From positions 248,001-312,000 of the forward strand of contig NZ_CP022191.1 in assembly GCF_003111685.1 (NCBI RefSeq): DNA of 64,000 bases, written 5' to 3'. Below the pieces are notes generated by a model. It had not been told where the DNA came from, ran no database searches, and saw only the letters and a list, made by a program, of their open reading frames with translations. This DNA comes from Alloyangia pacifica (GTDB lineage Bacteria; Pseudomonadota; Alphaproteobacteria; Rhodobacterales; Rhodobacteraceae). Below, in pieces: positions 1 to 64,000 of this stretch. Position numbers and translations under genes: made by a program. The stretch's first letter is position 1. The number at the start of each line of letters is the position of its first letter.

Positions 1-19
1 GCTAAACGGAGGAGACCCC

Positions 20-991
20 ATGCTGAAGAAAATGACGTTCGCGAGCATTGCCCTGCTCGCGGCGGCCGGCACCGCCATGGCCGAATACCCCGAAAAGCCG
101 ATCACCATGATCGTGCCGTGGAACGCCGGCGGAGGCACCGATGCCGTCGCGCGGATGCTGGCCAAGGGGCTGGAAGCCGAGCTTGGAACCAATGTCGCGG
201 TCGTGAACCGCTCGGGCGGCGCCGGTGTCGTCGGCCACAACGCCATGGTGACCGCGCCGACCGACGGCTACACCATCGGCTTCGCGACCGCCGAGATGGT
301 GACCTACTACTGGACCGGCAACGCCGAGTTCACCGACGAGGACTTCACGCCGATCAGCTTGGTGAATTTCGACAGTGGTGCCTTCCACGTGGCCGCAGGC
401 AGCGACTGGGAAACCGTCGGCGACGCCGTCGAGGCAATCAAGAATGCGCCCGCCGGCACCTTCAAGATGTCCGGCACCGCCGTCGGCGCGGCCTATCACC
501 TGGCCTTCGCCGGCTTCCTGCAACAGCAGGGCGTCGACCCGCTGAAGGTCACGATGGTGCCCTCGCAGGGCGCTGCCCCCGGCTTTCAGGAACTGGCTGC
601 CGGAGGCGTGCAGATCATCCCGTCGTCGCTGCCCGAGGGCAAGACCATGATGGATGCGGGACGCTCCAAGGCACTGGCCGTCTTCGCCGACGAGCGCAAC
701 GCGGCCTTCCCGGACGTGCCCACCGCCGCCGAACAGACCGGCACCCCCTACTCGGGCGGCACCTGGCGCGGCGTCGTCGGCCCCAAGGAGATGGATCCCG
801 AGGCCGCGGCCAAGCTCGAAGCCGCCGTGAAGACCGTCTTCGACAGCGAAGAGTTCCAGTCCTTCATGGCGCAGCAGGGCTTTGGCGCTCGCTACCTCGA
901 CGCCGCGGAGTTCACTGACTTCCTCGACGAGACGCAGCAGAGCGTCGGCGAGGTCATGAACGCCATCGGCCTCGCGCAACGCGGCAGCTGA
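20..991 (+). CDS. tctC: TctC-family substrate-binding protein of a tripartite tricarboxylate transporter
   Basis: 323 aa. A typical Sec signal peptide (about residues 1-21, ending AMA) is followed by the BUG/TctC fold opening YPEKPITMIVPWNAGGGTD. That opening is the family hallmark: residues around the first beta-strand and the GG loop grip a carboxylate of the ligand. The protein should bind an organic acid in the periplasm and pass it to the TctA/TctB membrane pair encoded directly downstream. The start is supported by a GGAGGA ribosome site at 8-13. It is the first visible gene of a tctC-tctB-tctA-cupin-SDR-ADH operon; anything upstream lies outside the window. The ligand cannot be read from sequence. 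Confidence 0.95.
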   Translation: MLKKMTFASIALLAAAGTAMAEYPEKPITMIVPWNAGGGTDAVARMLAKGLEAELGTNVAVVNRSGGAGVVGHNAMVTAPTDGYTIGFATAEMVTYYWTGNAEFTDEDFTPISLVNFDSGAFHVAAGSDWETVGDAVEAIKNAPAGTFKMSGTAVGAAYHLAFAGFLQQQGVDPLKVTMVPSQGAAPGFQELAAGGVQIIPSSLPEGKTMMDAGRSKALAVFADERNAAFPDVPTAAEQTGTPYSGGTWRGVVGPKEMDPEAAAKLEAAVKTVFDSEEFQSFMAQQGFGARYLDAAEFTDFLDETQQSVGEVMNAIGLAQRGS

Positions 992-1002
992 GGAGAGTAG
1001 GG

Positions 1003-1485
1003 ATGCGGCTTCCGGATATCTGGACGGGGCTTGGCTTCGCGATACTCGGGATCTTCGTGGTCCTGCAGGCGCAGGGCTTTCCCGAACCTGCGGGGGCCGC
1101 ATCCCCGCGGCTCTTCCCGCGCATCGTCGGCTCGGGCTTCGTGCTCTTCGGCCTGCTGATCGCGGGGCGCAGTCTCGCGGCACGGATGCAGGGCGCCGAG
1201 GTGCGGCTCCTCCCCGAGGTCGAGGATTGGATGCGCAGCCCCAAGCGGCTGGCGCGGATCCTCTTCATCCCGCTGGCAATCGTGCTCTATGGCCTGCTTG
1301 CGCCCGTGCTCGGCTCGCTGCCGGTCTCGGTGGTGCTGGTCCTTGTCAGCGCCCTGCTCTGGGACGAGCGACCGATTGCGGCCGCCGTCGTTTCTATCGC
1401 CGTCTGTCTCGCGGTCACGCTCTTCTTCATCGAGGTGATGCGTGTGCCCCTGCCCACCGGGCCCTTCCCCGGCTCCCTGTTCTGA
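1003..1485 (+). CDS. tctB: TctB-family small membrane subunit of the TTT transporter
   Basis: 160 aa with about four hydrophobic segments, the size and layout of TctB (DUF1468). These proteins form the small integral-membrane subunit of tripartite tricarboxylate transporters. The motif AGAASPRLFPRIVG near residues 30-42 matches the conserved P-x-FP stretch of the family. It starts 11 bp after tctC with a GGAG ribosome site and ends 10 bp before tctA, so the three are co-transcribed. It probably stabilises or couples TctA; its exact role is poorly known for the whole family. Confidence 0.9.
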   Translation: MRLPDIWTGLGFAILGIFVVLQAQGFPEPAGAASPRLFPRIVGSGFVLFGLLIAGRSLAARMQGAEVRLLPEVEDWMRSPKRLARILFIPLAIVLYGLLAPVLGSLPVSVVLVLVSALLWDERPIAAAVVSIAVCLAVTLFFIEVMRVPLPTGPFPGSLF

Positions 1486-1495
1486 AGCGACCCGC

Positions 1496-3025
1496 ATGGA
1501 TGTCCTGATTTCCGCCTTTCACATGGTCTTTAGCCTCGACGTGCTGGGAGTGATCCTGCTCGGCTCGGCCTTCGGCCTTTTCGTCGGCGCGACCCCGGGT
1601 CTCAGCGCGACCATGGCGGTGGCGCTGCTGGTGCCGGTGACCTTTTTCCTCTCGCCGGTGGCGGCGATCGGCGCCATCGTCTCCTGTTCGGCCATGTCGA
1701 TCTTCGCCGGCGACATTCCCGGGGCGCTGCTGCGCATCCCCGGCACCCCGGCCTCGGCCGCCTACATGCGCGAACTCGATGCGCTGAACCGCATGGGTCG
1801 GCTGGATCTCGCGCTCGGCACGTCGATGATGGTGGCGGTGATCGGCGGGCTGATCGGCACAGCGGTTCTCGTGCTCGCCGCACCGCAACTGGCCGAGGTG
1901 GCGCTGCTCTTCTCGACCTACGAATATTTCTGGCTGGCGCTGCTCGGCCTGTCCTGCGCCACGCTGGTCGCCGGGCGCGACCGTCTCAAGGGCACGGTGT
2001 CGCTGCTGCTCGGCCTGTTCCTGACGATGATCGGCCTCGACGTGACGACCGGTCTGCCGCGCTACACCTTCGGGCTGATCGACCTGCAGGCCGGGGTTTC
2101 GCTGATCGCGGTGATGATCGGCGCCTTCGCGGTGGCCGAGATCCTGCGCTCGGCGCAGCACCCGCTCGTCACCCCGCAGAAACCCGCAAAGGCCGGGCTG
2201 TCGATCTTGCGCGGACAGCCCCGCAATCTCTGGACCCACAAGGGCGCGGTGGCCCGCGGCAGCCTGATCGGCACGCTGATCGGCGCGCTGCCCGGTGCAG
2301 GTGCCGACATCGCCGCCTGGATCGCCTACGCGATCAGTCAGAAGGTCTCGAAGAAGGCCGACAATTACGGCAAGGGCGAGCCCGAGGCCATCGCCGGAGC
2401 CGCCTCGGCCAACAACGCGGCGCTCTCGGGAAGCTACGTGCCGGCGCTGGTCTTCGGCATCCCCGGCGACTCGATCACCGCGATCGTTGTCGGCGTGCTG
2501 GTGCTCAAGGGCATCCAGCCGGGGCCGATGGTCTTCATCACCTCGCCCGAGCTCGTCAACGCGATCTACATCGTCTTCGTGCTGGCGAACCTACTGATCA
2601 TCCCGCTTGGCCTCTTGGCCATCATCGGCGGGCGGCAACTGCTCGGCGTGCGCATGGGCAAGCTCTATCCCTCGATCCTGCTGCTCTGCATCCTCGGCAC
2701 CTTTGCCACGAACAATTCGCTCTTCGATCTGTGGACGCTCGCCGCCGTTGGTGTGCTGGTCTGGATCATGGAGGCGAATGACTATCCCGCCGCGCCGCTG
2801 GTGCTGGGCCTCGTGCTCGGCCGGGTCGTGGAGGAGAATTTCATGTCCAGCATGATCAAGGCGGATGGCAACCTGCTCGCCTTCTTCGAACGCCCCATCG
2901 CCGGGGTACTGGGCGTGATCACGCTGCTGGTCTGGCTCGCACCGCCGGCGGTGTCCCTGCTGCGCCGCCTCTCCGGGCGCGGCAGATCCGACCGAAGCTC
3001 TCTCGCCAAACAAGGGAAATCCTGA
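1496..3025 (+). CDS. tctA: TctA-family large permease subunit of the TTT transporter
   Basis: 509 aa with roughly 10-12 membrane segments. The motif GLFVGATPGLSATMAVALL near the N-terminus and the internal repeat GSLIGTLIGALPGAGADIAAWIAYAISQ are the paired glycine-rich signatures of TctA. It is the ion-coupled large subunit that moves the TctC-bound carboxylate across the inner membrane. A longer in-frame start exists at 1442 but lies inside tctB; ATG 1496 gives the canonical N-terminus. Its TGA overlaps the ATG of the cupin gene by one base, indicating translational coupling to the catabolic genes. Confidence 0.94.
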   Translation: MDVLISAFHMVFSLDVLGVILLGSAFGLFVGATPGLSATMAVALLVPVTFFLSPVAAIGAIVSCSAMSIFAGDIPGALLRIPGTPASAAYMRELDALNRMGRLDLALGTSMMVAVIGGLIGTAVLVLAAPQLAEVALLFSTYEYFWLALLGLSCATLVAGRDRLKGTVSLLLGLFLTMIGLDVTTGLPRYTFGLIDLQAGVSLIAVMIGAFAVAEILRSAQHPLVTPQKPAKAGLSILRGQPRNLWTHKGAVARGSLIGTLIGALPGAGADIAAWIAYAISQKVSKKADNYGKGEPEAIAGAASANNAALSGSYVPALVFGIPGDSITAIVVGVLVLKGIQPGPMVFITSPELVNAIYIVFVLANLLIIPLGLLAIIGGRQLLGVRMGKLYPSILLLCILGTFATNNSLFDLWTLAAVGVLVWIMEANDYPAAPLVLGLVLGRVVEENFMSSMIKADGNLLAFFERPIAGVLGVITLLVWLAPPAVSLLRRLSGRGRSDRSSLAKQGKS

Positions 3026-3522
3026 TGTATGCCTCAATGAAAGGCTCGACCCATCCGCTCGCCGTTCCCGAGATTGCCGAAATGGCAATCCCCGAGGACG
3101 AACGGGTCTGGGTGCCGCAGGCGCCGGACGTGTGGTTCCGCCCGCTCCTGCTCAACACGATGGCCGGGCAGTGGTGCAACCTGCTGCGGGTGCGCAAGTC
3201 CGGCGTGCTCAGCAAGCACCTGCACCCCGCCCCGGTCACCGGCTACGTGATCAAGGGCCGCTGGCACTACCTCGAGCATGACTGGGTGGCCGAGACCGGC
3301 TCCTTCGTCTTCGAACCACCGGGCGAGATCCACACCCTGACCGTGCCCGAGGATTGCGAAGAAATGATCACCTTCTTCAACATCCAAGGGTGCATGTACT
3401 ACGTCGACGAGGACAACAAGCACGTCGGCTTCGAGGATGTGTTCACCAAGATCGACATGTGCCGCAAGCACTACGAAGAGGTCGGGCTCGGCGCGAGCTA
3501 CCTCGACCAGTTCATCAGATGA
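3025..3522 (+). CDS. Cupin protein, 2,4'-dihydroxyacetophenone dioxygenase-like family
   Basis: 165 aa, a single cupin barrel. The first motif holds H65-x-H67 (KHLHPAP) and the second PPGEIHT with H103. The glutamate normally four residues after HxH is not there (T/G instead); E84 could serve. This resembles the 2,4'-dihydroxyacetophenone dioxygenase family, metal enzymes that cleave C-C bonds next to a carbonyl, though relatives may act as isomerases. It is coupled to tctA by a 1-bp overlap and to the SDR gene by a 4-bp ATGA overlap, so it probably acts on the imported acid or its oxidation product. The family call is fairly safe; the reaction is not established. Confidence 0.75.
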   Translation: MYASMKGSTHPLAVPEIAEMAIPEDERVWVPQAPDVWFRPLLLNTMAGQWCNLLRVRKSGVLSKHLHPAPVTGYVIKGRWHYLEHDWVAETGSFVFEPPGEIHTLTVPEDCEEMITFFNIQGCMYYVDEDNKHVGFEDVFTKIDMCRKHYEEVGLGASYLDQFIR

Positions 3523-4307
3523 CCAAGATGGAAAGAAGCGACATCCCCGCCCTCGGTGGCGAATGGGCGGCGCCTTTCCTCGAAGGCCGCTCGGTCCTCG
3601 TGACCGGCGGCACCTCGGGGATAGGTTTCGGCATCGCGCTCGGATTCGCCCGGGCCGGGGCGCGGGTCACCGCGACGGGGCTCACCGACAGAGAGGCCGC
3701 GGCGGCGACCGCCAAGGCGGAAGAGCTCGGGCTCGGCGGGGCCCTGAGCTTTGAGCTGCTCGACGTGCGCGACGGCGCAGCGGTGACCGAGGTCATCGGC
3801 GCGCAGGCCGATCTTTACACGCTGGTCAACTGCGCCGGGCTGATCCGCCGCGGCGCTGAACTCGAGCCCGCGGTCTTCGAGCAGGTCGTCGACGTCAACC
3901 TCAACGGCTCGATGCGTTGCGCCCATGCCGCGCATGACGCGCTGGCGCGCACGGGCGGCAGTGTGATCAACACCGCCTCGATGCTGTCGTTCTTCGGCGG
4001 CGGGCTGGTGCCAGGCTACTCGGCGTCGAAGGGCGGCATTGCGCAGCTCACCAAATCGCTCGCCATCGCCTGGGCAAAGGACGGCGTCCGGGTGAATGCC
4101 ATCGCTCCGGGCTGGATCCGCACACCGCTGACCGCCGATCTTCAGGACGACGAGGCGCGCGCACGTACCATTCTCGGACGCACGCCGATGGGCCGCTGGG
4201 GCGAGCCGGGCGATCTGGCGGGCCCCGCCTTGTTCCTCGCCACCCCGCTGGCGGGGTTCATGACCGGCACGGTCATCCCAATCGACGGCGGCTACGCGAT
4301 CACCTGA
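3519..4307 (+). CDS. Short-chain dehydrogenase/reductase (SDR), classical type
   Basis: 262 aa from ATG 3519, which overlaps the cupin stop (ATGA). The Rossmann nucleotide motif TGGTSGIG lies at residues 29-36. NCAG is present in beta-4 and the catalytic Ser with Y-S-A-S-K follows, so the active site is intact. The C-terminal IDGGYAIT ending is typical of classical SDRs such as gluconate, 3-oxoacyl or 2-deoxygluconate dehydrogenases. It should oxidise a hydroxyl to a carbonyl, or the reverse, with NAD(P)(H). Its place between the cupin and a zinc alcohol dehydrogenase points to catabolism of a hydroxy acid or sugar acid. A second ATG at 3528 is an alternative start. Confidence 0.85.
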   Translation: MTKMERSDIPALGGEWAAPFLEGRSVLVTGGTSGIGFGIALGFARAGARVTATGLTDREAAAATAKAEELGLGGALSFELLDVRDGAAVTEVIGAQADLYTLVNCAGLIRRGAELEPAVFEQVVDVNLNGSMRCAHAAHDALARTGGSVINTASMLSFFGGGLVPGYSASKGGIAQLTKSLAIAWAKDGVRVNAIAPGWIRTPLTADLQDDEARARTILGRTPMGRWGEPGDLAGPALFLATPLAGFMTGTVIPIDGGYAIT

Positions 4308-4339
4308 TCGCGACCTGGAAAGCTGAGCAGGAGGAAGAC

Positions 4340-5347
4340 ATGAAGGCGCTGGTCTATGAAGGGCCGCGGACAGTCGCCGTGCGCGATGTCCCTCGCCCCA
4401 AAACCAAAGGGGTCCGTCTGCGGCTGCACTACTGCGGCGTCTGCGGGACGGACATCGGCATCTACGCGGGCAGCCACCCGCGTGCGCAGGCGCCGCTGAT
4501 CCTTGGTCACGAGTTCATCGGCGAAGTGATCGAGGATCACGCCGGATTCACCAAGGGCCAGCGGGTCACCGCTTTCCCCCTGATCTCCTGCGGCGCCTGC
4601 CATCCCTGCCGGACCGGCAGCCCGCATGTCTGCGCCAACCTGCGCCTTCTTGGCATCGACTGTGACGGCGGCATGGCCGAGGAAATAACCGTCGCGCCCG
4701 AGCTGCTGGTCCCGGTACCCGACGATGTCCCGGACGAGCTCGCGGCGCTGATCGAGCCGGTCGCCGTCTGCCTGCGGGTGGCGGACCGCGCCGCGGTCAC
4801 CATGGGCGACACCTGCGTCGTCACCGGCGCGGGGCCGATCGGGCTCATCACCGCGTTGATGCTGCGCCACGCCGGCGGCGGGCGCATCCTTATCTCGGAC
4901 ATCGCGCCGGGACGGCTGCGACTTGCCGAGGAACTGGGGTTCGAGCCCGTGAATGCCCGTGCGGAGACCCTTGCCGCGGCGGTGGCCGCGGCCACCGACG
5001 GCGACGGCGCGGACGTGCTGGTGGAATGCTCCGGCGCGGCGCCTGCGGCGCTCGAGATGACGCGGCTCGTGCGCACCGGCGGCACGATCTGCCTCGCTTC
5101 GCTGTTCAAGGCCCCGACCCCGGTCGCGCTGCTCGACATGAGCTTCAAGGAGCTGAGGCTCGTCGGGTCACGGGTCTACACGCGTGAGGAATTCCGCCGC
5201 GCCACGGCGCTTGTTGCGCAGCTCGAGACGCCGCTGGCGAAACTGATCACCCGGATCGTGCCGCTCAGCGACGCGGGCGATGTCTTCGAGCTGGCCACGG
5301 ATCCAGAGGCCGGCATGGTGAAGGTGCTGGTCGACTGCCGGGGCTGA
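4340..5347 (+). CDS. Zinc-dependent medium-chain alcohol/polyol dehydrogenase
   Basis: 335 aa of the MDR family. Catalytic zinc ligands are visible at C35 (GVCGTD) and H57-E58 (LGHEF). The structural zinc lobe is C84, C87, C90 and C98, and the Rossmann motif GAGPIGLI lies in the middle. All key residues are intact, so an NAD(P)-dependent dehydrogenase of the threonine/sorbitol/galactitol dehydrogenase type is likely. It is the last gene of the tct operon, preceded by GGAGGA and followed by a hairpin. It probably supplies another oxidation step for the compound taken up by TctCBA. Confidence 0.88.
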   Translation: MKALVYEGPRTVAVRDVPRPKTKGVRLRLHYCGVCGTDIGIYAGSHPRAQAPLILGHEFIGEVIEDHAGFTKGQRVTAFPLISCGACHPCRTGSPHVCANLRLLGIDCDGGMAEEITVAPELLVPVPDDVPDELAALIEPVAVCLRVADRAAVTMGDTCVVTGAGPIGLITALMLRHAGGGRILISDIAPGRLRLAEELGFEPVNARAETLAAAVAAATDGDGADVLVECSGAAPAALEMTRLVRTGGTICLASLFKAPTPVALLDMSFKELRLVGSRVYTREEFRRATALVAQLETPLAKLITRIVPLSDAGDVFELATDPEAGMVKVLVDCRG

Positions 5348-5385
5348 CCCCGAGGGTCCGAGATCCCTCTGCAAGACAGGCGCCT

Positions 5386-5415
5386 GCGGGAAGTTGCCTC
5401 CGGACAACTTCCCGC
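5386..5415. terminator. Hairpin between convergent operons
   Basis: A perfect 11-bp stem (GCGGGAAGTTG / CAACTTCCCGC) with an 8-nt loop sits between the convergent ADH and M20 hydrolase genes. There is no long T-run on either side, so it may be a weak bidirectional terminator or an mRNA 3'-end stabiliser. Confidence 0.6.
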
Positions 5416-5457
5416 GTTCCGCGCCATGCCCTGTCCAGCGCGACGCCCGGCGCGGCC

Positions 5458-6693
5458 TCAGGCCGTCAGCGCCCGCGTGGCCCGGAAGACCACCTCGACG
5501 CCGCGCGCCAGCTGGTCGTAGTCGGTCCATTCCTCGGGCGTGTGTGACACGCCGTCCCGGCTTGGCACGAAAATCAGCCCGACCGGTGCGATCTTCGACA
5601 GGACCATGGCGTCGTGCCCGGCGCCGCTCGGCATGGGGCGCCAGGCGAAACCGCAGTCCTCGGCTGCGGCGATCAGCGCGCCGCGGATCTCCTCCGACAT
5701 CGGGGTTTCCGGCACCGCGAGAAGCTCTTCGGTCCCGACCGCGTAGCCGATCGCCTCCAGCGAGGCGAGCCTTGTGCGAAGCGCCGACTTGATCGCGTCG
5801 ACCGTCCCGACCCTGTCGGCGCGCACGTCGACGCTGAAGATGGCGGCCTCGGGAATGACGTTGGCGCCGCCGGGATGCACGTCGATCTGGCCGACCGTGA
5901 CAACCGCGCGGGGGTCGATGGCCGCGCAGAGGCCCGGCAGCTCGGCGATGACCCCGGCCGCGGCCACGAGCGCGTCGCGGCGGCCGGCCATCGGAGTGGT
6001 GCCGGCATGTCCCGCGGCACCGGTAATCCGCACCTCGAGCTGCGACAGCGCCACGATCGAGGTCACGATGCCCACGGCGTCACCGGTCTGTTCAAGCACC
6101 GGTCCCTGCTCGATGTGCAGCTCGAGAAAAGCGTGGATGCCCCCCTCGGGGATCGCAGCGGCCCCCGTCTCCTGCAGCGCGAGACCGAAACCCGCCATCG
6201 CCTCGCCGAGGGAAACACCTTCGCTGTCGCACATGGGAGCGAGCGCCTCCGGTCCGAGCTGGCCGGTCAGGATGCGCGAGCCGAGCAGGCCGCCGCCGAA
6301 GCGGCCGCCCTCCTCCTCGATCATCGCGATCACCTCGAGCGGGCGGCGCGGCGTCACGCCAAGCTGCTGCATGCAGAACGCGGTTTCGATCGCCGCGACG
6401 ACCCCGGCGGGCCCGTCGAAGGCGCCGCCGTTGGGCACGCTGTCGATATGCGAGCCGACCAGTACCGGGGCAAGCGACGGATCGGCTCCCTCGAGCCGCC
6501 CGACGAGATTGCCGACGCTGTCGATCCGCGTGCTCAGCCCCGCCTCCTGCATCCGGCCCGCGAGGTAGTCCAGCGCCGCGCGGTGCTGCGCGCTGTAGGT
6601 CAGCCGTGTGGTGCCCCGGCCCGGGGTGGCGGTGAAGGCGGCCACCGCCTCGATCATCTCGCGGATGCGCCCCTCGCTGACGTGCTGCGCCAT
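5458..6693 (-). CDS. M20-family Zn-dependent amidohydrolase (N-carbamoyl amino acid hydrolase / allantoate amidohydrolase type)
   Basis: 411 aa from ATG 6693. Metal-site motifs are all present: GSHIDSVPNGGAFDG (H82, D93), IEEEGGRFGGG (E127/E128), HIEQGPVLE, and GAGHDAM near the C-terminus. The lid/dimerisation segment GHAGTTPMAGRRDAL is also there. These place it in the M20C group that cleaves N-carbamoyl-L-amino acids, allantoate, ureidoglycine or N-acyl amides. Its start overlaps the stop of the upstream carrier gene by 1 bp. Import by that carrier followed by hydrolysis here is the natural reading. The exact substrate cannot be chosen from sequence. Confidence 0.9.
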   Translation of the reverse strand: MAQHVSEGRIREMIEAVAAFTATPGRGTTRLTYSAQHRAALDYLAGRMQEAGLSTRIDSVGNLVGRLEGADPSLAPVLVGSHIDSVPNGGAFDGPAGVVAAIETAFCMQQLGVTPRRPLEVIAMIEEEGGRFGGGLLGSRILTGQLGPEALAPMCDSEGVSLGEAMAGFGLALQETGAAAIPEGGIHAFLELHIEQGPVLEQTGDAVGIVTSIVALSQLEVRITGAAGHAGTTPMAGRRDALVAAAGVIAELPGLCAAIDPRAVVTVGQIDVHPGGANVIPEAAIFSVDVRADRVGTVDAIKSALRTRLASLEAIGYAVGTEELLAVPETPMSEEIRGALIAAAEDCGFAWRPMPSGAGHDAMVLSKIAPVGLIFVPSRDGVSHTPEEWTDYDQLARGVEVVFRATRALTA

Positions 6694-7883
6694 CACAGCA
6701 GCCCTGCGAAGATACCGGCCAACAGCACCGAGACGATGGTCACCGTGACGAAACCGGCGACCAGCATCGGCGGCAGCATGTGGGCGGAGAGCACCTCGCG
6801 TTCGTCTTCCTTGTCGGACAGCGCGTTCACCACCTCGTTGGTGATCACGTAGTCGGCGGGGAAGCCGTAAAGCGCGGTCAGCGAGCAGGCGAAGGCCATC
6901 GCCGGCGTGCTGCCCAGCAGCTTTCCGGCGATGAAGGAGAAAACGTACATGCCGGCGATGCCGATGAGGATCGCGCCGAACATCGGGCCCGCGAGATCGA
7001 GCAGCATCTCGGGCGTCGCGCGGTTCAGCCCGCCGAGGATGAACAGCATCAGCACCATGATCACGAAGCCGAAGGAGTTCGCCAGCTGCAGCGGCTGGCG
7101 CTCGAGGAATCCGACCGAGGAGGCGATGACCCCCGCCACGAGGCACAGCACGAAGGGGCTGATCTCGAAATAGGGCTTCACCAGCTCGGACACGCCCCAA
7201 GCAAGGAAGGCGACGAGGCCCAGCCGGAACAGCTTGAAGTAGACGGTGTTGTACTCTGCCGGCAGGTTGCGGAACAGCGCGGGCACCGCGGCGCCCTGCG
7301 CGCTCTCGACCTGTGTCACCTTGGCCGCGCCGGCCCATTGGCCGCTGCGGTAGAGGCCCAGCACGCGGCGTCCCTCACGCTGCAGCATCCACGACGTCAG
7401 CGGGTAGCCGATGAAGCCCTGCATCACGTAGATCAGGATGGCGAGCACCGCGAGGCTCTCGAAGCCCGCCTTGGACGCGGCTTCGGACATGATCAGCGAC
7501 GAGACCACCCCACCGGTCAGCGGCGGCGTCACGACGACGAGGGTTTCGAAATCGAGGAAGAGCCGCCCGACGGTGAAGAGCATGGCGGCGATCCCGGCGA
7601 TCCCGAGGAGCGCGATGACCACCGTGCGCCACTGCCGCCTCAGTTCCTTGAGCGAGAGCAGCGTGCCCATGTTGGTGATCAGCAGGAACATCGACAGGTA
7701 GACGACCGGCGTTCCGAACCCGGCGACCTGCACTATATCGGCGGGGAAGAACGTCCAGTAGCCGACCAGGAACAGGACGGCGCAGACGAAGATCGACGGC
7801 AGCCGCGAGCGGGTTCTCGTGGCAGCGACGTCGCCGACGAAGAGGATCAACGTCAGCACGGCAAAGGCGGCAAGTTGGGGCAT
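6693..7883 (-). CDS. Multi-pass membrane carrier, GltS-like in layout, substrate unknown
   Basis: 396 aa, almost wholly hydrophobic, with about 10-11 membrane segments. A polar loop sits near the middle (around LQREGRRVLGLYRSGQWAG), suggesting two homologous halves. Glycine-rich stretches such as PPLTGGVVSS are reminiscent of sodium:carboxylate/glutamate carriers of the CPA/AT superfamily, but I cannot name a family with confidence. It is translationally coupled to the M20 hydrolase (1-bp overlap) and divergent from a MarR regulator, so it probably imports the hydrolase substrate. ATG 7883 is chosen because longer upstream in-frame starts would run through the shared promoter and the palindrome. 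Confidence 0.7.
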   Translation of the reverse strand: MPQLAAFAVLTLILFVGDVAATRTRSRLPSIFVCAVLFLVGYWTFFPADIVQVAGFGTPVVYLSMFLLITNMGTLLSLKELRRQWRTVVIALLGIAGIAAMLFTVGRLFLDFETLVVVTPPLTGGVVSSLIMSEAASKAGFESLAVLAILIYVMQGFIGYPLTSWMLQREGRRVLGLYRSGQWAGAAKVTQVESAQGAAVPALFRNLPAEYNTVYFKLFRLGLVAFLAWGVSELVKPYFEISPFVLCLVAGVIASSVGFLERQPLQLANSFGFVIMVLMLFILGGLNRATPEMLLDLAGPMFGAILIGIAGMYVFSFIAGKLLGSTPAMAFACSLTALYGFPADYVITNEVVNALSDKEDEREVLSAHMLPPMLVAGFVTVTIVSVLLAGIFAGLL

Positions 7884-7927
7884 TCGGGTCTCGCTTGGAA
7901 TCTTGAAATGCAACGGTTGACGGATCG

Positions 7928-7947
7928 TTACATCCAAGTGGATGTAA
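7928..7947. promoter_or_regulatory. Perfect 20-bp palindrome, probable MarR operator
   Basis: Half-sites TTACATCCA and TGGATGTAA flank a central AG in the 168-bp divergent intergenic region between the carrier (start 7883) and the MarR gene (start about 8052). MarR dimers typically bind palindromes of this length at divergent promoters, so this is the likely operator for both directions. Confidence 0.75.
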
Positions 7948-8051
7948 TTTGCAAGCTGTGCTATGTTTCGGTATGCCGCCGCGAAATATTGCAACCTCGT
8001 GGGGCGCTGGGTACCACGGAGACCTTTCGACACCGCCACGGCGAGGACAGC

Positions 8052-8546
8052 TTGCGATACGAGACCGACGACATCCTGCGCGAGACCTTCACGTCCGATC
8101 TGCGCTATCTGATGGCGGTGAGCCACATCGTCCTTGCGAACAACCAGGTGTCCAACCGGTTCTTCGAGAAGACCTACCGCATGCCGGTGCACGCTTGGTC
8201 GGCGCTCTACGCGGTGGTGCGATTTCCCGGCCTGCTCGCGAAGGACATCCCGCTGCTGTTCCCGCGACCGCAGAATTCGGTCAGCCGCGCGGTCTCGATG
8301 TTGCGCGAACGTGGCTGGATCACCGTCGAGACCAGCGACGAGGACACGCGGGCGCGGCTGCTCTACCCGACCGATGAGGGGCGGCGCGTGCTTGACGGGA
8401 TCGAGACGCAGGTCCTGAAGCGCCAGGAAGAGATCTTCAGCGTTCTGTCCCAGGAAGAGCGCGATCAGTTCCTGGAATTGTGCCGCAAGCTGATCCTCGG
8501 TGGAGGCCTTTCAGCCTCCGAGGCGCTGTCACCCGACGATACCTGA
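8052..8546 (+). CDS. MarR-family transcriptional regulator
   Basis: 164 aa if translation starts at TTG 8052, which has a GAGG ribosome site at 8042-8045. The alternative ATG 8112 gives 144 aa and would trim the first dimerisation helix. The winged helix is clear: PLLFPRPQNSVSRAVSMLRERGWI is the recognition-helix region, followed by the wing TSDEDTRARLLYPTDEGR, a hallmark of MarR proteins. It should be a ligand-released repressor. The divergent arrangement and the intergenic palindrome point to control of the carrier/M20 hydrolase operon and of itself. Confidence 0.85.
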   Translation: MRYETDDILRETFTSDLRYLMAVSHIVLANNQVSNRFFEKTYRMPVHAWSALYAVVRFPGLLAKDIPLLFPRPQNSVSRAVSMLRERGWITVETSDEDTRARLLYPTDEGRRVLDGIETQVLKRQEEIFSVLSQEERDQFLELCRKLILGGGLSASEALSPDDT

Positions 8547-8596
8547 AGGTGAGGGACCGCCAAGCTAGGCCGATATGGCGCCCCCCCTCATAGGTT

Positions 8597-8989
8597 TCAT
8601 CCTGCCGCCTTGGCCTTGGGCGTCTGCGCCATGTCATAAGCGGCTTGGTTCCGTTCAATGTCGTCGCAGTTCAGCGCCGACCATTCGCAGAGCGCAAAAA
8701 GCGGCCCGACCAGGGTCTCGCCCAAGGGTGTCAGCCTGTACTCGACCTGCGGAGGCGTCTTGTCGGCGAAGACCTCGCGCTGGACGAGCCCGTCGCGTTC
8801 CAATGCGCGCAGCGTGACGGTCAGCATGCGTTGCGAAATCGTCTCGATTTCACGGCGCAACTGATTGTAGCGCTTGGGTTTCTCCGACAGGACCAGCACC
8901 GTCAGCGCCGCCCACTTGTTGCCGACCTGCGAGAGGATCGGCGAGATCCGGTTGCAATCCCCGGGTACAGACATGTGCCCTAGCTTCAC
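8597..8989 (-). CDS. HxlR-family transcriptional regulator
   Basis: 130 aa. GTG 8989 is chosen because AAGGAGG sits 7 nt upstream; a start at ATG 9058 lacks such a site and ATG 8974 is also possible. The HxlR core begins CNRISPILSQVGNKWAALTV with the conserved Cys. RYNQLRREIETISQRMLTVTLRALERDGLV is the recognition helix and the PPQVEYRLTPLG wing follows. These small winged-helix regulators respond to electrophiles, aldehydes or redox state. It is divergent from the Tat-exported amidohydrolase across 83 bp and probably controls it. Confidence 0.88.
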   Translation of the reverse strand: MKLGHMSVPGDCNRISPILSQVGNKWAALTVLVLSEKPKRYNQLRREIETISQRMLTVTLRALERDGLVQREVFADKTPPQVEYRLTPLGETLVGPLFALCEWSALNCDDIERNQAAYDMAQTPKAKAAG

Positions 8990-9072
8990 GAACGTGCCTC
9001 CTTGTGCCGTTATTTTCGCATCCCTATCCATTCTAACGTACAAAGAGTAACCGCACACCAGGAGAATAATAG

Positions 9073-10560
9073 ATGTGTGACCTTTGCCGCTCTGCCCGCC
9101 CGAACCGGCGCTCCTTCCTCAAGCTTGCCACTGCCAGCGCAGCGTCGGCCGCCGTATTGCCGGCCTTCCTGTCCAGCCCCACCGCCGCGCAGACGCTTCC
9201 CGAGGGTGTCGGCGCGCAAGGGCGCCGCACGCTGATCCGCGGCGGCCACGTCATGAGCATGGACCCGCAGGTGGGGGACTTCGAGCGGGGAGACGTTCTG
9301 CTCGAGGGCAGCCGGATCGTCGAGATCGCGCCACGCATCGAGGCGTCCGATGCCGCGGTGATCGAGGCTGAAGGCAGGATCGTCATGCCCGGCTTCATCG
9401 ACACCCATCACCACCAGTTCGAGACGGCGCTGCGGTCTTTCCTGCCGAACGGGATTATGTATGCCACGCCGGACCGCGACGGCGCCCCGAACTACCTCGA
9501 CGACATTCTTGGAAAGTTTGCCCCGGTCTATCGCCCGGAAGATGTCTACATTTCCGAGCTTTTTGGTGGCATCAGTCAGCTCGACGCCGGGGTCACCACG
9601 GTCCACGATGTCTCGCAAATCCACCATTCTCCCGCCCATTCCGACGCGGCGATCCGCGGGCTGCGCGAGGCGGGGCGCCGGGGCGTCTTCGGCTACTTCG
9701 AAGGCCAGGGCGCCGATGCGCAGTATCCGCAGGACGCGCGGCGCATCCGCGACGCGTATTTCAGCTCGGACGATCAGCTGCTGACGATGGTCATGGGGGG
9801 CGAGGCCTATCTGCCGCATGTCGATCCGCTGGATCTGTGGACGCTGGGGCAGGAGCTCGATCTGCCGATCGCGCTGCATGTGGTCGGCAGCCTCGGCATG
9901 CGTGAGACGATGGACCGGCTCATCCCGCATTTCACCGACCGACACCTGTTCATCCACATGACCGGGATGAGCGACGCCGCCTGGGAGCGCACCCGCGAGG
10001 TCGGCGCACATCTGTCGCTTTCGGTGCCGATAGAGATGCAGATGCGCCACGGCATGCCGCCGATCCAGAAGGCGCTCGACATGGGCATCGCGCCGTCCCT
10101 GTCGGTGGACGTCGAATGCACCATGACCGCCGACTTCTTCACCCAGATGCGCAGTGCCATGACGCTTCAGCGCGCCTTCGCAAATCAGGCCGCGCTGGAC
10201 GGCGACGCGACGGCCCCCACCCTGCTGACCGCGCGGGACGTTTTGGAATTCGCGACGATCAATGGCGCCAAGGACCTCTGGCTTGATCACAAGGTGGGCA
10301 GTCTGACCCCGGGCAAGGAAGCGGACATCCTCCTGCTGGATGCCGAGGCCCTGAACGTCGCGCCGCTGAACAATGCACCGGGGGCGGTGGTGACCCTGAT
10401 GGAGCGATCGAACGTCGAGACCGTGCTTGTCGCTGGGCAGATCAAGAAGTGGAAGGGCGAGATGGTCGGGTTCGACGTCCCCGCCCTGCGCGATCAGATC
10501 ACCCGCTCCCGGGATTACCTCTTCGAGGCCGCTGGCGTCGAACGCGCGCTTTTCGACTGA
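9073..10560 (+). CDS. Tat-exported metal-dependent amidohydrolase (SsnA/TrzN/5'-deoxyadenosine deaminase-like)
   Basis: 495 aa. The N-terminus has a twin-arginine motif, R12-R13-S-F-L-K, then a moderately hydrophobic alanine-rich stretch and a cleavage-like TAAQ. This predicts folding in the cytoplasm and export with metal bound. The amidohydrolase beta-alpha barrel shows FIDTHHH (H112, H114), LHVVGS, a histidine near HMTG, and SLSVDVE with the catalytic Asp. The C-terminal AKDLWLDHKVGSLTPGKEADILLLD is typical of subtype III deaminases and chlorohydrolases. Substrates may be aminated or halogenated heterocycles. It is monocistronic, divergent from the HxlR gene, and followed by a terminator hairpin. 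Confidence 0.85.
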   Translation: MCDLCRSARPNRRSFLKLATASAASAAVLPAFLSSPTAAQTLPEGVGAQGRRTLIRGGHVMSMDPQVGDFERGDVLLEGSRIVEIAPRIEASDAAVIEAEGRIVMPGFIDTHHHQFETALRSFLPNGIMYATPDRDGAPNYLDDILGKFAPVYRPEDVYISELFGGISQLDAGVTTVHDVSQIHHSPAHSDAAIRGLREAGRRGVFGYFEGQGADAQYPQDARRIRDAYFSSDDQLLTMVMGGEAYLPHVDPLDLWTLGQELDLPIALHVVGSLGMRETMDRLIPHFTDRHLFIHMTGMSDAAWERTREVGAHLSLSVPIEMQMRHGMPPIQKALDMGIAPSLSVDVECTMTADFFTQMRSAMTLQRAFANQAALDGDATAPTLLTARDVLEFATINGAKDLWLDHKVGSLTPGKEADILLLDAEALNVAPLNNAPGAVVTLMERSNVETVLVAGQIKKWKGEMVGFDVPALRDQITRSRDYLFEAAGVERALFD

Positions 10561-10582
10561 GCGTCTGACGCGCAAGGCACGG

Positions 10583-10611
10583 CGGCGGCGATTGAATCAT
10601 CGCCGCCGTTT
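10583..10611 (+). terminator. Rho-independent-type terminator after the amidohydrolase
   Basis: A perfect 10-bp stem (CGGCGGCGAT / ATCGCCGCCG) with a 6-nt loop, followed by TTT, lies 22 bp after the amidohydrolase stop. Confidence 0.75.
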
Positions 10612-10755
10612 GCCACGGATCGGAAGGTTGGGCCGACTTCCGGAAAGCGTTCTATGGGCAGTTGAGCCGGGGACCAGGGATGCGCCCGAGACCTTTGGCC
10701 CGGGGTCTGGCGCGCGCGTGCAGGCTCCCGGACAAATTTAAGACAGACACGTCCT

Positions 10756-10775
10756 CCACTTCTATATAGAAGTGG
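10756..10775. promoter_or_regulatory. Perfect 20-bp palindrome, probable GntR operator
   Basis: Half-sites CCACTTCTAT and ATAGAAGTGG abut with no spacer, about 50 bp upstream of the GntR start. A TTGACT element follows immediately. The position fits autoregulation and control of the downstream lactonase/permease genes. Confidence 0.75.
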
Positions 10776-10826
10776 TTGACTCATCTTTTCCGCACGACTA
10801 CTCAGTGCCGAGGGAAGGAGACCGCA

Positions 10827-11558
10827 ATGTCATCACTGGACAGACTGGAAGAAGACAGCCGCCTGCCGGCCTACCTGCGCCTGCGCGACCGGATCGCCGC
10901 GCGCATCGCCGCCGGCGAATGGTCGACCGAAGACGCCCTGCCCTCTGAAAACGCGCTTGCCCGCGATTCTGGCTTTTCGGTCGGCACCGTGCGCAAGGCG
11001 CTGCAGCAGCTGGTCTCCGAGGGGCTGCTCGAGCGCCGTCAGGGCGCCGGCACCTTCCTGCGCAAACCCGCGTTCGAGCCGACGCTGTTCCGTTTCTTCG
11101 CGCTGCAGGGCGAAGACCGCGCCCAGAGCATCCCGGTGAGCCGGCTGATCGCCCGCAGCGTGCTGAACGCGCCCGCAGAGATCGCCGCCGTTCTGGGCTC
11201 GGGCGACTGCATCCGCATCGACCGCCTGCGCCTGCTGCAGGACACGCCGATCCTGACCGAGGAGATCTGGCTGCCCCGCGCGCGCTTCGACGGCATCGAG
11301 ATGGTTGCCGAGGCCGAGATCGGGCCGCTGCTCTACCCCTATTACCTTGAGCGTTTCGGCGTCTTTGTCGCCCATGCCGAGGACGAGGTAAGCTTTGCCA
11401 AGCCCCCCGCCGCCATTTCCAAGCGCCTGCGCCTTGCCGCCGGCGAGTTCGTCGCGGTGATCGAGCGCACGGCCTTCGCCCTTGACGGCAGCGCGATCGA
11501 GTGGCGCCGCGCCATGGGGCCGGCGCGCAGCTTCCGCTACCGAAGTCGCATCGGCTGA
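10827..11558 (+). CDS. GntR-family regulator with UTRA ligand domain (HutC/FarR type)
   Basis: 243 aa from ATG 10827, with AAGGAG 7-12 nt upstream; an in-frame ATG at 10776 would lie next to the operator and is less likely. Residues about 10-75 form the GntR winged helix (LPSENALARDSGFSVGTVRKAL, then the wing ERRQGAGTFLRKP). The C-terminal two-thirds is a UTRA effector domain (IRIDRLRLLQDTPILTEEIWLP). Such repressors bind a pathway metabolite. The downstream amidohydrolase-2 and permease genes are its probable targets through the palindrome at 10756. Confidence 0.9.
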   Translation: MSSLDRLEEDSRLPAYLRLRDRIAARIAAGEWSTEDALPSENALARDSGFSVGTVRKALQQLVSEGLLERRQGAGTFLRKPAFEPTLFRFFALQGEDRAQSIPVSRLIARSVLNAPAEIAAVLGSGDCIRIDRLRLLQDTPILTEEIWLPRARFDGIEMVAEAEIGPLLYPYYLERFGVFVAHAEDEVSFAKPPAAISKRLRLAAGEFVAVIERTAFALDGSAIEWRRAMGPARSFRYRSRIG

Positions 11559-11718
11559 TCCCGATCCTGGCCCGGCACGCCACGCGCCGGACCTCCCCAT
11601 AGGGCTCGAGCGCGACCACTCCGCGCTCGCCCGATTTCCCGGCCCCCTCCACGGAGCCCTCCCCTCCCTTGCAGGAGCGGGGCCGGGACGTCTTGCCACA
11701 CGAACAGAAGGACCCGGC

Positions 11719-12540
11719 ATGACCTCCAGCCCCCCGCTCTCCGGCATCGACACCCATGCGCATATCTTTGACCCGCGCGCGCTGATGGCGCCCGGACGCC
11801 GCTATGCACCGAGCTACACGGCGACCGTCGAGGCCTGGCTGGGGCACATGGCGCGCGCGGGCGTCAGTCACGGGGTGCTGGTCCAGCCAAGCTTCTACGG
11901 CACCGACAACCATCTGCTCGCCGAGGCCCTCGCGGCGTATCCGCAGCGGCTGCGCGGCATCGCCGTGCTCGACCCGGCGGTCGCGGAACGCACGCTGGCC
12001 GAGATGGATGCGCAGGGCTTCGTCGGGGCGCGGCTCAACCTCGTCGGCAAGGAACTCGAGGATTACACCAGCCGAGAATGGCAGCGCTTTTTCCACCGCC
12101 TTGCCGAAATCGGCTGGCAGGTGGAGATCCAGCGCGCCTTCGAGGACTTCGCGCAGCTTCTCCCCGCCATCTCCCGCGCCGGCTGCGCCGTGATGATCGA
12201 TCACTTCGGCCTGCCGCAGGGCGGAATCGACGCCGCGAACCCCGCACATGCCGCCACGCTCGACATGCTGCGGCAGACGCCCAATGCCTGGGTCAAGCTC
12301 TCGGCCCCCTATCGCAGCGGTCAGGACGCGGCGCGGGCTTCTGTCTCGCTCGCACATCTGCGCGCCGCCTGCGGCGGCTTGGGCCGCTTCGTCTGGGGCA
12401 GTGACTGGCCGCACACCCAGCATGAGAAGGCCGCCAGCTATGCCCAGCAGGTCGCGCGCCTCGAGCAGTTGCTCCCCGATCCGGACGATCGGCGCCGCGT
12501 GCTGGTCGAGAATCCGGCGGCGCTCTTCCGCTTCACCTGA
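11719..12540 (+). CDS. Amidohydrolase-2 family hydrolase (2-pyrone-4,6-dicarboxylate lactonase / galactarolactone isomerase-like)
   Basis: 273 aa. The family start DTHAHIFD (H13, H15) is followed by VQPSFYGTDN, characteristic of the COG3618 lactonase group that includes LigI. MIDHFG and the C-terminal WGSDWPHT supply the remaining catalytic His/Asp. It should hydrolyse or isomerise a lactone of a dicarboxylic or sugar acid. The start at 11719 follows an AAGGA-type site. It lies 160 bp after the GntR gene and 27 bp before a permease, which suggests uptake followed by lactone opening. Confidence 0.82.
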   Translation: MTSSPPLSGIDTHAHIFDPRALMAPGRRYAPSYTATVEAWLGHMARAGVSHGVLVQPSFYGTDNHLLAEALAAYPQRLRGIAVLDPAVAERTLAEMDAQGFVGARLNLVGKELEDYTSREWQRFFHRLAEIGWQVEIQRAFEDFAQLLPAISRAGCAVMIDHFGLPQGGIDAANPAHAATLDMLRQTPNAWVKLSAPYRSGQDAARASVSLAHLRAACGGLGRFVWGSDWPHTQHEKAASYAQQVARLEQLLPDPDDRRRVLVENPAALFRFT

Positions 12541-12567
12541 CACCGCCCCGAGACAAGGGAGGACACC

Positions 12568-13863
12568 ATGAGTCTCATCACCGTGCTGGCCATCGTTCTG
12601 GCCATCATCCTCGGCTACAAGACCCGTATCAACATCGGGCTTTTCGCCATTGCCTTCGCCTATCTCATCGGTGCCTTCCTGATGGGTCTGAAGCCCTCCG
12701 AGATCATCGCCATGTGGCCGCTGAAGATCTTCTTCGTGATCTTCTCGGTGTGTCTCTTCTACAGCTTCGCCATGGTCAACGGCACGCTCGAGAAGCTGGC
12801 GGGCCACCTCCTCTATGCCTGCCGCGGTGCCCCCTGGCTGCTGCCCTACGCGGTCTTCATGACGGCGACGGTGATCGCGGCGATGGGCGCGGGCTATTAC
12901 ACCGTATTGGCCTTCATGGCGCCGATTACCCTGCTGCTTTGCCGGCGCACCGGCATGGACCTCATTCTCGGCGGCATGGCGGTGAACTACGGCGCGCTCG
13001 GCGGCGCCAACTTCATGTCGAGCCAGTCCGGCATCATCTTCCGCGGGCTGATGACCAACGCCGGGATCAATGCCAACACCGCCTTCGTCAACAGCGTCGC
13101 GATCTTCGCCGCGACCTTCCTGCTGCCGTTGGTGGTGATCACGCTGATGCTCCTCGTGACGGGCAAACACCGCGGGCTGGAGGGCGAGATGCAAATCGAC
13201 AAGCCCGCGCAGCTCGAACCAAAGCAGCGCCAGACGCTGTGGCTGACGCTGGCGATGATGGCGATCGTGCTGGCCGCGCCGCTCGCGCATCTGGCCCTGC
13301 CCGGAAACGAGACCGCCGCCTTCATCAACTCGAAGATCGACATCGGCCTTATCGCCAGCGTGTTTTCGGTCATCGCGCTGATGCTGAAGCTCGGCGACGA
13401 GCGCAAGGCCATCGCGTCGCTTCCCTGGCCGACGCTGATCATGATCTGCGGCATGGGCATGCTGATCGCCGTGGCCATCAAGGCCGGCACCATCGACCAG
13501 CTCGCAGCCTGGATCGGCGGCACGATCCCGCCCGTGCTGGTGCCGCTGAGCTTCGGCGTGGTGGCCGCGATCATGTCGCTCTTCGCCTCGACGCTGGGGG
13601 TGGTGACGCCGGCGCTCTTTCCCATGGTGCCGGCACTCGCGGCGCAGCTGGGGCTGAGCCCGATGCTGATGTTCACCGCCATCGTCGTCGGCGCCCAGGC
13701 GACATCGATTTCGCCCTTCTCCTCGGGCGGCAGCCTGATCCTCGGCTCGGCGCCGGATGCCGAACTGCGGCACAGCCTGTTCACCCGGCTGCTGCTGCGC
13801 GCCGCGCCGCTCGGCTTCGTCGCGGCCATGCTGACGAACCTGGCGCTGACCTTCCTGACCTGA
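12568..13863 (+). CDS. Carboxylate-type permease (MatC/SLC13-like ion transporter superfamily)
   Basis: 431 aa with about 11-12 membrane segments. The N-terminus (AIVLAIILGYKTRINIGLFA) resembles the MatC N-terminal domain of dicarboxylate carriers. Two half-repeats contain GALGGANFMSSQ and ATSISPFSSGG, the type of serine/threonine-rich substrate and sodium loops found in the DASS/ArsB superfamily. It probably imports a di- or tricarboxylate or a lactone acid for the upstream hydrolase. AGGGAGG precedes the start. The family-level call is good; the substrate is unknown. Confidence 0.75.
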   Translation: MSLITVLAIVLAIILGYKTRINIGLFAIAFAYLIGAFLMGLKPSEIIAMWPLKIFFVIFSVCLFYSFAMVNGTLEKLAGHLLYACRGAPWLLPYAVFMTATVIAAMGAGYYTVLAFMAPITLLLCRRTGMDLILGGMAVNYGALGGANFMSSQSGIIFRGLMTNAGINANTAFVNSVAIFAATFLLPLVVITLMLLVTGKHRGLEGEMQIDKPAQLEPKQRQTLWLTLAMMAIVLAAPLAHLALPGNETAAFINSKIDIGLIASVFSVIALMLKLGDERKAIASLPWPTLIMICGMGMLIAVAIKAGTIDQLAAWIGGTIPPVLVPLSFGVVAAIMSLFASTLGVVTPALFPMVPALAAQLGLSPMLMFTAIVVGAQATSISPFSSGGSLILGSAPDAELRHSLFTRLLLRAAPLGFVAAMLTNLALTFLT

Positions 13864-14113
13864 GCTCGGGCGGCGAGGTCCAGCGCGCGGGCAAAGGAAG
13901 GCCGCGCCTGGACCTTGAGGCCGGCGATCGTGTCGGTCGCCCCGACCCCAACCGGCAGATCATGGCTGGCCCGAGCCGCGGACCGCCACAGGAGAGCGAG
14001 GCTTGCCTGCCGGTCGATTTGGGGAGCCGAAAGAGACCGGCCTCGACGCACGAGCACCTCGACGTCAGGCAACCGGGCGTGATGCAAGGGCAGCCGGGGC
14101 GGTGCCTCCGAGG
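13864..14113. other. Convergent intergenic region, no gene seen
   Basis: About 250 bp between the convergent permease and FMN-oxidoreductase genes. No convincing ORF with a ribosome site, terminator with a T-run, or repeat was seen. A weak CCGGTC/GACCGG inverted repeat with a long loop lies near 14010-14040. Confidence 0.5.
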
Positions 14114-16150
14114 CTAGAGATGCCGCACGAGGCGGAGCGCGTCGTAAATCGCCGCGTGGGTGTTGCGGCTCGAGATCGCGTCGCCGATCCGGAACAGCCG
14201 GAAGCTCCCGCCGGCATTGGGCGCCAGCGCCTGCGGTCTGCCGTCGATGAGCGCGTCGTAGTCGACCTCTCCCAGGTTCGAGCTTTGCGGTTTCAGCGCG
14301 AAGTAAAGCTCGTCCAGCGGGCGCGTGCCGGCGTTCACAACCACCTGGTCGACCAGACGGCTGCGCTTGGCCGCGCCGTAGTCGCTGCCGAGCGTGGCCC
14401 GCAGCTGGTTGCCATCACGCTCGACCGACTCCAGCCGCCATGTGACGGTGAAGGTCGTGTCGCGCATCTGCAGGTTGCGCATGTAGGGCACGAGGTTCAT
14501 CGACATGACCTCGGCCGCGAGGTTGCGGTCCCAGCTGACGATCTCGACCTGCGCGCCGGCCTCCGAGATCAGGTCGGCCGCCATGAGCCCTGCGTGATCG
14601 CCCGCCTCGTCGAAGACCAGCACGGTCTGGCCGGGTTTGACGTCGCCCGACAGGATGTCCCAGGCCGAGACAACCAGCTCGTTGCCGGCGCTGAGAACCT
14701 CGGTGTGCGGCAGCCCGCCAGTCGCGAGGATCACTGCGTCGGGGGCGCTGCCGAGGACATCCTCGGCCTCGGCATAGGTGTTGAACTCGAACTGCACGCC
14801 CATCTTCAGGCACTGCTGGTAGCGCCAGTCGATGATCGAGATCATCTCGCGGCGTCGCGGCTGCAGCGCGGTCAGGCGGATTTGCCCGCCCGGTTGGTCG
14901 GCGGCCTCGAAAACGGTTACGTCATGGCCGCGTTCGGCGGCGACCCGGGCAGCCTCGAGCCCGCCCGGCCCGGCGCCGACAACGGTGACGCGCTTCCGGG
15001 TCTCGGCCTTGGCGATGGCATGCGGCTGCTCCAGTTCGCGCCCGGTGGACGGGTTGTGCAGGCAGAGCGCCATGCCGCCCTGGTAAATGCGGTCGAGGCA
15101 ATAGTTTGCCCCCACGCAGGGCCGGATATCCTCTTCGCGACCCTCGATGACCTTTCGCACAAGGTGCGGGTCCGCCATATGCGCGCGGACCATGCCGACC
15201 ATGTCGAGCTTGCCCGAGGCGATGGCGTGGCGCGCGGTAGCGACATCGGGGATCTTGGCGGCATGGAAGGTTGGGAAATCCGTCGCCTTGCGGATCTTGC
15301 CGGCGAAATCGAGGTGCGGCGCGTTGCGCATGCCCTGGATCGGAATCAAGTCGGTCAGCCCCGCGTCGGTGTCGATATGGCCGCGCACGACGTTGAGGAA
15401 ATCGACCAGCCCGCTCTGCTTCAGCTTGCGGCTGAGCTCGATGCCCTCGTCCGCCGTCAGCCCGCCCGGCAGGCATTGATCGCCCGTGTAGCGCAGGCCG
15501 ACGATGAAGGCCTCGCCGCAGCGCGCCCGGATCGCGCGCAGCACGTCCATGGTGAAGCGCATGCGGTTGTCGAGGCTGCCGCCGTAGTCGCCACCGAGGT
15601 CGTTGGTCTGCTCCGACCAGAACTGTTCGAGCAGATGGCCGTAGGCCTCGAGCTCGATGCCGTCGACCCCCGCGGCCTGCATCCGCTCGGCGGCATCGGC
15701 GAAATCGCCGATGATCCGGGTCATGTCCCAATCCTCGATCAGCTTCGGCGCGGCGCGGTGTGCGGGTTCGCGGTCAAATCCGGGCGCGACCACGGGCAGC
15801 CAGTCGGCCTTGTCCCAGCGGGTCCGGCGGCCAAGGTGCGAGAGCTGGATCATCACCGCCGCGCCATGATCGTGGCATTCGTCGACGAGCTGTTTCATCC
15901 ATGGCACCACCTCGTCCTTCCAGGCGAGGATGTTGTTGAACACCGGCGGGCTGTCTTTCGAGATGCTGGCCGATCCGGCGGTCATGGTCATCGCCACGCC
16001 CGCCTTCGCCCGCTCCACATGGTAGGCGCGGTAGCGCTCCTTGGGCAGACCGTCCTCGGGATATGCCGGCTCGTGGCTGGTGATCATGATCCTGTTGCGC
16101 AGGGTCAGGTGCTTGAGCTGATACGGCTGAAGGAGCGGATCGTTCGTCAT
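14114..16150 (-). CDS. FMN/4Fe-4S/FAD oxidoreductase of the N-methylproline demethylase / trimethylamine dehydrogenase family
   Basis: 678 aa, three domains. Residues about 1-350 form an OYE-like FMN barrel (QLSHLGRRTRWDKADWLPV, GVDGIELEAYGHLLEQF). A cysteine cluster CVGANYC...C follows for a 4Fe-4S centre. An NAD/FAD domain (VVGAGPGGLEAARVAAERG) makes up the C-terminal part. This architecture belongs to 2,4-dienoyl-CoA reductase, trimethylamine dehydrogenase and the DgcA/stachydrine/hydroxyproline-betaine demethylases. The GANYCLDRIYQGG spacing looks most like the N-methyl amine demethylating group. It probably demethylates a betaine or methylated amine. It stands alone, divergent from a TetR regulator. 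Confidence 0.85.
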   Translation of the reverse strand: MTNDPLLQPYQLKHLTLRNRIMITSHEPAYPEDGLPKERYRAYHVERAKAGVAMTMTAGSASISKDSPPVFNNILAWKDEVVPWMKQLVDECHDHGAAVMIQLSHLGRRTRWDKADWLPVVAPGFDREPAHRAAPKLIEDWDMTRIIGDFADAAERMQAAGVDGIELEAYGHLLEQFWSEQTNDLGGDYGGSLDNRMRFTMDVLRAIRARCGEAFIVGLRYTGDQCLPGGLTADEGIELSRKLKQSGLVDFLNVVRGHIDTDAGLTDLIPIQGMRNAPHLDFAGKIRKATDFPTFHAAKIPDVATARHAIASGKLDMVGMVRAHMADPHLVRKVIEGREEDIRPCVGANYCLDRIYQGGMALCLHNPSTGRELEQPHAIAKAETRKRVTVVGAGPGGLEAARVAAERGHDVTVFEAADQPGGQIRLTALQPRRREMISIIDWRYQQCLKMGVQFEFNTYAEAEDVLGSAPDAVILATGGLPHTEVLSAGNELVVSAWDILSGDVKPGQTVLVFDEAGDHAGLMAADLISEAGAQVEIVSWDRNLAAEVMSMNLVPYMRNLQMRDTTFTVTWRLESVERDGNQLRATLGSDYGAAKRSRLVDQVVVNAGTRPLDELYFALKPQSSNLGEVDYDALIDGRPQALAPNAGGSFRLFRIGDAISSRNTHAAIYDALRLVRHL

Positions 16151-16346
16151 CGGAGACCTCTGGGCAGGGGATGCGTCACGGGCATCTCAAGACACAATGT
16201 TCACATGTGTCAATTTAAAAATCATCAGCGCACATTTTATGGCCCAGCTCCACCGCCATCTCGAAAACCTGTCGCGGGTGCACGCAAAATAGACAGAAGT
16301 ATACAGTTTCTTGGACAGTCCGGCGGCACCCTGCTAAACACGCCTC

Positions 16347-16988
16347 ATGAACAGCGAGATTTCACCCGAACGCGGCTGGCGGGGCTCGCGCGAGCTCTGG
16401 CTCGGCGCGGCCACCGAGGCGTTGATCGAGGGCGGAATCGACGCGGTGAAGATCCTGCCGCTGGCGAAGAAGCTCGGCCTTTCGCGCACCAGTTTCTACT
16501 GGTTCTTCAAGGACCGCGAGGCCCTGCTCGAGGCGCTTCTCGCTCATTGGGAGGCGGTGACGACTTGCCCCCTGCTCACCGCGAGCCGCGAGTATGCCGC
16601 GACCGAGACCGAGGCGATGCTGAACCTCGTGAGCATCTTCCTCTCGGACGAAGGCTTCAACGCGCGGCTCGACAGCGCCGTACGCGCCTGGGGCCGACAG
16701 GACCCGGCGGTGTTGCCGAAGGTGCACGAGGCGGACGAGCAGCGCCGGCGCGCGCTCAAGGAGCTGCTGCAGCGCTGGGGGCATTCCGAGCCGGATGCGG
16801 ACGTGCGGGCCTGGACCATCTACCTCGTGCAGATGGGCTATATTGCCCTGCAGCTCGAGGAGACGCTTGAGACGCGGCTCGCGCGCTTTCCCGACTACGT
16901 GCAGGTCTACACCAGCCGCTACCCCACCGACGAGGAAATGGCGCGCTTCAAGGCCCGGCTCGGCCTGAACCCGGAGTTTCCACGCTGA
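16347..16988 (+). CDS. TetR-family regulator, divergent from the demethylase-like gene
   Basis: 213 aa. The N-terminal TetR helix-turn-helix is VKILPLAKKLGLSRTSFYWFFKDREALLEALL, at about residues 34-65. The remaining helices form a ligand pocket of the TetR_C type. No good Shine-Dalgarno precedes the ATG. The 196-bp divergent region holds a CACATGTG palindrome (16202-16209) and a GTATAC element, either of which could be part of an operator. It most likely represses the 14114-16150 flavoprotein and is released by its substrate. Confidence 0.88.
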   Translation: MNSEISPERGWRGSRELWLGAATEALIEGGIDAVKILPLAKKLGLSRTSFYWFFKDREALLEALLAHWEAVTTCPLLTASREYAATETEAMLNLVSIFLSDEGFNARLDSAVRAWGRQDPAVLPKVHEADEQRRRALKELLQRWGHSEPDADVRAWTIYLVQMGYIALQLEETLETRLARFPDYVQVYTSRYPTDEEMARFKARLGLNPEFPR

Positions 16989-17087
16989 TCGCCAAGATCA
17001 GCGCGGACGCTGCGTCATGGCATATAATTCTTGAGCGGTTCTCTTCGCAGAGCAATTCTACCCAAGGGAGAATTTGGGAGGATATCC

Positions 17088-18482
17088 ATGAAGCTGACCG
17101 CCATCACGCTGGCCCTTCTGGCAAGCGCGTCCTACGCCTATGCCGATCAGACGCCCGAGGAGTGCAGCGCGCTGCGCGACACAGTCTTCGACGGCGGCCA
17201 TGTCACCTCGGCCCAGGTGATGAGCCCCGAGGGCCTGCCGCAGTATTGCGAGGTGCGGGCCACCGCCCTGCCCGCCATTTCCATCGAGGTGCGCCTGCCG
17301 CTCTCGGGCTGGAACGGCAAGTTCTACCAGGCGGGTTGCGGCGGCTTCTGCGGCATCCTCGGGCGGGCCGATGGTGGCGAGTCCTGGGTCAATGCCATGC
17401 GCCCGGGGCTCGAGCGCGGCTATGCCACCGCCACGTCGGACAGCGGCCACCACGCGCTCGCCGTCACCGAAGCGACCTGGGCGCAGGACAACCCCAACGC
17501 TGAGCGCGACTGGGGCTGGCGCTCGATCGGCGAGACCAACCGGATCGCGCAGGTGATGATGGATGCCTTCTATGGCGCGCCCTCGAGCCAGGCGATTTTT
17601 CAGGGCTGCTCGACCGGTGGGCGCATGGCGCATGTGGCCGCGCAGCGCTATCCCGAGATGTTCGACGGGATCATCTCGGGGGCTCCGGCGATGGATTACA
17701 CCGGGCTCGTCGGCACGGCGATGTCCTGGACCCTTCAGGCCAATACCGCCGAGGACGGCAGCCAGATCCTCGGGCCTGACGAGGCCGCGAAGATCGGCGC
17801 GGCGGTGATGCAGCAATGCGACGGCGCGGACGGCACCGAAGACGGGGTGATCGAAGATCCGCGCGCCTGCGAGGTCGATTACTCCGGCCTCGGCCTCAGC
17901 AACCAGCAACTCGACACGCTGGCGAAATGGCGAGAGGGTCCGCGCAACGCGGCGGGCGAGCAGCTCTACCCGGGCGGCATTCCCGAAGGGTCGGAACCCT
18001 TCTGGTGGCTCTGGCTGACCGGCAACGCCGAGGGCGCCGGAAAGCTGGTCTCGGGCTTTGCGGGGGGCTTCACCCGCCACATGGCCTTTGCCGACGATCC
18101 GGGCACCGACTACTCGCCGCTGTCCTTCGATTTCGAGACCGATCCGGCGCGCATGGCGACGGCGGCTTCGGTCTACAACGGCGACACCCCGGATCTCTCG
18201 GCCTTCCGCGCGGCGGGCGGAAAGATGATCGTCTACCACGGCTGGGCGGATTCCATCGTGACACCCTACAAGACCGTGGAGTGGTACGACCAAGCGGCGG
18301 AACTTGCCGGTGGCGAGACCGCGCTGAACGAGAACGTGAAGCTCTTCATGGTACCGGGGCTCGATCATTGCGGCATCCTGCCCGGTCCGAACGGGGTGAA
18401 CTGGTCCTCGCTCGATCCGATGACCCCGCTGGAAGCCTGGATGAACGAGGGCACCGCGCCGAGCTCGATCATGGTCGAGTGA
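17088..18482 (+). CDS. Secreted tannase/feruloyl-esterase-family hydrolase
   Basis: 464 aa from ATG 17088 (an upstream in-frame start at 17031 lacks a signal peptide). The Sec signal is residues 1-19 (ending AYA). The family CS-D-HC catalytic arrangement is complete: C174-S175 in GCSTGG, Asp in GWAD, and His-Cys in DHCGIL. The two cysteines form the disulfide that ties the Ser and His loops. It hydrolyses ester bonds of gallate, ferulate, phthalate-monoester or related aromatics outside the cytoplasm. GGGAGG lies upstream. It is monocistronic and ends before a strong hairpin. Confidence 0.88.
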   Translation: MKLTAITLALLASASYAYADQTPEECSALRDTVFDGGHVTSAQVMSPEGLPQYCEVRATALPAISIEVRLPLSGWNGKFYQAGCGGFCGILGRADGGESWVNAMRPGLERGYATATSDSGHHALAVTEATWAQDNPNAERDWGWRSIGETNRIAQVMMDAFYGAPSSQAIFQGCSTGGRMAHVAAQRYPEMFDGIISGAPAMDYTGLVGTAMSWTLQANTAEDGSQILGPDEAAKIGAAVMQQCDGADGTEDGVIEDPRACEVDYSGLGLSNQQLDTLAKWREGPRNAAGEQLYPGGIPEGSEPFWWLWLTGNAEGAGKLVSGFAGGFTRHMAFADDPGTDYSPLSFDFETDPARMATAASVYNGDTPDLSAFRAAGGKMIVYHGWADSIVTPYKTVEWYDQAAELAGGETALNENVKLFMVPGLDHCGILPGPNGVNWSSLDPMTPLEAWMNEGTAPSSIMVE

Positions 18483-18490
18483 CCCCTCCG

Positions 18491-18524
18491 CCTCCTGCCC
18501 CGCGTCCTCGGCCCGGGCAGGAGG
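18491..18524. terminator. Bidirectional hairpin between convergent genes
   Basis: A perfect 10-bp stem (CCTCCTGCCC / GGGCAGGAGG) is followed on the plus strand by TCCCTCTCT. It sits between the tannase-like and HxlR-SCP2 genes. Confidence 0.65.
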
Positions 18525-18540
18525 TCCCTCTCTGACGCGC

Positions 18541-19245
18541 TCAGTCCACCATGCGGTGCTGCGGCGCGAAGACGCTGAGTTTCAGCCAGGTCTTCAGGCG
18601 GGTTTCCAACTCCGGCACGGCGTCGATCTGGATATGCCCGGCGTCGATCTCGTCGGGCAGCCGGGACAGGCCCATCCAGACCGAGGTCATCGCCCGCAGG
18701 TCGGCCGTCACGAGGATGTCGACCTCGTAGCCGGGGTCAAATTTGCACAGGTCGGTGTCGTCGGTGCCGACGACGAGCCACCAGTCGCGCAGGTTTTCCC
18801 CGATTTCCGGGTACAGAAACTGAATCGTGCAGCGCCGGTCGGGGCGCGGATCCGGGTCGAAATTCCGGCGGATGTCCCACATGAGAAGCGATGGGTCGAG
18901 GTTGCGCAGCGACAGGCGCGACTCGACCCAGCGCTGCCCCCAGTTGCCGATGCCCATCACGATCGGGCGCAGGTCCTCACCCGCCGGGGTGAGCTGGTAT
19001 TCCTGTGTGCCGCGATCTGTCTGCACCGTACGGATCACCCCGGCCAGCTCCAACTCCTTGAGGCGTTTGGACAAAAGGCTGGGCGACATTTTCGGAACGC
19101 CCTTGCGGATGTCGTTGAAGCGGGTCGATCCGCAGAGCAGTTCGCGCACGACAAGCGGCGTCCAGCGCGTGCAGAAGACCTCGGACGCCATCGAGATCGG
19201 GCAAAACTGCCCATAGAGGTTGGTGATCTCCATGCGAAGGATCAT
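18541..19245 (-). CDS. HxlR-family regulator fused to an SCP2-like sterol-carrier domain
   Basis: 234 aa. Residues about 1-110 are an HxlR winged helix (GQFCPISMASEVFCTRWTPLVVRELL, then KMSPSLLSKRLKELELAGVI and the wing RGTQEYQLTPAG). Residues about 125-225 look like an SCP2-type lipid-binding pocket, which may sense a hydrophobic ligand such as an acyl-CoA. It is divergent from the acyl-CoA dehydrogenase-like gene across 85 bp and is the probable regulator. An alternative start lies 12 nt in, at ATG 19233. Confidence 0.82.
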   Translation of the reverse strand: MILRMEITNLYGQFCPISMASEVFCTRWTPLVVRELLCGSTRFNDIRKGVPKMSPSLLSKRLKELELAGVIRTVQTDRGTQEYQLTPAGEDLRPIVMGIGNWGQRWVESRLSLRNLDPSLLMWDIRRNFDPDPRPDRRCTIQFLYPEIGENLRDWWLVVGTDDTDLCKFDPGYEVDILVTADLRAMTSVWMGLSRLPDEIDAGHIQIDAVPELETRLKTWLKLSVFAPQHRMVD

Positions 19246-19330
19246 ACACGAGCCGATTCATTTCCTGAACTATCGCTCTGTGTCGACTCTGTCATGCTCG
19301 TGGGACGACAGGGAATGAAAGGACCACGAG

Positions 19331-20482
19331 ATGACCGAGATCGAGACCCTCGACCGCCCGGCGACGCGGGACTTCACCGCCATCGCCGAGGACTTCGCGG
19401 CCAGCTGCGGCAAGCACGCCATGGCCCGTGACGATGACGACAGCTTCGTTGCCGAGAACTACCGCAGGGCCAAGGAGGCCGGGCTCATCGACGCGGGCGT
19501 TCCGGCAGACCTGGGTGGTGGCGGCGCCGATGTCCGCGCCCTCTGCGACATGCTGCGCCGCGTGGCGCATGGGTGCTCGTCCACCGCGCTGGCGCTGTCG
19601 ATGCACACCCACCAGGTCGCCTTTCCCGCCTGGCGCTGGCACCACCAGCAAGCGACGCGGGACAAGACCGAGCCGTTGCTGAAAAGGATCGCTGCCGAGA
19701 AGCTCGTGCTGCTCTCCTCCGGCGGCGGCGACTGGATCGGTGGATCGGGCAAGGCCGAACCGGTCGAGGGCGGCTACCGGATCACCGCCCGCAAGATGTT
19801 CGTCTCGGGCGCGCCGGCCGGGGATCTGCTGATGACCAGCGCGATCTCACCCGAAGAGGGCGGCACGATCCTGCATTTCCCATGCCCCATGGCGGCGCCC
19901 GAGGTCTCGGTGCTCGACACCTGGCACACGCTGGGAATGCGCGGCACGGGCAGCCACGACGTGATGATCGAGGGGCTATTCGTGCCCGCCGAAAAAGTTG
20001 CTGTGAAACGTCCGCAAGGCAGGTGGCACCCAATCTTCTTCATGCTGGGCACGATCGCTTTTCCGATCATCTACGCGGTCTACCTCGGCGTCGCCGAGCG
20101 GGCGCGGGATCTCGCGGTGGAGATCGCCACGCGGCGCCCGGCCTCGCGCCTGCTGCGCGACCGTGCCGGGCGGATGGAGACAGCGCTCTGCAGCGCGCGG
20201 CTCGCCCACGCGCACATGGTCGCGACCTGCGAGTTGAACACGCCCGGCGCCAAGATGGTCGGGCAGGTGATGACCGGCCGCCGGCTGGTCGAGGAGAACG
20301 CGATCCGCACGGTCGAACTGGCCATGGAACTGGCGGGCGGCGCGGGCTTCTACCGCAAGGCGGAACTCGAGCGGCTGTTCCGCGACATCCAAGCCGCACG
20401 CTACCACCCGCTGCAGAAGGAGATACAGTCTGAATACGTCGGCGCCCTCGCGCTCGGTCAGTCGATCGACGAGATCTTCTGA
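19331..20482 (+). CDS. Acyl-CoA dehydrogenase-family flavoprotein
   Basis: 383 aa with the three-domain ACAD layout: an N-terminal helical bundle, a middle beta-domain (YRITARKMFVSGAPAGD, WHTLGMRGTGSHDVMIE), and a C-terminal bundle with ELAGGAGFYRKAELERLFRDIQAAR, the motif near the flavin in the dehydrogenase/monooxygenase branch. The usual catalytic Glu position is not obvious, so this could be a flavin-dependent monooxygenase (HpaB/DszC-like) rather than a true acyl-CoA dehydrogenase. It is single-gene, divergent from the HxlR-SCP2 regulator, and followed by a hairpin at 20517. Confidence 0.8.
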   Translation: MTEIETLDRPATRDFTAIAEDFAASCGKHAMARDDDDSFVAENYRRAKEAGLIDAGVPADLGGGGADVRALCDMLRRVAHGCSSTALALSMHTHQVAFPAWRWHHQQATRDKTEPLLKRIAAEKLVLLSSGGGDWIGGSGKAEPVEGGYRITARKMFVSGAPAGDLLMTSAISPEEGGTILHFPCPMAAPEVSVLDTWHTLGMRGTGSHDVMIEGLFVPAEKVAVKRPQGRWHPIFFMLGTIAFPIIYAVYLGVAERARDLAVEIATRRPASRLLRDRAGRMETALCSARLAHAHMVATCELNTPGAKMVGQVMTGRRLVEENAIRTVELAMELAGGAGFYRKAELERLFRDIQAARYHPLQKEIQSEYVGALALGQSIDEIF

Positions 20483-20516
20483 ACCGCCTCCCAGCCCCTC
20501 GCGGCGTTGACGGGCC

Positions 20517-20551
20517 GCGGCGCCCTCCGGACACCTCCCCGGGGGCGCCGC
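20517..20551 (+). terminator. GC-rich hairpin after the ACAD-like gene
   Basis: A perfect 9-bp stem (GCGGCGCCC / GGGCGCCGC) starts 34 bp after the stop codon. No T-run follows, so it is a weak intrinsic terminator or a 3'-end stabiliser. Confidence 0.5.
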
Positions 20552-20620
20552 GCGCTGCCCGGCGGCAGAGCGCCTGTGCTATACTGCGCCGCATCGATGC
20601 TCTGACGACAGGAGGAGGCG

Positions 20621-21427
20621 ATGGGCATGGGAAAACAAGACGCTGCCACGGGCCAGATCACGGCAGAGGCGGCGCGGGTCTACGAATCGTTCTTCGTTCC
20701 GGCGCTCTTCGGGCAATTTGCCCCTTGGCTGGTCGAGGCGGCGGGCATCCGGGGCGGCGGCCGGGTACTCGACGTGGCGACAGGCACCGGCGTCGTGGCC
20801 CGGGCGGCGCTCAAGCGCGGCGCGAGCGTGAGCGCGGTGGACATCAACGAGGGCATGCTGACGGTGGCACGCGAGCTGGAGCCGCATGTGAACTTTCAGC
20901 GCGCACCGGCCGAGGCGCTGCCCTTCGACGACGATGCCTTCGACGCGGTGACCTGCCAGTTCGCGCTGATGTTCTTCGAGGACCGCGTGCAGGCGCTGCG
21001 CGAGATGCGGCGGGTCTGCCATCCGGGCGGGCACGTGGCGGTCTCGGTCTTCGATGCCTGGGAGGAGTCGCCGGGCTACCGCGATCTCATTCCCCTGCTT
21101 GGCGAGATCATGGGCGAGGAGGCGGCGGGGGCGCTCAAGGCGCCTTTCTGCCTCGGCGATCCGGCGGAGCTCGCGGCCCTGCTCGACGACGCGGGGCTCG
21201 GCGCCGCGCAGCGCATCCACAAGACCGGGCAGATCCGCCATAGCTCGCTCGAGGCCTGGCTCGACACGGAAATCGGCGGCTGGACGCTGGCCAGCATGGC
21301 AACGCCGGAGATCATGACCGCGCTCAAGGCAGCGGCGGAGACAAGGCTCGGCCAGTATCGCAACGCCGACGGCACTGTGTCCTTCGAGGCGCCAGCGGTC
21401 TTTGCCATAGCCGAAGTGGAACCCTGA
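20621..21427 (+). CDS. Class I SAM-dependent methyltransferase (UbiE/Methyltransf_11 type)
   Basis: 268 aa. SAM-binding motif I is VLDVATGTGVVA (about residues 49-60), with an acidic residue in AVDINEGML and motif II/III in LPFDDDAFDAVTCQFALMFF. It has the full-length fold with no membrane part. The ligand to be methylated is unknown; small-molecule O-, C- or N-methylation is typical. AGGAGG precedes the ATG; a second ATG at 20627 is an alternative start. It lies 104 bp upstream of the HlyD gene on the same strand and may or may not belong to that transcript. Confidence 0.85.
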   Translation: MGMGKQDAATGQITAEAARVYESFFVPALFGQFAPWLVEAAGIRGGGRVLDVATGTGVVARAALKRGASVSAVDINEGMLTVARELEPHVNFQRAPAEALPFDDDAFDAVTCQFALMFFEDRVQALREMRRVCHPGGHVAVSVFDAWEESPGYRDLIPLLGEIMGEEAAGALKAPFCLGDPAELAALLDDAGLGAAQRIHKTGQIRHSSLEAWLDTEIGGWTLASMATPEIMTALKAAAETRLGQYRNADGTVSFEAPAVFAIAEVEP

Positions 21428-21531
21428 GGTGAGTGCCGCAAGACCTTGATCAAAATCATGGACTCGCGCTGCCTTGCGGGCGAGGCTGGCCGGGACGGAT
21501 GCCGCGCGTGTCCAGAACGGGAGAGGGTGGC

Positions 21532-22491
21532 ATGCTGGCAATGCTCAAGGGTCTGGCGGGTCTGGCGGTGCTGCTGCCGTTCGGTATCAAGTCTTGTGAC
21601 GGACCGCCCGCCGACGTGGCGCTTGGCCAGTTGATGCGCGAGCGCGTGCTGCTGACCGCCACCGCCAACGAGCTCATCACCGATCTGCCCATCGCCGAGG
21701 GCAGCGCGGTGAAGGCGGGCGACGTGCTGGTCCACCTCGACGACAGCCTGCAGCAGGCGCAGGTGGCGGTGGCGCAGGCGCAGCTCGCCGAGGCGGAGGC
21801 CGATCTCGAGCGGATGCGCACCGGTGCCCGCCCCGAGGAATTCGCCATCGCCGAGGCGCGGGTCGAGGGGGCCCGCGCGGTCTACCAGGAGGCGCAGGCC
21901 AGCTACGAGCGCAACGCCCGGCTGGTCGAGACCGGCACAGTCACCGCCGCCCGGCTGGACGAGGTGGTGGCGCAGCGCAACTCGGCGCTGGCCGAGCTGA
22001 CCAGCGCCGAGCAGTCGCTGCAGGAGCTGCGGATCGGCGCCCGCGCCGAGGACATCCGCATCGCCGAGGCGCATGTGACCGCCGCCGAGGCGCAGGTCAC
22101 CGCAGAGCGGACCCGGCTGGACAATCTGACCATCCGCGCCTCGCGCGACGGGCTGCTCGACAGCCTGCCGTGGAACCGCGGTGAGCGGGTGCCCCTCGGC
22201 AGCCCTGTTGCGGTGCTGCTGACCGGCGACCGACCCTACGCGCGCATCTATGTGCCCGAAGCCGCCCGCGCCAGGCTGGCCATCGGCGATGCGGTCTCGA
22301 TCAGCCTGGACGGAGACAGCGCGGTCTACCAGGGCACCCTGCGTTGGATCAGCAACGAGCCTGCCTTCACGCCTTATTACGCGCTCAACCAGGAGCAGCG
22401 CAGTCGGCTCGTCTACCCAGCCGAGGTGGCGCTTCCCCAAGCGGCGGCAGAGCTGCCAGCGGGGCTTCCGGTCTCGGCACATCTGCCATGA
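21532..22491 (+). CDS. HlyD/YbhG-like membrane-fusion subunit of an ABC exporter
   Basis: 319 aa from ATG 21532 (a GGGTGG-type ribosome site; the upstream in-frame ATG adds 33 residues with no signal character). A short N-terminal hydrophobic anchor is followed by a biotinyl-lipoyl half-motif (LPIAEGSAVKAGDVLVHLDDS). A long coiled-coil hairpin rich in Ala/Glu/Arg spans residues about 65-200, with the second lipoyl half after it. This is the periplasmic adaptor that bridges the inner-membrane ABC transporter to an outer-membrane channel. Its stop overlaps the ATPase start by 4 bp. Confidence 0.87.
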   Translation: MLAMLKGLAGLAVLLPFGIKSCDGPPADVALGQLMRERVLLTATANELITDLPIAEGSAVKAGDVLVHLDDSLQQAQVAVAQAQLAEAEADLERMRTGARPEEFAIAEARVEGARAVYQEAQASYERNARLVETGTVTAARLDEVVAQRNSALAELTSAEQSLQELRIGARAEDIRIAEAHVTAAEAQVTAERTRLDNLTIRASRDGLLDSLPWNRGERVPLGSPVAVLLTGDRPYARIYVPEAARARLAIGDAVSISLDGDSAVYQGTLRWISNEPAFTPYYALNQEQRSRLVYPAEVALPQAAAELPAGLPVSAHLP

Positions 22492-23414
22492 GCGAGGCGG
22501 TTGCCCAAACCTTCGGGCTCACGCGGCGCTTCGGAGACAAGCTGGCGGTGGACGGGCTCGATCTCGCGATCCCCAAAGGCGTGGTCTATGGGGTTCTCGG
22601 GCCCAATGGCTCGGGCAAGACCACTGCGATGCGGATGCTGACCGGGCTTCTGACGCCCTCGTCGGGCCATGCAGAAGTTCTCGGCGCGCACCTGCCCGGC
22701 GAGGCCGAGGCGGTGAAGCGGCGGATCGGCTACATGACGCAGGGCTTCACCTACTACCGCGACCTGACGGTGCTGGAGAACCTGCGCTTCATCGCCGAGA
22801 TCCACGATCTTCCCGCGCGCCGCAAACGCCAGCGCATCGACGAGCTGATGGACACCTACAGGCTGCGCGAGCAGGCGAACGTGCTGGCCGGGGCGCTGAG
22901 CGGCGGCCAGCGTCAGCGCCTCGCGCTGGCGGCCACGGTGATGCACGAGCCTGAGTTGCTGTTCCTCGACGAGCCGACGGCCGCGGTCGATCCCGAGTCC
23001 CGCCGTGCCTTCTGGGAGCAGCTCTTCGATCTCGTCGATGCCGGCACCACGATGATCGTCTCGACCCACCTGATGGACGAGGCCGAGCGGTGCCACCGGA
23101 TCGCCATCCTCGACCACGGACGAAAATGCGCCGACGGCACCCCGCGGGCGCTGATGGACCGGATCGCCGGGCGGGCGGTGGAAGTGGAGTCCGCGGATCC
23201 CCGCCGCATCGGTCGGGCGATCTCGGGGCGGGAGTGGATCGTGTCGGTGGCGCAAATCGGCGAACGTTTGCGGGTCCTGGTGGCCGAGGGCACCGGCGAT
23301 CCCGAGGCGCTGGTGAGAGCGGCGCTCACAGGTCACCCCGACACCAGGGTGCGGGCGATCTTTCCCAATCTCGAGGACGTCTTCGTGCTGGCAACCCACG
23401 GACAAGACCGATGA
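22488..23414 (+). CDS. ABC exporter ATP-binding subunit (YbhF/CcmA-like)
   Basis: 308 aa. Walker A GPNGSGKT is at residues 38-45, the signature is LSGGQRQR, Walker B with the catalytic Glu is LLFLDEPTAAVDPESR, and the switch His is in STHLMDEAERC. The C-terminal extension (about 70 residues) is the accessory domain of DrrA/CcmA-type ATPases. It energises the permease at 23411. It overlaps both neighbours by 4 bp, indicating tight translational coupling. The single ATPase domain contrasts with the duplicated YbhF of enteric bacteria. Confidence 0.92.
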   Translation: MSEAVAQTFGLTRRFGDKLAVDGLDLAIPKGVVYGVLGPNGSGKTTAMRMLTGLLTPSSGHAEVLGAHLPGEAEAVKRRIGYMTQGFTYYRDLTVLENLRFIAEIHDLPARRKRQRIDELMDTYRLREQANVLAGALSGGQRQRLALAATVMHEPELLFLDEPTAAVDPESRRAFWEQLFDLVDAGTTMIVSTHLMDEAERCHRIAILDHGRKCADGTPRALMDRIAGRAVEVESADPRRIGRAISGREWIVSVAQIGERLRVLVAEGTGDPEALVRAALTGHPDTRVRAIFPNLEDVFVLATHGQDR

Positions 23415-24556
23415 TCTCCGGCCGTCGCATCCTCGCGATCCTGCGCAAGGAACTGCTGCAGCTGCGGCGCGACCGGATGACATTTGGTATGATCGTGATG
23501 ATCCCGCTGATCCAGCTGGTGCTCTTCGGCTACGCGATCAACACGGAGATCCGCCACATTCCCGCTGTGCTGGTCGACCAGAGCGAGAGCAGCCTCAGCC
23601 GCAGCCTCGTGCAGATGGTCGAGGCGACGCAGGTGATCCGTTTCGAGCAGCGCGTCGCCACCGTCGCCGAAGCCGAACGCGCCATCGTCCGCGCCGAGGT
23701 CCGTGCCGCCTTCATCATTCCGGAGGACGTGGCGCAGAGACTGGTGCGCAGCCCGGCGATCGGCAGCCGTTTCGCCGACGGACTGCAGCAGGTCGGGGCC
23801 CGGCCCATCGCGCAATGGGTGGCGGACGGGTCGGACACGCTGGTCGCCGCGGCGATCCGCTCGCTGCGCTCCATGCCGCTCGGCGAGATGTTCCGGGAGT
23901 CCAGCAATACCGCCACGCCGACCTTCGAGGTCACGCTCTTCTACAACCCCGAGCAGCGCTCGGTGGTGAACATCGTGCCGGGGCTGGTGGGCATCATCCT
24001 GACCATGACGATGATCATGTTCACCTCGGCGGCGATCGTCCGCGAAAGCGAGCGCGGCAATATGGAGATGCTGATCACCACACCGATCCGCCCGGTCGAG
24101 ATCATGATCGGCAAGATCATCCCCTATGTCGGCATCGGCCTTATCCAGGTGGGGATCATCCTCGGTCTGGGCGCGCTGCTCTTTTCGGTGACCGTCGCCG
24201 GATCGCTCTGGGTGCTGCTGCTGGTGACGCTGCTCTTCATCGTCGCCAGCCTGTCGCTGGGGCTGGTGCTCTCGACTCTGGCCAGCAACCAGCTGCAGGC
24301 CATGCAGATGACGGTCTTCGTGCTGATGCCGTCGATCCTGCTCTCGGGCTTCATGTTCCCCTACGAGGGCATGCCCCGCGGCGCGCAGCTGATCGCCGAC
24401 CTGCTGCCCGCGACCCACTTCATGCGGATCATCCGCGGCGTGGTGCTGCGCGATGCAGGGCTCATCGATCTGCTCCCCGACAGCCTCTGGCTGCTCGGCT
24501 TCGCGCTGCTGGGGTTGGGGCTGGCCTCGCTTCGGTTCCGCAAGCGGCTCGACTGA
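23411..24556 (+). CDS. ABC-2 family permease (YbhS/YbhR-like)
   Basis: 381 aa. One N-terminal membrane segment (MIVMIPLIQLVLFGYAINT) is followed by a large periplasmic domain of about 150 residues. Five further membrane segments are crowded in the C-terminal half, the ABC-2 drug-exporter layout. MLITTPIRPVEIMIGKIIPY is the conserved coupling helix after the first C-terminal membrane segment. Only one permease is encoded, so it presumably works as a homodimer with the adjacent ATPase and HlyD adaptor. Likely cargo is a drug, lipid or amphiphile; nothing in the sequence says which. Confidence 0.9.
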   Translation: MISGRRILAILRKELLQLRRDRMTFGMIVMIPLIQLVLFGYAINTEIRHIPAVLVDQSESSLSRSLVQMVEATQVIRFEQRVATVAEAERAIVRAEVRAAFIIPEDVAQRLVRSPAIGSRFADGLQQVGARPIAQWVADGSDTLVAAAIRSLRSMPLGEMFRESSNTATPTFEVTLFYNPEQRSVVNIVPGLVGIILTMTMIMFTSAAIVRESERGNMEMLITTPIRPVEIMIGKIIPYVGIGLIQVGIILGLGALLFSVTVAGSLWVLLLVTLLFIVASLSLGLVLSTLASNQLQAMQMTVFVLMPSILLSGFMFPYEGMPRGAQLIADLLPATHFMRIIRGVVLRDAGLIDLLPDSLWLLGFALLGLGLASLRFRKRLD

Positions 24557-24697
24557 TCCGGCCACCCGCGCACAGGGCCTGCGCTTGGGCAAACAGCCGC
24601 CCGGCTTGCGGGCCCTGCCCCCGAATGACTAGCTATGGCTCAAACGGGCCCGGCAGAGGGGGCTTTCCGCTGCCGCCGCAGCCCAAGGAGTATCGCT

Positions 24698-25717
24698 ATG
24701 AAGAAGATCGGCTTCCTGTCCTTCGGACATTGGTCCCCGCAACGCGGCTCGGCCACCCGCACCGCCTCGGACGCGCTGCTGCAGGCCATCGACCTGTCGG
24801 TCGCCGCCGAGGAGCTGGGGCTCGACGGCGCCTATTTCCGCGTCCACCACTTCGCCCGCCAGCACGCCAGCCCCTTCCCTCTGCTCGCCGCCGTCGGCGC
24901 GCGGACCAAGAAGATCGAGATCGGCACCGGCGTCATCGACATGCGCTACGAGAACCCGCTCTACATGGCCGAGGATGCCGGCGCCGCCGACCTCATCAGC
25001 CAGGGACGGCTGCAACTCGGCATCAGCCGCGGCAGCCCCGAGCAGGTGGTCGAGGGCTGGCGCTACTTCGGCTATGCCCCGGAGGAGGGCGAGACGGATG
25101 CGGACCTTGGCCGCCGCCACGCGCAGGTCTTCCTGCAGATGCTCGAGGGCCACGGCTTTGCCGAGCCGAACCCGCGCCCGATGTTCCCCAACCCGCCGGG
25201 CAAACTGCGGCTCGAGCCGCATTCCGAGGGGTTGAAGGATCGCATCTGGTGGGGCGCAGGCTCCAACAAGACCGCCGAATGGGCCGCCATGCTGGGGATG
25301 AACCTGCAAAGCTCGACGCTCAAGGATGACGAGACCGGCGAGCCCTTCCACATCCAGCAGGCGCAGCAGATCCACGCCTACCGCGAGGCGTGGAAATCGG
25401 CGGGCCATGCGCGCAAGCCGCGGGTCTCGGTCAGCCGCTCGATCTTTGCGATCACCAGTGACGAGGACCGGATGTACTTCGGCTCCGGCGGCAAGGAAAA
25501 GGACTCGGTGGGCTTCATCGAGCAACAGCGCTCGATCTTCGGCCGCTCCTATGCCGACGAGCCCGACAAGCTGATCGAGCAGCTGAAGGCCGACGAGGGC
25601 ATCAGAGAAGCCGACACGCTGTTGCTGACCATCCCGAACTCGCTGGGGGTCGATTACAACGCCCATGTGCTCGAGAACATCCTGACCCACGTCGCCCCCG
25701 CCCTCGGCTGGCGCTGA
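24698..25717 (+). CDS. LLM-class (bacterial luciferase-like) flavin-dependent oxidoreductase
   Basis: 339 aa, a luciferase-like TIM barrel. Recognisable segments are AEELGLDGAYFRVHHFARQ near the N-terminus, KIEIGTGVIDMRYENPLYMAEDAGAADLISQGRLQLGISRG, and WWGAGSNKTAEWAAMLGMN. Such enzymes use reduced FMN or F420 to oxygenate or oxidise small molecules. It starts with AAGGAG upstream and ends before a stable hairpin, so it is probably monocistronic. It is not a clear RutA or alkanesulfonate monooxygenase, and no flavin reductase gene is adjacent. Confidence 0.88.
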   Translation: MKKIGFLSFGHWSPQRGSATRTASDALLQAIDLSVAAEELGLDGAYFRVHHFARQHASPFPLLAAVGARTKKIEIGTGVIDMRYENPLYMAEDAGAADLISQGRLQLGISRGSPEQVVEGWRYFGYAPEEGETDADLGRRHAQVFLQMLEGHGFAEPNPRPMFPNPPGKLRLEPHSEGLKDRIWWGAGSNKTAEWAAMLGMNLQSSTLKDDETGEPFHIQQAQQIHAYREAWKSAGHARKPRVSVSRSIFAITSDEDRMYFGSGGKEKDSVGFIEQQRSIFGRSYADEPDKLIEQLKADEGIREADTLLLTIPNSLGVDYNAHVLENILTHVAPALGWR

Positions 25718-25731
25718 GCCGCATCCTACCG

Positions 25732-25761
25732 CATCGCCCGGACCTAACGCCGGGCGATGCC
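25732..25761 (+). terminator. Hairpin after the LLM oxidoreductase
   Basis: A perfect 11-bp stem (GCATCGCCCGG / CCGGGCGATGC) with an 8-nt loop lies 14 bp after the stop. There is no T-run, so termination is likely but not certain. Confidence 0.55.
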
Positions 25762-25931
25762 GGCAGAACTGTCCCCCCTCCCCTCTCCCCTGCGCACCCA
25801 AGCCCGCGAAATCCCGCCCCAAGGGTGCGGCACCGACGCGCGCATCCCGGATTTCCGGTGCGGAACCTCTCACATTCGCGTGCAAATGCCGCTAAGGCGT
25901 CGCGCAGAGAGAGTCTTCCCAGGAGAGAGCA

Positions 25932-27209
25932 ATGTCATATTTCCCCCGATGGCGCGTCGGCACGGGTCAGGTGATCATGCCGGACGAGCGCCTGCCCGGC
26001 GCGGCCTCGGTTCCGATGGGCATCCAGCACCTGCTGGCCATGTCCGGCTCGACCATCGTCGCCCCGATCCTGATGGGCTTCGATCCCAACGTCGCGGTGT
26101 TCTTCTCGGGCATCGGCACGCTGCTCTTCTTCATCATCACCGCGGGCCGTGTGCCGAGCTACCTCGGCTCCTCCTTCGCCTTCATCGCGGTGGTGCTGGC
26201 GGTGCTCGGGCAAGAGGGCGCGACCATCGCCCATGCGCTCGGCGGGATCATCGCTTGCGGCGCGCTCTACGCGCTGATCGGCCTGATCGTCATGGCGGTC
26301 GGCTACGGATGGGTGGAAAAGCTGATGCCCCCCGTCGTGACCGGCACCATCGGCATCGCCATCGGCCTCAACCTCGCGCCGGTCGCCGTGGACCAGCTCA
26401 ACGCCTTCGGCTCCCCCACCCCCGCGCATCTGACGATCGCGCTGCTGACGGTGCTCTGCATGGCGATGGTCTCCTGCTACGGCCCCTCGGGCACGCGGCG
26501 GCTGTCGGTCCTGCTGGCGCTGGTCTTCGGTTACGCGCTGGTGCTGCTGCTGGGCAACGGGCTGGGAATCATGCCGGGCATCGACTTCTCTGCGGTCGGC
26601 ACGGCGGATTGGTTCGGCCTGCCACGGTTCCAGACACCCGAGTTCCACTGGTCCGCGATCACCCTCATTGCCCCGGTCGCCATCGTGCTGGTCGCCGAGA
26701 ATCTCGGTCACATCAAGGCGCTGGGGGCGATCACCGGCAAGGACATGGATCCCTACATCGGCCGCGGCTTCTTCGCCGACGGGCTGGCGACCATGGTCGC
26801 GGGCTCGGGCGGCGGCACGGGTGTCACCACCTACGCCGAGAACATCGGCGTCATGGCAATGACCAAGGTCTACTCGACGCTGGTCTTCGTGATCGCCGCC
26901 ATCGTTGCGATCTGCCTCGGGCTCTCGCCTAAGTTCGGCGCGCTGCTGCAGACGATCCCGGCGCCGGTGCTGGCGGGTCTGTCGGTCGCGGTCTTCGGGC
27001 TCATCGCCTCGGCCATGGCGCGAATCTGGATCGAGAACCGGGTGGATTTCTCGGATCCGCGCAACCTCTTCACCGCAGGCATCGCGCTGATTTTCGGCGC
27101 CGGGGACTTCACGCTGCATCTCGGCGATTTCGCGCTTGGCGGTATCGGCACATCTACGCTGGCGGCGCTGCTGCTCTATCAGCTGCTCGGCATCGGCCGC
27201 GAAGCCTGA
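25932..27209 (+). CDS. NCS2-family uracil/xanthine-type permease (RutG/UraA-like)
   Basis: 425 aa with about 12-14 membrane segments. NCS2 motifs are present: GIQHLLAMSGSTIVAPILMGFD at the start, PSYLGSSFAF in TM3, the substrate-binding IALVAENLGHIKA-type segment (VLVAENLGH), and GSGGGTGVTTYAENIGVMAMTKV in TM10. Relatives carry uracil, thymine, xanthine or urate with protons. AGGAGAG precedes the start. It is monocistronic with a strong terminator. Its neighbourhood, near a RutR-type operon on the other strand, makes a pyrimidine-like substrate attractive, but the two are separately transcribed. Confidence 0.92.
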   Translation: MSYFPRWRVGTGQVIMPDERLPGAASVPMGIQHLLAMSGSTIVAPILMGFDPNVAVFFSGIGTLLFFIITAGRVPSYLGSSFAFIAVVLAVLGQEGATIAHALGGIIACGALYALIGLIVMAVGYGWVEKLMPPVVTGTIGIAIGLNLAPVAVDQLNAFGSPTPAHLTIALLTVLCMAMVSCYGPSGTRRLSVLLALVFGYALVLLLGNGLGIMPGIDFSAVGTADWFGLPRFQTPEFHWSAITLIAPVAIVLVAENLGHIKALGAITGKDMDPYIGRGFFADGLATMVAGSGGGTGVTTYAENIGVMAMTKVYSTLVFVIAAIVAICLGLSPKFGALLQTIPAPVLAGLSVAVFGLIASAMARIWIENRVDFSDPRNLFTAGIALIFGAGDFTLHLGDFALGGIGTSTLAALLLYQLLGIGREA

Positions 27210-27230
27210 CCGTCGACAAGAAAACAGACG

Positions 27231-27259
27231 GCCCCCACCGCCCACGGTGGGGGCTTTTT
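27231..27259 (+). terminator. Strong rho-independent terminator after the NCS2 permease
   Basis: A perfect 10-bp stem (GCCCCCACCG / CGGTGGGGGC) with a CCCA loop is followed directly by TTTTT. This is the clearest intrinsic terminator in the window. Confidence 0.95.
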
Positions 27260-27421
27260 GCCGGGGCTTTCGGAACCGCGCCCCCGCAAGTGCCCAAAAA
27301 TCAGGCAAGCCAGCCCGGGCCCATACCTGCTTGATCCAACGCCCCGCTTATCCACAGCTCCATCCCCCGCCGATGGGGAGAACTCCCGCGCTCCGGCGAC
27401 GGCGACAGCGCCGCGGAAGGG

Positions 27422-28396
27422 TCAGCCGTGCCGCGCGATATACTCCTCGATCCGCGCCACCTCTTCGTCGGACCCGAAGATCAGCGGGCAGAACCCATGC
27501 GGCGTCTCGGGCGTCAGATCGAGGATCCGCCGCCGTCCGTCGCTCGCGCGGCCCCCGGCCTGCTCGACCATGAAGGCAATCGGCACGGCCTCGTAGGCAA
27601 GCCGCAGCCGCCCCTGCTCGTAGCCCTTGCGCCCGTCCTGTGGGTAGAGAAAGGCGCCGCCCTTGAGCATGATCCGGTGCAAATCGCCCACCGCCGCCGC
27701 CAGCCAGCGCATGTTGTAGGTCTTGCCCAGCGGGCCGTCCTTTCCGGCGCGCATGTCCTGCGCATAGGCCTGCAGTCCCGGAGCCCAGTGCCGCTCGTTC
27801 GAGGCGTTGACGGCGATCATCGAGGTGGTCCGCCTGAGGCGGATGTTCTCGGCGGTGATGCGGAAATCCCCGGCACGGCGATCGAGCGTCGCGATATGCA
27901 CGCCGTCGCCAAGCGACCAGGCGAAATCCACAGAATGGCCAAAGCAGGCATAGCCCGCCGCCACCGCCTCGGAGCCCGGGCGGCGGAAGCTGCCATCGCC
28001 GGCGGGGTAGATCACGAAAAGCATGCCCAAGAGCGCGCAGATGCCGATCGAGCCGGACCCGTCGATCGGATCCATGGCCACATCGAACGCCCCGTCGGGA
28101 TCAAGCGTCACCACCGCCTCGGCCTCTTCCGACAGAACGTGGCGGACGTTGCAGCCCGCGAGAGCCTTCAGCATGTGCTCATGCGCGCCGACGTCGAGCG
28201 CCTTCTGCGCATCGCCGCTTTCGTTGTCGCCGACGATCTGCGCCGGATCGCCGGTCAGAAGACCCTCGGCCAGCCGGTCCGCGATAGCAGGGAGCGCCTC
28301 GGCGATATGCCGCACGATGCGCGCGGCGCCGTCATCTGCCAGCCGCATGTGCAGCGCGTCGCCGCGGGGCGGGTGGTCGTTCGGGAGAGTCAACAT
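27422..28396 (-). CDS. fbp: Fructose-1,6-bisphosphatase class I, variant active-site loop
   Basis: 324 aa. Class I FBPase features are visible: LSEEAE and the metal loop MDPIDGSGSIG in the middle; the NMRWLAAAVGDLHRIMLKGGAFLYP segment; and RLRLAYEAVPIAFMVEQAGG near the C-terminus, which supplies the last metal Glu. The usual DPLDGSSNID is here DPIDGSGSIG, so the sequence is divergent although the acidic ligands are kept. It should dephosphorylate fructose-1,6-bisphosphate, or possibly sedoheptulose bisphosphate, in gluconeogenesis. It is monocistronic on the minus strand. ATG 28396 is the longest start; ATG 28346 is possible. Confidence 0.85.
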   Translation of the reverse strand: MLTLPNDHPPRGDALHMRLADDGAARIVRHIAEALPAIADRLAEGLLTGDPAQIVGDNESGDAQKALDVGAHEHMLKALAGCNVRHVLSEEAEAVVTLDPDGAFDVAMDPIDGSGSIGICALLGMLFVIYPAGDGSFRRPGSEAVAAGYACFGHSVDFAWSLGDGVHIATLDRRAGDFRITAENIRLRRTTSMIAVNASNERHWAPGLQAYAQDMRAGKDGPLGKTYNMRWLAAAVGDLHRIMLKGGAFLYPQDGRKGYEQGRLRLAYEAVPIAFMVEQAGGRASDGRRRILDLTPETPHGFCPLIFGSDEEVARIEEYIARHG

Positions 28397-28695
28397 GATG
28401 GGTCGTCCTGTGGGTTTCCGCGCGCTCTGCGCTTGCCTTGCCGATTTAGCGCCCCGCGGCCGCCGAGGAAATGCCGCGCGTCAGGCCCCGGTGCCAAAGG
28501 CACTTCCCGTATAACGCACCACGACACCTCTTCTCGAAGGGACGCGCGGCCGCTGTGACCCGGCCGTTACGTCACCTGCGGCACCTGCCACGGCAAATGA
28601 CAATGCCAGCCAGGGGCGCCCTGCCGGCGAAAGCCGCCACCGGACGGCAGATGGTGCATGATAGCAGACAATTCCGCCGTGAGATCAGACGGCTG
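28397..28695. other. 299-bp intergenic region upstream of fbp
   Basis: This region should hold the fbp promoter (minus strand) and the 3' end of the RidA operon. I saw no convincing ORF, repeat or T-tailed terminator. Confidence 0.5.
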
Positions 28696-29079
28696 TCAGC
28701 CCCGGCGCAGCGCCAGCGCCTCGACCTCGACAAGGAATTCCGGGCGGGTGAACCCAGAGACGATCATCAGCGTCGAGGCCGGCTTCACATCGAGATCGGC
28801 GCAGGCGCGGTCGCGGGCGGCCATGTAGCCCTGCATGTCCTCGCGCCGGGTTACAAAGGCCGAGAAGCGCAGCACGTCCGAGAAATCCAGCCCATCCTCG
28901 GCAAGGATTGCCCGCACCGCCTCGAAGCAGAAATCGGCCTGCGCCTCGACACCGTCCGGGATCGCGCCGTCGGGGCGCAGCGCCAGCTGGCCCGAGGTCA
29001 CCACCACCGGACCGGCGGCGATGCCGTGCGAATACTGGCCGAAGGGCGCGGCGATGCTCTTGGGGGCAAGCGGTTTCAT
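28696..29079 (-). CDS. RidA/YjgF/RutC-family protein lacking the catalytic arginine
   Basis: 127 aa, a full-length chorismate-mutase-like Rid fold. It shows GQYSHG at 14-19, TSGQLAL and the C-terminal VEVEALALRR. In RidA the segment PARS carries the arginine that anchors the substrate carboxylate; here it reads P100-A-S-T, so that Arg is absent while Glu120 is kept. This places it in the arginine-less Rid subgroups, which do not deaminate 2-imino acids. It is the last gene of the nine-gene operon and overlaps the TetR gene by 4 bp. RutC in uracil catabolism is a Rid protein, which fits the operon theme. Confidence 0.88.
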   Translation of the reverse strand: MKPLAPKSIAAPFGQYSHGIAAGPVVVTSGQLALRPDGAIPDGVEAQADFCFEAVRAILAEDGLDFSDVLRFSAFVTRREDMQGYMAARDRACADLDVKPASTLMIVSGFTRPEFLVEVEALALRRG

Positions 29080-29702
29080 CGGGTCCGTCCTTCGTCTTTC
29101 AGTCCGGCGCGGGCAAGAAAGAGCTGCACCGCCTCCGCCGCGATGCGCTCGAAATCCATCTCGGCTCCGGGATCAACGCCCAGCACGCGGCGGCTCTGGA
29201 GTTCGTAATCGGCATAGTGCTGGGTCACCGCCCAGATGTTCATCATGAAGAGCAGCGGGTCGACCGGGGTCATCCGCCCCTCGTCGACCCAGCGCTGGAT
29301 CACCGCCGTCGCCTCGCGCACCGAGGCGTGCAACCCCTCCCATTTACCGCCCATCTCGGGCGCGCCGCGCCCAAGTTCCTGCAGGAACAGCCGCGAGGCT
29401 TCGGGGCAGTCGAGCGCCAGCCGCAGCTTGAGCCGCACGTAACCGGTGATCACCTCGGCAGGATCGTCGGACTCGCCCACGAAGAAGATGTCGCGCCACT
29501 GCCCGATGATGCCATCTAGCACCTCGCGGTAGAGGTCCTCTTTCGAGGTGATGTAGTAATGCAGCTGCGCCTTGGTGATCCCCGCGGCCTTGGCAAGCTG
29601 CTGCGTGGAGGTTCCCGACAGACCGGTGCTGGCGAATTCGCGTAGCGCCGCCTCGCGGATGGCGTCGTGGATTTCCTTACGCTTCAGACGTGCGGCGCTC
29701 AT
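29076..29702 (-). CDS. RutR-like TetR-family regulator
   Basis: 208 aa. The N-terminal HTH is TSTQQLAKAAGITKAQLHYYITSKEDLYREVL. The ligand domain resembles E. coli RutR closely in pattern: GYVRLKLRLALDCPEASRLFLQE, and TPVDPLLFMMNIWAVTQHYADYELQ. RutR binds uracil or thymine and recognises TTGACCA-N2-TGGTCAA. A matching ACCA-N2-TGGT core sits upstream of the first gene of this operon (36494-36503). The gene is embedded between the flavodoxin-fold oxidoreductase (26-bp overlap) and the RidA gene (4-bp overlap). It probably controls the whole operon in response to a pyrimidine-like ligand. Confidence 0.88.
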   Translation of the reverse strand: MSAARLKRKEIHDAIREAALREFASTGLSGTSTQQLAKAAGITKAQLHYYITSKEDLYREVLDGIIGQWRDIFFVGESDDPAEVITGYVRLKLRLALDCPEASRLFLQELGRGAPEMGGKWEGLHASVREATAVIQRWVDEGRMTPVDPLLFMMNIWAVTQHYADYELQSRRVLGVDPGAEMDFERIAAEAVQLFLARAGLKDEGRTR

Positions 29703-30321
29703 CGCTCTTCCTCTGGATTGCCGGTCCGCCGAACCGGGACATGCGGGTGCCGACCTTTGCGAGAAAGGCCTTCAGGTCCCGTGGTTTGCGGTGGTTCATG
29801 TCGTGTAGCTGCAACCATGTCACGCGGCAACGCGGGTGAAACAAGACACGGTAGCCCCGCGCCAGCATCGAGCGCCCGGGATCGCGGATCAGCCGCAGCC
29901 ACCACCAGGGCGAGCCCGAGGTGGTGATCACCGCGAAATGGCGGATGTTCTGCAACCTGCCGGTGGCACGCATCTTGGTGGCGCTGGCGACCTCGAAGGC
30001 GACGCCGGGCAGCCAGACCCGCTCCATCCAGCCCTTGAGAATGGCGGGCGGGCCGTACATCCATGTGGGATAGACAAACACCAGCCCCTCGGCCCGGCGC
30101 AGCGCCGCGACATGCGGCGCCACGCGGGCGATCAGCCGATCGGTGTTCGAAACGTACTCGGCCCAATCCTCGGCAGAGAGAACCGGATCGAAGTTCTCGG
30201 CGTAAAGGTCGATCACCTCGACCTTGTGCCCGGCCCGCAAGAGGCTCTCGCGGGCCGTGGCGAGAAGGGCGGCCCCATAGCTTTCCCGGCACGGGTGAGC
30301 AAAAACGATCAGGACGCGCAT
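29677..30321 (-). CDS. NAD(P)H:quinone oxidoreductase-like flavodoxin-fold protein (Flavodoxin_2)
   Basis: 214 aa. It begins MRVLIVFAHPCRESYGAAL, the FMN/FAD phosphate loop of the NQO/KefF family. YPTWMYGPPAILKGWMERVWLPGVAFE follows, with the conserved aromatic and glycine residues lining the flavin. It should transfer hydride from NAD(P)H to a quinone, nitro compound or flavin. It is 17 bp downstream of the binding-protein gene and overlaps the TetR gene by 26 bp. Within the operon it could supply reduced flavin or reduce a pathway intermediate; this is inference. Confidence 0.85.
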   Translation of the reverse strand: MRVLIVFAHPCRESYGAALLATARESLLRAGHKVEVIDLYAENFDPVLSAEDWAEYVSNTDRLIARVAPHVAALRRAEGLVFVYPTWMYGPPAILKGWMERVWLPGVAFEVASATKMRATGRLQNIRHFAVITTSGSPWWWLRLIRDPGRSMLARGYRVLFHPRCRVTWLQLHDMNHRKPRDLKAFLAKVGTRMSRFGGPAIQRKSDERRTSEA

Positions 30322-30338
30322 GGCACCGCCTCTCCAGC

Positions 30339-31349
30339 TCAGTTGGCTTCGGCGGCCGTCTTGATCTCGATGCCGTGGCGCTTGTTGACGAAGGACGTGT
30401 CGGCCACCTTCGACAGATCAAGACCGCCCTCCTCGAGGATGCCGCTGTTCACCGCGGTCTCGTAGAAGGCGGCGATGCGCGCGTCGGTCATCGCGCCAAT
30501 GCCAAGCTCGAGCGCGTCGCCGCTGTCGATGATGCCAAGCTCGCGCACCTGCGCCATCTCGGCGTCCAGCTTCTCGACGGTCAGCTCGGGGTTGGCGGCG
30601 ATGATCGCCTCGTAGCCGGCGGTGTGATCCCCATAGAGGAAGGTGTACCAGCCCTCGATCGAGGCATCGACGAAGCGCTGCACCACGTCGGGGTTCTCGT
30701 CGATCATCTGCTGGCGGGTCTCGATGGTGGTGGCATAGGTGTTCCAGCCGTAATCCGCCATGAGATAGGTCGCGACGTCGGCACCCTCGGCCGCGGCGTA
30801 GAGCGGCTCGGCGGTGGCATAGGCCTGCTGCACCATCTTCTCGTCGCTGAGGAACTGCGCGAGGTTGTAACCGTAGGGGCGCACCTGCTCGTCCCGGAAA
30901 CCGAAGTCCTGCACCATCCATTTCCAGTAGGAGAACTGCCCGTCCTTGGAGAGCAGGATCTCGGGCGCGGTGGTCAGGTCCTCCCAGCTGTCGTAGGCGC
31001 CTTCATGGGCGATGAGCGCCTGCGGGTCCTTCTGGAAGATCGCGGCGACGACGGTGGTGGGGATGCCGTTGCGCACGTTGTCGAAGGACAGCAGCAGGTT
31101 GCCCGCCATCAGGAAGTCGAGCTTGCCGGCGATCAGCATGGGGCGGTTGTTCACCTGCGGGCCACCCTGACGGATCTCGACCTCGAGTCCGTATTTCTCG
31201 TAGGTGCCGTCCGCCAGCGCCTGGTAAAAGCCGCCGTGGCCGCCCTGCGCCAGCCAGTTGGTGCCAAAGACGACCTTGTCGCCGGCAAAGGCCGCAGATG
31301 CCGCGAGCGAGGCCGCCAGTGCGGTCAGGGAAACGGAGAGAGTTTTCAT
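30339..31349 (-). CDS. NMT1/THI5-like (SsuA-type) ABC substrate-binding protein
   Basis: 336 aa from ATG 31349; the longer open frame upstream overlaps the oxidase gene. The signal peptide is residues 1-22 (ending AFA). The mature part opens VVFGTNWLAQGGHGGFYQALADGTYEKYGLEVEI, the NMT1/THI5 family pattern seen in binding proteins for taurine, sulfonates, riboflavin and the thiamine pyrimidine precursor (ThiY). It should deliver its ligand to the permease and ATPase encoded upstream in the same operon. The family type favours a small, possibly heterocyclic nitrogen or sulfur compound. Confidence 0.9.
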   Translation of the reverse strand: MKTLSVSLTALAASLAASAAFAGDKVVFGTNWLAQGGHGGFYQALADGTYEKYGLEVEIRQGGPQVNNRPMLIAGKLDFLMAGNLLLSFDNVRNGIPTTVVAAIFQKDPQALIAHEGAYDSWEDLTTAPEILLSKDGQFSYWKWMVQDFGFRDEQVRPYGYNLAQFLSDEKMVQQAYATAEPLYAAAEGADVATYLMADYGWNTYATTIETRQQMIDENPDVVQRFVDASIEGWYTFLYGDHTAGYEAIIAANPELTVEKLDAEMAQVRELGIIDSGDALELGIGAMTDARIAAFYETAVNSGILEEGGLDLSKVADTSFVNKRHGIEIKTAAEAN

Positions 31350-31378
31350 TTCTTGGGGTCCTGTTGGTTGGGGTCTTG

Positions 31379-32770
31379 TTATGCGCTGCGCGCCATCTCG
31401 GGGTGCCAGCCCCGGGTCTTGCCCGGGTTCATCAGGCCATAGGGGTCGGCCCGTTTCTTGAAGTCGATCTGCGCCGTGTCGATGGTCTTCATGCCGCCAT
31501 CCTCGATGGTCACCACATGCGGGTCGAAGATCGTGCAGCCGTCCGCTTCCAGCTCGGCGATCAGCGCGTACATCGCGTCCTTGCCGCGGAAGCGCACCAG
31601 CGGCAGGGCGAAGATCTGGATCTCGCCGTCCTGCCGCGCCATCTCGTGGTGCCAGAACATTTCGTCGCCGTAGCGCTCCATCTGGCGCATCACGAGGGCC
31701 GGATCGAAGGGGCGCGGGTAGGCGACCTGCAGGTAGGTCCAGCCCTTGTCGACCTTCAGCGCCTGCAGCGTGGTGTGGTTCCAGCCACATTCATAGGCGG
31801 GCTGCAGGCGGTTCTCGTGGATCTCCTCCATGGTCATGGCAAAGGAGATGCTCGCGCCCTCGGCCTCGGCCCGGGCGCGGAAGCGGTCCATGTCCGTCGG
31901 CGCGACCATGGCGAAGACCGCGTCGCGGTCCTCGGGGAAATAGCCCTCGAACTTGCGATAATAGGGCGCGAAGCGGCGCTCGACTGGGGTCAGCAAGTAG
32001 CAATCGAGGCCATCTTCCTGCGCGGCGGTGGCAAAGCGCAGCGCCTTGTCGTAGCCGTCGAAAAGCGCGGCGGTGTGCAGCCAGTCGGTCGAGGGGGTGA
32101 GCGCCAGCCCCACCTCCAGCACGATGCCGTTGGTGCCATAGGCGTGGTGCACCTTCTGCACGTCGGGCCCATGCAGCTCGATCACCTGCGGCTCTTCCTC
32201 GAGCGTGAGTACCTTGAGGTAGGTGAGGTTGCCCTCGTCGCGCAGCATGCCGTGGCGCAGCGAGCCGATACCGCCCGAGCCGCCCGCAATGAAGCCGCCG
32301 ATGGTGGCGAGGCTGCGGGTCGAGGGGTACATGGTCAGCTCCTGCCCGGTCTCGCGCGAAGCGTCGTCAAGCTTCGACATGCGGATGCCCGCCTCCACAT
32401 GGGCGTGGCCGGGGGTGATCTCGAGGATCCGATTCAGCCGTGTCAGGTCGATGACCAACCCGCCGTCGAGCGGCACGCATTGCCCGTAGTTGCCGGTGCC
32501 GCCGCCGCGCAGGGTGACGGGCACCTTGTGGCGGGCGGCCGCCGCGGCAACGCGGATCACCTCGTCCTGATCCTGCGGGATCACCACCAGCTCGGCGCGC
32601 TTGTCCTTCAGCTCGGCGTCGAGGATCGGGCTGTACCAGAAGTAATCCTTGGACCGCGCCTCGAGCGCGCGTTCGTCGTCGTAAAAGCGCAGCCCGTCGA
32701 GGTCCTGCCGCAGGGCGGCGAGCGCCTCGGCGTGGCGGCCCTTGGGCGCGGCCAGTTGCGTGTCGGTCAT
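31379..32770 (-). CDS. FAD-linked oxidase (GlcD/PCMH type)
   Basis: 463 aa with an N-terminal PCMH FAD-binding domain. VTLRGGGTGNYGQCVPLDGGLVIDL is the pyrophosphate-binding segment and TIGGFIAGGSGGIGSLRHGML the flavin-contacting loop. A C-terminal substrate domain ends DPYGLMNPGK, as in glycolate/lactate and vanillyl-alcohol oxidase relatives. It should oxidise an alcohol, hydroxy acid or amine. It overlaps the deaminase gene by 4 bp and lies 29 bp upstream of the binding-protein gene, so it is firmly part of the uptake-and-degradation operon. Confidence 0.87.
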   Translation of the reverse strand: MTDTQLAAPKGRHAEALAALRQDLDGLRFYDDERALEARSKDYFWYSPILDAELKDKRAELVVIPQDQDEVIRVAAAAARHKVPVTLRGGGTGNYGQCVPLDGGLVIDLTRLNRILEITPGHAHVEAGIRMSKLDDASRETGQELTMYPSTRSLATIGGFIAGGSGGIGSLRHGMLRDEGNLTYLKVLTLEEEPQVIELHGPDVQKVHHAYGTNGIVLEVGLALTPSTDWLHTAALFDGYDKALRFATAAQEDGLDCYLLTPVERRFAPYYRKFEGYFPEDRDAVFAMVAPTDMDRFRARAEAEGASISFAMTMEEIHENRLQPAYECGWNHTTLQALKVDKGWTYLQVAYPRPFDPALVMRQMERYGDEMFWHHEMARQDGEIQIFALPLVRFRGKDAMYALIAELEADGCTIFDPHVVTIEDGGMKTIDTAQIDFKKRADPYGLMNPGKTRGWHPEMARSA

Positions 32771-33936
32771 GCGAGGTCTCCGGAGGTCTCGGGAATGGGG
32801 GCACCGCCGCGCCAGACAGTACGCGCCGCGCGAGGGCGGTTCAGCGCATCGTCGAGCCCGGTGGCGGCGATATGGATGAAGTCGGCGGGGGCGCCGGCCT
32901 TGAGCGCAAAGTCATGTCCCAGCCAGCGCGCCGGGGTCTCGGTGACGCTGTCGAGCCATCCGGCGGGATCAAGATGCCCGGCGAGCACGGCCATGCGGTA
33001 GACGTCGAAAAGGTCGTAATCGCCCTGCGGGTAGAACGGATCGCAGACGTTGTCCGAGGCCAGCATGACCGGCATTCCTGCCGCGCGCGCTTCGTGGATG
33101 GGCGCGAGGCCCCGCAGCCGCGGGGTGCGATCGGGCGTGGCGTCTTGCAGGAAGGCGTTGGTGGTCGGCAGGGTGCAGAGCGCCATGCCCGCCTCCGCCG
33201 CCCGGCCCAGCAGATCGGCCACCGCGCCCTCCGGGCGCACCGAAAGCGAACAGCAGTGGCCCACCAGCACCCGGCCCGCCATCCCGCGCGCCTCGGTCTC
33301 CTGCAGGATTGCATCGAGCCCCTGCGCTTCCGGGTCGAGCCCCTCGTCGACGTGGAAATCGAGCTGCAGGTGGTGTGTCTCGGCAAGGTCGAAGACCCTG
33401 CGCAGCTTTGCCGGGATATCCTCGTTGCGGTAGATGAAGGCCCCGAGCACGGCGCCGGTCCCCGCGATTTCCTGCGCAATCCTCGCGCCGACCTCGGGCA
33501 TGTCATCCAGCGGCGTCAGCGTGGCAAGCTGCAGATCGACCCGGCCGCGCCATTCCTCGGCCAGCTCGCGCAGCACCGGCAGCGCCGCGGGCACCCCGGC
33601 CTCGGTCCAATCGACGTGGCTGCGCATCGCCTTGGTGCCATTGGCAAAGGCGCGGCGCAGCCCGCGCGCGGCGCGCTGGCGCAGGTCGCCCGCCGTCCAG
33701 TTCGGCTTGTCCCCGGCCATCAGCTCTATCGCCTCGTGCAGCGACTGCGGGCGGCTCGGCACGCGCGCGGCGGTGAAGGTCTTGTCGAGGTGGACATGCG
33801 CGTCGGCAAAACAGGGCAACAGCAGGCCGCCCCCCTGCCCCTCCGACGGGGTCAGCGCGGCGATGCGCGCCCCCTCCAGCGTCACGTCCCAATACCCGTC
33901 GCGCCCAGCCAGCGCGACGCCGTTCAGCGTGGTCAT
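32767..33936 (-). CDS. Cytosine-deaminase-like amidohydrolase
   Basis: 389 aa, amidohydrolase superfamily of the CodA type. Metal and catalytic motifs are DAHVHLDKT (H47, H49), FHVDEGLDPEAQG, LVGHCCSLS and MLASDNVCDPFYPQGDYDLFDV. The last closely follows the CodA SDNVRDPWYP motif. It probably deaminates an amino-pyrimidine or similar amino-heterocycle (cytosine, isocytosine, creatinine and triazine types are all precedents). It is 3 bp after the permease gene and overlaps the FAD oxidase gene by 4 bp. Confidence 0.87.
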   Translation of the reverse strand: MTTLNGVALAGRDGYWDVTLEGARIAALTPSEGQGGGLLLPCFADAHVHLDKTFTAARVPSRPQSLHEAIELMAGDKPNWTAGDLRQRAARGLRRAFANGTKAMRSHVDWTEAGVPAALPVLRELAEEWRGRVDLQLATLTPLDDMPEVGARIAQEIAGTGAVLGAFIYRNEDIPAKLRRVFDLAETHHLQLDFHVDEGLDPEAQGLDAILQETEARGMAGRVLVGHCCSLSVRPEGAVADLLGRAAEAGMALCTLPTTNAFLQDATPDRTPRLRGLAPIHEARAAGMPVMLASDNVCDPFYPQGDYDLFDVYRMAVLAGHLDPAGWLDSVTETPARWLGHDFALKAGAPADFIHIAATGLDDALNRPRAARTVWRGGAPIPETSGDLA

Positions 33937-33939
33937 CGC

Positions 33940-34806
33940 TCAGCCCTGCCGCTTGATTTCGCTCTCGTGCCAGTGCCCGAGGACCGCGCGCGAGAGCCAG
34001 GAGGTGGCGAGGAAGATCAGAATGCCCAGCATCGACACCAGAAGGAGCGCCGCGAACATCCGCGGGATCTCGCCCCGGAAGCTGCTTTCGAGGATGCGTG
34101 AGGCAAGGCCCGTGTTCTGCCCGGCGGTGCCGGCGACGAACTCGGCCACCACCGCGCCGATCAGCGCAAGACCCCCGGCGATCTTCAGCGCGGCCATGAA
34201 GTAGGGCAGCGCCGAGGGGATCAGCAGGTAGCGCAGGCGCTGCCACTTGGTGGCGCCGTAGAGGGTGAAGAGGTCACGCAGGTTGTGGTCGGCGCTGCGC
34301 ATCCCGATGGCGGTGTTCGACAGGATCGGGAAAAAGGCGACGATCCAGGCGCAGATCAGCAGCGCGGCGAAGGTGCTGTCGACATAGATCAGGATCAGCG
34401 GCGCGATGGCCACCACCGGCGTCACCTGCAGGATCACCGCGAAGGGAAAGAGGCTCATCTCGATGGTGCGCGAGAGCGCAAAGACCATCCCCAGCGCCAC
34501 GCCGCCGATTATCGCAAGGCCAAGCGACAGCAGCGTCAGCTTGACGGTGAACCAGGCGCTCGACAGCAGCGAGGGTCCGTCGGTCCAGAGCGTCTCGAGT
34601 ATGAGGCTCGGTGCCGGGATCAGGTAGTGCGGGACCTCGTTGTAGCGCACGAGGAATTCCCAGAGCCCCAGCGCGCAGAGCAGCGCGGCGCAGGGCATGA
34701 GGATCTGCATCCGGCGCTCGCGGCGGGCGACGCGCAGCGCGGGGTCTTCCGAGGCGGGGGCGCTCTTCGCGGCCATGGTGACGGGGTCAGTGGTTGAGGT
34801 CGACAT
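33940..34806 (-). CDS. NitT/TauT-family ABC permease (SsuC/ThiX-like)
   Basis: 288 aa from ATG 34806, which has an AAGGGA site about 10 nt upstream; the open frame extends further into the ATPase gene. There are six or so membrane segments. The EAA-type loop is ...GATKWQRLRYLLIPSALPYFMAALKIAGGLALIGAVVAEF, typical of BPD_transp_1 permeases for taurine, nitrate, sulfonates or thiamine precursors. It overlaps the ATPase gene by 20 bp. It forms the importer with 34787-35617 and 30339-31349. Confidence 0.9.
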   Translation of the reverse strand: MSTSTTDPVTMAAKSAPASEDPALRVARRERRMQILMPCAALLCALGLWEFLVRYNEVPHYLIPAPSLILETLWTDGPSLLSSAWFTVKLTLLSLGLAIIGGVALGMVFALSRTIEMSLFPFAVILQVTPVVAIAPLILIYVDSTFAALLICAWIVAFFPILSNTAIGMRSADHNLRDLFTLYGATKWQRLRYLLIPSALPYFMAALKIAGGLALIGAVVAEFVAGTAGQNTGLASRILESSFRGEIPRMFAALLLVSMLGILIFLATSWLSRAVLGHWHESEIKRQG

Positions 34807-35617
34807 CGTCCATGGTCCCTTCGAGTGCATCCGACACGAGACGGCAGGTCTCGGCATATTCAGGCGTGGTGCGGTAGTGTTCGTCGCGGGTGGTGGCATC
34901 GGGCAGCGCGATGTCATGCACCACCCGGCCCGGGCGCGGTGCCATGACCACGACGCGGCTCGACAGGTAGACGCTCTCGAACACCGAGTGGGTGACGAAG
35001 ATGACCGTCAGCCCGTTGCGCCGCCAGAGGTTGAGCACGTCGTTGTTCAGCTTGAAGCGGGTCATCTCGTCGAGTGCCGCGAAGGGCTCGTCCATCAGCA
35101 GCAGCTTGGGCTTTGTCACCATGGCGCGGGCGATCGAGACCCGCATCTTCATGCCGCCCGACAGCTCGCGCGGGTAGCTGCCGCCAAACTTGGCAAGACC
35201 CACCATCTCGAGCGCCTCAGTCACCTGCGGCTCGGCCTGCTTGCGGTTCAGCCCGCGCAACTTCAGCGGCAGGTAGACATTGTCGAACACCGTGGCCCAG
35301 GGCATCAGCGTCGGCTCCTGGAAGACGAAGCTGACGTCACCGCCCTGCACGCCCCCCGAGGTGCCCGCACCGCCCGGCGCGTGGCCGTTGACGGTGATCT
35401 GACCCGACGAAGGCGCCAGAAGCCCCGAGATCATCCGCAGCGCCGTCGACTTGCCACAGCCCGAGGGGCCGAGCAGGCTGACGAACTCGCCCTGCCGAAT
35501 GGTGAGATCCATGTCCTGCAGCGCCAGCGTTCCGTTGTCGAAGCGCTTGAAGACGTGGGACATCTCGATCTGCGCAGCGCCCTGCACAGAGGCGTGTGCT
35601 GTGGTGTCGAGGGGCAT
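34787..35617 (-). CDS. NitT/TauT-family ABC ATP-binding protein (SsuB/ThiZ-like)
   Basis: 276 aa from ATG 35617; the longer frame upstream runs through the creatininase gene. Walker A GPSGCGKS is at 50-57, the Q-loop is FVFQEPTLMPW, the signature is LSGGMKMR, Walker B is LLLMDEPFAALDE, and the switch His is in VTHSVFE. LMPWATVFDNVYLPL and the MKMR variant are typical of the taurine/nitrate/sulfonate group. It is the energy subunit of the operon importer, 11 bp downstream of the creatininase gene. Confidence 0.92.
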   Translation of the reverse strand: MPLDTTAHASVQGAAQIEMSHVFKRFDNGTLALQDMDLTIRQGEFVSLLGPSGCGKSTALRMISGLLAPSSGQITVNGHAPGGAGTSGGVQGGDVSFVFQEPTLMPWATVFDNVYLPLKLRGLNRKQAEPQVTEALEMVGLAKFGGSYPRELSGGMKMRVSIARAMVTKPKLLLMDEPFAALDEMTRFKLNNDVLNLWRRNGLTVIFVTHSVFESVYLSSRVVVMAPRPGRVVHDIALPDATTRDEHYRTTPEYAETCRLVSDALEGTMDDVDLNH

Positions 35618-35628
35618 GGGCGGGCTCC

Positions 35629-36429
35629 TTACCAGTCGGGTTGCGTGTCGAGCCGCGACAGCGGTGCGCGGTCGATCTCGTCGAAGATGTCGAGGAGCCG
35701 GGCGACCGCGTGATCGAGCGTCGCCGCGCCCTTCTCGGCGCTGGCCAGATGGGCCTCGCCGCAGGCCCCGGCACTGCTGAGATCCTGCGTCAGCCAGGCG
35801 GGTTTTGCGGGGCCGGGCAGCGCGATCGAGGGGGTGTCCCGTGCCCAGATCTCGGCCTGCGAGGGAAAGTCGCGGGCCTCGGACATGTCGACGTTGCCGG
35901 GATCGAGCGCCAGCATCACCGAGGTTTCCATGTCGCCCGCGTGGATGCCATGGCGCAACTCGCGCTCCGAGAAGACCCCCTCGGGCATCCCGGCGGCGAA
36001 CCAGCTCAGGGCAAAGGCCATCATCTTGTGTTTCTCGCGCAGCTCCCGGGCAACGATGTCCATGGCCGGGATATTGCCGCCATGGCCGTTGAGCAGGACG
36101 ATCTTGCGCACGCCCGAGCGCGCCACGCAGGCGCCGATCTCGGTCCAGACCCGCAGCAGCGTCTCGGCCGAGAGCGTCAGGCTGCCCGGATAGGCGCTGT
36201 GCTCGTTGCTCTTGGTCACCGCCTGGGTCGGCAGGAAGACCACAGGGCTGTGATCGGGCAGCGCGCCCGCAAGACGCGAGACCACACCCTCGACCGAGGC
36301 GGTGTCGACGGACATGGGCAGATGCGGGCCGTGCTGTTCGATGGCGCCGAGCGGCAGCACCGCGATCAGCTTCTCGCGGTCGAGCGCGGCAAACTCCCTG
36401 CTGCTGTAATCCGCCCAGTATCGTTTCAT
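35629..36429 (-). CDS. Creatininase-family amidohydrolase
   Basis: 266 aa from ATG 36429. Metal ligands of the creatininase fold are in place: GAIEQHGPHLP (E31, H33), V-D42, LNGHGGN (H117) and HAGDMETS (E169). The family includes creatinine amidohydrolase, formylaminopyrimidine hydrolases (ArfB) and MftE, all of which cleave amide bonds of small N-compounds. It is the first gene of the nine-gene operon, with the RutR-type operator core about 65 bp upstream of its start. It may open a ring or remove a formyl group from the imported compound. Confidence 0.88.
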   Translation of the reverse strand: MKRYWADYSSREFAALDREKLIAVLPLGAIEQHGPHLPMSVDTASVEGVVSRLAGALPDHSPVVFLPTQAVTKSNEHSAYPGSLTLSAETLLRVWTEIGACVARSGVRKIVLLNGHGGNIPAMDIVARELREKHKMMAFALSWFAAGMPEGVFSERELRHGIHAGDMETSVMLALDPGNVDMSEARDFPSQAEIWARDTPSIALPGPAKPAWLTQDLSSAGACGEAHLASAEKGAATLDHAVARLLDIFDEIDRAPLSRLDTQPDW

Positions 36430-36840
36430 GCCCTGCTCCTTCGACAGCCCTCGCCGCACCACGGTGATTTGCGGTCTCATAGCGAATGATCAAACCATTT
36501 GGTATGAAAACGTCGGATCGGGCAAGAGAACCTAGGGTTTGCCTTGGATTTCACCGAAATGGTGCCTTCGAACTGTGCATTTTTCCGGGGCGCGTCTAGA
36601 GAACGCCGGCGAACCGAGCACACATCCGGCAGGAAACAGGGACCCGGGCGATTCGTCCGACGCGGCGTCGTGAATGCTGGGCGACTTGCTTGACTAAATT
36701 GGTTGGTTTTCCTAGAAGTCCAAACTGACCGGCGTTTCGCTCCGGCGCCCGCCGCGCCTTTCCTGCCCAATGTCCCCGCCGGCACCCGGGTGCGCCACGC
36801 CCCGCGGCCGCGCCTCCCCGCCTGACCGACGCGAGCCGCC
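36430..36840. other. 411-bp divergent intergenic region between the creatininase operon and araC
   Basis: Both promoters should lie here. Besides the ACCA-N2-TGGT near-palindrome at 36490-36507, I note TTGACTAAATTGGTTGG at 36690-36706, an imperfect resemblance to the same operator class. The open frame on the minus strand across 36477-36926 has no ribosome site or recognisable sequence and is not called. Confidence 0.6.
36490..36507. promoter_or_regulatory. RutR-type operator candidate upstream of the creatininase operon
   Basis: The near-palindrome TCAAACCA-TT-TGGTATGA has 7 of 8 matching positions per arm. Its core ACCA-N2-TGGT equals the core of the known RutR consensus TTGACCA-N2-TGGTCAA. 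It sits about 61-78 bp upstream of the creatininase start, and the operon encodes a RutR-like regulator. Confidence 0.65.
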
Positions 36841-37752
36841 ATGACCTTCATGCCCCGCATGACATCGCAGACCCGAGCCATCAGCCCCACGCGCCCGCTG
36901 CGCTGGCGGCGCTGGGGCGCTGCCATCGCCGACGTTTGGCATGTGCATGGCGAGGCGGGCGCGGGCGGCTTCTACCGCTCACCCGACCCGCGGCTGGTGG
37001 TGTTCCTCGGCGCGCAAGTCGGGGCGCTGCGGCTGCGCACCAGCCCGCACGGGGCATGGTTGGAGGGGATCGGCGCCTTCTATATCCCCGCCGGCATGCC
37101 ACTCTGGAGCGCCCTGCCCGAAGAGCGAGACTATGCCCATCTCGACTTTCACCTCGAGGCCGGACCGCTGGCGCAGCGGTTGCGTGCCGCGGGCGGCGCG
37201 CGGCGGATGGACGAGGCGCATTTCCTCGCTGCCGAGAACCGCACCCAGCCGCTCGCCGCGCTTCTGGCCGAAGAGGTGCAGAACCCGTCCCGCCCCGACA
37301 TCATGCTCGACGGGCTGCTCTCGGCGCTGCTCTGCGAGGTGCTCGACCTTGGTGCGACCGTGGCGGAGCCGCGCCGCGGCGGTCTGCCGCCGCATGTGAT
37401 CCGAGATCTGCGCAGCCATGCCCTTTCGGCGCTGCATCGGCGGATCGAGGTGGCCGAACTGGCTGAGTTGGCGGGCCTCTCGGAAAGCTGGCTCACCCGG
37501 GCCTTCAAGCAGAGCCTCGGAACCACGCCGCAGCGCTGGCTGACACAGCTTCGGGTCGAGACGGCGATGGGATTGATGACCGACACGCCGATGGGGCTCG
37601 CCGAGATCGCCGCCGCCGTGGGTTTCGCCGACCAGGCGCATCTCACCCGCGCCTTCCGCGCCGCGCAGGGAGAGACCCCCGCCGCCTGGCGAAAGGTCAG
37701 AACGCGCGCGATTTCTTCAAATCACGGCAGTCTCGTTCAAGCGCGGCTTTAA
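36841..37752 (+). CDS. AraC-family transcriptional regulator
   Basis: 303 aa. The N-terminal half looks like a cupin-type sensor. The C-terminal hundred residues hold two helix-turn-helix units: IEVAELAELAGLSESWLTRAFKQSLGTTPQRWL, then GLAEIAAAVGFADQAHLTRAFRAAQGETPAAWR. Its position 47 bp upstream of a siderophore TonB receptor on the same strand is typical of siderophore-responsive AraC activators such as PchR or YbtA. It is divergent from the creatininase operon and could in principle also act there. A second ATG lies at 36850. Confidence 0.88.
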   Translation: MTFMPRMTSQTRAISPTRPLRWRRWGAAIADVWHVHGEAGAGGFYRSPDPRLVVFLGAQVGALRLRTSPHGAWLEGIGAFYIPAGMPLWSALPEERDYAHLDFHLEAGPLAQRLRAAGGARRMDEAHFLAAENRTQPLAALLAEEVQNPSRPDIMLDGLLSALLCEVLDLGATVAEPRRGGLPPHVIRDLRSHALSALHRRIEVAELAELAGLSESWLTRAFKQSLGTTPQRWLTQLRVETAMGLMTDTPMGLAEIAAAVGFADQAHLTRAFRAAQGETPAAWRKVRTRAISSNHGSLVQARL

Positions 37753-37799
37753 ATCCCGAGATAAATACTCGGAAAAAAATCCGTATTCTGGAACGTGAC

Positions 37800-39935
37800 A
37801 TGACAAGTACCCTCCGCCTGCCTCTTCTCGCCAGCGCCAGCCTGCTCGCCCTCGCCGGGGCCGCACAGGCGCAATCCACCGCAGACCTCTTTGACCTGGG
37901 CGAGCTCGTGCTCGAGGGCGGCTACGATCCGTCGGACCCGGTGCCGGGATATGTGGCCACCACGGCGCAGACCGCCACCAAGACCGGCACGCCGATCCTC
38001 GAGACGCCGCAGTCGATCTCGGTGATCACCGGCGAGCAGATCGAGGACCAGGGCGCGACCACGCTCGGAGACACGCTCGGCTACACCGCCGGCGTCACCG
38101 CGCAGCCCTACGGCACTGACCCGCGCTTCGACGCGCCGACGATCCGCGGCTTCAACGGCGGCAACGCCCAGTATCTCAACGGCCTGCGCCTGCTGCGGGA
38201 ACGCGGCGCGCCGTCGTTCGAGGTCTACTCGCTGGAACGTGTCGAGGTGCTGAAGGGCCCGGCGTCGGTGCTCTACGGCGCGGGGATCCCGGGCGGCGTG
38301 ATCAACCAGATCCAGAAGCGCGCCCAGTTCCTCAGCTTCGGCGAGCTCGGCGTCGGCGCCGGTGAGCCCAAGGCGACCGAGGGCTTCATCGACTACAACC
38401 ACGCCTTCAGCGGCACCTTCGCCGCCCGCGTCACCGCCGTGGCGCGCGACAGCGAGGAAGACGTGGAGGAGCTCGAGAACAGCCGCCGCTACCTCGGCCT
38501 CGCCACCCGCTGGCAGCCGACCGCGCAGACCTCGCTGCAAGTCCTCGGCGCCCGGCAGAAGGACAGCCCGATCACCCCCGCCGGTGTGCCCCATGACCTG
38601 CTCGGCGCGGCCGACGACGAGGACCTGCGCGACTTCTACGCCGGCGATCCCGGTGATGACGAGAGCGATCGCGAGATGCTCAACCTCGGCTTCGAGCTGA
38701 GCCACGAGCTGAGCCGCGACTGGTCGGTGGATGCGAACTTCCGCTACCAGAAATTCGACTGGGACTATACCGGCTTCTACGTCAACAACCCGGTGAGCGA
38801 CGGCGATACCATCACCCGCGGCGCCAATGGCACGAGCGAAGCGAGCTTCTCGCAGAACCTCGACCTGCGGCTCAACGGTCAGCTCGACACCGGCGCAGTG
38901 AACCACCGGCTGGTGCTCGGCCTCGACATGCGCCGCTACGGCATCGACGAGACCACCGACTTCCTCAACGCCGATGCGATCAGCTTCTCGAACCCTTCCT
39001 ACGGCGGCGCGAACCTGAGCGCCCCGTGGTACTCCGAGACCAATGACCTCACGCTCGAGCAGGTCGGCCTCTACATGCAGGACGAGCTCGCTTTCGGCAA
39101 CTGGCGCGCCTCGCTGGCGCTGCGCCATGACTGGGCCAGCCAGACCGGCACCGCCTCGACCTGGATGGACTGGGCAGGCGCCATCTACGAGAGCAACACC
39201 GACATCGACCAGGACGACGAGGCGACCACCGGGCGTGCCGGTCTGAGCTACGTCTACGCCAACGGTCTCGCACCCTACCTGAGCTACACCACCTCCTTCG
39301 ATCCCGAGATCGGCGTCGACAACAGCGGTACCCCCTTCGAGGCGACCGAGGGCAAGCAGTGGGAAGCCGGGGTGAAATACCAGCCGCTCGGCTTCAATGG
39401 CTTCTTCAGTGCGGCGATCTATGACCTGCGGCAGACCAACGTGAAGACCCCGGTCACCGACGACAGCGGCATCGGCGACGAGCGGCAGGTCGGCGAGGTG
39501 CACTCGCAGGGTCTGGAATTGGAAGCCTCGGTCGACCTCGACGGCGGCTGGAACCTGCGCGGCGCCTATGCCTGGAACCGCGCCGAGCAGGAGGGCGGCG
39601 ACTATGATGGCTTCGACATGCCGAACGCGCCGCTGCACAACGCCAGCCTCTGGGCGAACTACAGCTTTGCCGCTGGCTCGGCGCTGGACGGGCTCACCCT
39701 CGGCGGGGGCGCGCGCTACATCGGCGAACGCTACGGCGACGCGGCCAACCTCTACCACATGGACGACGTGACCCTTCTGGACCTGCAGGCCTCTTATGCG
39801 GTGACCGACGACATGCAGGTCTCGGTCAACGTCAGCAACCTCACCGACGAGGCCTATGTGGCCAACTGCGGCTCCTTCGGCTGCTACTATGGTGACGGTC
39901 GCACGGTTCAGGCCCGCCTGACCTACAAGTGGTGA
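37800..39935 (+). CDS. TonB-dependent siderophore receptor (ferrichrome/FhuA-like)
   Basis: 711 aa. The signal peptide is residues 1-25. A TonB-box-like GELVLEG follows, then the plug domain with ATKTGTPILETPQSISVIT and VEVLKGPASVLYGAGIPGGVIN, the standard markers of hydroxamate siderophore receptors. A 22-strand barrel should follow. Near the end are a paired cysteine loop (CGSFGCYYGDGR), also found in FhuA-like proteins, and a C-terminal aromatic residue (YKW). It takes up a ferric siderophore across the outer membrane using TonB. The 47-bp leader contains CCGAG-N7-CTCGG, perhaps the AraC target. Confidence 0.93.
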   Translation: MTSTLRLPLLASASLLALAGAAQAQSTADLFDLGELVLEGGYDPSDPVPGYVATTAQTATKTGTPILETPQSISVITGEQIEDQGATTLGDTLGYTAGVTAQPYGTDPRFDAPTIRGFNGGNAQYLNGLRLLRERGAPSFEVYSLERVEVLKGPASVLYGAGIPGGVINQIQKRAQFLSFGELGVGAGEPKATEGFIDYNHAFSGTFAARVTAVARDSEEDVEELENSRRYLGLATRWQPTAQTSLQVLGARQKDSPITPAGVPHDLLGAADDEDLRDFYAGDPGDDESDREMLNLGFELSHELSRDWSVDANFRYQKFDWDYTGFYVNNPVSDGDTITRGANGTSEASFSQNLDLRLNGQLDTGAVNHRLVLGLDMRRYGIDETTDFLNADAISFSNPSYGGANLSAPWYSETNDLTLEQVGLYMQDELAFGNWRASLALRHDWASQTGTASTWMDWAGAIYESNTDIDQDDEATTGRAGLSYVYANGLAPYLSYTTSFDPEIGVDNSGTPFEATEGKQWEAGVKYQPLGFNGFFSAAIYDLRQTNVKTPVTDDSGIGDERQVGEVHSQGLELEASVDLDGGWNLRGAYAWNRAEQEGGDYDGFDMPNAPLHNASLWANYSFAAGSALDGLTLGGGARYIGERYGDAANLYHMDDVTLLDLQASYAVTDDMQVSVNVSNLTDEAYVANCGSFGCYYGDGRTVQARLTYKW

Positions 39936-39954
39936 TCCGTTTCGCCTGACAAGC

Positions 39955-39988
39955 CGGGGCGCCGCGTCTATGGATGCGGGGCCCCTTT
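39955..39988 (+). terminator. Hairpin after the TonB receptor
   Basis: A 10-bp stem with one mismatch (GGGGCGCCGC / GCGGGGCCCC) is followed by TTTCT. It probably reduces read-through into the ABC gene 48 bp further on. Confidence 0.65.
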
Positions 39989-40036
39989 CTGCCTTTGCCC
40001 GGCAGGACCGCGCCACGACCCCTAGGAGACAGCCAG

Positions 40037-41737
40037 ATGCTGCGCCAGTTCTTCGCCTACTACCGCCCGCACATGCGGCTCTTCTGGCTCGACTTCGGGT
40101 CGGCCGTGATCTCGGGACTGCTCGAGCTGGCTTTCCCGCTGGCCATCGCCGGATTCATCGACCACCTGCTTCCCGGCGGTGACTGGACGCTGACGCTGCT
40201 CGCCGCTGTCGGGCTGGTTGTTGTCTACCTGATCAACGCGGGGCTGATGATCGTGGTCACCTACTGGGGCCACAAGCTTGGTATCAACATCGAGACCGAG
40301 ATGCGCAGCAAGGCCTTCGCGCATCTCACCAAACTGAGCTGGGGGTGGTTCGACCGCGCCGAGACCGGCAAGCTCGTGGCCCGGGTCACCCGCGACCTCG
40401 AAGAGATCGGCGAGGTCGCCCACCACGGCCCCGAGGATCTGTTCATCGCCATCATGACCTTTGCCGGCGCCTTTGGCCTCATGGCCTGGATCCACCTGCC
40501 GCTGGCGCTGATGACGCTGGTGATCGTGCCGGTCATGGTCTGGCTGATCGCCGTCTACGGCGGGCGGATGACCCAGACCTGGCAGGCCATCTACAGCCGT
40601 GTCGGCGCCTTCAACGTGCGGCTCGAGGAAAGCCTCGGCGGCATCCGCGTGGTGCAGGCCTTTGCCAACGAGCCGCACGAGCGCGCGCTCTTCGAGCAGG
40701 ACAACCGCCGCTACCGCGAGACCAAGCTCGACGCCTACCGCATCCTCGCCAAGCTCACCGCGCTGCACTACAGCGGCATGCGCATGGTGCAGGTGGTGGT
40801 GATGGTGGCCGGCGCGGGCTTCGTCTTCAACGGCACGCTGTCCGAGGGCGGCTTCGTCGGCTTCCTGCTGCTGGTCAACGTCTTCTTCCGCCCGCTCGAG
40901 AAGATCGCCGCGGTGATGGAGACCTACCCGCGCGGCATCGCCGGCTTCCGCCGCTACACCGAACTTCTGGCCACAGAGGCCGACATCACCGACGCGCCGG
41001 GCGCCATCGAGGCCCCGAGGTTTCGCGGCGAAATCACCTTCGCCCAGGTCAGCTTTGCCTATGACTGCGCGCGCGGGGTGCTGCACGAGGTCTCGCTCGA
41101 CATCCGCCCGGGCGAGACGGTGGCGCTCGTCGGCCCCTCGGGTGCGGGCAAGTCGAGCCTGATGGCGCTGCTGCCGCGGTTCTACGAGCCCACCGGCGGC
41201 GAGATCCGCATCGACGGCGTGCCGATCCACAAGATGACCCTCGCCTCGCTGCGCAGCCAGATCGGGCTGGTGTCGCAGGACGTCTTCCTTTTCGGCGGGA
41301 CGCTGCGCGACAATATCGCCTATGGCAAGCTCGGCGCCACCGAGGAGGAAATCCGCGCCGCCGTCGCCCACGCCCAGCTTGCCCCGCTGGTCGAGACCCT
41401 GCCAGAGGGGCTCGACACTGTGGTCGGCGAGCGCGGCGTGATGCTTTCGGGCGGGCAGCGGCAACGTGTGGCGATTGCACGCGTGTTCCTCAAGAACCCG
41501 CCGATCCTGCTTCTCGACGAGGCGACCTCGGCGCTCGACCGGACCACCGAGCGCGAGGTGCAGGCGGCGCTGTCGCGCTTGGCAGTGGGACGCACAACGC
41601 TGGTCATCGCCCACCGGCTCAACACCGTGCGCGACGCCGACCACATCGTGGTGCTGGAACAGGGCCGCGTGGTCGAACGCGGCAGCCACGACGTGCTGAT
41701 CGAGGCTAAGGCCGCCTACTACGAGCTGGCGAGCTGA
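40037..41737 (+). CDS. Exporter-fold ABC half-transporter (membrane domain fused to ATPase)
   Basis: 566 aa from ATG 40037. Residues about 1-320 carry six membrane segments of the type I exporter fold, and the C-terminal 230 form the ATPase. Walker A is GPSGAGKSS, the Q-loop follows in GLVSQDVFLFG, the signature is LSGGQRQR, and Walker B is LLLDEATSALD with His in IAHRLNT. It probably works as a homodimer. It follows a siderophore receptor with no binding protein or FecCD permease nearby. It could therefore export a siderophore or, like YbtPQ, import one despite the exporter fold. Confidence 0.9.
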   Translation: MLRQFFAYYRPHMRLFWLDFGSAVISGLLELAFPLAIAGFIDHLLPGGDWTLTLLAAVGLVVVYLINAGLMIVVTYWGHKLGINIETEMRSKAFAHLTKLSWGWFDRAETGKLVARVTRDLEEIGEVAHHGPEDLFIAIMTFAGAFGLMAWIHLPLALMTLVIVPVMVWLIAVYGGRMTQTWQAIYSRVGAFNVRLEESLGGIRVVQAFANEPHERALFEQDNRRYRETKLDAYRILAKLTALHYSGMRMVQVVVMVAGAGFVFNGTLSEGGFVGFLLLVNVFFRPLEKIAAVMETYPRGIAGFRRYTELLATEADITDAPGAIEAPRFRGEITFAQVSFAYDCARGVLHEVSLDIRPGETVALVGPSGAGKSSLMALLPRFYEPTGGEIRIDGVPIHKMTLASLRSQIGLVSQDVFLFGGTLRDNIAYGKLGATEEEIRAAVAHAQLAPLVETLPEGLDTVVGERGVMLSGGQRQRVAIARVFLKNPPILLLDEATSALDRTTEREVQAALSRLAVGRTTLVIAHRLNTVRDADHIVVLEQGRVVERGSHDVLIEAKAAYYELAS

Positions 41738-41766
41738 GCCCGCTCCGATCCCGCCAGACATGAGAA

Positions 41767-41796
41767 CGCCGGCCCAAAGACGAGGGCCGGCGCTTT
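41767..41796. terminator. Bidirectional terminator between the ABC gene and motE
   Basis: A perfect 9-bp stem (CGCCGGCCC / GGGCCGGCG) with an 8-nt loop is followed by CTTT on the plus strand. It separates the metal-uptake region from the flagellar cluster, whose first gene ends on the opposite strand at 41813. Confidence 0.75.
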
Positions 41797-41812
41797 CACG
41801 AGGGAAAACCGA

Positions 41813-42472
41813 TCAGAGACGGATGTCGTCGAGCCGCTGATCGCCCGGCAGCTTGGAGCGTTCGAGGATGATCTGCGAGATCGCCCGCGCCCGCACCGGG
41901 TTCAGCGCGGCCATGATCGGCGCCGCGTCGCGCTCGTTCATCGTGCCGAGAACCATGACCGAAACCTCGATGTCGAGATCGTCCATGATGGTCGCCGCAT
42001 CCTTGGGCTTCATGTTCCGGTAGAGCGCCACCAGCCGGTCCACGTCGGAAGTGTGCGCCGCCTTGACCTTCTCCAGCAACCCATCGAGCTCGACCTTCAG
42101 ATCCGCGAGCCGCTGCTGCTCGATCTCGAGCGTCTCGCGCGCCAGCTCGATTTCGGCCTCGCGCTGCGCGTAGCGGTCCTTCTGCGCCAGCAACAGCTCG
42201 CGCTCGGCGCGGATCGAGGCCAGCAGCTCTTCGGGACCGCCTTCGCAGAGCATTGCCGGATCCGCCGCCGCCGCCGTGGCCGCAGCCGGTACAGGGTCCG
42301 GCTCGCCGCTGGCGGCCGCGGAAGCGGCACCGACGAACATCGTCTGCTCGGCTTGCGGCGGCTCGGCGACCGAGGCCAGCTTGGGTTCGTTGGCAAGGGT
42401 CACGCCGATCTTGCCGATCACGGCGACCGCAAGACCCACGAGCAGGAAGGTGATCGGGCGCATCCGGCTCAC
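41813..42472 (-). CDS. motE: MotE-family flagellar motility protein (MgtE-N-like)
   Basis: 219 aa. An N-terminal membrane anchor or signal (residues about 8-26) leads to an Ala-rich linker. A long coiled coil spans about residues 75-145 (EREIELARETLEIEQQ-type heptads). The C-terminal MgtE-N-like domain contains YRNMKPKDAATIMDDLDIEVSVMVLGTMNERDAAPIMAALNP. In Sinorhizobium, MotE is a periplasmic chaperone for the motility protein MotC. It is the last gene of the fliL-fliM-DUF6468-motE operon and overlaps its neighbour by 4 bp. Confidence 0.85.
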   Translation of the reverse strand: MSRMRPITFLLVGLAVAVIGKIGVTLANEPKLASVAEPPQAEQTMFVGAASAAASGEPDPVPAAATAAAADPAMLCEGGPEELLASIRAERELLLAQKDRYAQREAEIELARETLEIEQQRLADLKVELDGLLEKVKAAHTSDVDRLVALYRNMKPKDAATIMDDLDIEVSVMVLGTMNERDAAPIMAALNPVRARAISQIILERSKLPGDQRLDDIRL

Positions 42473-42849
42473 GCCTCCCGGTTGCGCACGGTTTCGAAGA
42501 AGCCGCGCACCAGCTCCGACTTGCCCGACACAGAGGCGGTGCCGGTCGGCCGGTTCGGCCGCTCGCGCGAGGTGCGGAACGACGGCGCCTCGCCACGGGC
42601 GGCGTCGCTGCGGCTGACTTCGGGCTCGCGCTGGCGGCGGCCACGACTGTCCGCAGCCTGCTCACCGGCGGCCCGCAGCGCGGAGACCGCGCTTTCGGAC
42701 TTGTCCACCGCGGCAGAGAAGCTGCCGATCATCGGCTCGAGCTCGCGCAGCGCCGCCATCAGCACGCGCACGCGGCGATCCACCACCCAGGCGTAGGTGA
42801 GCGTGCCGACGAGGAGCACCAGTATGGCCATGTCAATCAAGAAGGACAT
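42469..42849 (-). CDS. Small membrane-anchored flagellar-operon protein (DUF6468-like)
   Basis: 126 aa. One N-terminal membrane helix (residues about 4-22) is followed by a basic, then Ala/Arg-rich and poorly ordered tail. The conserved-looking part RRVRVLMAALRELEPMIGSFSAAVDKSE resembles the short coiled-coil proteins found next to fliM and motE in Rhodobacterales. It overlaps fliM by 17 bp and motE by 4 bp, so it is co-translated with motor genes. Its function is unknown; a structural or assembly role at the motor is the reasonable guess. Confidence 0.7.
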   Translation of the reverse strand: MSFLIDMAILVLLVGTLTYAWVVDRRVRVLMAALRELEPMIGSFSAAVDKSESAVSALRAAGEQAADSRGRRQREPEVSRSDAARGEAPSFRTSRERPNRPTGTASVSGKSELVRGFFETVRNREA

Positions 42850-43774
42850 TGGGCAATTCCTCTTCTTCGTACAGTTTTTCCGAGACCTTCAGCGCGATCT
42901 TGCCGTTCTTGCGCCGGCCGACCTCGGCGCGGGCAATGGTCTTGCCGGTCACGCAGATGGTCACCGGATCATCCACCTGCATGCCGAGGTCGAGGATCTG
43001 TCCCGGCATCCAGGACAGCACCTCGCGCAGGCTCAGGTTGGTTTCCCCCAGCACCGCGGCGACCGGGATATTGGTCGTTCCGAGCTTCTCGGTCAGCTTC
43101 ATACGCCAGCCGGTGTCGCCGCCCAGCTGGCCGCCGGTGAACTGCTGCGACAGCACGTCGCCAACCGCGTCGAGCGCCGTGGTCGGCAACAGGAAGACCA
43201 TCTCGCCGACCCGATCCTCGATGTTGATCCGCAGCACCGCGCGTGCGCAAGAACTGGTCGGCGGCCCGAGCATCAGCGCCTTGGGGTTGGTTTCGAGATG
43301 GCCGATCTCGAAGCGCACCGGCGTCACCTTCTCGAAAGCCGCCGACAGCTCCGCGAGCGTGCGCTCGCAGAACGCCTTGCCGATCCGCTTCTCGATGCCG
43401 GTGAAGGTGCGCGGGCTGCGCGGGCTCTCTGGCACCGTGCGGCCCCCGAAGGTGATCTCGAGGATCGAGTAGAGCAACTCCGGGCGCAGCGCGGCGGCGA
43501 TGGTGCCGCCCCATTCCACCGCCTCGGTGACGCCGATCAGCGCGGGCTCGGGCAGCGAGTCGATGGCGTCCTGGCATGTCAGGTAATCCATCTTGGCCAA
43601 GGTCACGTCGACCACCGCCCCAAGGTAGGTCTTCAGCGCCTGCGAGAGCGATAGCGCGAACCGGTCGAACACCACCTCGAGCATCGGCAGGCGCGCGTAG
43701 GAGCGCTTGGCACGCTCGACGATCAGCTCCTCGACGGCGCGGGTGTCGATCACGAATTGGCTCTGCTCGTTCAT
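42833..43774 (-). CDS. fliM: Flagellar motor switch protein FliM lacking the CheY-binding N-terminus
   Basis: 313 aa. The CheC-like middle domain shows LEITFGGRTVPESPRSPRTFTGIEKRIG. The C-terminal SpoA domain ends IARAEVGRRKNGKIALKVSEKL, as expected for a C-ring subunit binding FliG and FliN. The usual first 15-20 residues with the LSQ-x-EIDALL peptide that binds CheY-P are absent; the protein begins MNEQSQFVIDTRAVEEL and goes straight to the core. The start is secure: its ATG overlaps the fliL stop (ATGA). It is the second gene of fliL-fliM-DUF6468-motE. Confidence 0.9.
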   Translation of the reverse strand: MNEQSQFVIDTRAVEELIVERAKRSYARLPMLEVVFDRFALSLSQALKTYLGAVVDVTLAKMDYLTCQDAIDSLPEPALIGVTEAVEWGGTIAAALRPELLYSILEITFGGRTVPESPRSPRTFTGIEKRIGKAFCERTLAELSAAFEKVTPVRFEIGHLETNPKALMLGPPTSSCARAVLRINIEDRVGEMVFLLPTTALDAVGDVLSQQFTGGQLGGDTGWRMKLTEKLGTTNIPVAAVLGETNLSLREVLSWMPGQILDLGMQVDDPVTICVTGKTIARAEVGRRKNGKIALKVSEKLYEEEELPNVLLD

Positions 43775-44370
43775 TGGATGATCAGGTCCGCGATGAGAAA
43801 TTCCCGGGGCGCCTCGCTGTCGGTGATCGCGCGGGCGCGGCGCAGCAACTCCGCCTTGAGCCGGGCGATGCCGATCGAGCCCTGCAGATCGCTCTCGTTG
43901 AGCTGCCGCAGGTAGTCCTGAAAGCTGTCGCGCATGAACAGCTGGCGGGTTTCGATCGTCGCGGCCCCGGCGATGCTGTTGTCGTAGACCAGCGCCAGGT
44001 TCAGCTTGAGAAAGCGCGAGGTCTGCCGCCCGGTGGCCGTGGTGGCGGTGATGTTGACGATGATCTCCTGGAACGGCAGCACGATGATGTTCTCGGGCTG
44101 CTTGGGCATGTCCATCAGCTGCGTATAGCTGGAGGCCCCGGAACCAGACGCTGAGGCCGTACCCTGCCCCGACGCATCCGTATGCGCCGACGAGCTGCTC
44201 TCCGGCGCTTTTGTGCCGCTGATCAGCGCCCCCAGCCGGGCTGGCCCCGCTGCGGCGACAAGCCCCGCCAGAAGCGCCACGACACAGGCCAACGCGATTG
44301 CGAGCGCGATGACCAGCCCCCCTTTCCGGGAGCCGTCGGATGTGGTTTCCGTCGTCGTCGCGTCAGCCAT
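43771..44370 (-). CDS. fliL: Flagellar basal-body-associated protein FliL
   Basis: 199 aa. There is a cytoplasmic N-tail and a single membrane helix at about residues 19-42. A Ser/Gly/Thr-rich periplasmic linker precedes the FliL domain (ENIIVLPFQEIIVNITATT, FLKLNLALVYD, ending EFLIADLIIQ). FliL forms a ring around the stator and stabilises it. It is the first gene of the minus-strand motor operon, divergent from fliF over a 147-bp region that carries an inverted repeat. Confidence 0.9.
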   Translation of the reverse strand: MADATTTETTSDGSRKGGLVIALAIALACVVALLAGLVAAAGPARLGALISGTKAPESSSSAHTDASGQGTASASGSGASSYTQLMDMPKQPENIIVLPFQEIIVNITATTATGRQTSRFLKLNLALVYDNSIAGAATIETRQLFMRDSFQDYLRQLNESDLQGSIGIARLKAELLRRARAITDSEAPREFLIADLIIQ

Positions 44371-44451
44371 GAACCGTCTTTGAAAGTGGTATCTAATCTT
44401 GATTTACTATGCGTGGAATCTTCGCAGCAAGCAAGCAGAACTTCCGGTATA

Positions 44452-44470
44452 GTTCTTGATGAGCAAGAAC
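44452..44470. promoter_or_regulatory. Inverted repeat in the divergent fliL/fliF promoter region
   Basis: Arms GTTCTTG and CAAGAAC are separated by 5 nt. A further TTCTTGC lies at 44482-44488, just upstream of fliF. This may be a binding site for the flagellar regulator encoded at 53940; that link is inferred. Confidence 0.5.
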
Positions 44471-44517
44471 AGTTGTGTTTATTCTTGCGGCGAGCGACAC
44501 GATAGGGCGCAGGACAC

Positions 44518-46209
44518 GTGCAGGCGATACTGGAAAATCTAAAATCGCTGGGATGGCGGCGACTCTCGGTCCTCGGAGGCACCGGGCTTGCCCTTGTTCT
44601 GGCGGTATTTTTCGGACTTTCCGTGATCACCACGCCGGATTACGTCTCGCTCTACCGCGATCTGAATCCGGCCGATGCCGCCCGTATCGTCGACTCGCTC
44701 GAAGCCGCCGGGATCCGCAGCCGCACCGACACCGCCGGCACCGCAGTCAGCGTGCCCGCCGAGGACATGGCCCGCGCCCGCATGGAGCTCGCCTCGCTCG
44801 GCCTGCCCAGCGAAGGCACACCGGGCTGGGAGCTCTTTGACGAGCAGAGCGGGCTTGGCATGAACAGTTTCATGCAGCGGGTGAACCGGATGCGCGCCAT
44901 GGAGGGCGAGCTGGCGCGCTCGATCCAGACCATCGACGGGGTCGAGGCGGCGCGGGTCCACCTGGTGCTGCCCGAGCGCGAGCCCTTCTCGCGCGAGCGG
45001 CCGAAACCCTCGGCCTCGGTCATCGTGCGCGGCTCGCGCCAGATCGGGATGAAGCAGGCTCATGCGATTCGCTCTCTGGTTGCGTCGGCGGTGCCCAACC
45101 TTGCCCCGGCGCAGGTGACGGTGCTCTCGGCCTCGGGCGAGACGATCCTGGCCGACGACGGCGAGGCGGGCAGCGAGGCCTCGCTGCAATCGGCCCGCGC
45201 CCAGATCGAAGACCGGCTCAGTCAGCGCATCACGCAGATCCTCTCGGCCCGTGTCGGCGCGGGGAACGCGCGGGTGACGGTGAGCGTCGATCTGTCGAGC
45301 GAGCGGCAGGTGGTGCGCGAGCAGAGCTACGATCCCGACCAGCGGGTGGTGCGCTCGACCGAGACCCGCGAGGAAACCACACAGGACCAGCGCGCGGCCA
45401 GCGGCGAGGTCGGCGTGGCCGACGACGTGCCTGCGGCACTGGCCGACGCGGTGCCCGGCAGCAACACCAACAGCTCGAACACCAGCAACGAGATCGTCAA
45501 CTACGAGATCGGCGGCAAGCAGGTCGAGACGGTGCGCGAGCCCGGAGACGTAGAGCGCATGTCGGTGGCGGTGCTGATCAACGGGATCTACAACGTCCAG
45601 CCCGACGGCTCGGTGGAATACGAGGAACGCAGCGCCGAGGAAATCGCGCGGCTGCAGGCGCTGGTGCAAAGCGCCATGGGCTTCGACGAGAACCGCGGCG
45701 ACACGCTCGAGGTGGTGAGCCTGCGGTTCATGGATTACTCCATGGACGTCGGCGAGCCGGTATCCCGCAGCTTCGCGCAGGTCATTACCGACAACCTCGG
45801 GACCATCCTGCGCGGGCTCTTCGCGCTGGGTCTGGTCGCGGCGGTGCTGGCTTTTGGCGTGCGCCCGGCGCTGCTGCGTCTGATGGAGGCGAACAGGCCC
45901 GCAACCGGAGAGGGCCCCGGCGGGCTGCCCGCGCCTGAAGCAGCCGCCCTGCCCGGTGCCAAGACGCCCCCAGGCCTTCCCGGCCAGCCAAACGCACCCC
46001 CGATCCAGGCTCTGCGCGAAGAGCAGGTCCACAGCGGCACGGTGCTCGACCCGCTGCCCGAGGGCAGTGCCGAGATGGTCTCCTTCGCCTCGGTGCAGGG
46101 CGGCGTACAGCGCGGTTGGATCAATACGGTCGGCCAGCTGATCGAGGATGAGCCCGAGGACGCGATCAAGGTGCTGAAAGGCTGGCTGGCAGAGGGGACC
46201 GCGACATGA
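44518..46209 (+). CDS. fliF: Flagellar MS-ring protein FliF
   Basis: 563 aa from a GTG start. The N-terminal membrane helix is residues about 18-40. Ring-building motifs follow: YVSLYRDLNPADAARIVDSLEAAGI, then GWELFDEQSGLGMNSFMQRVNRMRAMEGELARSI and RVHLVLPERE. A Ser/Asn-rich linker (SNTNSSNTSNEIVNYEIG) precedes the second membrane helix (about 425-447). The C-terminal tail with NTVGQLIEDEPEDAIKVLKGWL should bind FliG. It is the first gene of fliF-fliH-fliN-fliP-fliG and overlaps fliH by 4 bp. Confidence 0.95.
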   Translation: MQAILENLKSLGWRRLSVLGGTGLALVLAVFFGLSVITTPDYVSLYRDLNPADAARIVDSLEAAGIRSRTDTAGTAVSVPAEDMARARMELASLGLPSEGTPGWELFDEQSGLGMNSFMQRVNRMRAMEGELARSIQTIDGVEAARVHLVLPEREPFSRERPKPSASVIVRGSRQIGMKQAHAIRSLVASAVPNLAPAQVTVLSASGETILADDGEAGSEASLQSARAQIEDRLSQRITQILSARVGAGNARVTVSVDLSSERQVVREQSYDPDQRVVRSTETREETTQDQRAASGEVGVADDVPAALADAVPGSNTNSSNTSNEIVNYEIGGKQVETVREPGDVERMSVAVLINGIYNVQPDGSVEYEERSAEEIARLQALVQSAMGFDENRGDTLEVVSLRFMDYSMDVGEPVSRSFAQVITDNLGTILRGLFALGLVAAVLAFGVRPALLRLMEANRPATGEGPGGLPAPEAAALPGAKTPPGLPGQPNAPPIQALREEQVHSGTVLDPLPEGSAEMVSFASVQGGVQRGWINTVGQLIEDEPEDAIKVLKGWLAEGTAT

Positions 46210-46874
46210 GTTTCATCTTCGACCGCAACTTCGATGCCGAGGCCGAGGCGCAGCGCCGCGGCGAGCAGGCCAAGGTCGGCGCGATCTATACCCGCGCGGA
46301 GTTCGATGCGGCGGTGGCCAAGGCGCAGGCCGAAGGCTTCGAGGCCGGGTTGGCGCAGGGCCGTGACGAGGCCGCGAGCGCCGCGCAGCAGAGCACGAGC
46401 GCACGTCAGGTGACCGCCGTCGAGGCCATCGCGCCCGCGCTCCAGGCGCTGTTTGCCGATGCCGACCATCACCACGCGGTGCTCGAGTCGCAAATGGTGG
46501 GCTTTGCGCTTTCTGTGTTGCGGCAAGTTGCCCCGGCGGCGAGCGCCGCGCTGGCCGACCAGGAGGCGCTGCAGGAGGCCCGCGGCGCGGTGCGCATGGC
46601 GCTCGGCGCCGCAGAGCTGAAATTCCACTTCGCCCCCGAGGTCACGGAAAGCTGCGCCGCCGAGATTCAGCGCGTCGCGCGGCACGCCGGTTTCGGCGGA
46701 CGGATCGAGGTGAGCCCCGACCCCGCGCTGGCAACGGGCGATGTGCGTGCCGAATGGGACCACGGGGTGATGCACTATAGTTTCAATGACATCTGCCAGC
46801 GCATCCTCGGCGCGCTCGAGGACAGCAAGGCACGCATCGACGCAAGCGTCGGGCAGGATCAGGCAGGAGAATAA
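46206..46874 (+). CDS. fliH: FliH-like flagellar export regulator
   Basis: 222 aa. The N-terminal half is a charged, Ala/Glu-rich helical stalk (AKAQAEGFEAGLAQGRDEAAS), the GxxxG-type pattern of FliH. The C-terminal half (about 115-205) resembles the FliH/YscL domain. FliH binds and restrains the FliI ATPase and links it to the C-ring through FliN, which fits its position directly before fliN. No fliI is present in the window. It starts inside the fliF stop and is followed 3 bp later by fliN. Confidence 0.8.
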   Translation: MSFIFDRNFDAEAEAQRRGEQAKVGAIYTRAEFDAAVAKAQAEGFEAGLAQGRDEAASAAQQSTSARQVTAVEAIAPALQALFADADHHHAVLESQMVGFALSVLRQVAPAASAALADQEALQEARGAVRMALGAAELKFHFAPEVTESCAAEIQRVARHAGFGGRIEVSPDPALATGDVRAEWDHGVMHYSFNDICQRILGALEDSKARIDASVGQDQAGE

Positions 46875-46877
46875 GAC

Positions 46878-47210
46878 GTGACAGACGAGGCACAGACCGC
46901 GCAGACCGCAAAAGCGGAACCCGGAGGCGCCGCCGCGCCCAAGCCCGCCGATGGTGGGCAGGGCATCGACGCGATGCTGAACGTCGGGCTGAACGTGCAG
47001 ATCGTGCTCGGGCAGACCCGCATGCCGATCGCGCAGCTGCTTAAGCTCAGCCGGGGCTCGATCATCGAACTGGACAAGAGCATCGGCCAACCGGTGGAGG
47101 TGATGATCAACGAGCGGCTGGTGGCCCGCGGCGATCTCGTGCGCCTGCCCGACGAACGGCTCGGCGTCTCGCTCATCGAGATCGTCAAGGACTACGTCTC
47201 CGAAGAATGA
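46878..47210 (+). CDS. fliN: Flagellar motor switch protein FliN
   Basis: 110 aa from GTG 46878. A variable N-terminal 30 residues precede a complete SpoA domain: LNVGLNVQIVLGQTRMPIAQLLKLSRGSIIELDK, then PVEVMINERLVARGDLVRLPDERLGVSLIEIV. This is the C-ring base subunit that partners FliM and docks FliH. It overlaps fliP by 4 bp. Confidence 0.95.
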   Translation: MTDEAQTAQTAKAEPGGAAAPKPADGGQGIDAMLNVGLNVQIVLGQTRMPIAQLLKLSRGSIIELDKSIGQPVEVMINERLVARGDLVRLPDERLGVSLIEIVKDYVSEE

Positions 47211-48058
47211 GCCTCCGGTCCGGCCAGTGGGGAGTTGCACTCACCTGCCTGCTTCTGGCGGCGGGGGGGCTGCTTGTGGCCGCGGGCCCGGCCCATGCGC
47301 AGGCGGCCGGCTCTGACCTTCTGGGCGCGATCGGCGACGCGTTGAGTTCCGCCCCCGCCGGATCGGACGAGCGTGCCTCGCTTTCGGGGCGCATCCTTCA
47401 GCTCATCGCGGCGATGACGGTGCTGTCGCTGGCCCCGGGACTGCTCGTCATCATGACCAGCTTCACCCGCTTCGTGATCGTCTTCTCGATGCTGCGATCG
47501 GCGCTGGGGCTCAACCAGACGCCGCCCAACATGGTGCTGACCTCCATGGCGCTGTTCATGACCTTCTTCGTCATGCAACCAGTGTTCGAGGACGCCTGGG
47601 AGGGCGGCGTGCAGCCGCTGATGGAGAACTCGATCACCGAGGAACAGGCGCTCGCGCGCATCGGACAGCCGTTCAAGAGCTTCATGTATGCCAACACCCG
47701 GGAAAAGGACCTGAGCCTGTTCCACGACATCGCCGCGCGCAGCGACGCCGGCGGCGCCGAGGTCGAGCCCGGCCCCCTGCCCGCCTCCGCCGAGGCCGTG
47801 GGCTGGCGCGAGCTGGTTCCGGCGTTCATGATCTCGGAGCTGCGCAGGGCCTTCTCGATCGGCTTCCTGATCTACCTGCCCTTCCTGGTGATCGACCTGA
47901 TCGTCGCCTCGGTGCTGATGAGCGCGGGCATGATGATGCTGCCGCCGGTGCTGATCTCGCTGCCGTTCAAGGTCATCTTCTTCGTGCTGATCGACGGCTG
48001 GTACATGCTCGCCGGGAGCCTGATGGAAAGTTATCTGCCGCTCTCGGGAGCGGGCTGA
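47207..48058 (+). CDS. fliP: Flagellar type III export gate protein FliP
   Basis: 283 aa. The cleavable signal peptide typical of FliP is residues about 1-31. The SFTRFVIVFSMLRSALGLNQTPPNMVL motif and the C-terminal IYLPFLVIDLIVASVLMSAGMMMLPPVLISLPFKVIFFVLIDGW are diagnostic. FliP builds the core of the FliPQR export channel. fliQ and fliR are not adjacent here. It overlaps fliN by 4 bp and is followed 22 bp later by fliG. Confidence 0.96.
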   Translation: MSLRSGQWGVALTCLLLAAGGLLVAAGPAHAQAAGSDLLGAIGDALSSAPAGSDERASLSGRILQLIAAMTVLSLAPGLLVIMTSFTRFVIVFSMLRSALGLNQTPPNMVLTSMALFMTFFVMQPVFEDAWEGGVQPLMENSITEEQALARIGQPFKSFMYANTREKDLSLFHDIAARSDAGGAEVEPGPLPASAEAVGWRELVPAFMISELRRAFSIGFLIYLPFLVIDLIVASVLMSAGMMMLPPVLISLPFKVIFFVLIDGWYMLAGSLMESYLPLSGAG

Positions 48059-48080
48059 AAGACATGATTGGAGCCGCCAG

Positions 48081-49136
48081 ATGGCTGTAGCGAACGTTCA
48101 ACGCACCACGACGAGCGATCCCGCCCCGCAGGCGCCGCGGCGCAAGCTCACCGGCCCGCAGAAAGCGGCGATCCTGTTTCTCTGCCTTGGCGAGAAGCGC
48201 GGCTCGGCGCTGATGCAGAAGCTCGACGACGACGAGATCCAGCGCGTCACCCGCGCCATGTCGGGCCTTGGCTCGATTGCGGCGCAGACGGTCGAGCAGG
48301 TGCTGGCGGATTTCGTCGAGGACATGACGAACGGCGGCGGCGTCGTCGGCTCCTTCGCGGTGGCCGAGAACCTGCTGCGCTCGCTGCTGCCCGGCGAGCA
48401 GGTCGAGGCCATCCTCAAGGACATCCGCGGCCCGCTGAAGGAGCGCGACCTCTGGGCCCGGTTCAGCGGCCTCTCGGAGAACGTCATCGCCAACTACCTC
48501 AAGGGCGAGCACGAGCAGACCATCGCGGCGATCCTCACCAACGTGAAGACAGATGTGGTCGCCAAGGTGCTGCCGCTCTTGGGGCCGGAGAAGATGAACA
48601 GCGTCGTCGAGCGGATGATCCGCATGGAGGCCGTGCCGCACCACATGATGCGGCAGATCGAGGAATCGCTGCAGAGCGACATCATCAATGCCGGCGCGCA
48701 GCCCACCGCCGCCGAGCAGCACCAGCGCATGGCGGATCTGTTCAACAAACTCGACCGCAGCGCCTTCGACGCCATGGCCCCCATTCTCGAGACCACGATC
48801 CCCGACGCATTCGCCTCGATCAAGGCGAAGATGTTCACCTTCGAGGACCTCGTGCGGCTCGAGCCGATGGACCTTGCGCGGATCATGCGCGGCGTGCCCG
48901 GCAACACGCTGCCCACCGCCCTGCGCGGCGCCAGCCAGGACGCGCGCGACGCCTTCCTCAACGCGCTGCCTGGTCGTTCGCGCGACATGCTGATCGAGGA
49001 GATGGAGAGCATGGGCCCCGTCCGCCGCCGCGACGTGAGCGCGGCGCAGGCGCTGATGCTCGACTACGCGCGCACGCTTGCCGATCAGGACCAGATCACC
49101 CTGCCGCTCGGCGACGACGACGACGAGATGTATTGA
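48081..49136 (+). CDS. fliG: Flagellar motor switch protein FliG
   Basis: 351 aa with N, middle and C domains. The C-terminal motor domain has MFTFEDL and then RGASQDARDAFLNALPGRSRDMLIEEMESMGPV. There the torque-helix acidic pair is E-E rather than D-D and the conserved basic positions are kept as Arg. It links FliF to FliM and interacts with the stator. Its place after fliP, rather than directly after fliF, is unusual. It ends 18 bp from the convergent DUF1217 gene. Confidence 0.95.
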   Translation: MAVANVQRTTTSDPAPQAPRRKLTGPQKAAILFLCLGEKRGSALMQKLDDDEIQRVTRAMSGLGSIAAQTVEQVLADFVEDMTNGGGVVGSFAVAENLLRSLLPGEQVEAILKDIRGPLKERDLWARFSGLSENVIANYLKGEHEQTIAAILTNVKTDVVAKVLPLLGPEKMNSVVERMIRMEAVPHHMMRQIEESLQSDIINAGAQPTAAEQHQRMADLFNKLDRSAFDAMAPILETTIPDAFASIKAKMFTFEDLVRLEPMDLARIMRGVPGNTLPTALRGASQDARDAFLNALPGRSRDMLIEEMESMGPVRRRDVSAAQALMLDYARTLADQDQITLPLGDDDDEMY

Positions 49137-49154
49137 CGACGGGAAGTCCGGGGT

Positions 49155-49976
49155 TCAGCGCGTCCTGTACCCGCTGAAGCCCTGGATCGCCTGGATATCG
49201 ATGGTCACCGGCACGAAGCTGCCGGAGGAGCCGCTGGCGGCGCTGTTCATCAGCTGAATCGCGGCATTCGTGGAGCTGAAATCCGCAGTCGCATCGGTGA
49301 TCGCGACGTATTTCTGCACAAGGCTTTCGACATACTCCGGATCACCCAGGCGGCCGATCTCGATGCGGCTGGCAATGAGCTGGGCCTGCTTGTCGATGTC
49401 CCCGCCCGCGATGGCATCGGGCAGCCCGAGCGCGGTGCGGGCGAACTCCGCAAGATCGCGATCCTTGAGCAGATCGAACACCGTCCTGACCTCGGCGGCC
49501 TTGCGGCGGAACTCGAGCACGGTGCCGAGCGCCTCGTTGTCCTCGGACTTGGCGTTGACGTAGGTGGTGTCGACATAGGCCGCCACGATCTTCGCCTTCC
49601 AGTCGTCGTCCGACGTATTGGAATTCGCCTTGCCGCCGTCGCTGAAACCCATGGCGTTGTAGAGGGTTTCGAAGCGGTCGTCGGTCAGCCGGTTGACCAG
49701 GGCGCCGCGGTCGTTGATGTCGCTCTGCAAGACCTTCTTCATCATGGCCTTGCCGAAGATCTGGTCCTCGAGGTCGTAGGCCTTCATCACGAAGCTGTAG
49801 AGCTGGTAGTCGCCGACGAGGTCGTCGACGCTCTCGACCTTCTCGATGTTCTCCATGAAGTAGTCGATGGCGCGCTTGTGCTCCGCCTCGTCCGGGATCA
49901 TCGCGTGCTCTTTGTCCGCCGTCGCATCGACGATGCGAAGGGCGAGACCGGTGGACAGGCCAGCAACGGAAATCAT
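49155..49976 (-). CDS. DUF1217 flagellar-cluster protein
   Basis: 273 aa, mainly helical, no signal peptide. The central KAYDLEDQIFGKAMMKKVLQSDINDRGALVNRLTDDRF is the recognisable core of the DUF1217 family, which occurs beside flagellar genes in alphaproteobacteria. The C-terminal third carries LIASRIEIGRLGDPEYVESLVQKYV, as if a short repeat of the same helical unit. Its start overlaps flbT by 4 bp. The role is unknown; association with the basal body, hook or flagellin assembly is plausible from context alone. Confidence 0.8.
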   Translation of the reverse strand: MISVAGLSTGLALRIVDATADKEHAMIPDEAEHKRAIDYFMENIEKVESVDDLVGDYQLYSFVMKAYDLEDQIFGKAMMKKVLQSDINDRGALVNRLTDDRFETLYNAMGFSDGGKANSNTSDDDWKAKIVAAYVDTTYVNAKSEDNEALGTVLEFRRKAAEVRTVFDLLKDRDLAEFARTALGLPDAIAGGDIDKQAQLIASRIEIGRLGDPEYVESLVQKYVAITDATADFSSTNAAIQLMNSAASGSSGSFVPVTIDIQAIQGFSGYRTR

Positions 49977-50407
49977 GTCGGGATCCTCGGCAATTCGTCA
50001 GGGGACGTGGGATCGAGGCCCGCCGGGCCAAGCACTTCGAGCTCGCGCTTCATCAGCGGCCGCAGCTCGCGCAGCGCGGTGAAATACTCGCCCATGCTGA
50101 CGTTGTTGGCAGCTTCGAACACATGCCTGGCCAGTTGCGGCGTGAACACCGTGGCCAGCTTCGCCAGCTGCTGCTGCGCCGACTTGGTCAGCGCGTCGCG
50201 GCGGTCCGGGTAAATCAGCGCGGACTGGATGAGGAAATAGGCCGCGCGCACGGGCGTGGCGGCGGCCTCGGGCTTCAGCAGGTCAGTCTCGCGGATGATG
50301 TCGGCACGGTTCTCGATGGTCAGCGTGGTCTTGCGCCCGCCGTTGCGCATCATGCAGCCGTTGACGACGATCCGTTCAAAGGGCTTGAGAGTAAGGTTGA
50401 GCGCCAT
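49973..50407 (-). CDS. flbT: Flagellin mRNA regulator FlbT
   Basis: 144 aa. It begins MALNLTLKPFERIVVNGCMMRNG and contains YFLIQSALIYPDR, LAKLATVFT and YFTALRELRPLMKREL, all family hallmarks. In Caulobacter, FlbT binds the flagellin leader RNA and promotes decay until the hook is complete. It overlaps flaF by 32 bp and the DUF1217 gene by 4 bp, downstream of the flagellin gene whose leader holds a hairpin. Confidence 0.95.
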   Translation of the reverse strand: MALNLTLKPFERIVVNGCMMRNGGRKTTLTIENRADIIRETDLLKPEAAATPVRAAYFLIQSALIYPDRRDALTKSAQQQLAKLATVFTPQLARHVFEAANNVSMGEYFTALRELRPLMKRELEVLGPAGLDPTSPDELPRIPT

Positions 50408-50813
50408 CTTGTGCCATGCCTGTCGGGGCCGGGCGGGCAGCGGAGAGCCCGGCGAGAATGTTCCGGTTCACGTCGATCAGCGCCGGCAGGCCGGGGCCGC
50501 CGCCTAGGACCGTCGTGCTGGTGCGGTCGACCCAGAGCGAGATCGACAGAAGGTTGGCGCGCAGCGCCTCGGGCAGCGCGTTGCGCGAACTGGCGAGGTC
50601 GTCGCGCAGTTGCGACCAGAGCCGCTGGTTCTGCGCCAGCGCGTCGCGCAGACCGTCCGAGAGTACCGCGATCCGCGCGGACTTCTCGGGGGAGGCCGCC
50701 CAGGCCTCGACGTGCTGCTGCAGGGCGCCGGTGACGCGGGCGAAGACGCGGGCCTCGATCTGGCGCGGGGACTCGCTTTCGCGGATCGTGCGTTGATATG
50801 CGGAGATGCTCAT
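50376..50813 (-). CDS. flaF: Flagellin synthesis regulator FlaF
   Basis: 145 aa from ATG 50813; the longer frame upstream has no supporting site. It opens MSISAYQRTIRESESPRQIEARVFARVTGALQ and contains LWSQLRDDLASSRNALPEALRANLLSISLWVDR, the pattern of FlaF. FlaF is needed for flagellin translation or secretion in alphaproteobacteria and acts against FlbT. It lies 140 bp after the flagellin gene, beyond a terminator. The 32-bp overlap with flbT couples the pair. Confidence 0.93.
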   Translation of the reverse strand: MSISAYQRTIRESESPRQIEARVFARVTGALQQHVEAWAASPEKSARIAVLSDGLRDALAQNQRLWSQLRDDLASSRNALPEALRANLLSISLWVDRTSTTVLGGGPGLPALIDVNRNILAGLSAARPAPTGMAQDGAQPYSQAL

Positions 50814-50891
50814 TGCCGTTCCTGCCTCTGCTCCCCCGACGTGCTGCGGGGTGACGGTAAGCCGGGCCCGGTTCGTCCGAGGCTCCGACGG

Positions 50892-50915
50892 AAAGGGGGC
50901 GCCGATGGCGCCCCC
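50892..50915 (-). terminator. Intrinsic terminator after the flagellin gene
   Basis: On the minus strand a perfect 9-bp GC stem (GGGGGCGCC / GGCGCCCCC) with a 3-nt loop is followed by TTTC, 38 bp after the flagellin stop. It would give an abundant short flagellin mRNA with reduced read-through into flaF-flbT. Confidence 0.85.
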
Positions 50916-50953
50916 CACTTATGCCATCAGAAGATGTGCCGCTTCCAGCGCTA

Positions 50954-51796
50954 TTAGCGGAAGAGCGACAGAATGTTCTGCGGTGCGGAGTTGGCGATCG
51001 ACAGCGACTGCGTGGCCAGCTGCTGCTGGACCTGCAGCGCCTGCAGACGCGCCGCTTCCTCTTCCATGTCGGCATCGACCATGGCGCCAACGCCGCTGTC
51101 GAGACGGTCAGTCAGGTTGTTCAGGAACGACTGTTGGGTCTCGATGGCCTTTTCGGAAACGCCAAGTGTGGTTGCGCCTGCAATCGCTTTATCAACCTCC
51201 GCCTGCGCGAGCCCGAGCGCGGCTTCAAATTCCGGTTGGCCAGCGGTCGAGGCAGTTATGGCCGTGGTTTGGTTTTCAAGCTCCGTAACGATATCCGAAA
51301 AGGCCTCGAACGTGAAAGTTTGGTTGGTGGTCTCAAGGCCACCAGTAGCGTTGCGGGTGACACCGGTCGTAATAACTTTGGCGCCACCCGCATCCAGAAG
51401 GTTCTCGCCGTTGAATACGGACTGAGCGATGATTGTCTTCATCTGCTCGGTCAAAGCCGTCAGTTCGGTTCCAACCGCCGCTTGATCGACACCTTCTTCC
51501 TGCGCGAAGGCGGCGCGATCCATGTAGTCCTTGGCGAGTTTGACGATTTCTTCGGCGCCCAGAGCTGCTGTCGAAATCGAGTTCTTTGCGAGGGTCAGGC
51601 CCTCGTTGATTGCGGTGTTCATCCCACTCTCAGCGCTCATCGTCGTCGAGATCTGGAAGTAAGACGCGTTGTCCTTGCCCGACTGAACCTTGAGGCCGGT
51701 CGAGATGCGGCTCTGCGTTTCTTCGAGGTTCTTGTTGATGCCGCGCAGGGTCGACAGCGCGTTCATCGCGCTCGCATTGGTATTGATGGAAGACAT
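50954..51796 (-). CDS. Flagellin, short form
   Basis: 280 aa. The conserved D0/D1 N-terminus (MSSINTNASAMNALSTLRGINKNLEETQSRISTGLKV) and C-terminus (ARLQALQVQQQLATQSLSIANSAPQNILSLFR) are joined by only a small middle segment, so the outer D2/D3 domains are missing. This is normal for many Rhodobacteraceae. It is the filament subunit, exported through the flagellar gate. Base composition is slightly less GC-rich in the middle. A leader hairpin and a strong terminator flank it. Confidence 0.96.
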   Translation of the reverse strand: MSSINTNASAMNALSTLRGINKNLEETQSRISTGLKVQSGKDNASYFQISTTMSAESGMNTAINEGLTLAKNSISTAALGAEEIVKLAKDYMDRAAFAQEEGVDQAAVGTELTALTEQMKTIIAQSVFNGENLLDAGGAKVITTGVTRNATGGLETTNQTFTFEAFSDIVTELENQTTAITASTAGQPEFEAALGLAQAEVDKAIAGATTLGVSEKAIETQQSFLNNLTDRLDSGVGAMVDADMEEEAARLQALQVQQQLATQSLSIANSAPQNILSLFR

Positions 51797-51825
51797 TGTA
51801 TCTGCTCCGATTTCTATCGTTGTGC

Positions 51826-51842
51826 TTCGCCTTTCTGGCGAA
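51826..51842 (-). promoter_or_regulatory. Hairpin in the flagellin mRNA leader
   Basis: A 6-bp stem (TTCGCC / GGCGAA) with a 5-nt loop lies 30-46 nt upstream of the flagellin ATG. It is a candidate target for FlbT or FlaF, which are encoded just downstream. Confidence 0.45.
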
Positions 51843-51908
51843 AACGGTCCTGCCGTAGGCTATCCGTACCACGAGAGATTGGAGCGAGCGGTTAAAGGAA
51901 GGTTAACG

Positions 51909-52319
51909 CTAAACCGACTGATCGAAGCGTTGCGTCTGGGTAACGCATTGTGTCGATTTGGTGCCATCCTTGCCATAAACACCCCGCAAACTCTGGCGCT
52001 CGCGGATCCGGTCGATCTCTTTCGCCACCGCGCCGGTCGCCTCGGTCATCCGGCGCAGCAGCGCCAGGTCGCCGTGGATCAGCTCGCGCAGCTCCGACAG
52101 GCTCTCGCGCAGCTTCGCCGCCGCCGGGTCCTCGCCGCCGAGCAGCAGCTCGGGGTCGGCGAAGGCGGCCTCGATCTCGGCCAGCAGCTCCTGCTTGCGC
52201 GGAAAGAGCTGCTCGACGCGCGCCAGTTCGCCCTTGCCGATGGCGGCGATCTCCTCGCGCAGCAGGCGCGACAGCCGGTCGATCAGCGCATGGGCGCGGG
52301 GGCGGGTCATCTCGGTCAT
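51909..52319 (-). CDS. flgN: FlgN-like flagellar chaperone
   Basis: 136 aa, almost wholly helical: DRLSRLLREEIAAIGKGELARVEQLFPRKQELLAEIE, and later LRRMTEATGAVAKEIDRIRERQSLRGVYGKDG, which ends in the Y-G-x-D-G tail seen in alphaproteobacterial FlgN-like proteins. FlgN keeps the hook-filament junction proteins FlgK and FlgL soluble for export. It overlaps the rod-binding protein gene by 4 bp. The match is by pattern and context, so the assignment is good but not certain. Confidence 0.75.
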   Translation of the reverse strand: MTEMTRPRAHALIDRLSRLLREEIAAIGKGELARVEQLFPRKQELLAEIEAAFADPELLLGGEDPAAAKLRESLSELRELIHGDLALLRRMTEATGAVAKEIDRIRERQSLRGVYGKDGTKSTQCVTQTQRFDQSV

Positions 52320-52633
52320 GTCTTGTCTCCACGGCGGGCGGCCCCATAGGCCGACATCGCCTGTTCCAGGTTGCGCGCGATGCCCGCGCCGCCCTGCTCT
52401 GCCAGCTCCTTGCCGAAGGCCTCGGCGAGGAAATAGCGCCAGTGCTCCTCGGCCTTGCCGCCGCCGAAATCGCCGAGATCCACTTCGCTCAGCATCTCGT
52501 TGACCATCTCGGTGAGGAACATCGCCTCGAATTCCTTGGCGGCGCTGGCCGGGGCGTCGGGCGCAACCATACCCGGCTGGGCGATCTGCGTGCCGGTGAC
52601 CTGCAAGGCGGCCATGGAGCTCTTCACGTCCAT
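52316..52633 (-). CDS. flgJ: Rod-binding protein, FlgJ N-terminal domain only
   Basis: 105 aa. The FlgJ rod-binding segment AAKEFEAMFLTEMVNEMLSEVDLGDFGGGKAEEHWRYFLAEAFGKELAEQGGAGIA is clear. The muramidase domain of enteric FlgJ is absent, as usual in alphaproteobacteria where a separate enzyme (such as SltF) opens the wall. It is 12 bp downstream of flgI and overlaps the flgN-like gene by 4 bp. Confidence 0.9.
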   Translation of the reverse strand: MDVKSSMAALQVTGTQIAQPGMVAPDAPASAAKEFEAMFLTEMVNEMLSEVDLGDFGGGKAEEHWRYFLAEAFGKELAEQGGAGIARNLEQAMSAYGAARRGDKT

Positions 52634-52645
52634 CGGGTCTCTCCC

Positions 52646-53758
52646 CTAGATGATCTCAAGATCGGCATGCAGCGCGCCGGCAGCCTTGATCGCCTGCAGG
52701 ATGGAAATCGTCTGCGTCGCGGTCAGCCCGATGGCGTTGAGCGCATCGACCAGCCGCTGCAGGCTGACGTCGGCGCCCTCGAGGATGGTGAAATGGGTTT
52801 CCTGCTCGTCCACCGCCACGGTGGTGCGCGGCACGACGACGGTGGTGCCGCCGATGGTGATCGGCTCGGGCTGGCTGACCTCGGGATCCTCGCGCACCAT
52901 GACCGTAAGCCCGCCCTGGCTGACCGCCACGCGGTCGATCCGAACGTCCTCGCCGATGACGATGGTGCCCGAACGCGCGTCGATCACCACCTTGGCCACG
53001 GCATCGGGATCGACGCGGATGTTCTCGACGTCCGACAGGATGCCCGCCACGTCGCCCTTGCCCGCGCCATGCAGCGCGACCTCGACCGTGCCCGGATCGA
53101 GCGCGGTGGCGGTGTTGCTGCCCATGCGCTTGTTGATCGCCTCGGCCATGCGGGTCGCGGTGGTGAAATCGGGATTGCGCAGCGCGATGCGGATGGAGCT
53201 GAGCGAGGCGAGCGCGAATTCGACCTCGTTCTCGACCGTCGCGCCGTTCTCGATCCGCGCCACGGTCGGCACGCCCTCGACCACCGAGGCGGCCATGCCC
53301 TGCGCGGCGTAGCCTGCGACGGCGATCGGCCCCTGCGCCACGGCGTAAACCTCGCCATCGGCACCGGTCAGCGGAGTCACGATCAGCGTGCCGCCGCGCA
53401 GCGAGCTGGCATCCCCCAGAGAGGAGACCACCACGTCGATCGGCGAGCCGAGCCGGGCGAAGGGCGGCAGCATGGCGGTGACCATCACGGCGGCAGTGTT
53501 GCTGGTCTTGATCTGGTCGTCGGAGAGGTTGCCGACTCCGAGCCGCTCGAGCATCGCCTCGATGCTCTTCTCGGTGAAGGGGCTGTTGCGCAGGCTGTCG
53601 CCGGTACCGTTGAGTCCGACCACGAGGCCATAGCCGACAAGCTGGTTTTCCCGCACGCCTTCGAAGGTCGCGATATCCTTGATCCGGACATCCGACGAGG
53701 CGGGAAGCGCCACGAAGAGCGCCAAGCTGGCGGCGACGAGACAGGCTGCGATACGCAT
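52646..53758 (-). CDS. flgI: Flagellar P-ring protein FlgI
   Basis: 370 aa from ATG 53758. The signal peptide is residues 1-21 or so (ending ASSD). FlgI motifs are VRIKDIATFEGVRENQLVGYGLVVGLNGTGDSL near the start, GAASSLRGG-type loops, and the C-terminal LQRLVDALNAIGLTATQTISILQAIKAAGALHADLEII. It forms the peptidoglycan-level bushing of the rod. It is the first gene of flgI-flgJ-flgN and divergent from the ftcR-like regulator. Confidence 0.96.
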   Translation of the reverse strand: MRIAACLVAASLALFVALPASSDVRIKDIATFEGVRENQLVGYGLVVGLNGTGDSLRNSPFTEKSIEAMLERLGVGNLSDDQIKTSNTAAVMVTAMLPPFARLGSPIDVVVSSLGDASSLRGGTLIVTPLTGADGEVYAVAQGPIAVAGYAAQGMAASVVEGVPTVARIENGATVENEVEFALASLSSIRIALRNPDFTTATRMAEAINKRMGSNTATALDPGTVEVALHGAGKGDVAGILSDVENIRVDPDAVAKVVIDARSGTIVIGEDVRIDRVAVSQGGLTVMVREDPEVSQPEPITIGGTTVVVPRTTVAVDEQETHFTILEGADVSLQRLVDALNAIGLTATQTISILQAIKAAGALHADLEII

Positions 53759-53939
53759 GGGACTCCTGGGTGCGGTCCGGTGTTTCAAGAATTAAACATC
53801 GTATCGCCAATTTCTTCAACGACATTTTCCAAACTAATCATGCTATCCTTGTGTATTGCTTGACCTGACAAAAATTTGTCCTCATGATCCGCCTATCCAT
53901 CATGGATAATCAGTGACGGCCGGCTATCGGGAGAGCCTT

Positions 53940-54722
53940 GTGCATATCTATCTTTACGAGCCACGTTCAAACTCCTTCAGCGGCCTGCTCTCCGAACTGG
54001 ATGCGGCGCAATGGCAGACCGTGGCCGTGGGTGACGATTTCTTCGAGCGCGAGCTCGGGCTGCTGAGCAGCGACGGCTACGCAGACCGGCCGGTGTTGCT
54101 GTCGGAGCAGCCGCGGACCGTCGAGCATATCTTCCGCCTCCGCAAGTCCGGCTGCCGCAACCCGATCCTCGTGCTGCGCGACCAGCGCGATCCCGAGGCG
54201 GCGATGGAAGCGCTGGATGCCGGCGCCGATGACGACATCGTCGGCCCGCTCACCGGTCCCGAACTGCGCGCGCGGGTAAATGCCATCACGCGGCGGTTCC
54301 ACGGCCATGCGGCCGGATCGGTGCGGATCGGCGATATCACCGCCTATTTCGACGGCCGCGATCCCGACGTGGCCGGCACGCCCATGCGCCTGTCGCAGCG
54401 CGAGCTGGCGATCTTCCAGCAGATCGCGCTTGCGGCGCCCCGCGTGGTGTCGAAATCGGTGATCTACGACGCGGTCTACGGCATGGCCGAGGACCAGCCC
54501 TTCGACAAGGTGATCGACGTCTACATCTGCCGCATCCGCAAGAAGATCGAGGAAATGTCGCCTTCGGGCGATCCGCACATCCGCACGATCCGCGGGCGTG
54601 GCTACAAGCTGGCACCCGGCGCCGAAGCCGAAACTGAAGCCGGAGCCGGCAAGAAGGCCGAGACGGCGCGCCTCAGCCTCGCCGACCGGTCACATGTAGT
54701 TCAGAAAGCTCAGCTGGGATAG
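53940..54722 (+). CDS. ftcR: FtcR/Rem-like orphan OmpR-family flagellar regulator with degenerate receiver
   Basis: 260 aa from GTG 53940, chosen because GGGAGA lies 6-8 nt upstream and it gives a normal receiver start (MHIYLYEPRS); GTG 53913 would add 9 residues. Residues about 1-115 are a receiver-like domain in which the acidic pair is E7-P8. The phosphoacceptor position is Ser55 (PVLLSEQP) and the conserved Lys is lost (IVGPL). The DNA-binding half has ITAYFDGRDPDVAG and SKSVIYDAVYGMAEDQPFDKVIDVYICRIRKKI, which parallel Rem of Sinorhizobium. The C-terminal tail is Ala/Glu-rich and overlaps flgL on the other strand by 33 bp. Confidence 0.82.
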   Translation: MHIYLYEPRSNSFSGLLSELDAAQWQTVAVGDDFFERELGLLSSDGYADRPVLLSEQPRTVEHIFRLRKSGCRNPILVLRDQRDPEAAMEALDAGADDDIVGPLTGPELRARVNAITRRFHGHAAGSVRIGDITAYFDGRDPDVAGTPMRLSQRELAIFQQIALAAPRVVSKSVIYDAVYGMAEDQPFDKVIDVYICRIRKKIEEMSPSGDPHIRTIRGRGYKLAPGAEAETEAGAGKKAETARLSLADRSHVVQKAQLG

Positions 54723-55748
54723 GCGCGCTGTGACCGTGTAGCTGGCCTCGAGCTGGGTCTGCAGCAGGGTCACGTTGCTTGCCGCCTCGTAGGCATCGAC
54801 GCCGTCGAGCTCCATCAGGCGCGTCTTGTAGAGCACTGCCCGGTCCGCGATTTTTTCGTTCTCGGTCTCAAGACGCGCCGCGACGGTGGAAACCTGCGTC
54901 TCGGTCTCCAGCAGACCGGTCACGCCGCCGGACAGCGCCTTCACGGCGGCGCCCATCCATGTGTTGTAGGCTTCGCCGTCGCCGATCTCCGCCGGATCCT
55001 GCGCGACCAGCAGGATCAGTCCCTTGACCACCTGCCGGAAGGCTTCGTCGTCCGCCTGCACGCCATAGGCAACGCTGACACCATCCCCGAGGTTGGCGCG
55101 CTGCCGGGCATTGCCGACCGAGCCATTGTAGAACAGCGACTGGTAGTTCGTGGCGGGATCAGCGGCGGTGTCGGAGAAAATCGCGTCGATCTCTGCCAGA
55201 ACCGCATCCGCGTCGGCGGCGGAGTTGAGCCCTCCTGACAGCAGACCTGCCAGCACGCCTTCCGGAGACAGGCCGCTGTCCGATTGCGCCTGCCCCCAGG
55301 GCTGAAGAGCACTGGTGACATTCACGGTACCCGAGAAGAGGCTCATGCCCGAATAGGCTTGCGCCGAATGGCCGATCAGCGCGTCGAGCGCGGCCCTGGC
55401 GGCGATCTGCACACCGGTGACGCCGTTTGCCGAATGCTCGGAATTGGCCACCGCGAGATCGAGCGCCTCCTGCACCGACTCGCGCATGGAGCCGAGCGCC
55501 TCTGTGGTCATCTCGATCCGCGACAACGTGAGCGCATTGGCGGCCGACTGCGCCTCGTCGCGATCGAGCCGGGCGTTGAGGCTGAGCGCCTCGGTCGCGC
55601 CGAGCCCGATCGACTTGTAGATGTCGCTCTTGTAGCCGGTCGACAGCTCCTGTTCGGCGCGCGACAGCGCGTTCGACAGTTCCGCATTCTGGTTCCGGCG
55701 CAGCAGGCTCGAGTAGAGCGTTGAGGCACCTTTGCTGAGGTAAATCAT
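54690..55748 (-). CDS. flgL: Hook-filament junction protein FlgL
   Basis: 352 aa. The flagellin-like N-terminus (LYSSLLRRNQNAELSNALSRAEQELSTGYKSDIYKS) and the C-terminal helix (YEAASNVTLLQTQLEASYTVTARLSQLSFLNYM) match FlgL/HAP3. It caps the hook and carries the filament. It is 14 bp downstream of flgK. Its 3' end overlaps the convergent ftcR-like gene. Confidence 0.93.
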   Translation of the reverse strand: MIYLSKGASTLYSSLLRRNQNAELSNALSRAEQELSTGYKSDIYKSIGLGATEALSLNARLDRDEAQSAANALTLSRIEMTTEALGSMRESVQEALDLAVANSEHSANGVTGVQIAARAALDALIGHSAQAYSGMSLFSGTVNVTSALQPWGQAQSDSGLSPEGVLAGLLSGGLNSAADADAVLAEIDAIFSDTAADPATNYQSLFYNGSVGNARQRANLGDGVSVAYGVQADDEAFRQVVKGLILLVAQDPAEIGDGEAYNTWMGAAVKALSGGVTGLLETETQVSTVAARLETENEKIADRAVLYKTRLMELDGVDAYEAASNVTLLQTQLEASYTVTARLSQLSFLNYM

Positions 55749-55762
55749 GGCGGGCTCCGGGA

Positions 55763-57175
55763 TCAGAAGCTGTCGAGCAGCGTGTCGAGCATGGACATGA
55801 CCGTGGTCATGACCTGCGCATTGGCGGAATAGGCCTGCTCGATGGCAACGAGCTGCTGCAGCTCGTCATCGACGTTGACCCCCATGAAGCCGAGGCGGGT
55901 TTCCTGCACCGTCATCGCGGCCGCGGCGTTGGTCTCGGCAGCGCTCTCGGCTCTTGCGCGGGTGGTGTTCTGACCCGAGATGAGGGCCGACATGTAGTCC
56001 GCGAGCGTGGCGGTGTCGCCAAGTCCAAGCGATCCGTCGAAGCTGGTCTTCGTTGCCATCCCATCGATGAACGCATTGAGCTGGGTCGTCTCGTTGCTCT
56101 CGCCCTCGACCGTCGCCGACATGCCGTTGCGCAGACGCCAGGCCGCGCCGCCCTCGTCGGGAACAACGGCACTGTTCACCGCGATCCGCGCGGCAAGCCC
56201 GGCGGTCACGGGGACGCTCAGCGCGGCCCCCGTATCGGTGAACAGCCCCGGCTCACCGGGCGCCAGAGAGGCATCGGCGCTTTCGAAGACGTCCACCAGG
56301 GCACGCGCCACCTCGTCGAGCTGCGCGCTCATCTCAGGGATCGTGTCGTTGTAGAGGGTGACTTGACCCGCGAGCGAGCCCTCGGCGATGCCGCGCACCC
56401 CGGCAACGCCGGGCGTGATGTCGACGCCGCCCGCGCTCAGCACGCCGGTCTGCGCATCGAAGTTGATCGACTGGGCCGCCTCTCCCTGCAGCAGCGCGGT
56501 GCCGCCGGTGGTGAAGATCTCCATTCGCCCCTTGGCATCGGTGCGCATGGTGAAATCCATCTTCTCCGCCAGCCCGTCAAGCGCCGCGGTGATCTTGTCC
56601 CCCAGCGCCAGCGTCTGGCCCTCGCTGAGCTTGCCGCTGGAGAGCTGCGCGTTCATCTCGGCCAGGTCGGCCAGCGTCGCGTTCACGCTGACGATGTCGT
56701 TCTGTGCCGAGGACAGCGCCTGCGCCCGCGCGTCCACCAGCGCGCCCGAGGCGGCGTTCAGGGACTGCGCAAGTTCCTGCGCCTCGCCCACCGCGACGAG
56801 CTGCAACGAGCTGTCCGCGGGGCTCGCCGCCATCAGCCCGAAGCTGTTCTGCAGGTCGGTGAGCCGGGTGAGCAGTGTGACGTCGGACTCGGTGTTGCTC
56901 AGTTGCGATGCATAGAGCGACAGGCCCGTCGCGATCGCGTCCTGGGTTGCGGTGCGCGAGACCTCGAGCCGGTACATGCTGTCGAGCGAGGTGTTCACCG
57001 CCTGGGTGATCTCGCTGATCGTGACCCCACCCTGATTGCCCGACACGATGGTCGGATCGCGCCGCGAATAAGAGGCGTTGTTGGCATTGGCGATGTTGTT
57101 CGAGGTCGTCTGCGCCCAGCGGGAGGTGACGCTCATCCCGCTGCGTGCCGCGTTGAGGGCCGCGGAAAGGCTCAT
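55763..57175 (-). CDS. flgK: Hook-filament junction protein FlgK
   Basis: 470 aa. It begins MSLSAALNAARSGMSVTSRWAQTTSNNIANANNASYSRR, the rod/hook N-terminal signature. It ends with DDELQQLVAIEQAYSANAQVMTTVMSMLDTLLDSF, the matching C-terminal helix of HAP1. It is exported via FlgN and joins the hook to FlgL. It lies 46 bp downstream of flgE. Confidence 0.95.
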   Translation of the reverse strand: MSLSAALNAARSGMSVTSRWAQTTSNNIANANNASYSRRDPTIVSGNQGGVTISEITQAVNTSLDSMYRLEVSRTATQDAIATGLSLYASQLSNTESDVTLLTRLTDLQNSFGLMAASPADSSLQLVAVGEAQELAQSLNAASGALVDARAQALSSAQNDIVSVNATLADLAEMNAQLSSGKLSEGQTLALGDKITAALDGLAEKMDFTMRTDAKGRMEIFTTGGTALLQGEAAQSINFDAQTGVLSAGGVDITPGVAGVRGIAEGSLAGQVTLYNDTIPEMSAQLDEVARALVDVFESADASLAPGEPGLFTDTGAALSVPVTAGLAARIAVNSAVVPDEGGAAWRLRNGMSATVEGESNETTQLNAFIDGMATKTSFDGSLGLGDTATLADYMSALISGQNTTRARAESAAETNAAAAMTVQETRLGFMGVNVDDELQQLVAIEQAYSANAQVMTTVMSMLDTLLDSF

Positions 57176-57221
57176 GGTGCGATCCTATATGCCAAGTCTG
57201 TCACCCGGTTCCGCCCGGGGC

Positions 57222-58523
57222 TCAGCGCTTGAGATTGACGGTTTCGTTCAGCATCTCGTCGGCGGTCGTGATGATCTTCGCGTTAGAGGAATAGGCGCGC
57301 TGACGCTGGATGAGGCTGGTGAGTTCCTGCGCGATGTCGACGTTCGAGCCCTCGATTCCGCCCGAGGTGAGCGAGCCGGTCTCGCCGGTGCCCGACGCAC
57401 CGAGATAGAAATCGCCGGACTCGCCCGACACCTGGAAGGTCGAGTTGTTCGAGGTCGCAAGCCCGTTGGCGTTGGCGAAGGTTGCCAGCGGCACCGAGTA
57501 GAGCGGCTTGCGGGTGCCGTTGTCGAAGATGCCCCAAACGTCGCCGGATTCGTCGAATTCGACGCTGGTCAGCACGCCGCTCTCGCTGCCGTCGGCATCG
57601 ACCTTCATCGGCGTGTAATCCCCGGCGAACTGGGTCAGCCCGTCGAAGGCGCCAGGCGCGCCAAGCGACATGGTCATGGTCTGCGGCGTGGTGCCATTGT
57701 TGATCGTCAGGCTCACCTCACCGGTGGCCACATCGAAGGCGAAGCCCGCGGGCGCCGTCGCCAGCGAGGTCACGTTGGTGTAGCTCGCCGGCGAACCCGC
57801 ATTGGGGCCGCTGTTGTTGAAGGTCATCGTGACGCTGCCGTAGTCACCGCCGGGGCCCGAGATGGTGACGTCCCAGGTGTCATCGGCGGCGGTTGGCTGG
57901 AAGGAGAGCGTCAGCCGGTCCGCCTCGCCGAGATCGTTGTAGAACTCGACCGAGGTGGTAAACGCGCTCCCCGGCGTGGCGAGGCCGGTCTCCTGCGAGG
58001 GCAGCGTGCCGCTGATCCCGATGGCCCCCGTGGCCGAGCCGTTGATCGACTGGCTGGCGACGTTGATCGGCTCGAGATCGGCAAAGCTGGACCGGTCCAC
58101 CGCGCCAAGCTCTCCATCGGCACCATAGGCAAAGCCCATCAGGTAGAGCCCGGCGCCATTCACCAGGTTGCCTTTCTCATCCGGCGCGAAGCTGCCGTCG
58201 CGGGTAAACATGTTGCCCGTCGTGTAGCCCGCGTCGATGTTCGAGTTGACCACGAAGAAGCCGCTGCCGTTGATCGTCAGGTTCGACGCGACCGAGGTTT
58301 CCTGAAAGGTCCCCTCGGTGGTGTTCGAATGGGTGATCGTCGTCGCCACACCGGCAGAGGTGCTGCCGGTGGCGGCGGTCGAACCCGAGGTGATCATTTG
58401 CGCGAAGCTGCGGCGATAGCCTGCCGTATCCGCGTTCGCAATATTGTTGGAAATGCGTTCAACCGCATTGGAGTTCGCCGTGAGGCCACTGACCCCGGCC
58501 GCCATCGCGCTGGAAATGCTCAT
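57222..58523 (-). CDS. flgE: Flagellar hook protein FlgE
   Basis: 433 aa. The N-terminal SSAMAAGVSGLTANSNAVERISNNIANADTAGYRR and the C-terminal SNVDIAQELTSLIQRQRAYSSNAKIITTADEMLNETVNLKR are standard for FlgE. The middle is a threonine- and glycine-rich beta region (hook outer domains). The 155-bp upstream region should hold its promoter and contains a near-palindrome at 58584-58603 and repeated ATCTTG elements. Confidence 0.95.
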   Translation of the reverse strand: MSISSAMAAGVSGLTANSNAVERISNNIANADTAGYRRSFAQMITSGSTAATGSTSAGVATTITHSNTTEGTFQETSVASNLTINGSGFFVVNSNIDAGYTTGNMFTRDGSFAPDEKGNLVNGAGLYLMGFAYGADGELGAVDRSSFADLEPINVASQSINGSATGAIGISGTLPSQETGLATPGSAFTTSVEFYNDLGEADRLTLSFQPTAADDTWDVTISGPGGDYGSVTMTFNNSGPNAGSPASYTNVTSLATAPAGFAFDVATGEVSLTINNGTTPQTMTMSLGAPGAFDGLTQFAGDYTPMKVDADGSESGVLTSVEFDESGDVWGIFDNGTRKPLYSVPLATFANANGLATSNNSTFQVSGESGDFYLGASGTGETGSLTSGGIEGSNVDIAQELTSLIQRQRAYSSNAKIITTADEMLNETVNLKR

Positions 58524-58678
58524 GTCCGTCTCGCCCTGTTGGTCGCAGTTGAACTTTTACTGACTGGTCACATAGGCGAACCAGGTTTCACCATGGTTAA
58601 ATCCGCCTTTACTTGTATTAATTTCAGCGAGAGCCCGCCGAATCTTGACTGATCTTGCGAGGTGTTTAGATCCCTCGA

Positions 58679-60526
58679 TCAATTGAGGTTCCCCGTCTCC
58701 GGCAGGCTGTCGAGCGTCTGCTGCGCCTTGTCGATCCGCGCTCGCGCGGTTTCCTCGCGCAACGGCAGCAGCGCCGGCGCCGGCTCGGTCAACCCGCGCG
58801 CGATCTCGGCCCAGCCCGGCAGTTCGGTCAGGCTCGGAAAGGTCTCCGCAAGCTCGGCTGCCCGGGCATTGTCGCCACTGCGGTGCGCGGCCAGCAGGTA
58901 GCGGATCGCGTCCGGCAGCGGCAGCGCACTGCCCTCGCGCGCATGCAGCGTCCCGTAGGCCGTGGCCGCCGGAGCCCAGTCCCCCCGCTCAAAACGCGCC
59001 AGCGCCCGCAGGCGCAGGATCTGCGTGGTTTCACCCCGCTCGTCCGTGTCGGCCAGCAGCTCGGCACTCTGTCCCGTCTCATCGAAGTAGCGGGCCGAAA
59101 CCAGATCGAAACGGTGTTTCAGATCCGGATCAGACAACGTGATCGGCTGCAGGAGCAGCGTGCCCAGAGCCTCGAACTGGCCGCCCGCCAGCAAAGTCTC
59201 GGCTTCCTTCACTTTGAGGCGCGCCAATTGCCCATCTTCCGCGGTGGTGATGCCCAAGTCCTGTGCCGCCGTGAGGTAGTCGTGTGTGGTGGCATATTCT
59301 TCGGCGGCAACCTTGGTTGCTCCGGCTTTTCGGAAGGTGTCGGCAAACATCTCCGAAGCCAGCGCGAAACCCTGCGTGAAGCGGAAGTAGCGCGAAATGC
59401 GCGTGTGATCCGCCATGAAGTCGCCGAGGGAGATCTCTCCCTCCGAGCCCTTGCGATAGAGGTCTTCTATCAGCGCCCGCGCCTTCTGATGCGCGGCGGC
59501 CGCCTGCGGCGTGCCGGCGCGGCGCGACACCAGAAGCCCGTAGGTCTCGATCGCCTCGACCTTGCGCCCGGCGATGACCTGCAGCGACGCCAGCTCGTCG
59601 AGCACCTCTCCCGAGGAGTCGTCGCCCCGCCACATCTCGGACTCCAGTTCGAGCAACTGGATCGCCTCGCCGGTCGAGAGCGCATCTCGCCTTAGACCCA
59701 GCGAGACCAGCGCCCGCCGCGCGCGGTGCGCCCACACATCCCGACCCGAGATCACATGCGCGTAGCTGTCGAAGGCGGCCAGCGGCTTGTCGACCGTCTC
59801 GGCCACGGACCCAAGCAGGTAGTAATAGGCGGCTCCGCCCTTCAGCTCGGGGTAGTCATCAAAGGATGCCGCCAGATCGCGCGCGAGGCGCCATTGCCCG
59901 GTCTGGATGGCGCATTCGAGCAGCCCCGGCAGCACCCGCGCCCGCACCGGCGAGGGGAAACGCGCAAGGCGCGCAACGGCGCGCGCCAGCAGCGGCCCAG
60001 CTTCTGTGCAGCTTCCGTCGCGGATGTGCGAAAGGGCAAGGAAAAGCGGCTGATCGGGCCAGCCGTCGTGCCCCGGACCGAGCAGCGCTGCCGCGCGGTC
60101 GGTCAACGGGCGGCGGCGCTCATCGATCAGGCCGAGCGCCAGTTCGAACGCACGCGCCCGCAACTCGTGCGCCAGCGGCACCCCCTCGCCGCGCACGGCA
60201 CTCAGCACCGAAAGACCTTCGGGGGCCATCGCATGAGCGAAGAAGAACTCGGCGAGATCGGTCAGGGCGCGGGCAAGGTCGGGCTGACGGTCCTCCGCCG
60301 CGATCACCGCATCCATGAGATGCGCGCGCTCCTCGAGAAAGGGCTGACCGGCGCGGGCACCAAGATAGAGCGCGGGCGGGTCGATCACCCGCGGCTCGGC
60401 CAAGACTGCCGGGGTGACCTGGGCGATCTGCGCGGGGCTGGCGCGCTCGGCGAGCGCCGGGCAGCCGCAGAGGACCAGCGCCACCACCGCCGCCTGCCGC
60501 CCCACCCATGCGCAAGAATAGACCAC
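58679..60526 (-). CDS. Exported alpha-helical repeat (TPR-like) protein of the flagellar cluster, MotC-like role possible
   Basis: 615 aa. It has a signal peptide (residues about 1-26, ending ALA). The rest is all helical, Ala/Leu/Arg-rich, with pairs of helices of TPR/Sel1 size throughout, e.g. ALTDLAEFFFAHAMAPEGLSVLSAV and LLECAIQTGQWRLARDLAASFDDYPEL. No enzymatic motif is seen. It is on the same strand as flgE-flgK-flgL, upstream of them, and divergent from flgF. Rhizobial MotC is a periplasmic motility protein that needs MotE, and a motE gene lies in this cluster. A MotC-like role is therefore possible but is inference, and this protein is clearly longer. Confidence 0.65.
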   Translation of the reverse strand: MVYSCAWVGRQAAVVALVLCGCPALAERASPAQIAQVTPAVLAEPRVIDPPALYLGARAGQPFLEERAHLMDAVIAAEDRQPDLARALTDLAEFFFAHAMAPEGLSVLSAVRGEGVPLAHELRARAFELALGLIDERRRPLTDRAAALLGPGHDGWPDQPLFLALSHIRDGSCTEAGPLLARAVARLARFPSPVRARVLPGLLECAIQTGQWRLARDLAASFDDYPELKGGAAYYYLLGSVAETVDKPLAAFDSYAHVISGRDVWAHRARRALVSLGLRRDALSTGEAIQLLELESEMWRGDDSSGEVLDELASLQVIAGRKVEAIETYGLLVSRRAGTPQAAAAHQKARALIEDLYRKGSEGEISLGDFMADHTRISRYFRFTQGFALASEMFADTFRKAGATKVAAEEYATTHDYLTAAQDLGITTAEDGQLARLKVKEAETLLAGGQFEALGTLLLQPITLSDPDLKHRFDLVSARYFDETGQSAELLADTDERGETTQILRLRALARFERGDWAPAATAYGTLHAREGSALPLPDAIRYLLAAHRSGDNARAAELAETFPSLTELPGWAEIARGLTEPAPALLPLREETARARIDKAQQTLDSLPETGNLN

Positions 60527-60628
60527 CGATCACGCCCGCCTTATCATCATAATGCTTGCGTTATCTTAGCAAAACCCGCATCATCAGCAAGAAAAGAATG
60601 ATCGAGCAAATATTGACGGGCAATTTGC

Positions 60629-61375
60629 ATGGATAATTCGATTTACGTCGCACTCTCCCGGCTCACCGCTCTCGAGCGGCAGATGGACGTGACCTCGAAC
60701 AACATCGCCAATGCCAATTCGACCGGCTTCAAGGCCGAGCGGGTGTTGTTCGAGACCTATCTCCAGCAGGACGACGCGGCGCTGGCCGGCGACGGCACCA
60801 ACTATGTGCTCGACCGCGGCTCCTACGTCGACAACAGCTCGGGCGCGATCATGCCCACCGGCAATGCGCTCGACCTCGCGCTGAGCGGAGAGGGCTGGTT
60901 CGCCTACCAGACCGCGCAGGGACAGACCGCCTTCGGCCGTGACGGAGCCTTCGTGCTCGATGCCGAGGGCCGGGTGATCACCGCCAGCGGCGCGCAGGTG
61001 CTGGATGCGGGCGGCGCACCGATGGTGCTGCCGCCGGCGCAGGCCTCGACGGTCAGCATCTCCAATGACGGGGTGATCTCGGATGCCGAAGGTGCCGTTC
61101 TGGGACAGATCGGAGTTTTCACCCTGCCCGACCGGCAGAGCCTCGGGCGCTCGGGCGGCGGCATGTTCGTGCCGCAGGACGGCAATGGCGGGCTGCTGCC
61201 AGACGAGAGCGGAACCCAGATCATCCAGGGCGCCGTCGAGATGAGCAACGTTCAGGCGGTGACCGAGGTCACCCGGCTGATCGAGATCCAGCAAGCCTAT
61301 CAGCAGTCGCTGAACCTGGTGCAATCGGATGACGAGCTGAAAAAGGACATGCTGAGCCGGATCCGGAACAGCTGA
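60629..61375 (+). CDS. flgF: Flagellar proximal rod protein FlgF
   Basis: 248 aa. It opens MDNSIYVALSRLTALERQMDVTSNNIANANSTGFKAER and has GNALDLALSGEGWFAYQT in the middle. The C-terminus is GAVEMSNVQAVTEVTRLIEIQQAYQQSLNLVQSDDELKKDMLSRI, as in FlgF. It forms part of the rod. It is the first gene of flgF-flgG-flgA-flgH and is divergent from the TPR-like gene over 102 bp. Confidence 0.93.
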   Translation: MDNSIYVALSRLTALERQMDVTSNNIANANSTGFKAERVLFETYLQQDDAALAGDGTNYVLDRGSYVDNSSGAIMPTGNALDLALSGEGWFAYQTAQGQTAFGRDGAFVLDAEGRVITASGAQVLDAGGAPMVLPPAQASTVSISNDGVISDAEGAVLGQIGVFTLPDRQSLGRSGGGMFVPQDGNGGLLPDESGTQIIQGAVEMSNVQAVTEVTRLIEIQQAYQQSLNLVQSDDELKKDMLSRIRNS

Positions 61376-61388
61376 GGAAGGGACGACC

Positions 61389-62174
61389 ATGAAGGCACTC
61401 GGAATCGCCGCAACCGGCATGATGGCACAGCAGACCAACGTCGATGTCATCTCCAACAACATCGCCAACGCCAATACCACGGGCTTCAAGGCCTCGCGGG
61501 CGAGCTTCACCGACCTCATCTACGAGAACATCACCCGCGAGGGCGCGGTGACCGCCGAGGAGGGCAATACCCGCCCCACCGGCCTCGACATCGGCCTGGG
61601 TGTGCGCACCGCGGGCACCGTACGGCTCAACACCCAAGGCGGCCTGGCGCAGACCGAGAACCAGCTCGACATGGCGATCGACGGGCGCGGCTATTTCACC
61701 GTGAACATGCCCGACGGCAGCCAGGCCTACACCCGCGACGGCTCGTTCCGCCTGTCGGCCGAGGGGCAGATCGTCAACGAACAGGGCTACGAGATCGACC
61801 CGGGGATCGTGCTGCCCGACGACACGGTCTCGATCTCGATCAGCGAAACCGGCATCGTCAGCGCCTACACCGGCAATGACACAACCCCTGTCGAGGTGGG
61901 CCAACTCACCCTGACCACCTTCGTCAATGATGCCGGCATGCGCCCGCTGGGCAACAACATGCTGCAGGCGACAGTGGCCTCCGGCGATCCGATCCCCGCA
62001 GTACCCGGCGACGAGGGCGTCGGTATCCTGCGCCAGGGGTACCTCGAAAGCTCGAACGTCGACATCATCCGGCAGATCACCGACCTCATCCAGGCGCAGC
62101 GCGCCTACGAGATGAACTCCAAGGCCATCGAGACCGCCGATCAGATGATGTCCGCCGCGAACCAGATCCGCTGA
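61389..62174 (+). CDS. flgG: Flagellar distal rod protein FlgG
   Basis: 261 aa, the canonical length. It begins MKALGIAATGMMAQQTNVDVISNNIANANTTGFKASRASFTDLIYE and ends GYLESSNVDIIRQITDLIQAQRAYEMNSKAIETADQMMSAANQIR. It forms the distal rod inside the P and L rings. It is 13 bp downstream of flgF with GAGGAAGGGA upstream and 4 bp before flgA. Confidence 0.97.
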   Translation: MKALGIAATGMMAQQTNVDVISNNIANANTTGFKASRASFTDLIYENITREGAVTAEEGNTRPTGLDIGLGVRTAGTVRLNTQGGLAQTENQLDMAIDGRGYFTVNMPDGSQAYTRDGSFRLSAEGQIVNEQGYEIDPGIVLPDDTVSISISETGIVSAYTGNDTTPVEVGQLTLTTFVNDAGMRPLGNNMLQATVASGDPIPAVPGDEGVGILRQGYLESSNVDIIRQITDLIQAQRAYEMNSKAIETADQMMSAANQIR

Positions 62175-62178
62175 GCCC

Positions 62179-62829
62179 ATGCGCTGCCTCGCTGCCCTCC
62201 TCGCCGCGCTGATGCTGGCGCCGCTTTCTGCACACGCCGAAACGCCCGACGTGCTCATCGAAGAGCAGGCCCGGATGAGCTGGGCAGAGTCGCTTCCGGC
62301 CGAGGCGAACCTGCGCGTGCGGTTCAAGGGCGCGATGATCGACGAGGCCGAGACAATTTCGGCCTTCTGGATGGATCGTGACAGCGGCCAGTTCCTTGCC
62401 AACGCGGTGACCGAAGACGGGGTGACGCACCGCCTGCAGGGCTTCATCATCGCCACGCGCAGCCTGCCCGTGCCCACCCGCCGGCTGATGCCCGGCGACC
62501 TGATCGGCGCGCAGGACATCAAGAGCGTCGAAATGCCGCTGAGCCGGGTCGGCGCCTTCACCGTGGTCGACGAGGAAAAGCTTGCCGGCATGCAGGTGCG
62601 CCGGATGCTGGCGCAGGGACGGCCGGTGATGACCCAATCCGTGATGCAGCCGCTGGTCGTCGGCCGCGGCGACAAGGTGAACATTCTCTACGACGATGGC
62701 CGGCTGGTGGTGACCGCCCCGGGCCGCGCGCTCACCGATGCCCACCGCGGGCAGGAAATCCGCATCGTCAATCTCGTCAGCAATACCCCCTCGTCGCCAT
62801 CGCGCGCGAGGCGGGCCTCGTGGAGGTGA
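62179..62829 (+). pseudogene. flgA: P-ring chaperone FlgA with a C-terminal frame disruption
   Basis: 216 aa as read, with a signal peptide at residues 1-20 (ending AHA) and the SAF-type domain (RRLMPGDLIGAQDIKSVEMP, then MLAQGRPVMTQSVMQP). After IVNLVSNT the frame leaves the family pattern and ends SSPSRARRASWR. In the -1 frame from the five-C run at 62786-62790 the sequence continues LVAIAREAGLVEVIR and stops at 62835-62837, giving a normal FlgA end and an ATGA overlap with flgH. One missing C, a real mutation or -1 slippage would all explain this. FlgA assists FlgI ring assembly. Confidence 0.85.
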
Positions 62830-62833
62830 TCCG

Positions 62834-63598
62834 ATGACCCCGCTCCGCCATGGCCTGATGGCCGCCTCTGCCCTTGCCCTGCTGGCGGGTTGCAGCACCC
62901 CGGCCTTCGACCGCGAGCCCGAGGTGAGCCGCGTCGGGATCGACCCCGAGACGCTGGCCGAAGCGCGCAGCGTGAACATTCCGATGCCGCCGCCCAAGCC
63001 CGACCGCATACCCTACCGCGCAGAAGGTGCGTCGCTCTGGGAACGAGGGTCGTCGGGCTTCTTCGGGGATCAGCGGGCAACGCAGATCGGTGACATCCTG
63101 ACCATCCTCGTCGAAATCGAGGACGAAGCGTCGCTCAGCAATGAATCGGACCGCAGCCGCACCGGCGGCTCGACCTTGGGTTTCCCCAGTTTCTTCGGCT
63201 ATGGCAGCCAGATCGACAAGATCCTGCCCGGCGTCGGCCCCGAGGATCTGCCATCGGGAGACAACATCGTCGATATCACCTCAACCACCGGCGCCTCCGG
63301 CTCCGGCAGCATCGACCGCGAAGAGAGCATAAGCCTCCGCATGGCGGCGCTCGTCGTGCAGGAGCTGCCCAACGGCAATTTCGTCGTCGCTGGCCGGCAG
63401 GAGGTCAAGGTCAACGAGGAACTGCGCGAGCTGCGCGTCACCGGCATCATCCGGCCGCAGGACATCGATCGTACGAATGCCATTCCCTACGACAAGATCG
63501 CCGAGGCGCGCATCTCCTACGGTGGCCGCGGCTCGGTCAGCCGGCAGCAGACGCGCGGTTACGGCGAGGACGTGATGGACGTTATTTTGCCTTATTGA
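62834..63598 (+). CDS. flgH: Flagellar L-ring lipoprotein FlgH
   Basis: 254 aa from ATG 62834, preceded by GGAGGTGAT, an almost full anti-Shine-Dalgarno match. A lipoprotein signal ends at LLAGC (Cys20). FlgH core motifs are SLWERGSSGFFGDQRATQIGDILTILVEIEDEASLSN and NGNFVVAGRQEVKVNEELRELRVTGIIRPQDI, with the C-terminal ISYGGRGSVSRQQTRGYGEDVMD. It forms the outer-membrane L-ring. Confidence 0.96.
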   Translation: MTPLRHGLMAASALALLAGCSTPAFDREPEVSRVGIDPETLAEARSVNIPMPPPKPDRIPYRAEGASLWERGSSGFFGDQRATQIGDILTILVEIEDEASLSNESDRSRTGGSTLGFPSFFGYGSQIDKILPGVGPEDLPSGDNIVDITSTTGASGSGSIDREESISLRMAALVVQELPNGNFVVAGRQEVKVNEELRELRVTGIIRPQDIDRTNAIPYDKIAEARISYGGRGSVSRQQTRGYGEDVMDVILPY

Positions 63599-63682
63599 AC
63601 TAAATCGCGCCCTTATTTGAAGAAACTATCGCCCGAATCTTACGTCACTACGGACCCTGACAGAGAAACTGCGGGATTCGTT

Positions 63683-64000
63683 ATGAAGAAATCATACATC
63701 GCCCTGGCCGCCCTGCCGCTCGTCTTCGGAGCGCTTGGCTACGCTGCCGGCCACATGATGGCGCCCGCTGCGACCGCGCCGGTCAAAACCAAAGCGGAAG
63801 CCGTCGAGCCTGCGGCAGCCAAACAGATCCTCGACGATCTGGCGACCAAAGGGCCGAAGCACGTCCCCACGCCCGAGGATGACACCGAGATTGCGCAGCC
63901 GTTGCCGCACGAGCATGCCCGCAACGGTGGTCACCCCGAGACCGAGATCTCCCACGAGCCCGCTGACACCGCGGGCATCCTGACCAAAGATCGGATGGAC
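63683..64000 (+). CDS. Membrane-anchored or exported protein of the flagellar cluster, partial at window end
   Basis: 106 codons are visible and the frame is still open at the window edge. It starts MKKSYIALAALPLVFGALGYAAGHMMAP, an uncleaved anchor or signal. A charged, low-complexity stretch follows (KTKAEAVEPAAAKQILDDL, then Glu/His/Pro-rich HEHARNGGHPETE). I do not recognise it; it may be a FliL-like or stator-associated protein, but the visible part has no diagnostic motif. It is on the same strand as flgH with an 84-bp gap, so it probably belongs to the same or the next flagellar transcript. Confidence 0.7.
   Translation, partial: MKKSYIALAALPLVFGALGYAAGHMMAPAATAPVKTKAEAVEPAAAKQILDDLATKGPKHVPTPEDDTEIAQPLPHEHARNGGHPETEISHEPADTAGILTKDRMD

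Follow-up and report, generated by a model that had tools for sequence, protein, structure and literature searches.

Gene content and boundaries of the operon

The analyzed window comprises 64,000 nucleotides of Alloyangia pacifica (contig NZ_CP022191.1) and contains a compact operon of nine genes, all of them on the minus strand. Gene 1 (35629..36429) encodes a creatininase-family amidohydrolase (PF02633, 245 bits), a candidate lactam or ring-opening hydrolase. It is followed by a NitT/TauT-type ABC ATPase (gene 2, 34787..35617; ABC_tran, with SaoA, taurine and nitrate types among its best models) and an ABC permease (gene 3, 33940..34806; BPD_transp_1). Gene 4 (32767..33936; Amidohydro_3) encodes a CodA-like amidohydrolase of the PRK07583 group, a candidate cyclic-amidine deaminase, and gene 5 (31379..32770; FAD_binding_4) an FAD-dependent oxidase or oxygenase of the 6v42 family. 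The remaining products are a THI5/NMT1-type substrate-binding protein (gene 6, 30339..31349; NMT1), a quinone-reductase-like flavoprotein (gene 7, 29677..30321; Flavodoxin_2), a TetR regulator paralogous to RutR (gene 8, 29076..29702; TetR_C_3) and a Rid protein (gene 9, 28696..29079; Ribonuc_L-PSP), which lacks the catalytic arginine when aligned with E. coli RutC and the Rids of related cassettes. The ends used in the Pfam search for genes 1, 2 and 6 were a few codons off the final coordinates.

All nine open reading frames were free of internal stops upon translation, and the junctions calculated from the coordinates were, from gene 1 to gene 9, +11, −20, +3, −4, +29, +17, −26 and −4 bases. 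This agrees with the tight coupling and the protein families named earlier from the letters alone (the sequence-only reading).

An operator-like imperfect palindrome of 29 bases, CATACCAAATGGTTTGATCATTCGCTATG, is located 48 bases upstream of gene 1 (36478..36506, minus strand). A divergent AraC gene starting at 36841 marks this edge of the operon. At the other end, a gene for class 1 fructose-bisphosphatase (28396-27422) follows after a gap of 299 bases. The corresponding distance is about 120 bases in the related locus L002 and more than 2.4 kb in L003-L005; because of the latter, this gene was dropped as a tenth member of the operon. The promoter scan found no sigma-70 promoter, and the terminator scan returned a single terminator-like site, within the Rid gene.

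Recurrence of the cassette

The neighborhoods of 74 loci were surveyed, centered on the oxidase gene, and a gene was counted as present above 45 bits in tblastn. The set includes near-identical relatives (L002-L005) and cut contigs, at least four genomes were counted twice (G659, G481, G485 and one Polaromonas bin), and generic ABC ATPases may score as matches. Creatininase-family genes were found at 65 loci and deaminases at 63, followed by the binding protein (59), the permease (58), any Rid (52) and the quinone-reductase-like gene (39). The more similar the oxidase, the more similar these genes tended to be to their counterparts in the window (Spearman 0.62-0.85).

The check proposed in the sequence-only reading, whether only the ABC genes move together, could be carried out with this set. 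Loci with the oxidase and the complete ABC set always had creatininase, deaminase or both (no exception among the 74), whereas seven loci had no ABC gene but paired the oxidase with two or more of creatininase, deaminase and Rid. At L016 the oxidase adjoins a different, YdcS-type ABC system. Together with the co-variation, this supports the nine genes as a co-inherited unit for import and degradation, as had been proposed.

Accessory genes differ from locus to locus and include 2OG oxygenases, Rieske/VanB proteins, a ferredoxin pair and RutB-like proteins. This variation would suit a loose set of a transporter and enzymes, serving generic nitrogen scavenging or detoxification rather than a single pathway. 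We regard such an arrangement as very improbable, given the frequencies of creatininase and deaminase genes, which persist although the gene order is shuffled in Bacillales, and an operator core that occurs exactly once in the genome. Since the 5.17 Mb genome holds only two creatininase-family genes, a chance neighbor of this type within 20 kb is moreover expected in less than 1% of cases.

Several assignments of accessory genes were tried and discarded. The quinone-reductase-like gene and the ferredoxin/reductase pair do not strictly exclude each other, as they occur together in L077 and are both missing from L006 and L007. For thymine-7-hydroxylase, the 2OG enzyme of L085 was uninformative, with an ethylene-forming-enzyme chain as best match and thymine dioxygenase in fourth place, as was the TauD-type protein of L082, for which 2,4-D dioxygenase was nearest.

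The oxidase gene was detected in 102 of 295 genomes of the family, in 32 of 398 genomes of the phylum and in 140 plasmid records. At 53% identity or more, it was found in 7 of 120 surveyed family genomes, and only four of these seven had a linked TetR of the gene 8 type. In Rhizobium leguminosarum UPM791, RLV_169 and RLV_170 are pea-specific bacteroid proteins (PMC7950203). They appear to be the deaminase and oxidase of the cassette, having been matched to the pRlvA cassette by order and position.

Oxidase and accompanying enzymes

Gene 5 is homologous over its whole length to PDB 6v42 (46% identity), whose title reads "flavin oxygenase with cofactor bound involved in folate catabolism"; the folate link comes from this title only. 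The description of the operon as "undescribed" in the sequence-only reading is therefore too strong, and in the open literature, which leaves out most subscription journals, the gene set was not found described as a pathway. The oxidases of four cassettes (L147, L149, L153 and L160) are 73-75% identical to 6v42 and those of two Rhizobium plasmid cassettes 65-66%. The four cassettes carry creatininase, Rid, binding protein, ATPase, permease, deaminase and quinone-reductase-like genes, and the same neighbors surround the oxidase in the window. No TetR of the gene 8 type was present in the cassettes nearest to 6v42 in the 74-locus survey. Judged from this and from the 46% identity, the substrates of the window operon and the 6v42 cassette may differ. 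Compared with the 6v42/6v43 cassette, the window branch has the RutR-paralogous TetR and a palindromic operator; the Rhizobium cassettes L076 and L079, which are linked to LysR, have neither.

Gene 4 reached 334 bits against PRK07583 (cut-off 403) and 123 bits against the CodA model PRK09230 (cut-off 483), and matched CodA chains at E 2e-35. Residues H47, H49, H195, E198, H227 and D295 align with the catalytic metal site of CodA; H47, H49, E198, H227 and D295 were invariant across 19 sequences. The glutamine of the FPQ position, the substrate residue Gln156 of CodA, is not kept. In the PDB, the deaminases of the window and of a Rhizobium cassette both matched CodA and N-isopropylammelide hydrolases, and for neither was there a match at E ≤ 0.001 to a chain with the name pterin deaminase, which may count against a pterin.

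Gene 1 scored 117 bits against MftE and 95 bits against creatininase (TIGR04448, cut-off 235), both below the cut-offs, and matched creatininase chains at E 3e-17. For gene 7, matches to quinone oxidoreductase chains were at E 1e-18 and weaker.

Gene 9 has Ser-Thr where E. coli RutC has Ala-Arg, which bears out the Arg-less Rid of the sequence-only reading; the short cassette Rids that were aligned lack the arginine as well. This residue is important for the imine hydrolase activity of RidA (PMC4433059), and a Rid lacking the arginine of known imine hydrolases counts against the pterin reading set out below.

Regulator and operator

Gene 8 contains a RutR-like TetR domain (TetR_C_3, 114 bits, cut-off 25). 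The uracil contacts W77, Y97, W167, Q171 and Q179 of RutR correspond to W69, Y88, W157, Q161 and Q169 in gene 8 (5 of 5), compared to none in the unrelated TetR of L083. Control by RutR, as claimed in the sequence-only reading, holds insofar as the regulator is RutR-like with these contacts; it is nevertheless a paralogue with its own operator, and scored 146 bits against the RutR equivalog TIGR03613 (cut-off 368). Likewise below this cut-off, at 222 bits, is the other RutR of the genome, which shares 47% identity with that of E. coli. The RutR pocket is uracil-sized, so that a bicyclic ligand might not fit, and a linked TetR of the gene 8 type is present in only four of the seven family genomes with the closer oxidases; both points weigh against a pterin.

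Alignment of 15 upstream regions showed the palindrome, and 14 sites were chosen from it by eye. L078, which had been left out, then matched the operator matrix at 24.6 bits; the weakest of the 14 were L010 and L011 (31-32 bits). L084 has a TetR of the gene 8 type and no strong operator match. With a matrix built from seven distant loci, the palindrome in the window reached 36.2 bits, compared with 10.0 bits for the next distinct site in the 64 kb and no more than 8.0 bits for five mononucleotide-shuffled windows. Genome-wide, the 19-base operator core gave one exact match and one match with three mismatches (reversed control pattern: one match). Gene 8 presumably binds this palindrome. This regulator represents a case in which the sensor pocket is kept while operator and targets are unlike those of the genome's other RutR.

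Binding protein and relation to known pathways

The structures nearest to gene 6 are thiamin and aminopyrimidine binders (thiamin, formylaminopyrimidine and Thi5 structures), which supports a pyrimidine-type binding protein fold. In comparison with ThiXYZ/formylaminopyrimidine import, gene 6 is only 14% identical to 3ix1 and the operon has degradative enzymes instead of thiamine salvage genes.

A RutR-like regulator and a Rid protein are shared with the E. coli Rut pathway, but profile searches gave no counterpart of RutA or RutB among the nine genes and no dihydropyrimidinase of the reductive pyd pathway. RutABCD are encoded elsewhere in the same genome (77, 65, 71 and 41% identity); a search of the rut locus gave no match for RutE. 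RutA exceeded its cut-off at C2 only. Dihydropyrimidinase did so only at C1, C5 and C7; its sole match on the contig of the window, at 36 bits, lies outside the operon. The pyd-like locus of the genome also has a RutR-family regulator and NitT-type ABC genes, yet differs in its own RutR and a symmetric palindrome, TTTACCAAATGGTAAA. The operon, which is neither rut nor pyd, as had been stated, is a third RutR-type or pyrimidine unit of this genome. The absence of RutB holds for the nine genes; RutB/biuret-hydrolase-like genes do lie close to the oxidase at 5 of the 74 loci (four of the five were scanned), which would favor a pterin.

Because rutABCD and the pyd-like locus are already present, a new substrate is likely. 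This could be a monocyclic pyrimidine beyond their reach, such as the thiamine pyrimidine or a substituted aminopyrimidine, with the enzymes of the folate cassette shared only by descent. The five uracil contacts of gene 8, the nearest structures of gene 6 and the distance of gene 5 from 6v42 argue for it. We consider it unlikely, as the operon shares its gene set with the cassette of the folate-linked oxidase and CodA Gln156 is not kept in gene 4.

Less probable still is a purine-derived substrate (urate, xanthine or hydantoin type) with the module as an accessory purine route. In Salipaludibacillus (L023) the module is flanked by urate oxidase/hydroxyisourate hydrolase on one side and an allantoate amidohydrolase-like gene on the other, a putative uracil/xanthine permease gene was read from the sequence near the window operon, and TauD or Rieske oxygenases stand beside some cassettes. 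The urate operon was, however, seen at a single mapped locus with no systematic search, and the regulator is RutR-like. Furthermore, a full-score allantoinase is encoded upstream in the L023 genome; the module therefore comes on top of this enzyme, and the idea that it replaces allantoinase was discarded.

Proposed pathway

On balance, the operon probably serves the regulated import and oxidative degradation of a pterin or a related 2-amino-4-oxopyrimidine heterocycle, a folate breakdown product. Of the pyrimidine-like substrate proposed initially, the binding protein fold is retained, whereas the folate-catabolism title of 6v42 favors a pterin, a fused pyrimidine, over a simple one. The following scheme is our inference as to substrate, order of reactions, enzyme roles and inducer. 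The compound would be taken up by the THI5-type binding protein and the ABC transporter, and the CodA-like amidohydrolase would exchange the exocyclic amino group for oxygen, turning a pterin into a lumazine-type compound. Oxidation of the ring by the 6v42-family flavoenzyme could follow, with the quinone-reductase-like flavoprotein dealing with reduced flavin or a quinonoid intermediate. The cyclic amide formed in this way would be opened by the creatininase-like enzyme, and the Rid may remove an enamine product. Repression by the TetR at the palindrome would be relieved once the uracil-type pocket is filled by a pyrimidine-2,4-dione-like ligand, possibly the substrate, the deaminated product or a ring fragment.

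More tentatively, the operon and its sister cassettes might form a complete pterin pathway from import to ring-opening, in which the RutR paralogue of the window branch reads the deaminated, uracil-like ring and a Gln-to-Glu double swap in one clade reflects a changed ligand.

Early deamination of the pterin ring, as proposed here, is also part of the pterin deaminase/carboxypeptidase G degradation in Variovorax F1/Arad3529 (PMC9513972). Unlike the content of the operon, the main text of that paper does not use the words ABC transporter, gene cluster or oxidoreductase. According to this text, folic and pteroic acid are substrates of pterin deaminase, and the bacterial decomposition of pteroic and deaminopteroic acid afterwards is left as an open question (PMC9513972). 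With its transporter, regulator, operator and enzymes, the nine-gene unit makes this decomposition testable, and a pterin pathway, if true, would provide steps that are lacking once the pterin has been deaminated. The gene for the oxidase is common, occurring in about one third of the sampled family genomes and on many rhizobial plasmids.

Recurrence and Organization of the Cassette

The operon consists of nine closely coupled minus-strand ORFs, all of them intact, running from 36429 to 28696, and its previously proposed coordinates were found to be correct. Profile searches assigned the genes, in order, to Creatininase, ABC ATPase, ABC permease, CodA-like amidohydrolase, FAD_binding_4 oxidase, NMT1/THI5 binding protein, Flavodoxin_2, TetR with TetR_C_3, and Rid. 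No pathway description of this cassette was recognised in the openly accessible literature.

Loci were collected by searching with the FAD oxidase. It was present in 102 of 295 family genomes and in 32 of 398 phylum genomes (E <= 1e-60 for both), a scan of named genomes yielded 24 loci, and 109 of the 140 records from a plasmid search belonged to Rhizobium. For the 74 mapped loci (L002-L025, L056-L075, L076-L085, L141-L160; oxidase present in all by construction), the neighbouring genes were creatininase (65), deaminase (63), ABC ATPase (61), binding protein (59), permease (58), Rid (52), a quinone-reductase-like gene (39), TetR (18, counting L083, where the match is weak and the TetR unrelated) and a RutB-like gene (5). 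All six core genes occurred together in 50 loci. Any ABC gene was lacking in 12; in five of these the oxidase still stands with a TauD dioxygenase, the deaminase and Rid. In L064 and in L014 (a short contig) the oxidase was found without creatininase, deaminase or ABC genes. Since only two creatininase-family genes exist in the 5.17 Mb genome of the window, the association of creatininase with the oxidase is far beyond chance.

The six Bacillales loci showed a shuffled gene order, and the oxidase or the deaminase was doubled in four of them (L018, L022, L023, L024). In the Paracoccus cavernae copy (L017, 7439-12389), the creatininase, ATPase, oxidase and binding-protein matches were each in pieces, owing to either decay or an assembly error.

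On the plus strand of the window, past a fructose-bisphosphatase gene, genes reading like an LLM-class flavin oxidoreductase and a uracil/xanthine-type permease (24635-27209) were observed, both kept nearby in L002. The genes at 36841-41737 resemble those for a TonB-dependent receptor, an ABC exporter and an AraC-type regulator and may form a siderophore locus; the AraC-like and receptor genes are retained next to the operon in L002-L005.

Operator-Like Palindrome and TetR Regulator

Upstream of gene 1, the operator-like site CATACCAAATGGTTTGATCATTCGCTATG was identified on the minus strand (36478-36506). Sites of this kind occur in 14 operons, the window's own among them. A matrix built from seven distant loci returned it as the single strong site in the window, and its core has one exact occurrence in the genome. 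The pyd-like locus of the same genome carries TTTACCAAATGGTAAA and its rut operon TTTACCGTTTGGTAAA, with the same core but other flanks. No match above 10.6 bits was found in the scanned LysR-linked loci L076, L079, L081, L083 and L085, nor in L009, L013, L015, L019, L082 and L084, the last despite its RutR-like TetR.

RutR contacts uracil through W77, Y97 (via water), W167, Q171 and Q179 of the partner subunit (PMC10891134). By alignment, all five are kept in the TetR of the window (W69, Y88, W157, Q161, Q169) and in those of L084 and L143, and four in L141. Among the 14 aligned TetR sequences, L008 has Phe and L080 has Tyr at position 77. In the TetRs of the clade formed by L010 (7325-7942), L011 (13431-14048) and L012 (10344-10994) both contact glutamines (RutR Q171, Q179) are aligned with Glu, suggestive of a ligand that offers donor groups in place of carbonyls.

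At least one TetR_C_3 match was found in 102 of 120 surveyed family genomes. The module-linked matches (genomes G000, G021, G062, G106) scored 97-115 bits, one other match 32 bits and the rest of those listed 134-179 bits; the module-linked TetRs look like a separate paralogue. In seven genomes of this survey the oxidase is 53% identical or more, and a linked TetR is absent in G013, G108 and G033, for the last within the limit of a contig that ends at the cassette.

Proposed Pathway

Judged from the protein families, the substrate would be imported by the ABC system and deaminated hydrolytically by the PRK07583-group amidohydrolase (699 bits for the Rhizobium deaminase and 334 for that of the window; cut-off 403). 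A flavin-dependent oxidation would follow, the creatininase-like enzyme would open the ring, and Rid would clean up. Pterin bears a 2-amino-4-oxopyrimidine ring, the deamination of which gives a uracil-like dione, in keeping with a RutR-type pocket. Some sister cassettes have RutB/biuret-hydrolase-like enzymes nearby (122-142 bits with each of the two models; cut-offs 370 and 378), consistent with a ureido intermediate at a later step. For the Rid protein, which lacks the arginine, the known mode of imine hydrolysis may not apply (PMC4433059).

In L077, L078, L080 and L008 the cassette comes with genes for a ferredoxin-reductase-type flavoprotein and a 2Fe-2S ferredoxin; three of these four loci have no quinone-reductase-like gene. 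Five Bacillales cassettes contain a CodA-like type of deaminase with an HDD motif (L018 15096-16379; L020 11349-12581; L022 13009-14247; L023 7929-9185; L024 11286-12566), in which the alignment places Phe at the position of the metal-binding His of CodA.

Genomic Context and Physiological Role

In Salipaludibacillus keqinensis (L023, 1-18462) the module sits inside a urate degradation operon, and the genome has its own allantoinase too. In R. leguminosarum UPM791, the pea-specific bacteroid proteins include RLV_169 ("Cytosine deaminase like") and RLV_170 ("Putative FAD-binding dehydrogenase"), both encoded on plasmid pRlvA (PMC7950203). The plasmid holds a single oxidase match, directly after the deaminase (L167, 7788-10314) and at a position from which a gene number of about 176 is predicted; RLV_169 and RLV_170 appear to be the deaminase and oxidase of this cassette.

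In the genome of the window, RutA was found above the cut-off at C2, followed by RutB, RutC and RutD. At C1 there is a RutR with 47% identity to that of E. coli, adjoining a dihydropyrimidinase and NitT-type ABC genes. With rut genes and a pyd-like locus present, the use of uracil or thymine probably does not depend on the operon. The gene content described in the sequence-only reading was confirmed; its interpretation as a RutR-controlled route for import and degradation of a pyrimidine-like heterocycle was supported in part only, the operon being read here as one branch of a cassette of the folate-catabolism type, under the control of a RutR paralogue.
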